Part shown: piece by piece, positions 1 through 38,616 of the stretch
How positions within the stretch are numbered: position 1 is the stretch's first letter
Layout of the letters: each line of letters starts with the position of its first letter
Origin: Candidatus Poribacteria bacterium
GTDB lineage: Bacteria; Poribacteria; WGA-4E; WGA-3G
Assembly (NCBI GenBank): GCA_026702755.1
Contig: JAPPBX010000005.1
Location: 1 to 38,616, forward strand
Reading direction: 5' to 3'
DNA length: 38,616 nucleotides
Program-made: the position numbers and the translations under genes
Notes under the pieces: generated by a model
Databases searched by the model: none
The model's input: the letters and a program-made list of their open reading frames with translations, nothing else
Told to the model about the DNA's origin: nothing

Positions 1-705
1 CCCGACCTGATGAGTTCCGACTTCGAGGAGTGGTGCGATTACGTCGCCCGCGATGAGTGTGCACGCTTGCGCGATGATCCCAAGCTTATCGGCTACTTCT
101 ACTGCGATTGCCCGCAGTGGATGCACGCCTCGCCTGCCACGAAATGGCGCGGGTCGTTAGTCGATCCAGATCTACTTGAATCGGAGACAGGACGCCGCGA
201 ACTCTCCACTATTGCTGAACGCTACTATAAGGTCACCCATGACGCTGTCCGCCGCTACGACCCGAACCACCTAATCCTCGGTGACCGCTGGGAGGCAAAC
301 GCTGTGCTGCCCGATGAAGTGGTCCGTGCGGCACTCCGTTACGTCGATGTACTCAGCTTTCAATGTTTTGGGACAGTGGAGAATATCGCTACGAAGATGG
401 GGTACTGGGCGGACTTCGCAGACAAACCTGTTCTGCTGGCTGACGCGGCGGGGTATATACGCGCACACGGTGACACCAACTGGCCCCCGACAGCGGACCG
501 CTTGCACGATACAGATCACTATCGTCGGGTGATGGACGCGTTGTGGGCTATCCGGCAATGTGTTGGATACCACCTATGTGGGGCTTACCTTAGGAACAAC
601 GCGCGCAGGTGCGGATTTCGTGACCACACAAACAATCAGATTAACAAGACAGTGGCTGGTATTCGCGCTGTCAACACCGAAATGCAACGGAGACAAAACC
701 GATAA
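1..705 (+). CDS. Glycoside-hydrolase-like protein, 3' fragment
   Basis: The reading frame is open to the left window edge, so this is the C-terminal 234 residues of a longer gene; the ATG at 10 is probably internal. The sequence looks like the end of a TIM-barrel glycosidase of clan GH-A, similar to agarase-like enzymes. Signs are GYFYCDCPQW, then YDPNHLILGDRWEAN ending an alpha/beta unit, then DVLSFQCF, and a closing GYHLCGAYLRNNARRCGFRD segment that resembles the last barrel strand of such enzymes. The substrate cannot be read from the sequence. The next gene starts 12 nt after the stop and is also a GH-A-type enzyme, so the two are probably co-transcribed and act on related glycans. Family assignment is from motif memory only. 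Confidence 0.55.
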   Translation, partial: PDLMSSDFEEWCDYVARDECARLRDDPKLIGYFYCDCPQWMHASPATKWRGSLVDPDLLESETGRRELSTIAERYYKVTHDAVRRYDPNHLILGDRWEANAVLPDEVVRAALRYVDVLSFQCFGTVENIATKMGYWADFADKPVLLADAAGYIRAHGDTNWPPTADRLHDTDHYRRVMDALWAIRQCVGYHLCGAYLRNNARRCGFRDHTNNQINKTVAGIRAVNTEMQRRQNR

Positions 706-717
706 TGGAAGGTTACA

Positions 718-3144
718 ATGACAAGATACATTTTACCAATAACAATTTTCACGGCTGCTTTTTTCCTAAGTATGGCAGCTACCGTGAATGCACAAAAAAA
801 CTCAGAGGTGAATATGATTGAACGTTGGGGAACATACGAAGTAACCTTGAATGGACCGGACACAGGAAACCCCTTCATTGAGGTTGAATTGACTGCAGAA
901 TTTACACATAATGGTCGGACATTCGAGCCGGATGGGTTCTATGACGGAAATGGCATTTACAAAATCCGTTTCATGCCCGATGAAGCCGGTGAATGGACCT
1001 ACACGACGAAAAGTAACCGTGCTGAACTCGACGGCCAGAGTGGACAGTTTACATGTATCGAACCCTCTGATGGAAACCATGGACCTGTGCAAGTCTATAA
1101 AGATTTCTATTTGCAATACACCGATGGGACACCTTATCACCAATTTGGGACGACTTGCTATGCGTGGGCACATCAAGGGGCAGCAATGGAGGAACAGACG
1201 CTTGAAACCCTCGCCGAGGCACCCTTTAATAAAATGCGGATGTGCATTTTTCCAAAAGATTATGTCTATAACAAAAACGAACCCGTCTATTATCCGTTTG
1301 AAGGGAAACCGATAAAAGATTGGGACTTCACGAGGTTCAATCCTGAATTCTGGCAGCATTTCGAGCAGCGGATACAAGGCTTGTTAGACCTTGGTATTGA
1401 GGCGGACATCATCCTGTTTCATACCTACGACCGATGGGATTTTGAGAATATGGATGCCGAAAGCGATGACCGATACATCCGTTATGCTGTTGCGCGGTTG
1501 GCAGCTTTCCGTAACGTTTGGTGGTCTCTCGCAAATGAATTTGACATCATGCCAGCGAAACAGGAATCCGACTGGGACCGGTTTTTCCAAATTATTCGAG
1601 ATCACGATCCGTATCAGCGTTTACGTGGGATCCACAACTGCAGGCGTTGGTACGATCATAACAAGCCGTGGGTGACACATACGAGCATTCAGACATCTAA
1701 CATGGCACAGGGCATCCGCTATCGCACGCAATACGGAAAACCTGTTATCTATGACGAGTGCCGCTATGAGGGCGACATTCCGCAAGGTTGGGGAAACATC
1801 ACAGCAGAAGAAATGGTTCAAAAGTTCTGGGCAGGCACCATTTCTGGCTGCTACGTTGGACACGGAGAAACATACAAACATCCTGAAGACCTCCTCTGGT
1901 GGGCAAAAGGTGGTGTGCTGCGGGGTGAGAGTCCGCCGAGAATTGCGTTTCTCAAAGCGTTCATGGCTGGCGCACCCGCTTTTGATACGCTTGCGCCGAT
2001 CGGCGATGACAAGGGACGGTATATCCTCACGAAACATGGAGAATACTACCTGACTTACACAACCGAACCGCAGACGATGACCCTGGACTTGAAGGGCGAA
2101 CAGCCCTATAAAATCGATCGTGTGGATACGTGGAACATGAAAGTTATCCCAGTCGGCACGGCGCAACCAGGGGAATATACCTTCGCTGCACCAGATGGTG
2201 GTTCTGCCTATCGCTTTACACCGTACGCACCGGGTGAGAAACTTCGTCCGGAGGCGAAAGCGTCCGCCGATGTGCTTCAAGGCAACGCACCGCTTACAGT
2301 GGATTTCTCAGCGGCAGGGGATCTGATACACCATTGGAGTTTCGGAGACGGGACAACGTCCACTGAATCGAATCCGACGCACGTTTACGAAAGCCTTGGT
2401 CAATACGTTGCAACGCTCACGGTGATGAACGAGGAGGGCGACACCTCAACGACATCCCTTGCAATCCATGTATCACCGGCGGCACCGGCTGACATTGGAA
2501 CGCACACGGAATTTCCCGGTTCACGCGATGGACTCGTGTTTCTTTGGCATGGTACACTTGGGGACAGTGGGGAAATTGAATCTCGCGGCGATGCGAAAAT
2601 CGGTGAAGATGGACAGATGGATTTGACCGGCGGGGCATTTCTTACTAAGGGTGTAAATGAGGCACTTCTTGCAGCATGTCAGGCGAGCAATCAATTGACG
2701 CTTGAGTGTCTGGTTACGACGAACAATCTGGATCAGGATGGTCCCGCACGGATTATCTCTTTCTCAAACGACATTACCCATCGCAACTTTACCTTCGGGC
2801 AGGATGGCAGTCGTTTTGCTGTGAGGATCCGCACACCTCGGACCGGGACGAATGCCACAGGCAGTGAGTTTTCTTTCGGTAAGATTGAGGTCCGGAAACC
2901 GATACACCTTATCGTTAGTTATTTTGATGGAAACGTCTACTGTTATATTGATGGTGAACTCGTCTACGTTAGCAACGGCACGCAGGGAGATTTCAGCAAT
3001 TGGGAGCTCTATCCATTGCTCTTCGGTGATGAAGCGAGTGGTGGTCGAAATTGGGAAGGCAAGTTAAGCCGTGTTGCGATTTACAGTCGATTTGTCGGCG
3101 TAGAAGAGGCAGCACATAAGTTTAAGTTGGTTCAGGGTGAATAG
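718..3144 (+). CDS. Secreted DUF5060/DUF4038-type glycosidase with PKD and LamG-like domains
   Basis: This 808-residue exported enzyme has a signal peptide at residues 1-25 ending at ATVNA-Q. A DUF5060-type beta-sandwich follows at about 35-105 (ERWGTYEV to GEWTYTTKSN), then a GH-A-type (apiosidase-like) barrel at about 125-440. The likely acid/base is E274 in WWSLANEFD and the likely nucleophile is E347 in VIYDECRYEG. A beta-sandwich tail runs to about 505. Residues about 510-590 are a PKD domain (HHWSFGDGTTS motif) and about 600-805 a concanavalin/LamG-like domain ending in GKLSRVAIYSR. The start has GGAAGG 6 nt upstream. The add-on domains suggest binding to an extracellular polysaccharide; the substrate is unknown. 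It follows the preceding glycosidase fragment by 12 nt. Confidence 0.8.
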   Translation: MTRYILPITIFTAAFFLSMAATVNAQKNSEVNMIERWGTYEVTLNGPDTGNPFIEVELTAEFTHNGRTFEPDGFYDGNGIYKIRFMPDEAGEWTYTTKSNRAELDGQSGQFTCIEPSDGNHGPVQVYKDFYLQYTDGTPYHQFGTTCYAWAHQGAAMEEQTLETLAEAPFNKMRMCIFPKDYVYNKNEPVYYPFEGKPIKDWDFTRFNPEFWQHFEQRIQGLLDLGIEADIILFHTYDRWDFENMDAESDDRYIRYAVARLAAFRNVWWSLANEFDIMPAKQESDWDRFFQIIRDHDPYQRLRGIHNCRRWYDHNKPWVTHTSIQTSNMAQGIRYRTQYGKPVIYDECRYEGDIPQGWGNITAEEMVQKFWAGTISGCYVGHGETYKHPEDLLWWAKGGVLRGESPPRIAFLKAFMAGAPAFDTLAPIGDDKGRYILTKHGEYYLTYTTEPQTMTLDLKGEQPYKIDRVDTWNMKVIPVGTAQPGEYTFAAPDGGSAYRFTPYAPGEKLRPEAKASADVLQGNAPLTVDFSAAGDLIHHWSFGDGTTSTESNPTHVYESLGQYVATLTVMNEEGDTSTTSLAIHVSPAAPADIGTHTEFPGSRDGLVFLWHGTLGDSGEIESRGDAKIGEDGQMDLTGGAFLTKGVNEALLAACQASNQLTLECLVTTNNLDQDGPARIISFSNDITHRNFTFGQDGSRFAVRIRTPRTGTNATGSEFSFGKIEVRKPIHLIVSYFDGNVYCYIDGELVYVSNGTQGDFSNWELYPLLFGDEASGGRNWEGKLSRVAIYSRFVGVEEAAHKFKLVQGE

Positions 3145-3161
3145 AGATTCACATACTATTC

Positions 3162-3186
3162 CTGGCGAGGTTTGAAACCTCGCCAG
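3162..3186. repeat. 25-nt perfect palindrome, copy 1
   Basis: Perfect inverted repeat with 12-nt arms CTGGCGAGGTTT and AAACCTCGCCAG around one central G, lying between the convergent glycosidase and dprA genes. An identical copy lies at 33221-33245. It could act as a bidirectional terminator, but no T-run follows on either strand, so an interspersed REP-like element fits better. Confidence 0.85.
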
Positions 3187-3225
3187 TGATAAGTTACGAA
3201 ACCCAATTAAGATGTCTTGAAATCT

Positions 3226-4188
3226 TCAAAAGAGTGGCAACTGTGCATCCGAATTCTGATTTGCAGTTGGCTTAGACTCCACTGTCTTGACAAAGATACG
3301 TTCGACAATTTCTTCTGCGCCATTGGTGGGATTGAGGCTATACCCTCCTAACGCAATTAAGTCGGCATTGCCTTTTGGGGCACTGTCAAGGTAGCCCGGA
3401 TTAACAACAAAAAGTGGTAGATTTAGATCAAGTGCCGTTTTCGCAGTATTAAAGGTTCCGCTCATTTTGCCTTGTGCGTCTCGCTCAGGTCCCGATTCAA
3501 TAACGATGACTGCTTTAGAGAGGGCACACACAAGTTGATTTCGCGCCATTGCATTCCATGCCTGCCACGTGGTATCTGGGTCAAATTGTGAAACCGTAAG
3601 TACATTTTGATTCCAATTGAATTTTTTGAACGCACTTTTTCGACGTAGGCACTTGATGCCGTTTGAAAGTACGAGTGTTGTCGTTCCGCCTGCTTCTAAC
3701 GCACCCAAGTGTGCCTCTGAGTCAACACCTTTGGCATATCCCGATACGATATTTATGCTCTCACCTACAAGTTCACTAGCCAGATTTCTCGTAATGCGAA
3801 TCCCTATATCCGATACATCCCGCGCCCCAACAATCGTGACGCTATCTGACCTAAGGCATTTTTGCTGTCCTTGGACAAACAGAATTGGAGCAATTTCAAG
3901 GATCTGTGGTGGGAAATTGGGGTGTCCGGGATAGATAATACCGATTTCCTGCTTTTTGAGTTGCTCGTACGCTGCGGATACCTTTTCTCTATCCTCTTCA
4001 CGAATTTTTCCCATAAGGATTTTCGCTAATTCTGGAGACTGCTCCGAGAGATCGCTTCGGTTGAGTGATAACATTTCTGGGTTTAGGTTTTCTGCTTCCA
4101 AAATTTTGGCAATAGAGACCAGATGTTTGGGCCCGATGCCTCGTGTCCTAAAGAGCTGGAACCAGAAATAACCGCTGTCAATGCTCAT
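3226..4188 (-). CDS. dprA: DprA/Smf-family DNA-processing protein
   Basis: DprA binds single-stranded DNA and loads RecA during DNA uptake. This 320-residue protein has an N-terminal helical region (FRTRGIGPKHL) and a short HPNFPPQIL linker typical of the family. The Rossmann-type SMF domain carries IVGARDVSDIG, SGYAKGVDSEAHLGALEAGGTTTLVL, a MARNQLVCALS segment in place of the usual RNR motif, and SGTFNTAKTAL. No C-terminal winged helix is visible. I chose the start at 4188 rather than 4242 because GGAAAGGAG sits just upstream of MSIDSGYF and a candidate promoter (4214-4242) would lie inside the longer version. The divergence from housekeeping DprA, next to a toxin-antitoxin pair, leaves a defence-type role open, but that is speculation. 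Confidence 0.8.
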   Translation of the reverse strand: MSIDSGYFWFQLFRTRGIGPKHLVSIAKILEAENLNPEMLSLNRSDLSEQSPELAKILMGKIREEDREKVSAAYEQLKKQEIGIIYPGHPNFPPQILEIAPILFVQGQQKCLRSDSVTIVGARDVSDIGIRITRNLASELVGESINIVSGYAKGVDSEAHLGALEAGGTTTLVLSNGIKCLRRKSAFKKFNWNQNVLTVSQFDPDTTWQAWNAMARNQLVCALSKAVIVIESGPERDAQGKMSGTFNTAKTALDLNLPLFVVNPGYLDSAPKGNADLIALGGYSLNPTNGAEEIVERIFVKTVESKPTANQNSDAQLPLF

Positions 4189-4213
4189 TTTTCTCTCCTT
4201 TCCTTCGGCAGTA

Positions 4214-4242
4214 AGTCTATCATGTTTTGTGACACGAAGCAA
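4214..4242 (-). promoter_or_regulatory. Candidate sigma70 promoter for dprA
   Basis: Read on the minus strand: TTGCTT (4237-4242), 17 nt spacer, TAGACT (4214-4219). Match to consensus is modest. The position is right for a start at 4188. Confidence 0.35.
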
Positions 4243-4288
4243 CCGAATTTCACAGTGCTAAGATCACGTGAATTCAACGCTTCTGTAT

Positions 4289-4317
4289 TGGACATCAATT
4301 GGGTTTTATGCTATACT
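4289..4317 (+). promoter_or_regulatory. Candidate sigma70 promoter for the toxin-antitoxin operon
   Basis: TGGACA (4289-4294), 17 nt spacer, TATACT (4312-4317), each five of six matches to consensus. It lies 35 nt before the ATG at 4352 and argues against an earlier start at 4268. Confidence 0.55.
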
Positions 4318-4351
4318 TAACACCAAGATTGTAAAGCACACGGAGAGAATC

Positions 4352-5047
4352 ATGCCGAACATTACGGAGATGAACCGGACCGAATTCCGAGAGTTGCTCC
4401 ATACCCTTGTCAACGAGGAGTTGTTCAAATCGCGGGAACGGCTTGCTGCACTACTTGCTAAGGATAGTCCCCAAGTGGAATTGGAGGCGGAATTTTTTCA
4501 TTTTCACGGTGACTACGTGGATTTCGCCTTTTGGTTGGAGAATTACGAGGAAGATCCGCTTGAGGGACTCACCCCTGATACACCGCTCGCCAAAAAACTC
4601 AAGCGACAACGGGAATATGTCCTCGCCAACCGGAAAACAACACTCAAAGAGCGTAACTTCAGACGGATGGGGGTTTACCTAAATAGTGATCCGATGCCAG
4701 AGAAGAAAATCGTCGAGTTGCCACCGGACGAATACCGAAATCTGCTCCGCTCCCTTGTCGCCGAAGAGCTGTTCCCGGTACGGGTGCGGCTTGTCGCGCT
4801 GCTTAAGCAGAATCCAACAGATCAGGAATTAGACCTTGCATTTCGGGAACTTTACGTCGCTTATGAACTTTTGGAAGTCGCCTTTGAGGACTACCACTAC
4901 GATCCGGACGAAGGTTTGGAGTTGAGGCCAGAGGTTGCAGAGAGGATTGATCAAAGCATAGCAGAGATTGAAGCAGGAACAGCAGAAACGTTTACGCTTG
5001 AGGAGGTTGCTAAAAAGTTCGGGGTGAAATTGAAATGTACACGTTAG
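4352..5047 (+). CDS. Antitoxin-like protein with whole-domain internal duplication
   Basis: Protein of 231 residues encoded directly before, and overlapping by 13 nt, a RelE/ParE-type toxin, so it is probably the cognate antitoxin. It consists of two homologous units of about 100 residues. Unit 1 (about 8-108) contains FRELLHTLVNEELFKSRERLAAL and ends NFRRMGV. Unit 2 (about 127-226) contains YRNLLRSLVAEELFPVRVRLVAL and ends TLEEVAKKFGV. The end of unit 2 looks like the usual toxin-binding tail of RelB/ParD-type antitoxins (AEIEAG then a TLEEV helix). No obvious ribbon-helix-helix or AbrB DNA-binding domain is seen. The ATG at 4352 follows GGAGAG and the promoter at 4289-4317; a longer frame from 4268 would start upstream of that promoter. 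The function is inferred mainly from context. Confidence 0.6.
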   Translation: MPNITEMNRTEFRELLHTLVNEELFKSRERLAALLAKDSPQVELEAEFFHFHGDYVDFAFWLENYEEDPLEGLTPDTPLAKKLKRQREYVLANRKTTLKERNFRRMGVYLNSDPMPEKKIVELPPDEYRNLLRSLVAEELFPVRVRLVALLKQNPTDQELDLAFRELYVAYELLEVAFEDYHYDPDEGLELRPEVAERIDQSIAEIEAGTAETFTLEEVAKKFGVKLKCTR

Positions 5048-5292
5048 TGCTAAGATCCCGGGCGATATCGGATATGCAGCGTTTGCATCCCACAATTCGG
5101 GCAAGAGTACTCGACAAACTGGAAAATTTATGTGCAAATTGGACTGAACACCCGAAAAAAGCATTGAAAGGTATACACAGAGGTAAATTCAGTTTAACAG
5201 TTGCCAAAGATTACCGAGTACTGTATTCCTTCAATGCAAGTACCCAAGAGGTTTTTGTGCATGAAGTTGGACACCGGAGGGATGTCTATTAA
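5035..5292 (+). CDS. RelE/ParE-family toxin
   Basis: An 85-residue basic protein with the pattern of the RelE/ParE toxin fold. MYTLVLRSRAISDMQRL forms strand 1 and helix 1, RARVLDKLENLCANWTEHPKKALKGIHRGKFSL follows, and VAKDYRVLYSFNASTQEVFVHEVGHRRDVY closes with the typical YRVLY and VGHRRDVY strands. RelE toxins cleave mRNA on the ribosome and ParE toxins inhibit gyrase; the sequence does not separate the two. Its start lies 13 nt inside the preceding antitoxin gene, so translation is probably coupled. It converges on the amidohydrolase gene with a 36-nt gap in which I see no feature. Confidence 0.85.
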   Translation: MYTLVLRSRAISDMQRLHPTIRARVLDKLENLCANWTEHPKKALKGIHRGKFSLTVAKDYRVLYSFNASTQEVFVHEVGHRRDVY

Positions 5293-5328
5293 TCCTGGAT
5301 TTGCGGAATTAAACGTTTCTGGGCTTCT

Positions 5329-6354
5329 TCAAGCATCTATCCGATACACACGAGTAGCGGTGTCGTGGAACAGGGCAGCGCGCTCGTCATCTGAGTAGCC
5401 TGTTGATAAGCGTTTGAAGGCATTATACATCACGTTGTAGGAGAACGAGACTTTATCAACCGGGAAGTTGCTTTCAAACATACAACGTTCTGGACCGAAC
5501 TGCTCAATACAGTAATTCATGAAGGGTGCTATAGCTTCCGCTAACTCTTCGGAACCGATCGGTTTTTCCCGCTCGTGCCAATCAAACCCGGTGCGTGGCA
5601 TCCCGATGCCTCCGAGCTTCATGTGAATGTTCGGACAAGCCGCGACTGCGGCAATACCCTCCCGCCAAGCCTCCAATACTTCATCATCTCTACCACCATA
5701 GGGACCGACCCGTAGCAAGCCTCCAATATGGTTTGAGATAATCGTCAAATCGGGTACGGCTTTCGCGAAATCGGCGAGTTCTGGGAGTTGTGGTGCGTAC
5801 ATCCACGCCTCAAAAGACATCCCCATGCGCGCCAGCACCCTTGCTCCTGCCCGGAAGTCCTCACGAGCGAGTTGTCCCTCGTTTCTGTAGGCAGAAGTTC
5901 CTGCTATCTCTGGATGCGGATCCCACGTAACGGAATGACGGATCCCACGAAATCGGTTTGGGCTTGCTGCTTGTAAGGCTTCCAGCACAGGTTCAACGCG
6001 TTCACCTAAATTCAGGTTCGCATGCCCGACGATTGCAGCGGCTGCACGACTCGTTCCGTATAAACCGCTTGCACTTGCAGCTGCTAACCCCTGCACGAAT
6101 TCGACCTCACCGACGGGACGCATCTCTTCCGGTCCATCGGCGCGGTACATTGCTCTCGCCTCAACAAACACAGTGGAACGCACGTTATGTCCACTATCAA
6201 TGTCTGCCATCAACTCGTGAAGCAGATACCGTTGGTAAGGGATACGCTCAGTTCGGAAATCCCAAAAATGGTGGTGCGGGTCGCAGATCGGTATCTCCGG
6301 TTCTAACGTCGGTTCCTCAGTTAAAGCGAGCCAGTCGTTGTCTCCATAAGGCAT
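5329..6354 (-). CDS. Amidohydrolase 2 family protein
   Basis: This 341-residue protein belongs to the metal-dependent amidohydrolase family PF04909 (TIM barrel), whose members hydrolyse or decarboxylate small cyclic or carboxylic compounds such as lactones. Evidence is an early metal-binding DPHHHFWD (H27-H29), FRGIRHSVTWDP after the third strand, a histidine in ISNHIGG, and a terminal MFESNFPVDK segment typical of this family. No signal peptide is visible, so it is probably cytoplasmic. GGAG lies 8 nt upstream of the ATG at 6354. The substrate is not predictable; related lactonases act in sugar breakdown. It stands alone on the minus strand with its own upstream region. Confidence 0.8.
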   Translation of the reverse strand: MPYGDNDWLALTEEPTLEPEIPICDPHHHFWDFRTERIPYQRYLLHELMADIDSGHNVRSTVFVEARAMYRADGPEEMRPVGEVEFVQGLAAASASGLYGTSRAAAAIVGHANLNLGERVEPVLEALQAASPNRFRGIRHSVTWDPHPEIAGTSAYRNEGQLAREDFRAGARVLARMGMSFEAWMYAPQLPELADFAKAVPDLTIISNHIGGLLRVGPYGGRDDEVLEAWREGIAAVAACPNIHMKLGGIGMPRTGFDWHEREKPIGSEELAEAIAPFMNYCIEQFGPERCMFESNFPVDKVSFSYNVMYNAFKRLSTGYSDDERAALFHDTATRVYRIDA

Positions 6355-6470
6355 AGAAATTTCTCCATCTTTATAGGTTTCAAATTGTTTGTTCTATCTC
6401 TTAGCGTCAGTTTGATTAAACATTTCGGATGTGTTGCAAACTCTATTTGCACACCCCACAGGCAAGGATT

Positions 6471-6527
6471 GTAGCACAAACTTTGCGTGTGTGGCACAGC
6501 CGACGCAAACTGGAAAGTTTGCGCTAC
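6471..6527. repeat. Imperfect inverted repeat element with nested hairpin
   Basis: Outer arms GTAGCACAAACTTT (6471-6484) and AAAGTTTGCGCTAC (6514-6527) pair at 13 of 14 positions. Inside the right part lies a perfect 8-bp hairpin, CGCAAACT (6504-6511) with AGTTTGCG (6516-6523) and loop GGAA. This has the look of a small palindromic interspersed element. Confidence 0.6.
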
Positions 6528-6807
6528 ATTTATTCTTAGCGTCCACTGTAGGGGATCAGGGCATTTTTGTCAACACCTTTTGATGCCTCAAAGACTTAAG
6601 TGAATTCTGAGCGTGGGAGGCAGTATTACACCAGTAAACTTTTTTAAGGGATACACCGCTGATATGCGTCACATAAGAGAAAAGAAAGCTTGAGAGTGCA
6701 TCTAAAGTTGTGAAGTGCCTAAAGTTATTGCGATGAAAGAATGTTTTTGCAACTTTACAGAACTGTAGGAGACTTTAGGGATTTTGAAACTTTCCGATAC
6801 GGTTTTC

Positions 6808-6836
6808 TTGCGTATGAAGTGTTTCTGTGGCATAAT
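6808..6836 (+). promoter_or_regulatory. Candidate sigma70 promoter for the propeller gene
   Basis: TTGCGT (6808-6813), 17 nt spacer, CATAAT (6831-6836). It lies 65-71 nt before the possible starts of the propeller gene. Confidence 0.6.
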
Positions 6837-6900
6837 AGATACAAGGTGACGAAAGGCAGTCTTCAGATTCCGAGACGCGAACTTAAATAAAGGGGAGACG

Positions 6901-9900
6901 GTGGAAATGATGAAGCGATCAGATGAGAGTGATCATTGGATTGTGGAGGAAGTGTCGGGAATCGGAGTTCCCTCCTACAAAAGTAACCATTGGGTTGTGG
7001 AGGAAGTGTCGGGAATCGGAGTTCCCTCCTACAAAGGTAAATGTTTTTACACTGCTTGGGTTGCGTGTGCTTTATTGTTGCTTGTCCACCTTGTGATTAT
7101 AGGGTGTGGACCGTTGACGAACGATCAGCAATCTAATCTTCCGTTCGAGGATTCCGGTGCAGATTCACGCCCCGAAAAAGTATGGCCCGTGGAACGGACG
7201 CTCGTCAGCAACGAGGTTAACTGTATTGCTGCCGGTCCAGACAATGTATGGATTGCGACAGCGCGTGGGGTTTCACGCTGGGACCGTCAACAGGATAAGT
7301 GGCACCACTATACGATGGAAGATGGGCTGGCGAACGATATGGTGAATGCCGTTGCGGTCGATGGGCAATGGGTCTGGTTCGCTACAGATGAAGGTGTGAG
7401 TCGCTACGATATGCAAACGGGCACTTTCGCGACCTTCCGAACTATTGATGGTTTAGCGAGCGACGAAGTCTCCTCTATTGCGATAGATGGAAATTACGTC
7501 TGGTTTGGAACATCCGATGGGTTAAACCGTTATGACAAAACGATTGATAGTTGGGCTGTCCGGACCCGAAAAGATGGCTTGGTCAGCAAAGTAATTACAA
7601 CAATAGCCGTCGAACCGGAGTACGTCTGGGTTGGCACCGATAGGGAGATAAACCCGGATCCGCATGGATGGGATGAGGATCCAAGGTTCAGCAGAGGTGG
7701 GGTGAGCCGCTACCATCGAGATACCGATTCTTGGAATAACTATACGAAATCGGACGGTTTGATAGACAGCGAAATCGCCACGATTGCAGTGGACGACGAC
7801 AGTGTTTGGTTTGGCACGCAAGAAGAAGGTGTCAGTCAGTACAATACGGTTGATCAGACATTCATCAAAACCTATACGAAAACCGATCTGCTGAAAAGCA
7901 ATATGATCACTTCTATTCGGTCAGACGGTTTCCAAGTCTGGTTTGGGACTGCTAATGCGGGTGTACATCGGTTCATCAAACCCGTCAATACATGGGTACA
8001 TTACACCAAAGTAGATGGGTTGTCGAGCAATCATGTGAGTTGGATTGCTATACAAGGTAATGATGTTTGGTTCGCGAGTAAAGAGGATGGTGTAAGTCGC
8101 TTCGATAAAGTGAGCGGTGAATGGACAATTTACAAGCAGGCTGATTTTCTTGCCGACAATGATGTTCGTGCCATAGCACGTGGGGCGGATGGGAACCTCT
8201 GGATGGCGACAGTCGCCGGGGTTTCGGTTTACGCTCCTCAAACGCGCAGTTGGGAAATCATCTCTAAAGAAGATGGACTGCCGACTCCGTATACCACGTC
8301 AATACTTATTAGCCATCAGCAGTCAGCAGTCAGCAGTCAGCAAGAGGACTCTCGTGGCAGTGATAACAAAAGCAATATCCATAACAAACCTACTGATAGC
8401 GGACAGCCGACAGCCGACAGCCATTCCCGCGTCTGGATTGGGACTGATCGAGGGCTTGGGACGCGGATGTATGTGGGCGATGAATGGACGTTCCATACGC
8501 CGCGGAATAGTGGTCAGTCATCAGTTATCAGTCATCAGTTAAAAGATGGTGCTGTTGGATCAGATACTCCTTTAACTGAAAACCAAAAACTGACAACCGA
8601 AAACTATAAAAGTGAAGCTTTTGTAACAGCACTTGATACCGATGCGACACAGCCCAACGGTATTGTCTGGCTCGGGACCAGTTCGGGACCCGCCATGTAT
8701 AATCCAATATCTCAAAAGTGGATGCAGCTTGCCATAGCGGACGCGCCCGAAAATCCGATTATACTTTCTGTGCTTGTTAGTAATGATAATGTTTGGTTTG
8801 GTGGGGCTGAGGGTGTTTGGCGATATTCGATAGTCAATAAGCAGATGCAACGTGCTGCCGATGGACTTTCCAATCCGTATGTTAATGTCCTGTTGTCCAC
8901 AGGTGAAAAAGGAAAAGAAGAGACGCTTTGGGCGGGAACCCGCCAGGGGCTTGCAAAATATGACAGCACTCGACAGCGTTGGGTCCCGCTGTCCTTTAAT
9001 GACCAATTGCCGTCCCCCAATGTCACCGCGCTCGCTTTTCAAGATGGCATTCTTTGGATCGGCACACCACAGGGGCTGGGAAGCTACGCGGTTGCTTCCA
9101 ATTCTTGGAATTCGCTCTCAAATGTGCCGTATAACGTTCGCGACATTCTGTGTGAAGCAGATAATACCCTTTGGCTGGCAACGGACACCGGTCTTATTGA
9201 ATATGGCACGCAGGATGGAAGAGAGGTACTTCATCAATCCCGTCCGGTGCGAGAGCCGTTCCTTGAAACCAAAGTCTCACACATCCAATTTGATGGCGAT
9301 TACATTTGGTTCACTAACTGGAGGTCTTCGCCGAACGGTAGTATTGCGCGGTTTCATCGTCCAACGGCAACGTGGCGGCGTTTCACACGCTTAGATATTT
9401 TACAGTCCACTCAAAAAAGATCCATGACCTTTATCCGTTGGACTTATGTAGATACTGATGCCGTTTGGTTCACCACGGATTACGGTGTTCTCCGTTACGA
9501 TAAAATGGCGGATACGTGGCAGCATTTTACGACGGAAGATGGACTCTCTACAGACGATGTGAATAGAATTGATGTAAGTGAACTGAGCGTCTGGGTCATT
9601 CCAATGATAGGTTTAGAATTAAACCATTATAGTAAAGCGACTGGAACGTGGAAAGTGGTTGAGGAAGAAGATAACCGCGAGGTTGAGCGTGTAAAGGCAC
9701 TTGGGGTTGACGGACCGGAGGTCTGGTTTTCATCTGGTCGTGGACTCACTCGCTACAATGAAATCACCGGTGAATGGAAAGATTTCGGACCAAGGGATGG
9801 TCTGGCGGGTAGAGGCGGGGAATGGATTACTGTAGATGACGATTTCATCTGGGTCGCGCGTTCGGAATGGGACAGGGGCAGCAACCGTCCCTTGTCACGA

Positions 9901-11349
9901 TACGATAAGAAGACAAAAAAATGGACGACGTTTTCAACGAATGATGTACTTGCTGCGAATACCATTAGACGCATTATCTCAACAGAGAACGATGTCTGGA
10001 TACTCTACAGACCTTGGGAGGATGTAGGTGTTACTCGATACGACAAGCGGAACAAGGAGTGGACGACAATCAGATCGGGACGCGGAACGCTCGAACTGGC
10101 AGTCGATGATGACTATCTGTGGTTAGCTGCACCCAACGATGGGCTTCGACGATTTCATTTTGCCTCTGGTACGTGGGCAAGGTTTAGAGATATCAAAGGG
10201 TTGCTCCATAATCATGTCGGCGAGTATGGGCTTGCAGTCGATGAGGACTATGTATGGGTGGGAACCTTGCGCGGGCTTTCCCGTTATGACAAGCGGAAGG
10301 AATCTTGGACCCCTTTGACGGCACTACCTACCCTTGTTGGACGCACCATTCGGACAGTAGATACGGATGAACGTTTCGTCTGGATCGGTTCCGATGAGGG
10401 TATGTCACGCTATGACAAGGTGTTAGGGACTTGGAAGAATTATCAGCAGGAGGGTGGCCACGAACACATAGAAACCCACGGCGGTCATTGGGACCGACAT
10501 GGGCGGAAAAAGAGAGACTGTCTCTCCGATAACGTTGTGAGTTCTATTGTAACGGATGAACAATACGTCTGGGTCGGGACACGCGACGGTGCGAATCGCT
10601 TTGATAAGATAGCTCTGGAGTGGGACCAGTACAAAACTCACCACGGGTTGCCCGCCAATAATGTGACTTCTGTCAGCAGCGACGGCGATAGTATTTGGGT
10701 TGGGACTAATTCCGGGATTGGGAAGTATCCCCGCACAGCGGATGACCTCAACGCCTGGGTTACCTACACATCAGGGACTGAGATTCAGCCTTCCGCTGTG
10801 TCTAAAGAGTTCGCAGAATCATTGGTTACCGATCAAATTTGGTGCATCACGGCGAGCAAGAAACACGTCTGGGTTGGGACCCGCCGAGGTGTAAGCAAAT
10901 ACGACATCAGTAGAGACATCTGGAAGACAATCACAGTGAAAGATGGGCTTGCGAGTGATGAAATCAGTTGTATCGCTATTGATGGTGACAATGTCTGGTT
11001 TGGCAGTGATCTCGGTGTGACGCTCTATAATGAAAAGACAGAAGTTTGGGCCGCCTATACAACAGAGGATGGACTCGCCAGCAACAAGGTTACCACCATC
11101 GGTGTTGATGGGACAGAGGTCTGGATCGGCACTTACAATGCCGGAGTCAGTCGGTTTGATCAGTTGACAAATACCTGGACCACTTACACCCGAGAGGACG
11201 GTTTAGCGCATAACGGTATCCTTTCCATGGCTATAGGGGACACTTACGTTTGGTTGGGTACATATCGTGGATTGAGTCGTTTCGATAAACGGACAGGAAC
11301 TTGGACAACCTTCACAGAGTCTTACGGACCAGAGGATATTTTGAGATAG
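6901..11349 (+). CDS. Giant multi-blade beta-propeller lipoprotein (Reg_prop type)
   Basis: This 1482-residue protein is made almost wholly of repeats of the form vWfGT..GvsrYD....W..yt..DGL.sn.v..ia.dg, the 'two-component regulator propeller' repeat. I count about 29 vW-x-x-x motifs, enough for about four seven-bladed propellers. No histidine kinase, GGDEF or response-regulator domain follows. A hydrophobic stretch at about 52-68 ends in a lipobox-like VIIGC with C69, suggesting a lipid-anchored surface or periplasmic protein. The first 45 residues contain a 54-nt tandem duplication (6934-7041), giving an abnormally long n-region. AGGGGAG (6891-6897) precedes GTG 6901 by 3 nt and ATG 6907 by 9 nt, so 6907 may be the real start. 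Two repeat-derived inserts interrupt blades at about residues 470-508 and 538-570. A ligand-binding or adhesion role is inference. Confidence 0.8.
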   Translation: MEMMKRSDESDHWIVEEVSGIGVPSYKSNHWVVEEVSGIGVPSYKGKCFYTAWVACALLLLVHLVIIGCGPLTNDQQSNLPFEDSGADSRPEKVWPVERTLVSNEVNCIAAGPDNVWIATARGVSRWDRQQDKWHHYTMEDGLANDMVNAVAVDGQWVWFATDEGVSRYDMQTGTFATFRTIDGLASDEVSSIAIDGNYVWFGTSDGLNRYDKTIDSWAVRTRKDGLVSKVITTIAVEPEYVWVGTDREINPDPHGWDEDPRFSRGGVSRYHRDTDSWNNYTKSDGLIDSEIATIAVDDDSVWFGTQEEGVSQYNTVDQTFIKTYTKTDLLKSNMITSIRSDGFQVWFGTANAGVHRFIKPVNTWVHYTKVDGLSSNHVSWIAIQGNDVWFASKEDGVSRFDKVSGEWTIYKQADFLADNDVRAIARGADGNLWMATVAGVSVYAPQTRSWEIISKEDGLPTPYTTSILISHQQSAVSSQQEDSRGSDNKSNIHNKPTDSGQPTADSHSRVWIGTDRGLGTRMYVGDEWTFHTPRNSGQSSVISHQLKDGAVGSDTPLTENQKLTTENYKSEAFVTALDTDATQPNGIVWLGTSSGPAMYNPISQKWMQLAIADAPENPIILSVLVSNDNVWFGGAEGVWRYSIVNKQMQRAADGLSNPYVNVLLSTGEKGKEETLWAGTRQGLAKYDSTRQRWVPLSFNDQLPSPNVTALAFQDGILWIGTPQGLGSYAVASNSWNSLSNVPYNVRDILCEADNTLWLATDTGLIEYGTQDGREVLHQSRPVREPFLETKVSHIQFDGDYIWFTNWRSSPNGSIARFHRPTATWRRFTRLDILQSTQKRSMTFIRWTYVDTDAVWFTTDYGVLRYDKMADTWQHFTTEDGLSTDDVNRIDVSELSVWVIPMIGLELNHYSKATGTWKVVEEEDNREVERVKALGVDGPEVWFSSGRGLTRYNEITGEWKDFGPRDGLAGRGGEWITVDDDFIWVARSEWDRGSNRPLSRYDKKTKKWTTFSTNDVLAANTIRRIISTENDVWILYRPWEDVGVTRYDKRNKEWTTIRSGRGTLELAVDDDYLWLAAPNDGLRRFHFASGTWARFRDIKGLLHNHVGEYGLAVDEDYVWVGTLRGLSRYDKRKESWTPLTALPTLVGRTIRTVDTDERFVWIGSDEGMSRYDKVLGTWKNYQQEGGHEHIETHGGHWDRHGRKKRDCLSDNVVSSIVTDEQYVWVGTRDGANRFDKIALEWDQYKTHHGLPANNVTSVSSDGDSIWVGTNSGIGKYPRTADDLNAWVTYTSGTEIQPSAVSKEFAESLVTDQIWCITASKKHVWVGTRRGVSKYDISRDIWKTITVKDGLASDEISCIAIDGDNVWFGSDLGVTLYNEKTEVWAAYTTEDGLASNKVTTIGVDGTEVWIGTYNAGVSRFDQLTNTWTTYTREDGLAHNGILSMAIGDTYVWLGTYRGLSRFDKRTGTWTTFTESYGPEDILR
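6934..7041 (+). repeat. 54-nt tandem direct duplication inside the propeller gene 5' end
   Basis: Units 6934-6987 and 6988-7041 are nearly identical and encode two copies of an 18-residue block with HWxVEEVSGIGVPSYK. Each unit contains a palindromic core GGGAATCGGAGTTCCC plus flanking GGAGG and CCTCC, like a small palindromic repeat. The period is a multiple of three, so the frame is kept. Confidence 0.8.
8308..8425 (+). repeat. CAGTCAGC-type low-complexity repeat inserted in the propeller gene
   Basis: Starts with iterated CAGTCAGCAGTCAG units and ends with iterated GACAGCCGACAGCC. It is translated in frame as a Ser/Gln/Asn-rich linker (ISHQQSAVSSQQ to PTADSHSR) between a DGL turn and the next VWIGT strand, so it looks inserted in a blade loop. 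Confidence 0.7.
8511..8610 (+). repeat. Second CAGTCATCAG-type repeat inserted in the propeller gene
   Basis: Begins GGTCAGTCATCAGTTATCAG and ends with ACTGACAACCGAAAACT. It contains an 8-bp inverted repeat CAGTTAAA (8536-8543) and TTTAACTG (8571-8578). It is read in frame as a polar linker of about 33 residues. Confidence 0.65.
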
Positions 11350-11351
11350 CC

Positions 11352-11428
11352 GTCAGCAATCAGCAATCAGTAAAGAAAAGTTGGGTTTACCAGCCCCTCT
11401 TAACTGAAGCCGATGGCTGATGGCTGAC
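11352..11428. repeat. Third repeat of the same type, directly after the propeller stop
   Basis: Arms GTCAGCAATCAGC (11352-11364) and GCTGATGGCTGAC (11416-11428) pair at 12 of 13 positions. It fills most of the gap between the propeller gene and the next gene, and resembles the two inserts inside the propeller gene. Confidence 0.7.
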
Positions 11429-11440
11429 AGCCAATAAGAT

Positions 11441-13393
11441 ATGAATATAAAAATAGGTGTCCGAAAGTGCCTGATCCCATGTTTTTTCCTCTTGCTGTTA
11501 AACTACTCTCTGGTGTTCTATGCTGAGGCGGAGGATGCGTACAGTCTATTCGGTAAATTGTTCCTATCCGGACGCGTCGAATACGATTTCACAAATAGAC
11601 GAAACTTCCTCGCGGATACAGAGGAAGAACGAGTTAGACAAGACCGTTTTGATTTTGATCGCCTTTTTCGGCGCGGCTTTCATAGCGTCATGGTGATTGA
11701 GGAAACCGCGGGTAGGGTCAAGAATATCCTGAGTCTCGGTGAAGTGCCAACGACCTTCACAAAGTTCACTTTCGATCAGATCGACCTAAGTGGAGTCCGC
11801 TGGGAGGTTCGCTCTGATCGCACCGACTGGACAATCTTGATGGTTCCTGGATTGCTCAATCGACTGAATGGGCAAGAAGGACAAACGGAAGGGTCCGGGA
11901 TCGGCTTGCGCGAGGTCACAAAGTTCGGCAGGTCGCAGTTAGGGCTTTCTTGGTACTACCGTAAGGTACCCGTATGGGCAGTGGATTTGGAAACCAATTT
12001 CACAAACTACGGTATAAAAGCCGAGGTGGCTGTCACGCCGAAAAGCGCGCTGCAAAAGAACTTGGGTTCGCGTTTCGATGCGACGACAACAGTTTTCAAA
12101 GCCTTCCAAACTGTTGGTGATACAATTTTTCAGGCGGAAGCGTATCGCGTCGGTCCCAGATTCGATGCCTCCCGTTCGGTTGGTGATAACGATGACCAGG
12201 ACCGCTACTCCGATAACACACCCCCTGATCCTCCCTCTCTAATTATTCCCGGTGACCTTGACAAAAATAACAACGGTGTCTTTGATTACGAAGATGATAT
12301 TCTGCTTTTTGATGTCGATGAGGATTTCCTTGACGAAAGCGATCAGAACAACAACGGCATTCGTGATGAAGAGGAAAATGATAAGGATCCTAACTACGAG
12401 TTCGATGTCGGACTTCAAGGTGTTCGGCTTTTCATGAACCGTAAGATAAGTCAACAGGCGAGTGTGGTTGACTTAGACCTTGGGTTCCAGATTGAAGAAA
12501 ATATCAGACTCAGGAATACACCGTCCTCAACGAAAGCGTTTGCCAATCTGATTTATCGGAAGGAACTCGCGCGGGCTTCTTCACTCATTTTTGAGAACGA
12601 ACTGAAACTGGTAAAAGACCGGATTCCTGACGAAACGTGGTATTTTGCGGGATTCTTAAGCGGAACGGAAGAACGGCTCTACCGGTCACAGCCGGAGGTC
12701 CGAAAAATGGAGAGAGACGGGGGTGTGGAATTCTTCGGTATTGATGGCGGCACCGAAGTCGAAAAACGACGCAAGGATCCACTGCTGATGCAGAACGACC
12801 TGATTAACACTGCCAAAATCACGTATGAATACTTGGGGATTGACCGGATGATTACCACGGCTCGCGCTAAAATTCAATACGACTATGATTTTGAAAAGGA
12901 CAATCAGCATTACGAGGTCGGCATTTTCAAAACTCTCTACCGGATGCGTCCTACCAAATCCCTTGAGATCAGTCCAATGTTCAAGTCCACCATCCGTAAC
13001 GGCTTTCGGATGGCAGAGGACCGACTTGAATACCTTTCCTTAAGCGGAGAAGTCGACGGTAGGGAAGCCTTTCGCCGACTCCGATTACGGGAAATTGAAC
13101 GGACAAATGTCCGGGATATGGCTTCAGCACTTATCCTTAAGGTCGTGTATCAGTTTACGAAGACGATCAAACTTACCGGTGGTGGGCAAATTCTGTTGTT
13201 CAATGATATGCGTGATAATGATAACGACTTTGTCCGTCAAGCACTGTTAGCCGAGATGGAAAAAAGTTTTGTCGCTTACGAGAAGCGGATGTTTCTGCAT
13301 ATCGGCGCACGCTACATAGATCAACGCGCAATTGGGGATGTTAATGATCAGAATTACATGGAAATTTTTGTGCGAGTTTTTGGGAGATTCTGA
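11441..13393 (+). CDS. Probable outer-membrane beta-barrel protein with calcium-binding-type loops
   Basis: The 650-residue protein has an N-terminal signal region (about 1-30, with LIPCFFLLLLNYSLVFYAEAEDA). Alternating strands then repeat patterns such as YEYLGIDRMITTARAKIQYDYDFE and VGIFKTLYRMRPTKSLEISPMFKSTIRNGF, and the protein ends in a terminal aromatic, VRVFGRF-stop. A C-terminal Phe and amphipathic strands are usual for outer-membrane barrels. Residues 272-315 form an acidic insert with DLDKNNNGVFDYEDD and ESDQNNNGIRDEEEND, resembling EF-hand or thrombospondin-3 calcium loops. I do not recognise a named family. It starts 91 nt after the propeller lipoprotein, so the two may work together at the cell surface. 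Confidence 0.6.
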   Translation: MNIKIGVRKCLIPCFFLLLLNYSLVFYAEAEDAYSLFGKLFLSGRVEYDFTNRRNFLADTEEERVRQDRFDFDRLFRRGFHSVMVIEETAGRVKNILSLGEVPTTFTKFTFDQIDLSGVRWEVRSDRTDWTILMVPGLLNRLNGQEGQTEGSGIGLREVTKFGRSQLGLSWYYRKVPVWAVDLETNFTNYGIKAEVAVTPKSALQKNLGSRFDATTTVFKAFQTVGDTIFQAEAYRVGPRFDASRSVGDNDDQDRYSDNTPPDPPSLIIPGDLDKNNNGVFDYEDDILLFDVDEDFLDESDQNNNGIRDEEENDKDPNYEFDVGLQGVRLFMNRKISQQASVVDLDLGFQIEENIRLRNTPSSTKAFANLIYRKELARASSLIFENELKLVKDRIPDETWYFAGFLSGTEERLYRSQPEVRKMERDGGVEFFGIDGGTEVEKRRKDPLLMQNDLINTAKITYEYLGIDRMITTARAKIQYDYDFEKDNQHYEVGIFKTLYRMRPTKSLEISPMFKSTIRNGFRMAEDRLEYLSLSGEVDGREAFRRLRLREIERTNVRDMASALILKVVYQFTKTIKLTGGGQILLFNDMRDNDNDFVRQALLAEMEKSFVAYEKRMFLHIGARYIDQRAIGDVNDQNYMEIFVRVFGRF

Positions 13394-13421
13394 AAAAACA
13401 CAAAAATTGTGAAAAATTATC

Positions 13422-13460
13422 CATAATTTCGTAAATTTCCGTGAAATTATGCTTTTTTTT
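13422..13460 (+). terminator. Intrinsic terminator-like hairpin with T-run
   Basis: Perfect 9-bp arms CATAATTTC (13422-13430) and GAAATTATG (13443-13451), then C and eight T (13453-13460). The stem is A/T-rich and thus weak. The position, 29 nt after the barrel gene, fits the end of that transcription unit. Confidence 0.55.
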
Positions 13461-13470
13461 GTAAATTAAC

Positions 13471-13499
13471 TTGACAAATATATCTATAGGGTGTATAAT
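13471..13499 (+). promoter_or_regulatory. Perfect-consensus sigma70 promoter for blaI-M56
   Basis: TTGACA (13471-13476), exactly 17 nt, TATAAT (13494-13499). Both hexamers match consensus fully, so this should be strong unless repressed. Confidence 0.85.
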
Positions 13500-13528
13500 A
13501 CTATTACTACGTATTTATTTTTAGTATT
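13497..13528. promoter_or_regulatory. Candidate BlaI-type operator dyad
   Basis: Inverted repeat AATACTA (13497-13503) and TAGTATT (13522-13528) overlapping the -10 box and the start of transcription. BlaI/MecI dimers bind TACT/AGTA-type dyads at their own promoters, so autorepression here is likely by analogy. Confidence 0.45.
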
Positions 13529-13610
13529 TACTGATCGTAATTTGTAAAGTGAGCGTCAACATTTTGGCTCATAGGTCAGATTCACCTTTAACTATATAAG
13601 GACCAATCAG

Positions 13611-13997
13611 ATGAAAACCAAGAGATTACACCCATTAGAACTTGAAGTGATGAAAGTGGTATGGAAATTGACGCGTGCTACGGTCAACGATGTTCTCGAT
13701 AACATTAACCGCAAGCTCGCCTATACCACTGTCGCCACGACTATGAAAAGTCTGGAAAAGAAGGGTTTTTTGTCGCATCAAGTTGACGGTAGGACGTTCG
13801 TTTACCAGCCTTTGGTCAAAGAGACAGAGATTACGCATACGATGCTCAGCGATTTGTTGGAGCGTCTTTTTGACAACTCAGCTGAGAAGTTGGTGAACAC
13901 ACTCCTCGAGGTGCGACAAACCAGCGTAGATGAACACAACCGTTTACAAGCGTTGATTAACAACTATCAACCTGAAGGAGAAAAAACCGATGAGTAA
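13611..13997 (+). CDS. BlaI/MecI/CopY-family transcriptional repressor
   Basis: This 128-residue protein matches the Penicillinase_R winged-helix family in length and motifs: LHPLELEVMKVVWKLTRATVNDVLDNINRKLAYTTVATTMKSLEKKGFLSHQVDGRTFVYQPLV. The TTVATTMKSLEKKG segment is the recognition helix region. Family members dimerise through the C-terminal helices and are inactivated when a partner M56 protease (BlaR1/MecR1) is triggered. The partner gene starts 8 nt before this stop, so the pair is translationally coupled. AAGGA-like sequence lies upstream of the ATG (ATAAGGACCAATCAG). The preceding consensus promoter and dyad suggest autorepression. Nothing points to beta-lactam resistance, as no beta-lactamase or penicillin-binding gene is present. 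Confidence 0.9.
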   Translation: MKTKRLHPLELEVMKVVWKLTRATVNDVLDNINRKLAYTTVATTMKSLEKKGFLSHQVDGRTFVYQPLVKETEITHTMLSDLLERLFDNSAEKLVNTLLEVRQTSVDEHNRLQALINNYQPEGEKTDE

Positions 13998-16980
13998 GCA
14001 AATCCTCCTTTCTCTGCTCAACTGCTCATGGCAGTGGATGCTTCTGAGCGGTTTGATATGGTTTGCAACAAACTCTGTATTTCGCAAAAGCCGCCGTTCC
14101 AACCCCACTGTCCATCTGCTCTGGCTGTTGTCTTTACTCAGTTTACCGCTCCTGTTCGGCTTGAATCAGTTTGTGCCAGCGCTCTCCATCGGCAGCACGG
14201 TACCAGAATTAGCGCAGGCGAAGCCAATAGACGTATCCGGTTTAACTCCGCTGACTACGGATTTACCAGAAATTTCGTCCACTAAAAGCGATACACAATC
14301 CAAAAACCAACTGCTTGCTGGAAGTAAGTTCTTCTTGAATTGGGCAAAGATGGATCTTCTATTGTGCGTCTGGGCAATCGGTGCAGTCGCTATGTTAGTC
14401 CGTTTCATCTTTGGCTTGTACCGAATCTATCAACTCCGACGCAATGCTGTGGCGGCTGATGATTCATATCAGGCAATCTGCCGACGATTGGCGCGACAAT
14501 TGGATATAAATCGTCCGGTTACTATATGCTTCTCGGATCGGGTATCATCACCGATTTCATTTGGTTGGTTATCACCCCACATTCTGATTCCACGAGAACT
14601 GAATTTGGAGCAGTTTGAGTTGGTAGCCGCCCACGAATTAGCCCACGTACAACGACACGATTGGTTGACAAATCTCTTTTCGCACGTGGTGGGCGTTATC
14701 TTTTTCTTCCATCCGATTTACCATTTCCTTAACCGCGAACTCGTCCGCGTGCGGGAACGCATCTGTGACGATTGGGTCATCCGCCTGACAGGTGCCAGAA
14801 AAAACTACGCACAGTGTCTATTGGATATGGTTCGTCACGAAGACCGAGTTGTTCCACTTGCGTTATCACTCAATCAACCATCGCAATTGGAATCTCGTAT
14901 TGATTCCATTTTGAAAAGCAATCGACGGTTAGACGTGCAATTGAAGCCGCGCTTGCAGTTAATGGTAGCGACTTTACTCCTAACCTGTCTCCCTCTATTG
15001 GCAATGGCACAGTTGGTGCCGCTGAAAACTTTCCAAGTCTCACTCTTCGCTCAGACACCTCAGAAAGCAGAAAAAGGGGTGGATAAAACTGAGAAAAAAC
15101 TGGGGATGGAGAAAGCGAAGGTTGGAAAGATGGACGGGAAACAGTACAAAGATAAATCACGCATCAAAGTGAAAGATCCAGGACTGTTTAAGCCGTCTGA
15201 AGAAAACAAGATATTTTCTGGACCGCAACCTGGGGAAAAACTTCCGGCATTGATGGTGAGCGGCATTGACGGCGAACTTGAGGATCAAACGTATGATATC
15301 ACCGCTGAGACGGATGGAAAACCATTTGTATTGTTCTTGCAAGATACCAATGGCGTTGGCGTAAAAGGGCTTGTTAACGTGTTTGACTTGCTTCTTCAAA
15401 TTGATGCTTTCCAAAAAAGGCATAGCAAGGCAACGGGTGGCGAAAGGTCTAATCAAGGGCTCCAGATAGGTGTCGTGTTCCTTGCAGATAATCTTGATAC
15501 TCTACCTGAATGGGCGCGTGATATGTTAAGAAAAGAGGTTCCAAATGAGGTATTAACAGGATTATCTCCCGATGGACGTGAAGGACCAGGGAGTTATGGA
15601 CTTAATCGCAATGTTGGACAGACCGTTCTTATTGCTAAAGATGGGAAAGTCCTGCACAATTTTGCTTTCACACAACCGATGCTCTATCCCGATCCGCATT
15701 TCCTCGGTGCCATAGCACAAGCAATTGAAGTAGAACCCGCTACACTGGAGAAGTGGCTGAATGAAGAGGGAGAATGGTTAACCGGCGATGAAAATACAAA
15801 TCTAACGTCCGCAACAGTAGAGAAATGGTTGAACGAAGAAAAGGCTGCGGAAAGTGAGCAGATGCAGCGCGACAGAAGGAAAATGGAACCAGAAGGTGCT
15901 CGCAATAGTGAACAAGATCCCTCTCTCGAAGAACTCGTCAAGCCGTTCGACAAAGATGGCGATGGCAAATTGAATCGAGAAGAAGGCATGGCAATGCGTC
16001 GCACCTTAGTAAATCGGGAATCTCAAAACCGATACCGCAGCGAGAACGTTGAAGTGAAAAATCCTGCTGAGTTCAAAAAGGTGCAGGGTGCACCACTCTT
16101 CTCTGGTCCACAAACCGGTGAAAAACTTCCACCTCTGAAGGCTAAGGGCATCAACGGTAAAACTAAAGGCAAAACGTATGATGCTATCGCCAAGGCAGAC
16201 GGACAACTCCTCGTTCTCTTCCTACAAGATGAAAGCGGTCTCGGTTTACGAGGGTTGCTTGGCATTTCTCGTTTACTCGCTCAAATTGCCGAGAAGTCTG
16301 AACAGGCAATGCATATAAATGCTGTGTTTTTAGGGGACACACCGGATACCGTGGAGAATCAAGCCAGTAAGTTAGTCCCACATATTCCGGGCGGTGTCTT
16401 ACTTAGTATTTCCCAAGACGGTCGTGAGGGTCCAGGCAGCTACGGACTCAATCGCAGTGTCGCGCAGACGATTATCATCGCCAAAGATGGCAAAGTGCTA
16501 CACAACTTTGCTTTCACACAACCTATGCTCCGTCCAGACCCATACGTTCTTGGGGCTGTCGGAGAAGCAATCGGCATAAAACCTGCAACGCTGGAAAAGT
16601 GGTTGAACGAAAAAGGCCTTGTGATCAAAATTAATAATCCTACCGCCAGCGATAAAATGGGTAAAATGCTCTTAAACGGAGCCGTTGTGCAGTTTGACGA
16701 AATGGATTCTCTCCTCCACAGCTTGCCTGAAGAACAAAAATCTATGCTCACTATCCAACCTGGGCGAGATGTACCTCATCAACAGATCGTCAAAGTAATG
16801 GATATAGCAAAAGAGGCAGGTATTGATCAAATTGAATTCGCAACTGATTTACCTGAAGGTGAGCGGATGCAGCGTGCTTTTGTCGGACAGCTTCGAGAGA
16901 TGGTCGAAAAGGGCGAAATCACTGGCGAAGAAGCCCGCGAACTATACGAGAAAGCATTTCCTCGTCGTAAAGAAGATTAA
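13990..16980 (+). CDS. BlaR1-like M56 metallopeptidase fused to thioredoxin-like, EF-hand and ExbD-like domains
   Basis: A membrane protease of 996 residues, likely the sensor partner of the BlaI-type repressor. Residues 1-340 are the M56 domain with several membrane helices and the zinc motif HELAH (H215, E216, H219), followed by an LTGARKNYAQCLLDMV region. A further helix lies at about 319-340. The extracytoplasmic part is new to me: two homologous thioredoxin-fold-like modules at about 405-600 and 700-877. Each begins SGPQxGEKLP, contains GREGPGSYGLNR and AKDGKVLHNFAFTQPM, and has no cysteine. Between them is an EF-hand loop DKDGDGKLNREE (654-665). The last part (about 878-955, QFDEMDSLLHSLPEEQ then LTIQPGRDVPHQQIVKVMDIAKEAGI) resembles the periplasmic domain of ExbD/TolR. 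No penicillin-binding sensor domain is present. Start overlaps blaI by 8 nt. Confidence 0.8.
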   Translation: MSKQILLSLLNCSWQWMLLSGLIWFATNSVFRKSRRSNPTVHLLWLLSLLSLPLLFGLNQFVPALSIGSTVPELAQAKPIDVSGLTPLTTDLPEISSTKSDTQSKNQLLAGSKFFLNWAKMDLLLCVWAIGAVAMLVRFIFGLYRIYQLRRNAVAADDSYQAICRRLARQLDINRPVTICFSDRVSSPISFGWLSPHILIPRELNLEQFELVAAHELAHVQRHDWLTNLFSHVVGVIFFFHPIYHFLNRELVRVRERICDDWVIRLTGARKNYAQCLLDMVRHEDRVVPLALSLNQPSQLESRIDSILKSNRRLDVQLKPRLQLMVATLLLTCLPLLAMAQLVPLKTFQVSLFAQTPQKAEKGVDKTEKKLGMEKAKVGKMDGKQYKDKSRIKVKDPGLFKPSEENKIFSGPQPGEKLPALMVSGIDGELEDQTYDITAETDGKPFVLFLQDTNGVGVKGLVNVFDLLLQIDAFQKRHSKATGGERSNQGLQIGVVFLADNLDTLPEWARDMLRKEVPNEVLTGLSPDGREGPGSYGLNRNVGQTVLIAKDGKVLHNFAFTQPMLYPDPHFLGAIAQAIEVEPATLEKWLNEEGEWLTGDENTNLTSATVEKWLNEEKAAESEQMQRDRRKMEPEGARNSEQDPSLEELVKPFDKDGDGKLNREEGMAMRRTLVNRESQNRYRSENVEVKNPAEFKKVQGAPLFSGPQTGEKLPPLKAKGINGKTKGKTYDAIAKADGQLLVLFLQDESGLGLRGLLGISRLLAQIAEKSEQAMHINAVFLGDTPDTVENQASKLVPHIPGGVLLSISQDGREGPGSYGLNRSVAQTIIIAKDGKVLHNFAFTQPMLRPDPYVLGAVGEAIGIKPATLEKWLNEKGLVIKINNPTASDKMGKMLLNGAVVQFDEMDSLLHSLPEEQKSMLTIQPGRDVPHQQIVKVMDIAKEAGIDQIEFATDLPEGERMQRAFVGQLREMVEKGEITGEEARELYEKAFPRRKED

Positions 16981-16996
16981 GAAATCAGAATAGTTC

Positions 16997-17029
16997 GTAG
17001 GGACAGGGAACTATCGTGCCTGTCCCTAC
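16997..17029. repeat. Hairpin with 11-bp stem after the M56 gene
   Basis: Arms GTAGGGACAGG (16997-17007) and CCTGTCCCTAC (17019-17029) with an 11-nt loop. A competing pair, TAGTTC (16991-16996) and GAACTA (17008-17013), overlaps it. No T-run follows, so it is either an interspersed palindromic element or a factor-dependent terminator or processing site. Confidence 0.7.
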
Positions 17030-17063
17030 ATGAAATAGAGAAGGGCAATATGAGGGCAGCACA

Positions 17064-18425
17064 ATGAACGTAGTAAAACGATGTGATGGCATGAATCGCC
17101 GTGATTTTCTGCGCGTCGGTGGATTGGCGGCACTCGGATTAGGGTTAGGTGATTTTTTCCACCTCCAACGCGCCTTTGCCAGCAACAGTCCACTGACAGC
17201 AAAAGCGAAATCCTGTATCCTGATATGGCTTGATGGGGGTCCCAGCCATCTGGAGACCTTTGATCCGAAACCGGATGCCCCACAGGAGGTTCGCGGACCC
17301 CTGAGCACTATTGCTACGAATCTTACAGGCGTACGCCTCAGTGAATGTCTGGAACGGACTGCAGGCATTATGGATAAAATCGCCATTATTCGTTCTATGA
17401 CCTCGCCGCTTGGTGAACACAGTCTCGGCACCCAATACTTGATGACTGGATACAAACCTACACCTGCGTTGGAGTATCCGACCTTTGGTGCAACGGTCAC
17501 CTATATCAGATCTCAAAATAGTCAAAACACTTCAGGAGATGCACTCACCGCTTTACCGCCAAACATTGCAGTTCCGAATTTCACAGGTCAAGTGTCGGGA
17601 AACGGATACTTACCGAGTGCTACGCGCCCATTTTCTGTTGGCAGTGATCCGAAAAGACCTGACTTTAAAGTTCGCGACCTTGATTTCTATGAGGGGATTG
17701 ATTTGCAACGCGTTTCCCGGCGTAGGCAGTTCGTCAATGCGCTCAACGAATTCAGTCGTGCCAAAGACGCTGGCGCAACGACGGTATCGGACCCGGAGTT
17801 AGAACGTGCCTACAACCTGATAACATCACCCGAGGCCAAAGCAGCGTTCACGCTTTCTGAGGAGCCTCAAGACGTGCACCAGCGATATGGTCCCGGTGGT
17901 GTGAACGGAATCGGGCAGAGTTGTTTATTGGCACGGAGGTTGGTCGAACGCGGTGTTCCATTCGTAACTGTCAACCATACGGGTTGGGATACACATAACG
18001 ATATATTCCAGTTGAAAGAACGATATCCTACCGATCGGAATGCACATCTACCATCGCTTGATCGGGCATTGAGTGCGTTGATTCAGGACCTTACCGATCG
18101 TCGCATGTTGGATGAAACACTCGTAGTGGTTATGGGTGAGTTCGGACGCACACCGAGAATCAACTCACAAGGTGGACGGGATCACTGGCCCAACGTGTTC
18201 AGTGTGATGTTGGCTGGTGGCGGCGTGCAAGGCGGTCAAATCGTAGGCAGTAGCGATGCACTCGGCGAATTCCCAAAGGAACGTCCCGTGACACCATCGG
18301 ATCTGTCAGCCACAATCTATACACTGCTAGGTATTGACCCCAGTTTTGAGTTGCATACCAGTGACGGGCGACCTGTCCGCGTTGCTCCTGACGGTGCTAA
18401 TGTTGTTTCGGAATTAATCGCTTAA
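17064..18425 (+). CDS. Tat-exported DUF1501 protein
   Basis: DUF1501 proteins are secreted alkaline-phosphatase/sulfatase-fold proteins of unknown reaction, very common in Planctomycetes and relatives and usually encoded with DUF1549/DUF1553 cytochromes. This 453-residue copy has a twin-arginine signal (NRRDFLRVGGLAALGLGLG, R12-R13). It carries the family blocks ILIWLDGGPSHLETFDPKPD, MTSPLGEHSLGTQYLMTGY, VNHTGWDTHNDIFQLKERYP, VVVMGEFGRTPRINSQGGRDHWPNVFSVMLAGGGV and the closing TIYTLLGID. Length is normal. GAGGG lies 7 nt before the ATG at 17064; M10 at 17091, closer to the Tat motif, is an alternative. It sits 26 nt before the PQQ-propeller gene. Confidence 0.9.
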   Translation: MNVVKRCDGMNRRDFLRVGGLAALGLGLGDFFHLQRAFASNSPLTAKAKSCILIWLDGGPSHLETFDPKPDAPQEVRGPLSTIATNLTGVRLSECLERTAGIMDKIAIIRSMTSPLGEHSLGTQYLMTGYKPTPALEYPTFGATVTYIRSQNSQNTSGDALTALPPNIAVPNFTGQVSGNGYLPSATRPFSVGSDPKRPDFKVRDLDFYEGIDLQRVSRRRQFVNALNEFSRAKDAGATTVSDPELERAYNLITSPEAKAAFTLSEEPQDVHQRYGPGGVNGIGQSCLLARRLVERGVPFVTVNHTGWDTHNDIFQLKERYPTDRNAHLPSLDRALSALIQDLTDRRMLDETLVVVMGEFGRTPRINSQGGRDHWPNVFSVMLAGGGVQGGQIVGSSDALGEFPKERPVTPSDLSATIYTLLGIDPSFELHTSDGRPVRVAPDGANVVSELIA

Positions 18426-18451
18426 TCCAGCTGTCGTAGAGGAAATTATCT

Positions 18452-19789
18452 GTGAGAAAAATAATTTGCAGCTTATTAATCGGGATTGTTTTGGCTTGTA
18501 TGCTTTATGCACAAGATGGGACAAAAGAGGATTATTGGAATCAGTTCCGCGGTCCAAATGGAGACGGCAAGGCAATAGGTAGTGCCCTCCCTACCGAATT
18601 TAGTGAAACGAAAAACGTCCGTTGGAAAACACCCATTCACGATAAAGGGTATTCATCGCCTATTGTTTGGGGAAATCAGATTTGGGTGACAACTGCACGT
18701 GAAGATGGCAGAGAACTCTTTGCGATCTGTGTAGACTTAGAAAGCGGCGACATCTTACACGATATAAAAGTGTTTGATGTCGCGGAACCGCAACTCGAAC
18801 ACGGGGACCTCAACAGCCATGCTTCGCCGACCCCAATTGTAGAGGAAGGACGCATCTACGTTCATTACGGTACGTATGGCACCGCCTGTCTGGACACGAA
18901 AACTGGCGAGAAACTTTGGGAACGCCGAGACCTGAACTGTGATCATCGGGTGCGTCCCGCGTCTTCCCCGATTATTGATGAGGATACGCTATTTCTCACT
19001 TTCGATGGCGTTGATGTACAGTTTATTGCAGCACTCGACAAGAACACCGGCGACACTTTGTGGTTACAGCATCGAAAAGTTGACTCAAATTTTGAGGATG
19101 TCCTCAGAGCTAAGGGTGTTAAGGATATTGAAGAAACGAAAAAAGAAAAGCCAAACGATAACAGGAAATCTTATGCAACGCCAACGATTATCACATATCA
19201 AGGAAAGAAGCAGTTGGTGAGTCCGGCAGCGGAAGTCACAATTTCCTACGATCCTAAAACAGGCGATGAACTCTGGCGTGTTCGACATGAAGGATGGGGT
19301 TGGAACGTTGCGTGTAGACCTATTTTCGCACACAATCTTGTCTATTTTACAATTGGCGTGGAAAAATTGTTGCTGGCGGTTGATCCCTCTGGTGGGGGTG
19401 ATGTTACCGATACGCATGTCGTCTGGAGCAATCGCAAGGGTGCCCCTGAAATACCATCGCCGCTGATTGTAGACGATTTGGTGTTCATGGTTAACGAGGG
19501 TGGTGTCGTCTCTTGTGTAGAGGCAAAGAATGGAAATCTTGTATGGAAAGGTCGTGTCGGCGGAAATCACTGGGCATCCCCGTTATATGCAGGTGGCAAC
19601 ATCTTTTTTTTCAGTATGGAGGGGCGCGTATCGGTTATCTCTGCCGGACGAGCGTTCAAGTTACTCGCACGGAACGAGTTTGATAACGAATTTATTGCAT
19701 CTGGTGCCGTTGCTGGTAACGCGCTAATTCTGCGTTCGCTTACGCATCTCTATTGTATTGAAGAAACGGATCCAAATGAACGAAAATAA
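18452..19789 (+). CDS. Exported PQQ-type beta-propeller protein
   Basis: A 445-residue protein starting at GTG, with GAGGAA upstream and a signal peptide at 1-20 (ending MLYAQ-DG). The rest shows PQQ/BamB-type propeller repeats: VRWKTPIHDKGYSSPIVWGNQIWVTT, ASPTPIVEEGRIYVHYGTYGTACLDTKTGEKLWERRDL, ALDKNTGDTLWLQH, SYDPKTGDELWRVRHEGWGWNVACRPIF and CVEAKNGNLVWKGRVGGNHWASPLYAGGNIFFF. Such proteins may bind PQQ, but many bind none and act as scaffolds or sugar-dehydrogenase-like enzymes; the sequence does not decide. It lies between a DUF1501 gene and a DUF1549/DUF1553 gene, an association usual in this group of bacteria. Confidence 0.85.
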   Translation: MRKIICSLLIGIVLACMLYAQDGTKEDYWNQFRGPNGDGKAIGSALPTEFSETKNVRWKTPIHDKGYSSPIVWGNQIWVTTAREDGRELFAICVDLESGDILHDIKVFDVAEPQLEHGDLNSHASPTPIVEEGRIYVHYGTYGTACLDTKTGEKLWERRDLNCDHRVRPASSPIIDEDTLFLTFDGVDVQFIAALDKNTGDTLWLQHRKVDSNFEDVLRAKGVKDIEETKKEKPNDNRKSYATPTIITYQGKKQLVSPAAEVTISYDPKTGDELWRVRHEGWGWNVACRPIFAHNLVYFTIGVEKLLLAVDPSGGGDVTDTHVVWSNRKGAPEIPSPLIVDDLVFMVNEGGVVSCVEAKNGNLVWKGRVGGNHWASPLYAGGNIFFFSMEGRVSVISAGRAFKLLARNEFDNEFIASGAVAGNALILRSLTHLYCIEETDPNERK

Positions 19790-19815
19790 AATATAGATTA
19801 GACAGGGACAAAACA

Positions 19816-22044
19816 ATGAAAGCGATCCAATTCACTCTCATAACATTGATATTATCAGCCGTGCTTTTCTTGTACGGTCGCGTCCACCAGAATGTATCCT
19901 TTGCAAACAACGATCAGACTAATTTTGCTGCATCAAAATCATCTGACCGTGTTGACTTTGAAAACGATTTGATACCGATTTTTACCAAGTTTGGGTGTAA
20001 TGCGGGGGCATGTCATGGCGCAGCTGCTGGTCGGGGTGAATTCAATTTGTCGCTCTTCGGTGGTAATCCACAAGCGGATTATAAAGCGATTGTCCGTCAA
20101 CTCGCTGGCAGACGTATCAATCTGATGCGACCAGAAGAAAGCCTGATTATTCTAAAGCCGACAGCACAAACCAAACATGGCGGTGGGCAGGTTTTGGATG
20201 AAAATGGAGAAGGCGCGCGATTGCTCCACAACTGGATCCGGCAAGGCGCGACTTACGAAACGCTACGTCATTTGGAGCGTGTTGAAATATCCCCGCAAAA
20301 ACATGTCATCTCTAATCTTGAGAGTCCGGTTCAACTGCACGCAACTGCCCATTTTTCAGATAGGACAAGAGAAAACGTGACACGATGGACTGTCTTTACA
20401 CCAGAAGACACTTCAGCGATTGAAATTGACACAGCCACTGCCCTCGCCAAAGTTCGTCGTCGTGGTCGGCATATTATCCTTGCTCGTTATCTCACAGAGG
20501 TCGTCCCGATTGAATTCATCACCCCCTTGAACGAGGTTCCGATACAGAATGCCTATAAAAATAATCCAACGCACACGTCTCCAGAATCGGTGAATACGAG
20601 TATTGATGATGAAATCCTCAAGTTACTCTCAACGCTCCGATTGCCAGTGTCACCAACTGTTGATGATGCTACCTTCTTGCGTAGGGTAACACTTGACCTC
20701 ACCGGACACCTCCCTACACCAGAGATGGTAACCGCATTCCTTGGAGATTCCAATACAAATAAACGGGAAACGTTGGTGGATACATTGCTTGGGTCGGATG
20801 AATTTAACGAGTACTGGACATTGCAGTTGGCGAAGCTGCTACGGATTGGCGCACGAGAAAGAAACACAGAAGGCGCGTTTGTCTACCATCAATGGCTTTC
20901 CCAACAGGTTCGCGACGGTGTTGGATATAATCAAATAGCACGTTCAGTTATTTTAGCAACAGGCGATTCCCACGAGGTCGGTCCGGCAAATTTTTACCGC
21001 ACAGTAAATGGACCGCGAGAACAAGCCGAATTCATGAGTGAACTCTTCATGGGAGCTCGACTCCGATGCGCGAATTGCCATAATCACCCGCTCGACAAAT
21101 GGACACAAGACGATTACCACGGATTGGCGGCGATCTTTGCCAAAATAGAGAGCGATCAGATCGTTAAGGTAAAACCGTCGGGTGAGGTTATCCACCCAGC
21201 GACGCGGGAAAAAGCAGTGCCGCGGATTCCCGGCGATCGGTTTCTGTCTGCTGATGTTCCTGATGGGCGAGTCGAATTGGTGGATTGGCTAACGGGTCAG
21301 GACAACCCATACTTTGCCAAAGCGATTGTTAACAGATTGTGGAAGGCGATGATGGGACGCGGTTTAGTTGAACCCGTTGACGATTTCCGATCTACCAATC
21401 CAGCCACCCACCCTGAGTTGCTAACAGAACTCGCTGACGACTTCGTGGTGCACGGCTACGACTTACGATGGACACTCAGGCGTATTGCGCTCAGTGAGTC
21501 TTACGCGCGTAGTGCAGATACGCTGCCGCAAAACGCGACAGATGATCGTTTCTATTCCCACGCGCTGCAAAAGCCGCTTGAACCGGAGGTGTTGGCGGAT
21601 GCGATTTCAGATGTCCTCGGTATACCGGACACCTACGGCAATGAACCGGAAGGCACACGTGCTGTCTCTCTATTCAACCCAAACACCGAATCCGAGGCAC
21701 TTGATATCTTAGGACGATGTGGACGTGAGACCTCATGTGAGAGTGCTGCTGAAGTAACGGATGGACTTCAGCGTAAACTGCACTTGTTCAATGGTGATCT
21801 TCTCAATGCACGCATCGGGGTTCCCGGTAGCCGACTTGATAAACTGATGTCGGAAGAGAAATCACCGATGGAGATTCTCGACGAGTTCTACCTCGCCGCA
21901 CTGAGTCGGCATCTAACAGAGACCGAGCAACAGTTTTGGGAACAGCACATTGATGTCAATTCATCTGCCAACTCCCAACGCGCGATCCTTGAAGACATGG
22001 TGTGGAGTCTGCTAACCTGTAATGAGTTTGTGGCAAATCACTAA
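19816..22044 (+). CDS. DUF1549/DUF1553 cytochrome-c-like protein
   Basis: A 742-residue exported protein with signal/anchor at about 1-30. Near the N-terminus is a haem-type motif CNAGACH (C61, C66, H67) in the setting typical of PSCyt proteins, followed by PEESLIILKPT and a WIRQGATY end. A short beta domain (about 155-240) follows. Then DUF1549 (about 255-460) begins IDDEILKLLSTLRLPVSPTVDDATFLRRVTLDLTGHLPT and holds a second haem-type motif CANCH (C418-H422) in LRCANCHNHPLDKW. DUF1553 follows at about 485-735 (NPYFAKAIVNRLWKAMMGRGLVEPVDDFR). These proteins pair with DUF1501 proteins and are thought to be surface or periplasmic redox proteins, but their reaction is unknown. Normal length for the family. 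Confidence 0.9.
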   Translation: MKAIQFTLITLILSAVLFLYGRVHQNVSFANNDQTNFAASKSSDRVDFENDLIPIFTKFGCNAGACHGAAAGRGEFNLSLFGGNPQADYKAIVRQLAGRRINLMRPEESLIILKPTAQTKHGGGQVLDENGEGARLLHNWIRQGATYETLRHLERVEISPQKHVISNLESPVQLHATAHFSDRTRENVTRWTVFTPEDTSAIEIDTATALAKVRRRGRHIILARYLTEVVPIEFITPLNEVPIQNAYKNNPTHTSPESVNTSIDDEILKLLSTLRLPVSPTVDDATFLRRVTLDLTGHLPTPEMVTAFLGDSNTNKRETLVDTLLGSDEFNEYWTLQLAKLLRIGARERNTEGAFVYHQWLSQQVRDGVGYNQIARSVILATGDSHEVGPANFYRTVNGPREQAEFMSELFMGARLRCANCHNHPLDKWTQDDYHGLAAIFAKIESDQIVKVKPSGEVIHPATREKAVPRIPGDRFLSADVPDGRVELVDWLTGQDNPYFAKAIVNRLWKAMMGRGLVEPVDDFRSTNPATHPELLTELADDFVVHGYDLRWTLRRIALSESYARSADTLPQNATDDRFYSHALQKPLEPEVLADAISDVLGIPDTYGNEPEGTRAVSLFNPNTESEALDILGRCGRETSCESAAEVTDGLQRKLHLFNGDLLNARIGVPGSRLDKLMSEEKSPMEILDEFYLAALSRHLTETEQQFWEQHIDVNSSANSQRAILEDMVWSLLTCNEFVANH

Positions 22045-22084
22045 TACAACGGCTCTATTCAAATAGAATTGGTAGGTAAGTTTC

Positions 22085-24022
22085 GTGCCAAACCTCTTTT
22101 TTGCAATTTTAGTTGCGTTCATCTGCGTAGTCTCTATTGCTCCGGCACAGGAAAAAACCATGCATAACCAAGATGCTGTCAAAGTAAACAGCAAGGCATT
22201 GATCGTGGACATAGTACGTGCTGCGGGTAGTCGTTCCGAGATCAATGTAAACCAGTTGTTGAATAACCAGAAAAGCCCTGAATCCGTTGGGGCAGATGAA
22301 GCGATTGAGAAATGGATTGACGAAAATGGGGAATCGATCATTGGTACTCGCGGCGGTCCCTTTACTCCTACTGATCAGTATGTGACCACCTATAAGAATA
22401 GCAAAATCTATGTTCATGTACTTTCGTGGGATGGAAAGAACAATATTACCCTTCCAGCTATCACTGATCGGGTGGTAAAGAACGCTTGGATTCTGGGAAA
22501 TCCCACGGTAGACGGCACTTCGTGGGGTATCGTGCGCCAGCATCCGTGGGGGCTTTTGATTGTAGTACCAGAGGCGTACCAAAATGGTGTTGATGACATC
22601 GTCGTTCTTGATATTGAAGGGGATCCCACTACACTTAAGAAGCCAAGATTGATTGAGGCAGATCCTTCGTCAGTTATCTATCTGTTTGGAGACAGTGCCG
22701 AAGTAGGTGGGGGTCTTGTGCACTTGCAGGCACAAGACTGGATTGAAGGTTGGAACGAGTCATCTGCTTCACTTTCATGGAAGGTGAAACTTCCTATATC
22801 TTCCGATTACAAACTCGCGATGACCTATACTGCTGATACACATGCGGTAGGTTCGGCATTTGAGATTGTTGCTGGACACAATAAAACCGTTGGAACAGTT
22901 CGCCAAACGACTGGATGGGCAGGAGATTCGCAGAATTTTGAGAGGATATCGCTTCCGGGAACATTGCGCCTCCCCGCAGGTGAAAGCATAATTATGCTGC
23001 GTCTCATTGGAGAGGCAAAGTCTAAAGATGGGGTGCGAGTCCATTCGCTTGAATTAATTTCGCCGCTCGCTGATAAAGCAAGGATTGCTTCAAACGAGAA
23101 AGCGCAGCAGATACGTACCAAAACGGACTGGTTCGTCGAAGCGAAGTACGGCGTGATGTTCCATTGGTCAACAACAACACAACCGTCGCGTGGTCCTCAA
23201 AAACCTTACGTGGAGGCGGTGAATGCTTTTGACCTTGATGCTTTTGTCGACATGGTGAGTGAAACTGGAGCGGGCTACGTCATTTTCACTGCTGTCCACG
23301 GAATTATGCATTTCCCTGCCCCCTTAAAATCGATCGAAGTGGTTATGCCGGGACGCACCTGCAAACGAGACCTAATTGGAGAAATGGCTGGTAAGCTGCA
23401 AGAATGTGGTATTGCCCTTATTCTTTATTTTCATCACGGCGTAGGAGATTTGGAGTGGGTGAAAGCCTCTGGATTTTTAAGTCCAGACAAGTCAAAATTT
23501 TTCAAAATTGAGCATGACATTCTTACCGAAATCGGCATGCGCTATGGTAAAAAGGTCGCAGGTTACTGGTTTGATGATCGGTATCCGCTTCAGCCGTTTG
23601 AAGAATTGTATGAGGCAACTAAAGTTGGCAATCCCGAACGCATCGTCGCTTGGAACAGTTGGATTCTCCCCAAGACGACTGAATTTCAAGAGTACTATGC
23701 TGGCGAGTTTGGCGGTGCGCTCGTGAATCCACCAGAAAATTTCTTTGCAGAGGGTAGCAGTGCGGGTGGTTTACAACCGCACGGCTTGATCTTTCTTGAC
23801 GACCCTTGGCAGCACGGATATCCAGATACCGATATCGCCCCACCCATATTTACCACTCAACAGATTATCAATTACGTGAAGGCGTGTATTGCTCAAAAAC
23901 TGGTGATTACGATGAATATGGGTATTACTCAGGATGGGAAGGTTTCGCCGACAACACTTGAACAGATGAAAGCCTTGCGAAAAACGATCCGAGAGGATTC
24001 AAATACATTGGGAGTTAACTGA
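22085..24022 (+). CDS. Secreted GH29 (alpha-L-fucosidase)-like protein with permuted domain order
   Basis: A 645-residue protein starting at GTG with a clear signal peptide (1-22, ending APAQ). Residues about 55-185 look like the C-terminal part of a GH29 fucosidase: IEKWIDENGESIIGTRGGPF (N81-F92), then KIYVHVLSWDG, a LPAITDRVVKNAWILG strand set and LLIVVPEAYQ. Residues about 195-330 form a carbohydrate-binding-like beta-sandwich. Only then comes the barrel (about 347-640): DWFVEAKYGVMFHW (from D348), GYVIFTAVHGIMHFP, and GYWFDD, where D497 would be the nucleophile by analogy. In ordinary GH29 proteins the catalytic barrel comes first. Fucosidase activity is a family-level guess. The stop shares one base with the next ATG (TGATG at 24020-24024). 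Confidence 0.7.
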   Translation: MPNLFFAILVAFICVVSIAPAQEKTMHNQDAVKVNSKALIVDIVRAAGSRSEINVNQLLNNQKSPESVGADEAIEKWIDENGESIIGTRGGPFTPTDQYVTTYKNSKIYVHVLSWDGKNNITLPAITDRVVKNAWILGNPTVDGTSWGIVRQHPWGLLIVVPEAYQNGVDDIVVLDIEGDPTTLKKPRLIEADPSSVIYLFGDSAEVGGGLVHLQAQDWIEGWNESSASLSWKVKLPISSDYKLAMTYTADTHAVGSAFEIVAGHNKTVGTVRQTTGWAGDSQNFERISLPGTLRLPAGESIIMLRLIGEAKSKDGVRVHSLELISPLADKARIASNEKAQQIRTKTDWFVEAKYGVMFHWSTTTQPSRGPQKPYVEAVNAFDLDAFVDMVSETGAGYVIFTAVHGIMHFPAPLKSIEVVMPGRTCKRDLIGEMAGKLQECGIALILYFHHGVGDLEWVKASGFLSPDKSKFFKIEHDILTEIGMRYGKKVAGYWFDDRYPLQPFEELYEATKVGNPERIVAWNSWILPKTTEFQEYYAGEFGGALVNPPENFFAEGSSAGGLQPHGLIFLDDPWQHGYPDTDIAPPIFTTQQIINYVKACIAQKLVITMNMGITQDGKVSPTTLEQMKALRKTIREDSNTLGVN

Positions 24023-25371
24023 TGAAGCATGAACAACAAAATTTAGCAGTATCAATCTTCAGTTTCATGTTTATCCTTATATTTTCTGCACTCGCTATCT
24101 CAGCAGAACCTCAAATCGAGATCGACTTTGAGACGCAAGTCTTACCTATCCTCCAAAACCGTTGTTTCAGTTGCCATAGCGCACCAAAGACAGATCCCAG
24201 TGGTGCCATCACGAAATCGAAAGGCGGTGTTCAACTGGACAACGTGAAGGGCATTGAGGAGAGCCTGTATGGAGAAGTAATTATCGCTGGTGAACCCGAA
24301 GACTCGCTGCTCTACCAGCGTATCACCTTACCCGAAGGGGATACCGGTATCATGCCTCCACAAGAAGAAAGCGCGCCCTTGACAAAGCAGGAAACTGATC
24401 TTATCCGAAAGTGGATTGAGCAGGGGGCAACCTATGGAGAATGGAAGGGACATCAATCGGAACCTAAGTTGTCAATGACTAACACCAATCCACACCAACC
24501 TACCGTCATGCCACCGATTACTTCTCTCGCGTTTTCACCGGATGGAAAATCTGTCGTTGCATGTTCCCAAGCGGGATTACACGTTTACGATTTTCCTACA
24601 CTCAGTCTACAGCGGACAATTGAGGTATCAGCCCATAATATACACGATCTCGCGTTTTCACCTGATGGGGATCAATTGGCAGTTGGCGGTGGAAATCCTG
24701 CAACTGATGGGATTATAGAGATTTTTTTGTGGCCAGAGGGAAAGTCGTTTCGCGTTCTTAAGGAGCATCGGGATTCAGTCACGGCTATCGCTTGGCGGGA
24801 TGCGTCGTCGCTCGCATCGGCAAGCTTGGACCGACGTATTCTCCTTTGGGACTTGTATACTGGCACTGCCATCCAGCAGATGGAAGGTCATTCAAAAGGG
24901 GTGTCATCCCTCTGTTTCCTGAGTGATAAGGATATACTCGTAAGCACGGGGATAGATCAGAGTGTCCGCGTTTGGGATTTGACATCTGGTGAGTTGATTC
25001 GCAGCATGAATAATCATACGCTGCCGGTTCATGACCTTGCCTTGCGTCCAAGTGATGCTGGACTACCTGTAATTGTTTCAGCAGGCGATGACTGTACCGT
25101 TCGATTTTGGCAGCCGACTATTGGTCGAATGGTAAAATTCGCACGACTGGAGGAAGCACCGCTTGACACGGCATGGTTGAACGACGGCTCAAAGGTTGTT
25201 GCCGTGTGTACCGATGGAACTGTTCGTTTCGTTGATCCAGATTCAGTGGAAGTTACGGGTGAGATTCACGCGCTAAACGGTTGGGCGTACTCGCTGGCAG
25301 TTCATCCAACGGATGGTAGTGTTGTTGTTGGCGGGCAAAACGCACAGATCCGACGCATTATACCCAAGTGA
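24022..25371 (+). CDS. PSCyt1 cytochrome-like domain fused to WD40 propeller
   Basis: A 449-residue exported protein with signal peptide at 1-28. The PSCyt1-type domain is at about 35-140: QVLPILQNRCFSCHS (C48, C51, H52), then GGVQLDNVKGI, PEDSLLYQRITLPEGDTGIMPPQEE, and the closing TDLIRKWIEQGATYGEW. From about 160 to the end there are WD40 repeats: ITSLAFSPDGKSVVACS, IHDLAFSPDGDQLAVGGG, LASASLDRRILLWDLYTG and LVSTGIDQSVRVWDLTSGELI. This PSCyt1-WD40 form is common in Planctomycetes and related phyla; the role is probably periplasmic electron transfer or scaffolding. The ATG overlaps the upstream stop, so it is translationally coupled. It converges on the carH-like gene with a 39-nt gap. Confidence 0.88.
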   Translation: MKHEQQNLAVSIFSFMFILIFSALAISAEPQIEIDFETQVLPILQNRCFSCHSAPKTDPSGAITKSKGGVQLDNVKGIEESLYGEVIIAGEPEDSLLYQRITLPEGDTGIMPPQEESAPLTKQETDLIRKWIEQGATYGEWKGHQSEPKLSMTNTNPHQPTVMPPITSLAFSPDGKSVVACSQAGLHVYDFPTLSLQRTIEVSAHNIHDLAFSPDGDQLAVGGGNPATDGIIEIFLWPEGKSFRVLKEHRDSVTAIAWRDASSLASASLDRRILLWDLYTGTAIQQMEGHSKGVSSLCFLSDKDILVSTGIDQSVRVWDLTSGELIRSMNNHTLPVHDLALRPSDAGLPVIVSAGDDCTVRFWQPTIGRMVKFARLEEAPLDTAWLNDGSKVVAVCTDGTVRFVDPDSVEVTGEIHALNGWAYSLAVHPTDGSVVVGGQNAQIRRIIPK

Positions 25372-25410
25372 CCGAAACCGCATTGTTTTACGTCATTTCA
25401 ATGATAGTGC

Positions 25411-26373
25411 TTAATCCTTTTTCTCTGACACGTTCTGTTGCGCACGCAAGGCTTCGAGTTCGGAGCGAAAGGTTGGCATGTCATTGATTCTCACTGCCTC
25501 AATAGCGTTGATGACGGAGTCGTAGGCGATTGCCCCCGCCCCTCCAACAAACAGTGCAACATCTTCTTGAATTCCGCGTCGAATTTTCCGTAATTCATTT
25601 GCCATAAGCGGATCGTCTGTCGGGTAAACGATGCTCAATCCAATCGCCTTTGCTCCATTTTGCACTGCACACCCTACAATCTCTTCAGCTGGTAGGTTGG
25701 GACCGAGGTAGGTGACTCGCCACCCGTGAGACGCTGCAGTTGTTCCGGCAATTAATGCGCCGATTTCGTGGAGTTGACCCCGCGGTGTCGCGACCACTAA
25801 ATTTGGCATTGCGGCGGGTACATCAGATCCCTGGCAGATACTGCCCAACAGTGTCCGGACAACCGCGGCGGCAAGGTGTTCGTGTGCGATCCGTAAAGTT
25901 CCTGCTTTCCACTGTTCACCAATTTCCTGCATCAGTGGTGTGATCAACTTTTCAAGGAAAACAGGTTGGCTAAATGCGACTGATGCAGCGAAGAGTGTTG
26001 ATTCGAGTGCTTGCATCTCAAATCTTTTAACCGCTGCAATGCACGAAGCAATGTAAAAATGAAGGGATGTTTCCTGTGAGACATCCTCTTTTGCGATTGC
26101 AGCGGACTGTGCAACCGTCCCACCCGTTCCAATGAGTTCCAGAAGTTCTTCGGTGGATAGGTTTGCTATTCGTCCAATACTATGTCCTGCCTGAGTCGCG
26201 AGACGAAGCAACGTGAGTCGCGATATATCCGCGTCAGAATAGAGACGACGATTCGTTTCGGTTCGCAGCGGTGTGACGACGTTGTATCGCTTTTCCCATG
26301 CCCGAATGATAAGTTGTGTTAATCCTGTCTGAATGGCAACGGTTTTAATACCGTGTTTGTGTTGATCCGTCAT
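25411..26373 (-). CDS. carH: MerR-family B12-binding photoreceptor repressor, CarH-like
   Basis: CarH-type repressors bind adenosylcobalamin; in the dark they hold tetramers on promoters of carotenoid genes and light breaks the complex. This 320-residue protein has a MerR helix-turn-helix (about 8-75: KTVAIQTGLTQLIIRAWEKRY, TETNRRLYSDADISRLTLL). The helical bundle carries the light-sensing signature W155-x9-E165-H166 (QWKAGTLRIAHEHL). The Rossmann-type B12 domain has the candidate lower axial ligand H202 in QLHEIG, then YLGPNLPAEE and GLSIVYPTDDP. Spacing of these residues is like that of Thermus CarH. AAGGAAA lies upstream of the ATG. It is divergent to the carotenoid cluster, which fits the role. 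Whether it binds AdoB12 or has become light-independent cannot be told here. Confidence 0.88.
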   Translation of the reverse strand: MTDQHKHGIKTVAIQTGLTQLIIRAWEKRYNVVTPLRTETNRRLYSDADISRLTLLRLATQAGHSIGRIANLSTEELLELIGTGGTVAQSAAIAKEDVSQETSLHFYIASCIAAVKRFEMQALESTLFAASVAFSQPVFLEKLITPLMQEIGEQWKAGTLRIAHEHLAAAVVRTLLGSICQGSDVPAAMPNLVVATPRGQLHEIGALIAGTTAASHGWRVTYLGPNLPAEEIVGCAVQNGAKAIGLSIVYPTDDPLMANELRKIRRGIQEDVALFVGGAGAIAYDSVINAIEAVRINDMPTFRSELEALRAQQNVSEKKD

Positions 26374-26417
26374 CAGCCGTTTCCTTTTTTATTTTTCTTT
26401 TTGTTATCTTACGATTT

Positions 26418-26447
26418 AGTATAACATTAGTATATGTTATTTGTCAA
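26418..26447 (-). promoter_or_regulatory. Promoter of the carH-like gene
   Basis: On the minus strand TTGACA (26442-26447), 18 nt spacer, TATACT (26418-26423). The -35 lies in ATTATTGACAAAT, a motif also at the idi promoter, suggesting shared control. Confidence 0.65.
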
Positions 26448-26466
26448 TAATTTTGTCTAAATTTTA

Positions 26467-26495
26467 AAATTAAGACGGAGGAAAAATCTTAATTT
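26467..26495. promoter_or_regulatory. Perfect 9-bp dyad in the carH-idi gap
   Basis: AAATTAAGA (26467-26475) and TCTTAATTT (26487-26495) with an 11-nt centre. A second dyad, TATACAA (26563-26569) and TTGTATA (26589-26595), lies just ahead of the idi -35. Either could be an operator; the region is A/T-rich, so chance dyads are possible. Confidence 0.4.
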
Positions 26496-26601
26496 CCTTT
26501 CGATCTGGTTATCTGTGGCGGTATTCGTTGTGTGATCTTGTCCTATTTCACTCCATAATTTCTATACAAAATTCGATTTATCATAAAATTGTATAAATTT
26601 T

Positions 26602-26633
26602 TTATTGACAAATTATAGACAATATGTAATAAT
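26602..26633 (+). promoter_or_regulatory. idi/crt operon promoter with 11-nt direct repeats
   Basis: TTGACA (26605-26610), 17 nt spacer, AATAAT (26628-26633). Overlapping it are two adjacent 11-nt repeats, TTATTGACAAA (26602-26612) and TTATAGACAAT (26613-26623). Tandem 11-nt direct repeats over the promoter are how Thermus CarH tetramers bind, so this is a likely CarH operator. Confidence 0.65.
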
Positions 26634-26702
26634 AATGTACATAGAGATTTACACCCTAATTTAACTTGAGAAATCATACCGATACGAAGGAAATAAATAT
26701 CA

Positions 26703-27242
26703 ATGATACAAGAGCATGTCATACTCGTCGATCATACGGGTAGAGAAATCGGCACGCAAGAAAAACTGCAAGCACATCGTGAGGGTAAATTACACAGTGC
26801 ATTTTCGATTTTTGTCTTTAACGCCGTGGGTGAATTATTGCTTCAGAGACGGGCATGGACGAAATACCATTCCGGTGGATTGTGGACGAATACGTGCTGT
26901 AGTCATCCACGTCCCGGCGAAAGTTATTATCGCGCAGCGCGACGACGGCTCAATGAGGAAATGGGTTTCGATTGTGAATTGACTGGGCTTTTTAGTTTTA
27001 TTTATCACGTGCAACTCGATAATAGCCTATTTGAACACGAACTGGACCACGTCTTTGTTGGGCACTATAATGGTCAACCTATTCCGAATCCGAACGAAGT
27101 TGATGATTGGAAATGGATGGACATAAACGCGTTGAGGCAGGATGTTCAGGAAAACCCTAAAGATTACACTTACTGGTTCAAACTGACGCTGGATCGCGTT
27201 GTTACACAAACCCGAACAATCAATTTTTGCCGTGAAACTTAA
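26703..27242 (+). CDS. idi: Isopentenyl-diphosphate delta-isomerase, type I
   Basis: Idi interconverts isopentenyl and dimethylallyl diphosphate and so feeds carotenoid synthesis. The 179-residue length is normal for the Nudix-type enzyme. Visible residues are the catalytic cysteine in WTNTCCSHPRPGE (C66), the Nudix-like AARRRLNEEMGFD (81-90) and the second catalytic acid in HELDHVFVG (E113), with WKWMDINAL after it. AAGGA is well placed before the ATG. This is the first gene of the plus-strand cluster, divergent from carH. The gene overlaps the next by 11 nt. Confidence 0.95.
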   Translation: MIQEHVILVDHTGREIGTQEKLQAHREGKLHSAFSIFVFNAVGELLLQRRAWTKYHSGGLWTNTCCSHPRPGESYYRAARRRLNEEMGFDCELTGLFSFIYHVQLDNSLFEHELDHVFVGHYNGQPIPNPNEVDDWKWMDINALRQDVQENPKDYTYWFKLTLDRVVTQTRTINFCRET

Positions 27243-27828
27243 TAGATTTATTTATCTAAACTTGATGTTGGTATTGATTTTTTTGTTGTGTTCCATTGGT
27301 ATCGCTGTGGATGAATCGGTGGAAGCGTTGCTGAAGCGTGCGCGCGAAAAATTTCATGCCTCCGTGGAAGATAAAAACCAAATTGAACCGGCGATCAAAC
27401 TCTTTGAACGGATCGCGCGAGAAGAACCGAGGTACGCCGGACGTGCAGAGGTCTACATGGGTGCTCTTGTTGCTCTCAAAGGGAAGCACGCGTTTTTTCC
27501 TCACACCAAACTCAAGTGGACAAAGCGCGGTTTAGCAATTATAGATAGTGGATTAAAGAAAACTCCAGAAGACATTGAGGCACTGTTCATTCACGGAGCG
27601 GTCTGTTACCATCTTCCGTTCTTCTTCCAACGTGGTGACGATGCGCAACGAGATTTCAAGGAAATTATCAAACAAATGCCTTCACAAATGCATACATATC
27701 ACTCCGAATTAGTTGAAAATATCATTACATTCTTGCTTGAGAAGGCGAAACTGACAGATGATGAGAAAGTATATCTACGGACACTCAAAGACAAATTGGC
27801 ATCTGAACGTTCAGACGCGCAGCAATGA
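27232..27828 (+). CDS. Exported TPR-like protein of unknown role within the crt operon
   Basis: A 198-residue protein starting at GTG 27232, with a signal peptide or anchor at 1-24 (KLNRFIYLNLMLVLIFLLCSIGIA). I chose this start because a frame from TTG 27199 would put extra residues before the hydrophobic segment. The rest is helical with TPR-like spacing: AIKLFERIAREEPRYAGRAEVYMGALVALKG, GLAIIDSGLKKTPEDIEALFIHGAVCYHLP and AQRDFKEIIKQMPS. I do not recognise an enzyme motif. Starting 11 nt inside idi and overlapping crtY by 4 nt, it is clearly translated with the carotenoid genes. A scaffold or membrane-assembly role is possible but unproven. Confidence 0.75.
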   Translation: MKLNRFIYLNLMLVLIFLLCSIGIAVDESVEALLKRAREKFHASVEDKNQIEPAIKLFERIAREEPRYAGRAEVYMGALVALKGKHAFFPHTKLKWTKRGLAIIDSGLKKTPEDIEALFIHGAVCYHLPFFFQRGDDAQRDFKEIIKQMPSQMHTYHSELVENIITFLLEKAKLTDDEKVYLRTLKDKLASERSDAQQ

Positions 27829-28508
27829 AATTTGAATATCTTCTGTTTAATCTTGTTATTATTGTCGGACCTGTTGTATCCCGATTCAGTCGTCAGATTA
27901 GACAAATTTCGCACTGGCGATTGAAACTACTCGTGAGTGGAATTGTCATGATTCCCTATATTATATGGGATGCCATTGTCACTGGTTCGCATTGGTGGTT
28001 CAACGAGGCGTATACACTCGATTTTCGATTGTTAGGTCTGCCAATTGGGGAGTGGCTCTTTTTTGTGACTGTTCCATTTGGGTGTTTGTTGGTATGGGAG
28101 ACGCTACCGCATACCGATAGTTGGTTAGTCGAGTTGAAATCCCTTCGGTACATCAGAGTAGTTTTATATGCTGGACTACCGATCGGTGTATGGATTTTCA
28201 GTACGGGTAGGCAGTACACAGGATTGGTTCTATTGTGCTTGGGACTCGTTGGGCTGGTGGATATGTTATTGAACGTTAATCTGCTTCTACAACCGAAGAC
28301 CTATCTCTATCTCGGAATTGTCTCCGTTTTGATTTTGGTGTTCAACGGTTACCTCACGGCGCGACCGGTTGTTCTGTATGGTGAGGCGTATCAGAGTGGC
28401 TACCGAATTCTGACAATCCCTATTGAAGATTTCGGGTATGGCTTCACGTTAATACTGTTTAACACAATGCTTTATGAAAAATTGAAGGCAGCTTGGTATG
28501 AAAAATAA
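27825..28508 (+). CDS. crtYcd: Fused CrtYc-CrtYd-type lycopene cyclase
   Basis: A polytopic membrane protein of 227 residues with two homologous halves, as in the fused form of heterodimeric bacterial and archaeal lycopene cyclases. Half 1 has IIWDAIVTGSHWWFNEAYTL and LPIGEWLFFVTVPFGCLL. Half 2 has VLYGEAYQSGYRILTIPIEDFGYGFTLILFNTMLYE. The cyclase acid motif PxE(E/D) is intact in half 2 (PIED) but reads PIGE in half 1. The enzyme closes a psi end to a beta ring; with CruF present in the cluster, only one end is probably cyclised. The ATG overlaps the upstream stop (ATGA), and the end overlaps crtD by 11 nt. Confidence 0.88.
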   Translation: MKFEYLLFNLVIIVGPVVSRFSRQIRQISHWRLKLLVSGIVMIPYIIWDAIVTGSHWWFNEAYTLDFRLLGLPIGEWLFFVTVPFGCLLVWETLPHTDSWLVELKSLRYIRVVLYAGLPIGVWIFSTGRQYTGLVLLCLGLVGLVDMLLNVNLLLQPKTYLYLGIVSVLILVFNGYLTARPVVLYGEAYQSGYRILTIPIEDFGYGFTLILFNTMLYEKLKAAWYEK

Positions 28509-30000
28509 ACGAGTGGCAGTCATCGGTGGTGGGCTTGGAGCATTAAGCGGTGCGATTCGTCTCGCGCGGTTAGGATTCTCTGTCCAATTATTTGAGAAAA
28601 ATCCGCAAATTGGAGGGAAGGTCAACGAAGTAATTTTGGAAGGCTACCGGTTTGATACAGGGGCATCTCTACTAACGATGCCTTTTGTGATTGATGAACT
28701 GTTCGATTTTGCTGGTTTTAAGCGGTCGGATTATCTCGATTTTATGTCAATTGACCCGATATGCCGATACTTTTTTTCAGATGGTTCAGTGATGGATGCA
28801 AGTGCCGACAAGGCAAAGATGAAAGCTGCGATTGAGGAACTATCGTCTGATGACGTGGAAGCATACACACAGTTCTTGAAGTATGCGGAACGTATTCACG
28901 ACCTAACAGCCGAAATCTTTATGTCTACACCGATCCATGAATTCGGGAAACTCATGCGCCTTCGGTATTTTCGGACACTGTTTAGGCTTCATCAAATTGA
29001 TCCGTTTCGGACCGTGCATCAAAGTGTGTCCCGTTTTTTCTCGGATCCGCGCCTCGTTCAACTGTTTGACCGCTACGCGACCTACAACGGTTCAGATCCG
29101 TTTCAGGCACCCGCAACCCTTAACATAATTCCGTATATTGAGTATGGGTTGGGAGGGTATTACATCAAAGGTGGCATCTATCGTTTGATTGACGCATTGG
29201 AAGCAGTGGCGTGTAAGTTGGGTGTTCAGATTCGGACATCGACAAGGGTTGAGAAAATCTGCCACGATGGTAAGCGGGTCAGTGGCGTACAAGTTAATGG
29301 TGAAAAACTTGAAACGGATTATGTATTGTGTGGTGCAGATGCAGTCGTAGCATACGATGAATTGATTGATGGGTACCAACATCGATCCGAGAAACTAAAT
29401 CGGTTGGAACCGTCGTTGTCGGGAATGGTATTTCTTTGGGGGATTAAGGGGAAGTATTCAGCATTGGGACATCATAACATTATCTTCTCCGGTGACTACG
29501 GTGCCGAATTTAAGCAGATTTTTAAACATCGGCAAGTACCAGATGATCCGACTATCTATATCGCTATAACCAGTAAAACAGATAGCGAACACGCACCGAC
29601 TGATGGCGAGAATTGGTTCGTGTTGTTGAACATGCCGTATTTGACACCCGGACAGATGTGGGAAAAAGAGAAGGTTCGGATGCGAACGGTTGTTTTGGAT
29701 AGATTAAAGCAGCTCGGTTTCGACATCGCAGATCAGATTGAGGTGGAGCAGATTTACACGCCGGAGGATTTCTCTGAACTTTATGCCAGCAATCAAGGGA
29801 GTATCTACGGCGTATCGTCGAATAGTAGAACCACTGCGTTCAAACGTCTACCAAATCGAAGTCGTGTCCTGAAAGGGCTTTACTTCGCAGGGGGTTCGGT
29901 GCACCCAGGCGGCGGGATTCCATTGGTGATATTGTCTGGAAAAATGGCGGCGACGTTGATTGCGGAAGATTGTGCCTCGAAAATTTATAAGCAAGGGTAA
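28498..30000 (+). CDS. crtD: CrtI-family carotenoid desaturase, probably CrtD (3',4'-desaturase)
   Basis: This 500-residue FAD enzyme has an N-terminal dinucleotide-binding motif (VAVIGGGLGALSGAIRLARLGFSVQLFEKN). The segment GGKVNEVILEGYRFDTGASLLTMPFVIDELF resembles the CrtD group (hydroxycarotenoid 3,4-desaturases of Bacteroidetes and phototrophs) more than CrtI. The C-terminal GLYFAGGSVHPGGGIPLVILSGKMAA is the usual FAD-binding end. In the likely pathway it introduces the 3',4' double bond after CruF has hydrated the psi end. The start lies 11 nt inside crtYcd, and the stop is 5 nt before the next desaturase. The choice between CrtD and CrtI for the two paralogues is by motif memory and could be reversed. 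Confidence 0.8.
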   Translation: MKNKRVAVIGGGLGALSGAIRLARLGFSVQLFEKNPQIGGKVNEVILEGYRFDTGASLLTMPFVIDELFDFAGFKRSDYLDFMSIDPICRYFFSDGSVMDASADKAKMKAAIEELSSDDVEAYTQFLKYAERIHDLTAEIFMSTPIHEFGKLMRLRYFRTLFRLHQIDPFRTVHQSVSRFFSDPRLVQLFDRYATYNGSDPFQAPATLNIIPYIEYGLGGYYIKGGIYRLIDALEAVACKLGVQIRTSTRVEKICHDGKRVSGVQVNGEKLETDYVLCGADAVVAYDELIDGYQHRSEKLNRLEPSLSGMVFLWGIKGKYSALGHHNIIFSGDYGAEFKQIFKHRQVPDDPTIYIAITSKTDSEHAPTDGENWFVLLNMPYLTPGQMWEKEKVRMRTVVLDRLKQLGFDIADQIEVEQIYTPEDFSELYASNQGSIYGVSSNSRTTAFKRLPNRSRVLKGLYFAGGSVHPGGGIPLVILSGKMAATLIAEDCASKIYKQG

Positions 30001-30005
30001 GAGAT

Positions 30006-31604
30006 ATGAAACGGAAAATTGTCATCATCGGTTCAGGTTTTGGAGGACTCGCAGCAGCGATTCGACTGCAAGCGAAAGGCATGCAAGTTACACTTCTGGA
30101 GAAAAATGCGAAAGTTGGGGGGCATGCCTATCAACTCGTTAAGGACGGCTACACTTTCGATATGGGCCCCTCAATTATCACCGCGCCAGACTTGATTCAG
30201 CGTGTATTTGAATGTGCTGGTATGCGGATGGAAGATTACCTTGATTTGGTAAAACTCGACCCGTTTTATCGTATCTACTTCCATGACGGTTCGTCGCTTG
30301 ATTATACAGACAATGACGAACAGATGAAACAACAGATGGCGCGATTCAACATGAGGGACGCTGATAACTACGATCGCTTCATGGCACATACGCGTCGACT
30401 TTACGATGCTGTCATCACGGACGGATTAGGTGCGACCGCCTTTGATTTACCGACGATGCTTGGCTTTCTGCCGCGTGCTTTACGGCTTCAGGCATTGATG
30501 CCTGCTTACGACTTCGTTAAGAAGTATTTCGACGACCCGCGCCACCGTTTCACTTTTTCATTTCATCCACTGTTTATCGGCGGCAATCCGTTTCGGGCAC
30601 CAGCGGTTTACCTCATGATTCCGTATCTTGAAAAAGTTGGGGGTGTCTGGTTCTGCAAAGGTGGCATGTATCGCCTCGTCCGTGCGTTAGAAGATGTGTT
30701 CAAACAACTCGGTGGGGTCGTTGAAACCGATACAGAAGTTGAACGGATCGTTGTTGAAAAGCGGCGTGCAAAAGGTGTTATTGCGAGAGTTAACCAAGAA
30801 CGCAGAACCAAGAACGCGATTTCAGATATTCCTGATAAGGCACGCGTTCTTGGTTCTTCCGACATAAATAGTAAAGGAAACCCGCGTTCTTGGTTAAAAT
30901 TTTACGAAGCAGATGGCGTTATTTCCAACGCTGATCTGGCACACACCTACGGCGAACTTATTAATCCCGAACATCGTAGGAAATGGTCCGACAAGAAGCT
31001 CAGAAAAACCCAATATTCAATGAGTGCCTTTCTGCTCTATCTCGGCGTTCGGAAAAAATATCCGAAACTCAAGCATCATACGCTCATTCTTTGTGAGAGA
31101 TATAAAGGGTTAATAGATGATATTTTTGACAATAAGGCACTTCCAGACGATTTTTCAATGTATCTCCATATTCCGTCACAAACCGATCCATCAATGGCAC
31201 CGGAAGGTTGTGAGAGTATGTACGTCCTGATTCCGGTGCCAAATTTGGAAAGCGGAGTCAACTGGAAGAAGACGAAGGCGGTGTATACAGATAGAGTGCT
31301 GACGTTTTTGGAAAACGACTTTGGACTGACAGACTTAAAACGTTCAATTGAAGTGCTTGAAACATTTACACCTTCAGATTTCAGACGTGAACGAAACAAC
31401 CATCTCGGTAGTGCATGGGGTGTTGAGCCGAAACTGACACAGACAGCGTATTTTCGACCCCATAACCGAAGTGAAGATATACAAAAACTATACTTTGTCG
31501 GCGCAAGCACGCATCCGGGGGCAGGCGTGCCGGGGGTTCTGCTGACAGCAGAAACGACGGTAAAGCTTGTCACCCAGGATTTGAATGCGGAGGATTTATC
31601 ATGA
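30006..31604 (+). CDS. crtI: Phytoene desaturase CrtI
   Basis: This 532-residue FAD enzyme desaturates phytoene to lycopene. Motifs are KIVIIGSGFGGLAAAIRLQAKG at the N-terminus, GGHAYQLVKDGYTFDMGPSIITAPDLI (typical CrtI), GGNPFRAPAVYLMIPYLE, and the C-terminal LYFVGASTHPGAGVPGVLLTAE. It is longer than the usual roughly 490-500 residues. The excess is a 36-codon insert at about residues 262-298, encoded by a palindromic element at 30790-30897 that keeps the frame. The insert lies in a surface-type region after the EVERIVVEKRRAKGVI strand pair, before ADGVISNADL, so function is probably kept. The 3' end overlaps crtB by 4 nt (ATGA). Confidence 0.92.
   Translation: MKRKIVIIGSGFGGLAAAIRLQAKGMQVTLLEKNAKVGGHAYQLVKDGYTFDMGPSIITAPDLIQRVFECAGMRMEDYLDLVKLDPFYRIYFHDGSSLDYTDNDEQMKQQMARFNMRDADNYDRFMAHTRRLYDAVITDGLGATAFDLPTMLGFLPRALRLQALMPAYDFVKKYFDDPRHRFTFSFHPLFIGGNPFRAPAVYLMIPYLEKVGGVWFCKGGMYRLVRALEDVFKQLGGVVETDTEVERIVVEKRRAKGVIARVNQERRTKNAISDIPDKARVLGSSDINSKGNPRSWLKFYEADGVISNADLAHTYGELINPEHRRKWSDKKLRKTQYSMSAFLLYLGVRKKYPKLKHHTLILCERYKGLIDDIFDNKALPDDFSMYLHIPSQTDPSMAPEGCESMYVLIPVPNLESGVNWKKTKAVYTDRVLTFLENDFGLTDLKRSIEVLETFTPSDFRRERNNHLGSAWGVEPKLTQTAYFRPHNRSEDIQKLYFVGASTHPGAGVPGVLLTAETTVKLVTQDLNAEDLS
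30790..30897. repeat. 108-nt palindromic element inserted in frame in crtI
   Basis: Outer perfect 14-nt arms TTAACCAAGAACGC (30790-30803) and GCGTTCTTGGTTAA (30884-30897). An inner perfect 15-nt pair is AGAACCAAGAACGCG (30804-30818) and CGCGTTCTTGGTTCT (30843-30857). Length is exactly 36 codons with no stop in the crtI frame. It is similar in kind to the protein-coding palindromic elements of Rickettsia. Confidence 0.9.
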
Positions 31605-32530
31605 AGAAATTATGGAAAGCAGAAGAGAATCGAGATGCCTTTGAGTATGCTCGCAGGGTAACCGCCCACTATTCAAAAAGTTTTTATTTTTCAGCAAGGA
31701 TGCTACCGAGAGAACAGCGTTGGGCGACATTCGCACTCTACGGTTTCTGTCGACACTGCGACAATCTGATTGATACGCCGCGCCAACGGACTGAAGCAGA
31801 AATCCTCAGAGAGGTTCAACTCTTGACAGAAGAATTACAGATTGCTTACAATACAGGTGAATCTCAACATCCAATTATTCGTGCGTTCATTCTCGTTGCC
31901 AAGGCATACAATATTCCTATTGTCTATCCGCTTGATCTGCTCAAAGGAGTTGCCATGGATGTCCGGCAGACGCGGTATAAAACATTCGATGAACTCTCAC
32001 TTTTCTGTTATCGGGTTGCTGCCGTTGTAGGATTGATGATGACGCATGTACTCGGCTATAAGGACGAAGGTGCGTTTGGTTACGCAAAGCAACTCGGTAT
32101 CGCTATGCAACTGACCAATATTCTGCGGGATGTCAAAGAGGATAAAGAGATGGGACGACTCTATATACCACAAACAGATTTGGCAGCGTTCGGTGTGACA
32201 GAAGAAGACATCTTTGACGAAAAAATGACACCGCAATTGCGGGCACTTATGAAGTTCCAAGTTGAACGCGCCGATCAATACTATACTGAAGCGATGCCGG
32301 GTATTCCCTTACTCAAAACGGAATCGCAATATGCGATCTATTCAGCCGCTAAAATTTACCGTGGTATCTTAAGAAAAATCGAAGAGTGCGATTACAACCC
32401 GTTTTTAAGTCGGGTTTTTGTACCGTCAATTCAGAAAATAAAGATTTTACTACACGAGGGACTCCGGACGAAGGTTCTGTCGGCACAAGAGAAACTATTC
32501 CCAGTGCACTCCGGAATAATACATAAATGA
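31601..32530 (+). CDS. crtB: Phytoene synthase CrtB
   Basis: CrtB condenses two geranylgeranyl diphosphates to phytoene. The 309-residue protein has normal length and both Asp-rich metal motifs of squalene/phytoene synthases: FCRHCDNLIDTPR (near residues 49-61) and QLTNILRDVKEDKEMGRLYIP. It also has YSKSFYFSARMLPREQRWATFALYGF upstream and YSAAKIYRGILRKIEECDYNPFLSRVFVP at the C-terminus. It overlaps crtI by 4 nt upstream and the acyltransferase gene by 4 nt downstream (both ATGA), so it is a coupled member of the operon. Confidence 0.95.
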   Translation: MKKLWKAEENRDAFEYARRVTAHYSKSFYFSARMLPREQRWATFALYGFCRHCDNLIDTPRQRTEAEILREVQLLTEELQIAYNTGESQHPIIRAFILVAKAYNIPIVYPLDLLKGVAMDVRQTRYKTFDELSLFCYRVAAVVGLMMTHVLGYKDEGAFGYAKQLGIAMQLTNILRDVKEDKEMGRLYIPQTDLAAFGVTEEDIFDEKMTPQLRALMKFQVERADQYYTEAMPGIPLLKTESQYAIYSAAKIYRGILRKIEECDYNPFLSRVFVPSIQKIKILLHEGLRTKVLSAQEKLFPVHSGIIHK

Positions 32531-33183
32531 TTCGTGCACAGCATCGCCTTTGGGCGGACCTCATTTTCCAACCGTATCTCACGTGGTCGTTCAAGCGGCA
32601 TTTTCACGCAATCCAACTTTTGGGGCCACTACCGGAAATTCCGTCTCATTTACCGTTGCTGTTGCTGCCTAACCACAGTACGTGGTGGGATGGATTCTTT
32701 GTTTATCTGCTCAACAAACGGATTTTTCGGCGAACTGCCTATCTGATGATGCTGGAGGAGCAGCTATCTAAGTACAGGTTCTTTGCGAAAATAGGAGCCT
32801 ATTCAATCGAACCGAAGCATCGGCAAGGTATCGTTGAATCACTGGAATACACCGTTGAATTGCTGAATCAAGGGACACCGCTTGTCTCGATTTTTCCGCA
32901 AGGACAACTATTGCCGTGGCATACACGCCCGCTCGATTATAAGCGCGGTGTTGAATGGATTTTACGGGAATATGGAAAACCCGTTACTGTGCTTCCGTTA
33001 GCAATTCGGACCGAGTTTCTCGGTGAAAAATGTCCAAATGTACTCTTTCTGTTCGGGGAAGCCCATTCGTTTGACATAGATACGTTTCATGGGATGGACT
33101 GGCTCGAAAAAACTGAGATTAATTTGCTGGATGAGTTGGCGTTGCGAATACTTCGTCAAGAAGAGGGTCAAAATTTGCTTTAG
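32527..33183 (+). CDS. PlsC-type acyltransferase, probably carotenoid glycoside acyltransferase
   Basis: A 218-residue member of the lysophosphatidate-type acyltransferase superfamily with the catalytic H-x4-D motif LPNHSTWWDGFF (H50, D55). FPQGQLLPW stands where the usual FPEGTRS motif would be, followed by YKRGVEWILREYGKPVTVLPLAIR. In green sulfur bacteria and Salinibacter-like gene sets, such enzymes add a fatty acyl group to the sugar of a carotenoid glycoside. Position between crtB and a glycosyltransferase supports this role. It overlaps crtB by 4 nt. The changed second motif (Gln for Glu) sets it apart from housekeeping PlsC. The substrate is inferred. Confidence 0.82.
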   Translation: MIRAQHRLWADLIFQPYLTWSFKRHFHAIQLLGPLPEIPSHLPLLLLPNHSTWWDGFFVYLLNKRIFRRTAYLMMLEEQLSKYRFFAKIGAYSIEPKHRQGIVESLEYTVELLNQGTPLVSIFPQGQLLPWHTRPLDYKRGVEWILREYGKPVTVLPLAIRTEFLGEKCPNVLFLFGEAHSFDIDTFHGMDWLEKTEINLLDELALRILRQEEGQNLL

Positions 33184-33200
33184 TGGTTATCGGTTAAACA

Positions 33201-33288
33201 GGACTTACGCAGCACCTTCGCTGGCGAGGTTTGAAACCTCGCCAGATGCACGTAATATGTAGGGATTCATAGAAAATTGCGTAAGTCC
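33201..33288. mobile_element. MITE-like element with 11-nt terminal inverted repeats
   Basis: Perfect terminal arms GGACTTACGCA (33201-33211) and TGCGTAAGTCC (33278-33288), 88 nt in all, with no coding capacity. It holds copy 2 of the 25-nt palindrome (33221-33245) that is also at 3162-3186. No certain target duplication seen. It splits the carotenoid cluster between the acyltransferase and glycosyltransferase genes. Confidence 0.75.
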
Positions 33289-33310
33289 GATTAAAGGTAG
33301 GGCAATAATA

Positions 33311-34432
33311 GTGTTTGTATTGATGTTTATCGTTATCGGGTTGCTGGCGGTTGTTTTGACGGTTACGCTGTTCAACGCTGTGACGGCACCGATGCTGAAA
33401 AAAGCAGGTGAGTGTCGAGACCGTCCACGCGTCTCGGTACTGATTCCTGCCCGGAACGAGGAAGCCAATATCGGTGCCTGTATTGAGGGATTCCTATCTC
33501 AAAACTACGATAATTTTGAGATTCGCGTTCTTGACGATCAATCAACGGATCGCACGGGCGCGATTATTGAAAAGTTCGGTGAGCAGTATCCTGAAATTCA
33601 GGTGCTCCGCGGTAAACCGTTGCCCGCTGGATGGTTAGGAAAAAATTGGGCATGCCATCAACTCAGCCAGCATGCGGATGGAGAGATACTCATTTTCACC
33701 GATGCGGATAACCGTCCTGCACCGGAGGCGATAGCGAATACTGTCGCCTACATGCAGAAATTTGAGATTGGGTTATTGTCGGCGTTTCCAGAGAAAGTGA
33801 CAGTCACTTTAGCAGAAAAACTCGTGGTACCGGTGGTTGACATGTTCGTTTATGCCGGGCTTCCGTTATGGCTTACGTATTTCAGCCGTTCGCCTTCACT
33901 TGCTGCCGCGAGCGGTTTGTGGATTGCCTTTACCCGCGAGGCATATCAACAGATTGACGGACATCAAGCCGTATCAAATCAGATTGTTGAGGACGTTGAG
34001 TTAAGCCGATTGGCAAAAAAGAAAGGTATCAGAATCTTGACCTCGGCTGGCACTGGTGTGGTGTGTTGCAGAATGTATCATTCGTTTGGTGAGGTATGGA
34101 GTGGATTTTCCAAAAACCTTTTTGGACTGGTCCGCTACAAGACACTCCCATTTTTTCTTCTAACGCTTATTCTGTTTACAATGTGCGTCCTCCCCTATAT
34201 CACTGTCTGGTTTGAGCCATTTATGCAACTGTCTCTTATTGCTATCACTATGAACGTTGTTATACGGGTTGTACTGGCACTGAAATACAAACACCCGTTC
34301 TTTACGAGTGTGGTTTTGCATCCGTTTGGTGTTTTGGCAACTTTGTTGATTGGTATCAATTCATTCTATCAAGTCAAACGCGGTCGCTTGGCGTGGAAAG
34401 GGCGACAGATCGACATGCAGGTAAATGGATAA
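33311..34432 (+). CDS. Family 2 glycosyltransferase, probably carotenoid glycosyltransferase
   Basis: A 373-residue membrane GT2 enzyme. An N-terminal helix (2-27) precedes the catalytic domain: RVSVLIPARNEEANIGACIEGFLSQNY, VLDDQSTDRTG (nucleotide binding), IFTDADNRP (DxD type, D131-D133), and a later VEDVELSRLAKKKGI (ED acceptor motif). Three C-terminal membrane segments follow (about 275-355). This layout is like CruC/CrtQ-type carotenoid glycosyltransferases. The start codon is GTG at 33311 with AAGGTAGGG upstream; ATG 33323 is an alternative. It overlaps cruF by 8 nt. The likely acceptor is the 1'-hydroxyl made by CruF, by pathway inference. Confidence 0.83.
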   Translation: MFVLMFIVIGLLAVVLTVTLFNAVTAPMLKKAGECRDRPRVSVLIPARNEEANIGACIEGFLSQNYDNFEIRVLDDQSTDRTGAIIEKFGEQYPEIQVLRGKPLPAGWLGKNWACHQLSQHADGEILIFTDADNRPAPEAIANTVAYMQKFEIGLLSAFPEKVTVTLAEKLVVPVVDMFVYAGLPLWLTYFSRSPSLAAASGLWIAFTREAYQQIDGHQAVSNQIVEDVELSRLAKKKGIRILTSAGTGVVCCRMYHSFGEVWSGFSKNLFGLVRYKTLPFFLLTLILFTMCVLPYITVWFEPFMQLSLIAITMNVVIRVVLALKYKHPFFTSVVLHPFGVLATLLIGINSFYQVKRGRLAWKGRQIDMQVNG

Positions 34433-35111
34433 ACTAAAGATAGGTGTGCTTTATCTACTTTTAGGGGCAGGTGGATTGTGGCATGTACTCGGTGTTTTCC
34501 AAGGCGTTATGCGAGTCCTCGCTGCGCCCATGATGTTTGGTTTAGCGGTTTGGCTGTTTTGGGAATGCTGGCGGATATGTCCGCAGGAAGAAAAGCGGAA
34601 ATTTGTTCTCTGGGGTGTATGCGTTGTTGTGGGTAGCTTCGGCATTGAGTGGCTCGGTGTTCGGACAGGTCAAATTTTCGGCGCGTATACGTACGGACAG
34701 ACACTGCGTCCGTCGATTGATGGTGTCCCGATCTGTATTGGGTGCGCGTGGTTTGTAATGCTTGTCGCTTCGGTCGCTGTTTTTCAGAGAATCGCACCGA
34801 AATCCATAGTTACAAGTCCGGTCAAATTGGCGTTGTGTGTGGCGTTGTTGATGGTCTGTTTCGACCTGTTTATGGAACCCGCCGCAGGAATATTAGATTA
34901 TTGGGTATGGGTGGATAACCGTATTCCACTACAGAACTATCTGGCGTGGTTCGGATTGAGTTTCGCCTTTGCGATGATCGGTATAAAATTGGGCTTGTTT
35001 TCCCAACCGCCCCTTTCCAGTAACGGTTGGGGACCCCTGCCTCGAATTGCGTTTCACTTCTATTTCGCACAACTCGTTTATTTTGGACTCGTGGACTTAA
35101 AGTGCCTATGA
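34425..35111 (+). CDS. cruF: CruF-type carotenoid 1',2'-hydratase (DUF422)
   Basis: CruF adds water to the psi end of a carotenoid, giving a 1'-hydroxyl, the acceptor for glycosylation; it is known from deinoxanthin, myxol and chlorobactene-type pathways. This 228-residue polytopic membrane protein has the family segments WLGVRTGQIFGAYTYG, GVPICIGCAWFVM, CFDLFMEPAAGILDYWVWVDNRIPLQNYLAWFG, and seven or so hydrophobic stretches. Length is slightly shorter than many relatives. The start overlaps the glycosyltransferase gene by 8 nt and the stop overlaps crtW by 4 nt, so it is tightly coupled with both. Confidence 0.9.
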   Translation: MDKLKIGVLYLLLGAGGLWHVLGVFQGVMRVLAAPMMFGLAVWLFWECWRICPQEEKRKFVLWGVCVVVGSFGIEWLGVRTGQIFGAYTYGQTLRPSIDGVPICIGCAWFVMLVASVAVFQRIAPKSIVTSPVKLALCVALLMVCFDLFMEPAAGILDYWVWVDNRIPLQNYLAWFGLSFAFAMIGIKLGLFSQPPLSSNGWGPLPRIAFHFYFAQLVYFGLVDLKCL

Positions 35112-35845
35112 AATTGACAAACAAGGGTTTATTCATCGCGTTAGCGATTATCGGTCTGTGGGGATTGAGTCTCTCAAGTTTCCTACGCATCGGGTTTGAA
35201 AACCCCTCCTACGCATCTGTTCAAATTAGCATTCCGCTGATACCATTGGGCATACTTTGGCAGACATTTCTGTATACCGGTCTGTTTATCACAGCGCACG
35301 ATGCGATGCATGGATCGGTGTGTCGGACATATCCACGCGTCAACAATGTAATTGGTACAATCGCTGTTAGGTTATACGCGCTATTTTCATATCGCAAATT
35401 GTTAGAGAAGCATTGGGCACACCACCGAACACCTGCGAGCGGGACAGATCCGGATTTTCATGATGGAGTACACAGTGGTTTCTTGATGTGGTATCTTCGT
35501 TTTATGAAGGAATATCTCGGCTGGCAGCAGATCGTCGGTATGGCAGTTGTCTTTCAGATTATGGAATACGTTTTGGGGATCCCGACTCTCAATCTGATAC
35601 TGTTCTGGGTTTCTCCAGCGTTGCTTAGTACGTTACAACTGTTTTATTTTGGGACATATCTGCCGCACCGCACTCCAGAGGGTGGATATGACGATCCGCA
35701 CCGTGCGCAAAGCAATGCGTATTCGACCTTCTGGTCATTTATCACCTGTTATCACTTCGGCTATCATTGGGAACACCACGAGTATCCGGACGTTCCGTGG
35801 TGGTATTTGCCAAAGATGCGTAAGGTTCGTGAACACCCCCAATGA
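35108..35845 (+). CDS. crtW: CrtW-type beta-carotene ketolase
   Basis: CrtW is a di-iron membrane oxygenase that places a 4-keto group on beta rings. This 245-residue copy has the histidine boxes HDAMH (H64, H68), KHWAHHRTPASGTDPDFH (H102, H105, H106) and HWEHHEYPDVPWWYLP (H220, H223, H224), the last being very typical of CrtW. The start is ATG 35108, overlapping the cruF stop (ATGA). A longer frame from TTG 35027 would lie inside cruF and is unlikely. Near the N-terminus (about residues 25-37) a small repeat, 35181-35217, is translated as LRIGFENPSYA. The gene converges on the minus-strand cyclodeaminase-family gene with a 7-nt gap. Confidence 0.9.
   Translation: MKLTNKGLFIALAIIGLWGLSLSSFLRIGFENPSYASVQISIPLIPLGILWQTFLYTGLFITAHDAMHGSVCRTYPRVNNVIGTIAVRLYALFSYRKLLEKHWAHHRTPASGTDPDFHDGVHSGFLMWYLRFMKEYLGWQQIVGMAVVFQIMEYVLGIPTLNLILFWVSPALLSTLQLFYFGTYLPHRTPEGGYDDPHRAQSNAYSTFWSFITCYHFGYHWEHHEYPDVPWWYLPKMRKVREHPQ
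35181..35217 (+). repeat. Direct repeat flanking a small hairpin inside crtW
   Basis: TCCTACGCATC occurs at 35181-35191 and again at 35207-35217. Between them GGGTTT-GA-AAACCC forms a 6-bp hairpin whose core resembles GGTTTGAAACC of the intergenic palindrome. Possibly a decayed insertion. Confidence 0.55.
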
Positions 35846-35852
35846 ATTCTCG

Positions 35853-36818
35853 TCATCCGATTTCAATGAGGGTCCCCAATCCTTTAGTTTCCGCTTCTGT
35901 CAGTACTGCTGCGCCTACGACTGCGTCTTGCACCGCTACGCCCACGGATTTGAAAAACGTGATTTCGCTGTCCGAGTCGCGCCCGGGTTTGTCGCCGTTG
36001 AGAATTTCGCCGATTTCGGCATCAATTTCAGCGTTGGGAATAATTAGATCTCCCGCTTCTTCTACGCAGGCTTCACGCGAGTCAACAACAATTCGATCTG
36101 ACCGCCTTATTGTTGTCGTATCGACTTCCCGTTTTTCTGGCACGAATGTGCCAACGGCTGTGATGTGTGTGCCCGGTTGTAGGTCGTTCCCGTCGAAAAG
36201 AGGCGTTGCCGATGTCGTTGCACATAGTACAATGTCGGCCTCCTCAACGACTTCTTGTGGTGTGGATACAATATTGACTTTGGGTGGGTCTGTCCACTCT
36301 GAAATTTCAGTAGCGAGTTGTTGCGCCGAGGCTTCTGTACGACTGATGAGGTTCACGCGTGCGATATTTCTGACCGCCATTACTGCCTGTAATTGTGCCC
36401 TCGCCTGTACACCTGCTCCGAAGAGTCCGACCTTCCTTGCGTCCTTAGGGGCAAGTAAATCTGCTGCCACGCCACCACCGGCACCTGTTCGGATGGCAGT
36501 GAGACTGGCACCGTCCATAAAGGCTTTCGGGGTTCCTGTCGTGGGGTCGAGGACTAAAACCGTGGCGGTGATGCGAGGTAGATCGAGGTTGGGATTATCG
36601 TCGTAAACGGAGACGACTTTGATGCCGAATTCGCCGTGCTCAGGTAGATAGGCGGGCATGATGAGTGTAACGCCTTTGTCGGTGGAGAGATGTTGGCGGG
36701 GTGGTGCAGTCACCTTGCCTGCTGAGAGTTGGCTATAAGCGTGCCGCATTGCATCGATCGCTTTGCGCATTGGTAACGCTGCGCGGACATCAGAAGCCGA
36801 GAGAATTCTAATGGGCAT
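35853..36818 (-). CDS. Ornithine cyclodeaminase/mu-crystallin family reductase
   Basis: This 321-residue NAD(P)-dependent enzyme belongs to the OCD/mu-crystallin family, which includes ornithine cyclodeaminase, alanine dehydrogenase and delta1-pyrroline-2-carboxylate reductase. Visible are PPRQHLSTDKGVTLIMPAYLPEHGEFGIKVVSVYDDN (active-site lysine K67), MDGASLTAIRTGAGGGVAADLLA (R110) and the Rossmann motif VGLFGAGVQARAQLQAV (from 130). The aromatic or acidic residues that fix ornithine are not evident to me, so ornithine is not assumed. It starts 4 nt after the stop of the enolase-superfamily gene upstream, so both are made together. That pairing points to pyrroline-2-carboxylate reduction, an inference. 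Confidence 0.82.
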   Translation of the reverse strand: MPIRILSASDVRAALPMRKAIDAMRHAYSQLSAGKVTAPPRQHLSTDKGVTLIMPAYLPEHGEFGIKVVSVYDDNPNLDLPRITATVLVLDPTTGTPKAFMDGASLTAIRTGAGGGVAADLLAPKDARKVGLFGAGVQARAQLQAVMAVRNIARVNLISRTEASAQQLATEISEWTDPPKVNIVSTPQEVVEEADIVLCATTSATPLFDGNDLQPGTHITAVGTFVPEKREVDTTTIRRSDRIVVDSREACVEEAGDLIIPNAEIDAEIGEILNGDKPGRDSDSEITFFKSVGVAVQDAVVGAAVLTEAETKGLGTLIEIG

Positions 36819-36822
36819 GCAA

Positions 36823-37926
36823 TCACTCCACGCGAACTACTGCTTCACCCAACACATCCATATTTGGAGTGATTCCCAAACCGGGTTGCGTTGCGGCTGC
36901 CATCCTGCCGTTAACTCGTTGTGGAGCACCTTCTGATGTGCTGACGGTGACGTAACTGTTGAAATCGGTTGCTGTGAATAGAAACTCTGTCGGTGTACTG
37001 TGGGCGAGATGGGCAATCGCTGCGGTTGTGATGTCGCCACCCCAGCTATCTTCGATTGTCATTGCAACGCCGAGTTCAACGCATAAGTCTCTGGCGAGTT
37101 TCGCTTTGGTCAATCCACCGAATTTGCTGATCTTGATGTTGACGACATCCATCGCTTGGTCGGCATGACCGCGTAGCAACGCGTGGATGCTGTCAATTGT
37201 CTCGTCGAGAACGAAGGGGTGGTTTGTCCGCTGACGGATAGCGAGGCATTCTTCGTATGAGAGGCAGGGTTGCTCAATGTAGACATCCACATCGCGCACA
37301 CCTCGGACGACGCGGACGGCTTGGTGCATCAACCAACCGGTATTCGCATCGGCAATGAGTACATCTCCCGGTTCCATCAATTCGGCAACGGCGTGGATGC
37401 GTTCAATATCGGTATTTGGGTCGCCACCGACTTTCAACTGGAATTTTCGGTATCCTTCCGCACGATAGGTCGCTACTTTCGCTGCCATCTCGTCGGGAGA
37501 TTGTTGGGAGATCGCACGATAGAGCATGAAATCCTGTCCATACCTTCCACCGAGAAGTGTGCAGACAGATTGGTTTGAAACCTTGCCGAGGATATCCCAA
37601 CACGCGATGTCAATTGCGGATTTCACATAGGGATGTCCCTTGAGTGCGGTGTCCATGCGTTGATTGAGTGGAAGCAGTTGGGTCGGGTCTTTACCGATGA
37701 GGTGTGGTGCGAGTTCAGTAATACCGGTACGGGTTCCTGTTGCATAGGCGGGGAGGTAGAACGGTCCCAATGGACACACCTCACCGTAACCTGTAATGCC
37801 TTCGTCCGTTTCAATTGATACAATAGTGCTGTCGAAGACGGATACGGATTTACCGCCAGACCAGTTATAGCTGCCTTCATGGAGTGGAAGGTCAACTTGA
37901 TAAGCTTTAATACTGCGAATTTCCAC
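36823..37926 (-). CDS. Mandelate racemase/muconate lactonizing enzyme family protein, possible hydroxyproline dehydratase
   Basis: A 367-residue enolase-superfamily enzyme. The capping domain has [19 protein letters not shown] and [18 protein letters not shown]. The barrel has KFQLKVGG (K165, with Gln at the first position of the usual KxK), metal ligands D193 (IADANTGW), E218 (YIEQPC) and D241 (VLDETID), and a second catalytic lysine K265 ([14 protein letters not shown]). This places it in the muconate lactonizing subgroup. Relatives include hydroxyproline-betaine epimerase and cis-3-hydroxy-L-proline dehydratase; the coupled OCD-family gene favours the latter. The start is GTG 37926 with GGAG upstream. 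Exact substrate remains a guess. Confidence 0.82.
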
Positions 37927-37990
37927 GGAAACTCCAAATCCAAGAAATTGAGAGTATAGTCTTTTTAAGTGGACGTCGTATTAGCGTCAG

Positions 37991-38548
37991 TTACTTCGTG
38001 ATAGCACTTACTCCAATGATACGATCAGCCAGTCGCGAAAAGGGTAAGCTCTGAAGGTAAACGGTACCGGTGCCGCTCAGGGTCGCGAGGAAAAGCCCCT
38101 CACCGCTGAAGAACATTGACTTTAAACCTTTAGTCATTTCAATGTTATAGTCGACACTCGATGTGAAGGCAACAAGACAACCGGTGTCAACACGGAGTGT
38201 CTCGTTGACAAGTTCCTTTTTGACGATTGATCCTCCCGCATGCACAAACGCCATACCATCGCCACGTAGGTGCTGGAGAATAAACCCCTCACCGCCAAAA
38301 AAACCTGAGCCCAATTTCCGTGTGAAGGCAATATTTAGTTCGGTCCCCAGCACGGCACAGAGGAAGGCATCTTTCTGACACATCAACTCGCCGCCGAATT
38401 TGGCAAGATCAACAGGGATAATATGACCGGGATAGGGAGCGGCGAAGGCGACTCGTCTCTTGTGGCTGCCAGTGTTAGTGAAATGTGTTAAAAAAAGCGA
38501 TTCACCACTGATAGCACGTTTGCCAGCACTGAGGAACTTGCCCATCAA
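37991..38548 (-). CDS. AIM24/DUF124 (TIGR00266) family protein, 5'-shortened
   Basis: This family of beta-barrel-like proteins has unknown function in bacteria. The visible 185 residues match its main part: [84 protein letters not shown] and the last [30 protein letters not shown]. The first 50 or so residues usual in the family are missing. The frame opens at TTG 38548 or ATG 38545, and an in-frame TGA lies at 38573-38575. The residues just before the TTG (TTSQDEG) still look like family sequence, so a frameshift or insertion may have cut the gene. It has a 64-nt gap to the next minus-strand gene, with no feature seen. Confidence 0.7.
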
Positions 38549-38616
38549 ACCCTCGTCCTGACTAGTAGTCTGTCACATTTATATTGCTGGATATAATTTG
38601 TTGAGTTTGATGCGTG
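38549..38616. other. Window edge upstream of the AIM24-family gene
   Basis: None of the three minus-strand frames gives a convincing N-terminus for the AIM24-like gene. An 11-nt palindrome GACTA-G-TAGTC lies at 38560-38570, near the point where family similarity stops. Confidence 0.4.

Follow-up and report, generated by a model that had tools for sequence, protein, structure and literature searches.

BlaR1-type receptors are, to our knowledge, known almost exclusively for sensing beta-lactams; PetP, which serves copper, is an exception. In the canonical system, the repressor BlaI is a direct substrate of BlaR1, and signal peptidase releases the BlaR1 sensor (PMC9834060). PetR and PetP from cyanobacteria form a BlaI/BlaR1-type pair for copper (PMC7896320).

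The window analysed here is a stretch of 38,616 nucleotides (contig JAPPBX010000005.1). It comes from Candidatus Poribacteria, an uncultured sponge symbiont. The ORF at 13990-16980, a single uninterrupted frame of 996 amino acids, encodes an intact M56/BlaR1-type membrane protease with a non-penicillin-binding ectodomain, in the order M56 protease, thioredoxin-fold module A, EF-hand loop, module C, ExbD domain and C-terminal end (Table 1). The preliminary description had noted an M56 sensor, a pair of cysteine-less modules, an EF-hand loop and an ExbD-like tail, and Pfam, fold prediction and a motif check bore this out. It knew of no regulator with this order; our literature search likewise turned up no regulator combining M56, thioredoxin modules and an ExbD tail, and no paper on M56 with thioredoxin domains, BlaR1 in Poribacteria or M56/BlaI in Planctomycetes.

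Table 1. Features of the receptor locus, by position in the window
Feature	Position	Strand	Basis or remark
Reg_prop beta-propeller protein	6901..11349	+	conserved upstream neighbour
OM650, putative outer-membrane protein	11441..13393	+	conserved upstream neighbour; acidic D-x-N-x-N-G loops, C-terminal Phe
Perfect sigma-70 promoter TTGACA-17-TATAAT of the blaI-M56 operon	13471..13499	+	12/12 consensus positions
Putative BlaI operator, imperfect dyad AATACTA-N18-TAGTATT, 32 bp	13498..13530	+	overlaps end of -10 element and likely transcription start
BlaI/MecI-type repressor, 128 aa	13611..13997	+	Penicillinase_R, E 3.1e-31, 108.5 bits against 22.6
Membrane-bound M56 (BlaR1-type) zinc protease part	13990..15009	+	residues 1-340; PF05569, zinc motifs, BlaR1 structures
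Putative signal-peptidase-I-like site, A-M-A then Q	15001..15012	+	residues 338-341; after last membrane helix
Thioredoxin-fold module A, no Cys	15166..15789	+	residues 393-600; homologous to module C, whose fold was predicted
Canonical EF-hand loop DKDGDGKLNREE in linker	15949..15984	+	residues 654-665
Thioredoxin-fold module C (second), no Cys	16039..16605	+	residues 684-872; AlphaFold2 and Foldseek
ExbD/TolR-type periplasmic domain without membrane helix	16606..16848	+	residues 873-953; PF02472
Helical, charged C-terminal end	16849..16977	+	residues 954-996; two helices in full-length model (pLDDT 60)
DUF1501 protein	17064..18425	+	PF07394, E 1e-104
PQQ/BamB-like beta-propeller	18452..19789	+	co-directional; neighbour in most loci
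DUF1549/DUF1553 (PSCyt2/PSD1) protein	19816..22044	+	co-directional; conserved neighbour
Alpha-L-fucosidase-like protein	22085..24022	+	variable neighbour
WD40 protein	24022..25371	+	conserved neighbour

An M56 protease with a non-penicillin-binding ectodomain

The N-terminal part matches Peptidase_M56 in Pfam (residues 35-306, E 5.2e-35, 121.5 bits against a cut-off of 31) and the cryo-EM structures of BlaR1 in both sequence and fold. The NCBIfam BlaR1 equivalog scored 80.9 bits against a cut-off of 400, with the alignment confined to residues 29-337, and Pfam detected no class-D beta-lactamase-like penicillin-binding sensor (SXXK) in the 996-aa protein. The zinc motifs, HELAH at residues 215-219 and E256xxxD260, are invariant in every M56-bearing relative and dN/dS across the M56 part is 0.12-0.22, which together indicate that proteolysis is maintained wherever M56 is present. 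Behind the last membrane helix, (A/S)-x-A followed by Q occurs in 19/19 full-length relatives, and in the protease-less versions discussed below this site is the presumed end of the signal peptide.

An assembly fusion, raised as a concern in the preliminary description, was ruled out: the same order or close variants recur across many independent Poribacteria assemblies, and of the approximately 25 genomes containing relatives, 3 are chromosome-scale. The AlphaFold2 model of the full-length protein was poor (pLDDT 60, pTM 0.32) and is thus unusable for domain contacts.

Cysteine-less thioredoxin-fold modules

Modules A and C are homologous over residues 391-605 and 684-879 and approximately 55-60% identical. 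Modelled alone with AlphaFold2, module C reached a pLDDT of 89.7 and a pTM of 0.88, and the top Foldseek matches in the PDB were all thioredoxin-fold proteins (ResA/DsbE/peroxiredoxin, E 1.9e-6; target TM 0.69-0.74 for DsbE/ResA). Module C is confidently predicted to adopt a thioredoxin fold with beta-alpha-beta topology. The thioredoxin-like character first proposed for these modules was upheld by structure prediction but not by HMM search: sequence profiles gave nothing significant against Pfam, NCBIfam or the PDB, and fold comparison alone succeeded. No module relatives were found in phages or plasmids.

The 996-aa protein has no cysteine after residue 345, the ectodomain is free of cysteine in 16 of the 19 members, and no module of any relative contains CxxC. 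A thiol-redox sensor derived from M56-TlpA fusions, its modules acting as partners of another redox protein, could be imagined from the genome's only other full M56 protein, which has a C-terminal AhpC/TSA domain with an intact WCGFC and is adjoined by its own BlaI and other thioredoxins. This reading is most improbable; the remaining 3 members carry only a single ectodomain cysteine each, and hhalign comparison of the modules with the redox-active thioredoxin domains of their own genome gave a probability of just 4.7% (E 0.009), which lends no clear support to a specific origin from such domains. Direct redox chemistry by the ectodomain is largely refuted, and the modules are best explained as binding domains.

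The EF-hand loop

The linker loop fits the canonical 12-residue EF-hand pattern exactly. In Pfam the EF-hand stayed below the cut-off (best 0.011, at residues 653-665), and its flanking helices were modelled at low confidence in the full-length AlphaFold2 prediction. The preliminary description had suggested a calcium- or peptide-responsive switch in which activation of the protease frees the BlaI-type repressor. As a calcium switch, Ca2+ at the EF-hand would alter the distance between the thioredoxin modules and so trigger the protease. The canonical loop does recur in 9 of 19 relatives, each time ahead of a thioredoxin module, and the acidic repeats of the neighbouring OM650 could bind calcium too. 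However, about half of the members lack the loop, some of them having a coiled coil or a Lamin Tail Domain (LTD) in its place, and it is degenerate in L047; it is moreover a lone EF-hand. We consider a calcium switch quite improbable and dropped it as the common core of the family, while the rest of the original interpretation, an M56 sensor-protease with BlaI, two cysteine-less modules and an ExbD-derived tail, stands.

The ExbD-derived tail

Directly behind module C, residues 873-953 match ExbD with 31 bits (E 2.9e-7), above the cut-off of 25.4 bits, in keeping with the earlier description of an ExbD-like tail without a membrane helix. The match starts at profile position 51, and the N-terminal membrane helix with its conserved Asp is absent. 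The tail shares 56% identity with the ExbD that this genome encodes elsewhere (L092:3647-4099), and the ExbD tails form one clade on the tree. Sequence comparison identifies the tail as ExbD-derived and apparently copied from the bacterium's own ExbD.

This origin, together with OM650, could point to a sensor linked to the Ton/Tol systems, in which the ExbD-derived domain would read the state of an outer-membrane system driven by ExbB-ExbD, with OM650 as its partner. OM650 has no Pfam family; it shares 32% identity across 133 aa (E 1e-15) with the protein encoded beside the ExbB-ExbD genes, is near-universal in the family, and its neighbourhood holds family-wide. Yet the tail, carried by 11 of 19 relatives, is both optional and the least constrained part of the protein (dN/dS 0.30-0.66), and genomes without the tail or the receptor still keep OM650, which leaves this reading improbable.

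A mosaic ectodomain repeatedly freed from its protease

Across the family, the protease, BlaI and the dyad are constant, and the ectodomain is a mosaic of 0-3 thioredoxin modules, LTD, coiled coil, EF-hand, and ExbD or Toastrack. A survey of homologues for the same domain order next to BlaI genes, as the preliminary description had proposed, recovered the pairing with BlaI but not a fixed order, the ectodomain being exchanged among relatives. Excision of the M56 part has happened on at least 3 occasions, and what stays behind is a secreted ectodomain, still within the same conserved locus (Reg_prop, OM protein, DUF1501, DUF1549/1553, WD40). The order Reg_prop-OM650-...-DUF1501-DUF1549-WD40 is maintained both with and without M56, and the modules of the protease-less versions are under purifying selection (dN/dS 0.09-0.23). 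The ectodomain is thus interchangeable, repeatedly freed from the protease, and part of a conserved envelope locus.

These secreted versions, conserved in place, under selection and of at least 3 origins, together with the conserved signal-peptidase-like site, are what would be expected if the ectodomain acted chiefly as a periplasmic protein of the DUF1501/DUF1549 envelope locus, in a structural or chaperone-like role, with M56 as no more than its membrane anchor and signal peptide and BlaI providing simple autoregulation without ligand sensing. We regard this as unlikely, given the invariance of the protease residues and the low dN/dS of M56 described above, and the observation that, of the 4 protease-less genomes in genus g20, 3 have lost the dyad and the blaI ortholog too. 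In G005, BlaI and the dyad are retained and the protease is gone.

The BlaI repressor and its putative operator

The gene upstream overlaps the M56 ORF by 8 bp, and its BlaI product, with the Penicillinase_R winged helix and dimerisation part, matches MecI structures (phmmer, E 1e-11). The scissile Asn-Phe of MecI aligns with Thr-Leu here, so that cutting of this BlaI is not assured. The promoter is by far the best of the region and is conserved among relatives, as the DNA upstream of it is not. The dyad is likewise conserved across relatives: it occurs in 25 of 58 family genomes, in one copy each, and a reversed control pattern gave 0 matches. A blaI ortholog is present in 24 of the 25 dyad genomes (Fisher p about 5e-12), and of the 3 BlaI genomes lacking the dyad, 2 are cut at a contig edge. 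We infer that BlaI binds this putative operator. With up to 3 mismatches allowed, no further copies were found in the source genome, so any effect on genes past the operon would depend on a presumed shared transcript.

A candidate envelope-sensing operon

The DUF1501 gene follows the M56 ORF after 83 bp (a gap that does not exceed 178 bp in 19 of 21 loci) with no obvious terminator in between, and it probably shares the blaI-M56 transcript. No beta-lactamase or PBP target is encoded near the M56 ORF. The reading that we favour, and hold to be moderately probable, is a BlaR1-type receptor that does not serve beta-lactams and de-represses its own envelope operon, likely through BlaI cleavage. 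At rest, BlaI would sit on the dyad over the blaI-M56 transcript start and hold down the whole co-directional unit of blaI, receptor, DUF1501, PQQ propeller, DUF1549/1553, fucosidase-like and WD40 genes. The periplasmic ectodomain, with its binding thioredoxin folds and ExbD-derived domain, would contact an envelope partner, the likeliest candidates being the products of its own locus and any polymer that the locus handles; a change in this contact would move the membrane helices and open the cytoplasmic zinc protease, BlaI would be cut, and the unit expressed. The signal-peptidase-like site after the last helix and the repeated evolutionary release of the ectodomain suggest that it may be an exchangeable cassette that can also function free in the periplasm.

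A broader and more tentative proposal, which we hold as possible but doubtful, is that the family represents a class of self-monitoring envelope receptors, in which a fixed BlaI-M56-operator unit is joined to an exchangeable periplasmic cassette, some of it drawn from envelope machinery of the cell itself (ExbD). Such a cassette would be both the sensor and a working part of the complex it controls, could be shed by signal peptidase, and would become a plain secreted protein after deletion of the protease.

Comparison with known systems

A single fixed protease-repressor-operator unit bearing very different ectodomains within one family gives M56 signalling the look of a general chassis. Because sensor and protease already stand apart in the natural protease-less versions, the way in which an M56 receptor reads its ectodomain can be put to the test. 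The locus also offers a first regulatory handle on DUF1501/DUF1549/DUF1553 proteins, which are, as far as we know, widespread and uncharacterised.

The receptor resembles BlaR1/MecR1-BlaI/MecI of S. aureus and B. licheniformis in its M56 gluzincin with HEXXH and EXXXD, its C-terminal ectodomain outside the membrane, its BlaI partner gene and a possible signal-peptidase site behind the last helix; it differs in having thioredoxin folds, EF-hand and ExbD in place of the penicillin-binding sensor. With PetR/PetP it shares a BlaI-type regulator and BlaR1-type protease that would respond to a non-antibiotic signal, but signal and targets differ, and PMC7896320 mentions no such ectodomain. The genome's other full M56 protein, with its AhpC/TSA domain (G000:C122, L095:3920-6289), also joins M56 to a thioredoxin-fold ectodomain with BlaI adjoining; it has, however, a single redox-type domain with WCGFC, a TPR region and another locus, and its protease part is about 26% identical. 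The modules have the fold of TlpA/ResA and AhpC/TSA without CxxC or recognisable sequence similarity, and the tail shares with ExbD/TolR the periplasmic domain, here without the membrane helix and fused to a protease receptor.

A BlaR1-type protease with a composite ectodomain

A single frame encodes the 996-residue receptor, whose N-terminal part is a BlaR1-type M56 protease (Pfam, E 5.2e-35), confirming the HELAH protease domain of the preliminary description. Its two zinc motifs conform to the HEXXH/EXXXD signature reported for BlaR1 (PMC9834060). S. aureus BlaR1 is the sole PDB sequence match in the protease part and also the best fold match when the predicted full-length model is compared with known structures. 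A BlaI/MecI repressor gene lies directly upstream, overlapping the receptor gene by 8 bp; where this BlaI would be cut is uncertain because Thr-Leu occupies the position aligned with the MecI Asn-Phe.

The two ectodomain modules, 55-60% identical to each other, are unrecognised by sequence profiles (Pfam, NCBIfam and PDB sequence searches). An AlphaFold2 model from 35 module sequences (pLDDT 89.7, pTM 0.88) matched DsbE, ResA and peroxiredoxins in Foldseek (E 1.9e-6, target TM about 0.7), which together with their mutual identity bears out the proposed tandem of homologous thioredoxin-fold modules. The reported absence of cysteine at the CxxC position also stands: a residue check of the whole ectodomain found none beyond residue 345, and CxxC chemistry is therefore impossible. 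The modules have a thioredoxin fold yet are not thioredoxin-type oxidoreductases, and their near-invariant GREGPGSYGLNRNVAQT motif likely marks a functional surface. An EF-hand loop, DKDGDGKLNREE, does sit between them as described, but calcium as a shared signal does not hold, with such loops in only 9 of the 19 receptor proteins read; calcium may tune some members.

The C-terminal segment matches ExbD above the Pfam cut-off, as anticipated, and shares 56% identity with the free-standing ExbD encoded beside ExbB in its own genome. All 15 ExbD tails form one clade (support 97/99) beside Poribacteria ExbD in a tree whose 82 columns are too few to resolve deeper forks well. This pattern fits the periplasmic domain of the bacterium's own ExbD having been captured once; the tail is ExbD-derived, not an ExbD. 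Two near-identical ExbD2-like genes follow ExbD in tandem; the latter of the two appears truncated at its end.

Coordinates of the receptor, its regulatory region and related loci
Feature	Position	Strand
Receptor frame	window 13990-16980	
M56 protease	receptor residues 1-340	
HELAH; E256xxxD260	receptor residues 215-219; 256-260	
Hydrophobic stretches	receptor residues 39-67, 118-147, 229-247, 320-348	
Thioredoxin-fold modules	receptor residues 391-605, 684-879	
ExbD match	receptor residues 873-953	
Dyad	window 13498-13530	
OM650	window 11441-13393	
Promoter/dyad near copy, genome G004	L148 about 9801-9832 = G004:C90:42801-42832	minus
ECF sigma-factor gene, G004	L148:9080-9712	
ExbD2-like genes	L092:4153-4575, L092:4830-5186	
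Second BlaI-M56 pair (G000:C122)	L095:3920-6289, L095:6286-6675	
Toastrack receptor, genome G008	L150:4405-6474	
Shortened receptor, genome G022	L050:6224-7786	

Distribution and variation among relatives

Candidatus Poribacteria are sponge symbionts, and the close relatives belong to this group. Of the 83 genomes in the class, 30 have thioredoxin modules, practically all from two genera within one family apart from fragments in a third genus. Across the 19 proteins read, the window's included (521 to 1348 aa; L041 ends in an N gap), conservation is strong over the N-terminal 340 residues and the remainder is a mosaic, with zero to three thioredoxin modules, coiled coil in some linkers (judged by eye) and ExbD tails in 11. 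A Lamin Tail Domain lies mid-protein in L045 (E 6e-15; below cut-off in L038 and L048) and replaces the thioredoxin modules in L049 (E 9e-11), while G008 carries a Toastrack (DUF4097) ectodomain on the same BlaI-M56, with the same BlaI and dyad. The 521-aa receptor of G022, whose single module looks decayed, is possibly a gene in decay.

Promoter, putative operator and locus

The blaI-M56 promoter matches the consensus at 12/12 positions. In aligned upstream regions TTGACA-N17-TATAAT and the following ATACTATTACTACGTATTTANNNTTAGTATTTA are conserved and the DNA ahead of them is not. The dyad AATACTA-N18-TAGTATT, which overlaps the promoter end, is single-copy in the window's genome (allowing 3 mismatches) and occurs exactly once in 25 of 58 family genomes, where a reversed control pattern gave zero matches. 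A blaI ortholog is present in 24 of these 25, and the dyad is missing from three other BlaI genomes, the contig ending there in two (Fisher p 5e-12, a value that overstates independence as the genomes are related). Because the dyad tracks blaI across the 58 genomes, we take it as a putative BlaI operator. The exception is G004, in which no blaI ortholog was found and a near copy of the whole promoter and dyad precedes an ECF sigma-factor gene.

In relatives the locus runs Reg_prop, OM650, blaI, receptor, DUF1501, PQQ propeller (often), DUF1549/1553, fucosidase-like (often) and WD40. DUF1501 is likely co-transcribed with the receptor, judging from the short gap (at most 178 bp from stop to start in 19 of 21 loci) and the window sequence, where no terminator stands out between them. 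OM650, a putative outer-membrane protein, is found in almost every genome of the family, including ones without BlaI, and is related to a protein beside ExbB-ExbD (E 1e-15, 133 aa) and to proteins of about 1100 aa elsewhere in family genomes. It has no Pfam match, acidic D-x-N-x-N-G repeats and a C-terminal Phe.

Protease-less forms and possible ectodomain shedding

In the single-contig genome G005 the M56 part is removed in frame, joining MTKQILLSLLNCS to LKPRLRLIAVTLLL, with BlaI and dyad kept. Four genomes (G065, G067, G071, G076) encode a secreted-looking ectodomain at the same locus position with no blaI alongside, and G025 has fused and protease-less forms in tandem. The phylogeny of the adjacent OM650, DUF1501 and DUF1549 requires no fewer than three changes. 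In protease-less forms the modules show dN/dS of 0.09-0.23, similar to fused forms; the ExbD tail is less constrained (0.30-0.66). G067 holds its secreted thioredoxin-module protein (L110, G067:C11) and a BlaI-M56-ExbD receptor (M56, coiled coil, ExbD) lacking these modules (L051, G067:C83) as separate genes at two loci.

Just past the last membrane helix, (A/S)-x-A followed by Q occurs in 19/19 relatives, and the same stretch is the signal-peptide end of the protease-less proteins. Signal peptidase cuts S. aureus BlaR1 at the equivalent place, between Gly331 and Gln332, releasing the sensor (PMC9834060), and the receptor's ectodomain may be shed likewise.

Proposed mechanism and comparison with known systems

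At rest, BlaI would sit on the dyad and repress the operon; the ectodomain, its thioredoxin modules acting as binding folds, would sense a partner in the periplasm, and the protease would then inactivate BlaI, allowing expression. Of the switch proposed earlier, release from BlaI by the protease survives as the likely model and calcium as common trigger does not. Since the cassette stays in the locus after protease loss, we think that it doubles as a functional component of the envelope system, which the receptor would monitor. The window's genome has a second BlaI-M56 pair, bearing an AhpC/TSA domain with WCGFC and flanked by two further thioredoxin-domain genes.

The claim that no described regulator has this domain order agrees with our literature search, which covered sources other than subscription journals and found none. 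Scoring 80.9 bits in NCBIfam, where the cut-off is 400, the receptor falls outside the BlaR1 beta-lactam receptor family, but both are of peptidase family M56 and it most likely works as BlaR1/BlaI does; PetR/PetP illustrates that a BlaI/BlaR1-type pair can serve another signal (PMC7896320).

Follow-up and report, generated by a model that had tools for sequence, protein, structure and literature searches.

A probable CarH-type operator between divergent carH and idi-crt genes in Poribacteria

The carH-idi locus

The DNA analysed here, referred to in the following as the window, is a stretch of 38,616 nucleotides from a Candidatus Poribacteria bacterium. It contains a gene for a CarH-like regulator, which points away from the first gene of a probable carotenoid operon, and the gap between the two is the subject of this study. 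The main elements of the locus are the following:

25411–26373, minus strand: carH, 320 aa, with a MerR-type DNA-binding domain and a B12-binding domain
26374–26702: carH/idi gap, 329 nt, between the divergent carH and idi
26703–27242, plus strand: idi, isopentenyl-diphosphate isomerase type 1, first operon gene (NCBIfam PRK03759, TIGR02150)
27199–35845, plus strand: rest of the probable crt operon (Pfam; overlapping or adjoining ORFs)

The assignment of idi is based on scores above both NCBIfam cut-offs (173.4 bits against 127 for PRK03759 and 125.9 against 105.8 for TIGR02150). The genes that follow begin with an unnamed 209-aa ORF, a lycopene cyclase, two crtI-like desaturases and a phytoene synthase, and further include an acyltransferase, a glycosyltransferase, a PF04240 carotenoid biosynthesis gene and a fatty-acid-desaturase-type gene; judging by their arrangement, idi and the crt genes are probably read as one transcript. 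A scan of positions 25200–27300 against Rfam for a riboswitch returned no family at the gathering level and two matches below the cut-off, which we take as chance.

Some features of the surroundings deserve mention in their own right. The 209-aa ORF (27199–27828), located between idi and the lycopene cyclase gene, has no Pfam or NCBIfam match and is kept in the operon in two further families, at 40% and 55% identity. Beyond the operon, two long ORFs overlap on opposite strands, 35842–36606 (plus) and 35853–36818 (minus); since the minus-strand ORF is a clear ornithine cyclodeaminase/mu-crystallin (1e-73), the plus-strand ORF is probably no gene. Finally, in many relatives (e.g. L009 and L016), the idi leader is extended and may form a hairpin, ATCGGTTG ... 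CAACCGAT, directly before the ribosome-binding site, a feature missing from the window and its nearest relatives.

Paired promoters and their half-sites

For comparison, we used a genus set of 36 genomes, including that of the window, in which CarH was counted at an identity of at least 75%. The 21 CarH loci of the genus provide 16 complete carH-idi gaps, the window included. In the other loci, the start of idi is cut and the operator lost (L007), the operon is deleted (L014), or the gap is affected by contig ends or rearrangement (L017, L019, L022). Together with L051 and L055, which belong to the genomes of L022 and L017, the 16 gaps yield 18 idi sites; together with L017 and L019, they yield 18 carH sites.

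A promoter scan finds one promoter facing each gene, both matching 11 of the 12 consensus positions of the −35 and −10 hexamers, at 26605 to 26633 on the plus strand for idi and at 26447 to 26418 on the minus strand for carH. Their −35 elements are 158 nt apart. An earlier note on this DNA had proposed that both −35 hexamers lie inside a motif shared by the two promoters, and the scan confirms this. The motif, TTATTGACAAA, occurs once per strand, at 26440–26450 (minus) and 26602–26612 (plus), and nowhere else in the 38.6-kb window, where 0.04 copies are expected by chance and none of 100 dinucleotide shuffles reached two. The second unit that the note had described on the plus-strand side, TTATAGACAAT, is indeed found at 26613–26623, exactly 11 nt after the first. 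The individual elements, with their conservation in the genus, are:

26418–26423, minus strand: carH promoter −10, TATACT (mean column identity to the window 0.86, 16 gaps)
26442–26447, minus strand: carH promoter −35, TTGACA, a TnnACA half-site (TnnACA columns 16/16)
26454–26459, minus strand: TAGACA half-site 12 nt upstream of the carH −35 (at −12 in 7/18 carH sites)
26467–26495: dyad, perfect 9-nt arms in the window, probably incidental
26563–26568, plus strand: half-site 1, TATACA, upstream arm of an inverted pair (18/18 idi promoters; columns 15–16 of 16)
26590–26595, minus strand: half-site 2, TATACA, TGTATA on the plus strand (TGTATA or TGTCTA in 16/18)
26605–26610, plus strand: half-site 3, TTGACA, the idi promoter −35 (invariant, 16/16)
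26616–26621, plus strand: half-site 4, TAGACA, in the promoter spacer, 11 nt past half-site 3 (TAGACA in 17/18, TATACA in L021)
26628–26633, plus strand: idi promoter −10, AATAAT, with TG just before it (spacer 17; mean identity of 26624–26635, 0.92)

In the window, the 329-nt gap contains seven copies of T[AT][GT]ACA, whereas shuffles average 1.36 and none of 2000 reached seven, for a motif that was picked after viewing the region. Column identity to the window ranges from 0.89 to 0.97 over half-sites 1 to 4 versus 0.57 in mid-gap. If only the T and ACA columns of the half-sites outside the promoter hexamers (1, 2 and 4) are considered, 10 of 12 are invariant across the 16 gaps versus 59 of all 329 columns; the corresponding hypergeometric value of 8.6e-7 is indicative only, as the genomes are related and it carries no correction for phylogeny. 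Since the relatives all come from one genus, these conservation figures are not independent of each other.

The exact 11-mer TTATTGACAAA is found on the idi side in 4 of 18 sites and on the carH side in 12 of 18, and on both sides of one genome in only 2 of 16, for which reason we reject it as the recognition unit. Instead, the alignments point to TnnACA at 11-nt spacing: TTGACA-N5-TA[GT]ACA is kept at exactly this spacing in all 18 idi promoters, which answers the question of conservation in relatives on which the earlier note had staked its proposal. Its comparison with the tandem 11-nt repeats of Thermus CarH likewise holds, as the TnnACA units match the published CarH operator repeat, nnnnTnnACAn (PMC9304148). 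Thus, each of the 18 idi promoters carries two perfect units of a tandem 11-nt nnnnTnnACAn repeat over its −35. According to the same source, CarH operators normally have three to four units, and those with one or two perfect repeats are still bound (PMC9304148).

Upstream of this tandem, half-sites 1 and 2 form an inverted pair that coincides with the dyad at 26563–26595. The earlier note had listed two dyads in the gap as unexplained, of which this one now has an explanation: by its sequence and conservation, it appears to be part of the operator. It is intact in 15 of 16 gaps. Of the 16, 14 keep 8 or more pairs between the arms, where 8 or 9 can be read, L012 keeps 7 of 9, and L006 pairs at all 6 readable positions. 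The repeat finder gave this dyad no entry of its own, but its best register pairs 12 of 22 positions. Half-site 2 lies 14 or 15 nt from the idi −35; exceptions to its sequence are AGTATA in L006 and TATACA, in reversed orientation, in L051. The other dyad, at 26467–26495, was rejected as a conserved site: two of the 16 gaps lack the segment, and only 5 of the remaining 14 pair in full.

Half-sites 1 and 2 might also be the target of another regulator, for instance an activator or a nucleoid protein, with CarH bound only to the tandem over the −35. The distance between the two half-sites varies from 16 to 28 nt (mostly 26–28, but 22 in L006 and 16 in L010) as opposed to the fixed 11 nt of the tandem, and the literature describes CarH operators as direct repeats in tandem (PMC9304148), both of which would fit such a regulator. 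Yet the pair shares with the tandem not only the TnnACA motif but also its interchangeable variants, with TGTCTA in place of TGTATA in L005 and L012 and TATACA in place of TAGACA in L021. Moreover, the operator of Myxococcus CarA was once called inverted repeats and later re-read as direct repeats (PMC9304148). We thus consider a second regulator rather unlikely, and a composite site for CarH the better reading of half-sites 1 to 4.

At the carH promoter, the −35 reads TnnACA in all 18 sites, including L003, where TTGACA is changed to TAGACA, a poorer −35 that retains the half-site. The TAGACA half-site 12 nt upstream is found in the window, its four closest relatives, L009 and L016, and at −17 or −29 in four others. 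A second TnnACA at 11 nt is present in 9 of 18 carH sites, with a near match, TnnACG, in three and TATGCG in one, and is absent from the window and its four nearest relatives among the 18 sites compared. The proposal of the earlier note that the switch also limits carH itself is therefore better supported in the relatives than here: judging from these sites, carH probably regulates itself in the genus, though with less certainty in the window.

The CarH-type protein and its possible response to light

The product of carH matches the Pfam families MerR_1 (PF13411, 4.5e-13), B12-binding (1e-13) and B12-binding_2 (6.3e-9) and, among PDB sequences, Thermus CarH (5c8d, 4.2e-26); nine named relatives among genome contigs all belong to Candidatus Poribacteria. 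Its AlphaFold model (pLDDT 80.8) aligns best to the structures of photocobilin, CtMerR and Thermus CarH, with Z 18.1 and rmsd 3.4 over 192 aligned residues for 3whp and Z 18.0 and rmsd 10.1 over 269 for the light-exposed full-length 5c8f, and the predicted fold is that of CarH. The best-scoring NCBIfam model is NF052513 (TransRegCarH), yet the score of 107.3 bits lies below its cut-off of 400; we class the protein as CarH-type for its motifs and domain architecture, and not as an NF052513 equivalog.

The motifs in question are shared by the whole genus. The recognition helix reads RAWEKRY in the window and RAWE[KRN]RY in all 21 proteins; the published motif, RxWERRY, has Arg where the window has Lys (PMC9304148). 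In the AdoCbl domain, W155, E165 and H166 (Wx9EH) and the lower-ligand His, H202, are likewise present in 21 of 21. The window protein has all four light-response motifs, GEQW, EH, GQLH and GPNLP, at positions kept in the genus alignment; they correspond to the signature GxxW, EH, GxxH and GxxxP described in PMC11796333, where the choice of the GxxxP that is meant is our own. As for the cofactor, a PduO-type adenosyltransferase is encoded in 33 of the 36 genus genomes, so AdoCbl can be made, and an adenosyltransferase of the CobA/CobO/BtuR type in none of the 36.

One position sets these proteins apart from Thermus CarH, whose His132 ligates cobalt after light (PMC10442372), in a bis-His arrangement reported for many but not all CarH proteins. 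At the equivalent position, following the Trp, 12 of the 21 genus proteins have Lys, the other 9 Arg and none His, so that the bis-His pair is missing. However, CtMerR has Arg at this position and is light-responsive, with bis-His ligation not seen in its light-exposed structure, and other light-responsive members of the family have Gln or Tyr (PMC11796333). By analogy with CtMerR, it is therefore plausible that the window protein responds to light by a route other than that of Thermus CarH.

Field data bear on the same point. Poribacteria are described as sponge-associated (PMC11656744), and in the sponge Aplysina aerophoba, according to a metatranscriptome published in 2026, the lycopene cyclase and isopentenyl-diphosphate isomerase transcripts of a Poribacteriota member peak by day, with phytoene desaturase, lycopene cyclase and isomerase of the MAG bin44 up-regulated in light (PMC12879404). 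These functions match genes of the present operon. The words CarH, photoreceptor and MerR do not occur in the main text of that study (PMC12879404), its bin44 could not be matched to any genome in our set, and a literature search found, among the matches listed, no publication that links CarH with Poribacteria.

Given the missing light-state His, CarH might still bind the gap but mainly sense AdoCbl, and hence B12 status, with only a small effect of light. The Lys or Arg in all 21 proteins would be in keeping with this, as would the finding that H132A Thermus CarH is mostly tetrameric after light, made in one study that also mentions an earlier report of disassembly (PMC10442372). The light-responsive family members with Arg, Gln or Tyr at the same position argue against it (PMC11796333), and so do the Poribacteriota idi and crt transcripts that rise by day, even though B12 supply could vary daily too (PMC12879404). 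We therefore regard a sensor mainly of AdoCbl as improbable and a switch that answers to both light and B12 as the preferred reading, suggested by the protein motifs together with the published field data.

Distribution, interpretation and known CarH systems

Across the genus, CarH is found in 21 of 36 genomes, and idi in 20, plus a truncated copy (G034) and a 27-residue fragment (G003). The idi-side operator is present in 18 of the 21 genomes with CarH versus 0 of the 15 without it; 17 of these were counted by pattern (at most 3 mismatches), and that of G028, where a short stretch ahead of the −10 is deleted, was recognised by eye and with the model described below. The three exceptions are G013, G034 and G029. 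In G013 (L125, 7536–9536), the whole idi-crt operon is gone together with the operator, by which loss carH came to adjoin, at 48 nt, an ornithine-cyclodeaminase-like gene that normally lies beyond the operon. In G034, the start of idi was lost together with the operator, and in G029, idi lies at a contig end with only 69 nt of upstream sequence, too little to judge the operator. Conversely, G022 (84% complete; L123, 7823–10773) carries the idi-crt genes but lacks both CarH and an operator in front of its idi. Likewise, idi occurs without CarH in another family of the order, in four genomes (G043, G045, G046, G047), and is followed by the crt genes in G043. CarH is thus not universal for this operon.

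The scan for the repeat elsewhere, which the earlier note had suggested, found the tandem core TWKACA-N5-TWKACAAT at two places in all 5.84 Mb of the genome, the idi operator being one. We also built a 34-nt sequence model of both promoters, R1, from an alignment of 23 of the 36 sites, which left out duplicates, the carH sites of the window clade, the shifted idi site of L010 and the carH site of L013. With the best 150 of about 2400–4100 candidates scored per genome, R1 matched only carH and idi sites in the 36 genus genomes at E <1e-3, apart from a tRNA promoter in G020. These matches do not include the carH side of the window, in keeping with its degenerate second unit. The switch thus looks local, with no other convincing site in the genus among the best 150 candidates per genome.

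That the repeats are nothing but strong sigma-70 promoters with AT-rich spacers, sharing TTGACA as their −35 and the rest by chance, is very improbable: both sites do match the consensus at 11 of 12 positions and R1 also picks up the tRNA promoter, but a spacer has no need of TAGACA, which nevertheless stands as half-site 4 (or its variant) 11 nt on in every one of the 18 sites, half-sites 1 and 2 are equally conserved upstream of the −35, L003 gives up the consensus −35 while keeping TnnACA, and the operator is found in none of the 15 genomes that lack CarH.

A different arrangement is seen in another family of the same order. In G037 and G040, a CarH of about 40% identity is divergent from an RpoD-like sigma-70 gene (L118, gap 12877–13241, gene 13242–14201; L120 is the locus of the second genome), and the frame is broken in G040. 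The gap contains several TAGACA/TGTCTA motifs, and the sigma promoter has GTCTATTTTATATTGACA, followed by TAGACA at 13 nt (TTGACA-N7-TAGACA). The CarH of G037 (L024) has Wx9QH in place of Wx9EH. The crt operon of G037 lies on another contig, and the 16 kb around it contain no motif cluster. In this family, a relay from CarH through the sigma factor is possible.

For the window, we consider it highly likely that the gap combines promoters with the operator of a CarH-type repressor dependent on adenosyl-B12. The basis for this is the observed conservation, spacing and interchange of half-sites, the co-occurrence with CarH and the protein motifs, from which we infer binding, repression, control by light and B12, autoregulation and co-transcription as follows. 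In the dark, CarH with AdoCbl would bind the TnnACA half-sites, occupying the two head-to-tail units, 11 nt apart, that cover the idi −35 and spacer, with help from the upstream inverted pair, and would thereby block RNA polymerase at the idi-crt operon. It would also repress its own promoter, to a lesser or differently arranged degree. Light would then cleave the Co–C bond, upon which CarH would release the DNA and the carotenoid genes would be expressed by day.

If true, dark repression by a B12 switch would explain the reported daytime pigment transcripts of such symbionts; the operator supplies a candidate cis-regulatory mechanism for the rise by day of idi, lycopene cyclase and phytoene desaturase transcripts in Poribacteriota (PMC12879404). 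It would also take CarH operators beyond myxobacteria, Thermus and Bacillus, where they were worked out, into an uncultured candidate phylum with an unusual half-site layout, and the natural clade makes the need for a light-state His ligand in CarH testable. More tentatively, and as a speculation that is less likely than not, one can imagine that a clade of sponge symbionts runs day/night carotenoid expression by a CarH with Lys or Arg instead of the bis-His switch, that this CarH reads a composite operator of an 11-nt tandem over the −35 and an upstream inverted pair, and that a sister family re-wired the same type of repressor to an adjoining sigma-70 factor. Diel carotenoid expression in Poribacteriota would then be direct bacterial B12 light sensing, with a release chemistry unlike that of the textbook protein.

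Among the known systems, Thermus thermophilus CarH shares with the window protein the MerR plus B12-binding architecture, Wx9EH and the lower-ligand His, and its operator likewise has TnnACA in tandem 11-nt direct repeats, one of which holds the −35. By contrast, the Thermus protein has His where the window genus has Lys or Arg after the Trp, its operator has three repeats instead of two perfect tandem repeats and an inverted upstream pair, and idi is the first target gene here. Where Thermus CarH has an Arg and an Asp that we take to form a dimer salt bridge, the proteins here further have Leu/His and Asn. CtMerR of Chloracidobacterium thermophilum (PDB 8jbs, 8jbt) is likewise a MerR-family B12-domain photoreceptor, has Arg at the His132 position, as do 9 of the 21 proteins here, and aligns to the window model with Z 18.4 at 21% identity over the aligned residues.

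Two myxobacterial operators are comparable in other respects. That of Sorangium cellulosum CarH, footprinted in the divergent crtI-carH gap, also has few perfect repeats, but there one site, with a perfect repeat and two degenerate ones, serves divergent promoters that overlap each other (PMC9304148), whereas each promoter has a separate site here, 158 nt apart by their −35 elements. The CarA/CarH operator at Pcrt of Myxococcus xanthus combines, as here, TnnACA around the −35 with an upstream inverted repeat (PMC9304148), while sequence and spacing differ. Judged by sequence, the window genus probably has a CarH-type system with two variant features, the Lys or Arg in place of the light ligand and the inverted pair upstream of the tandem.
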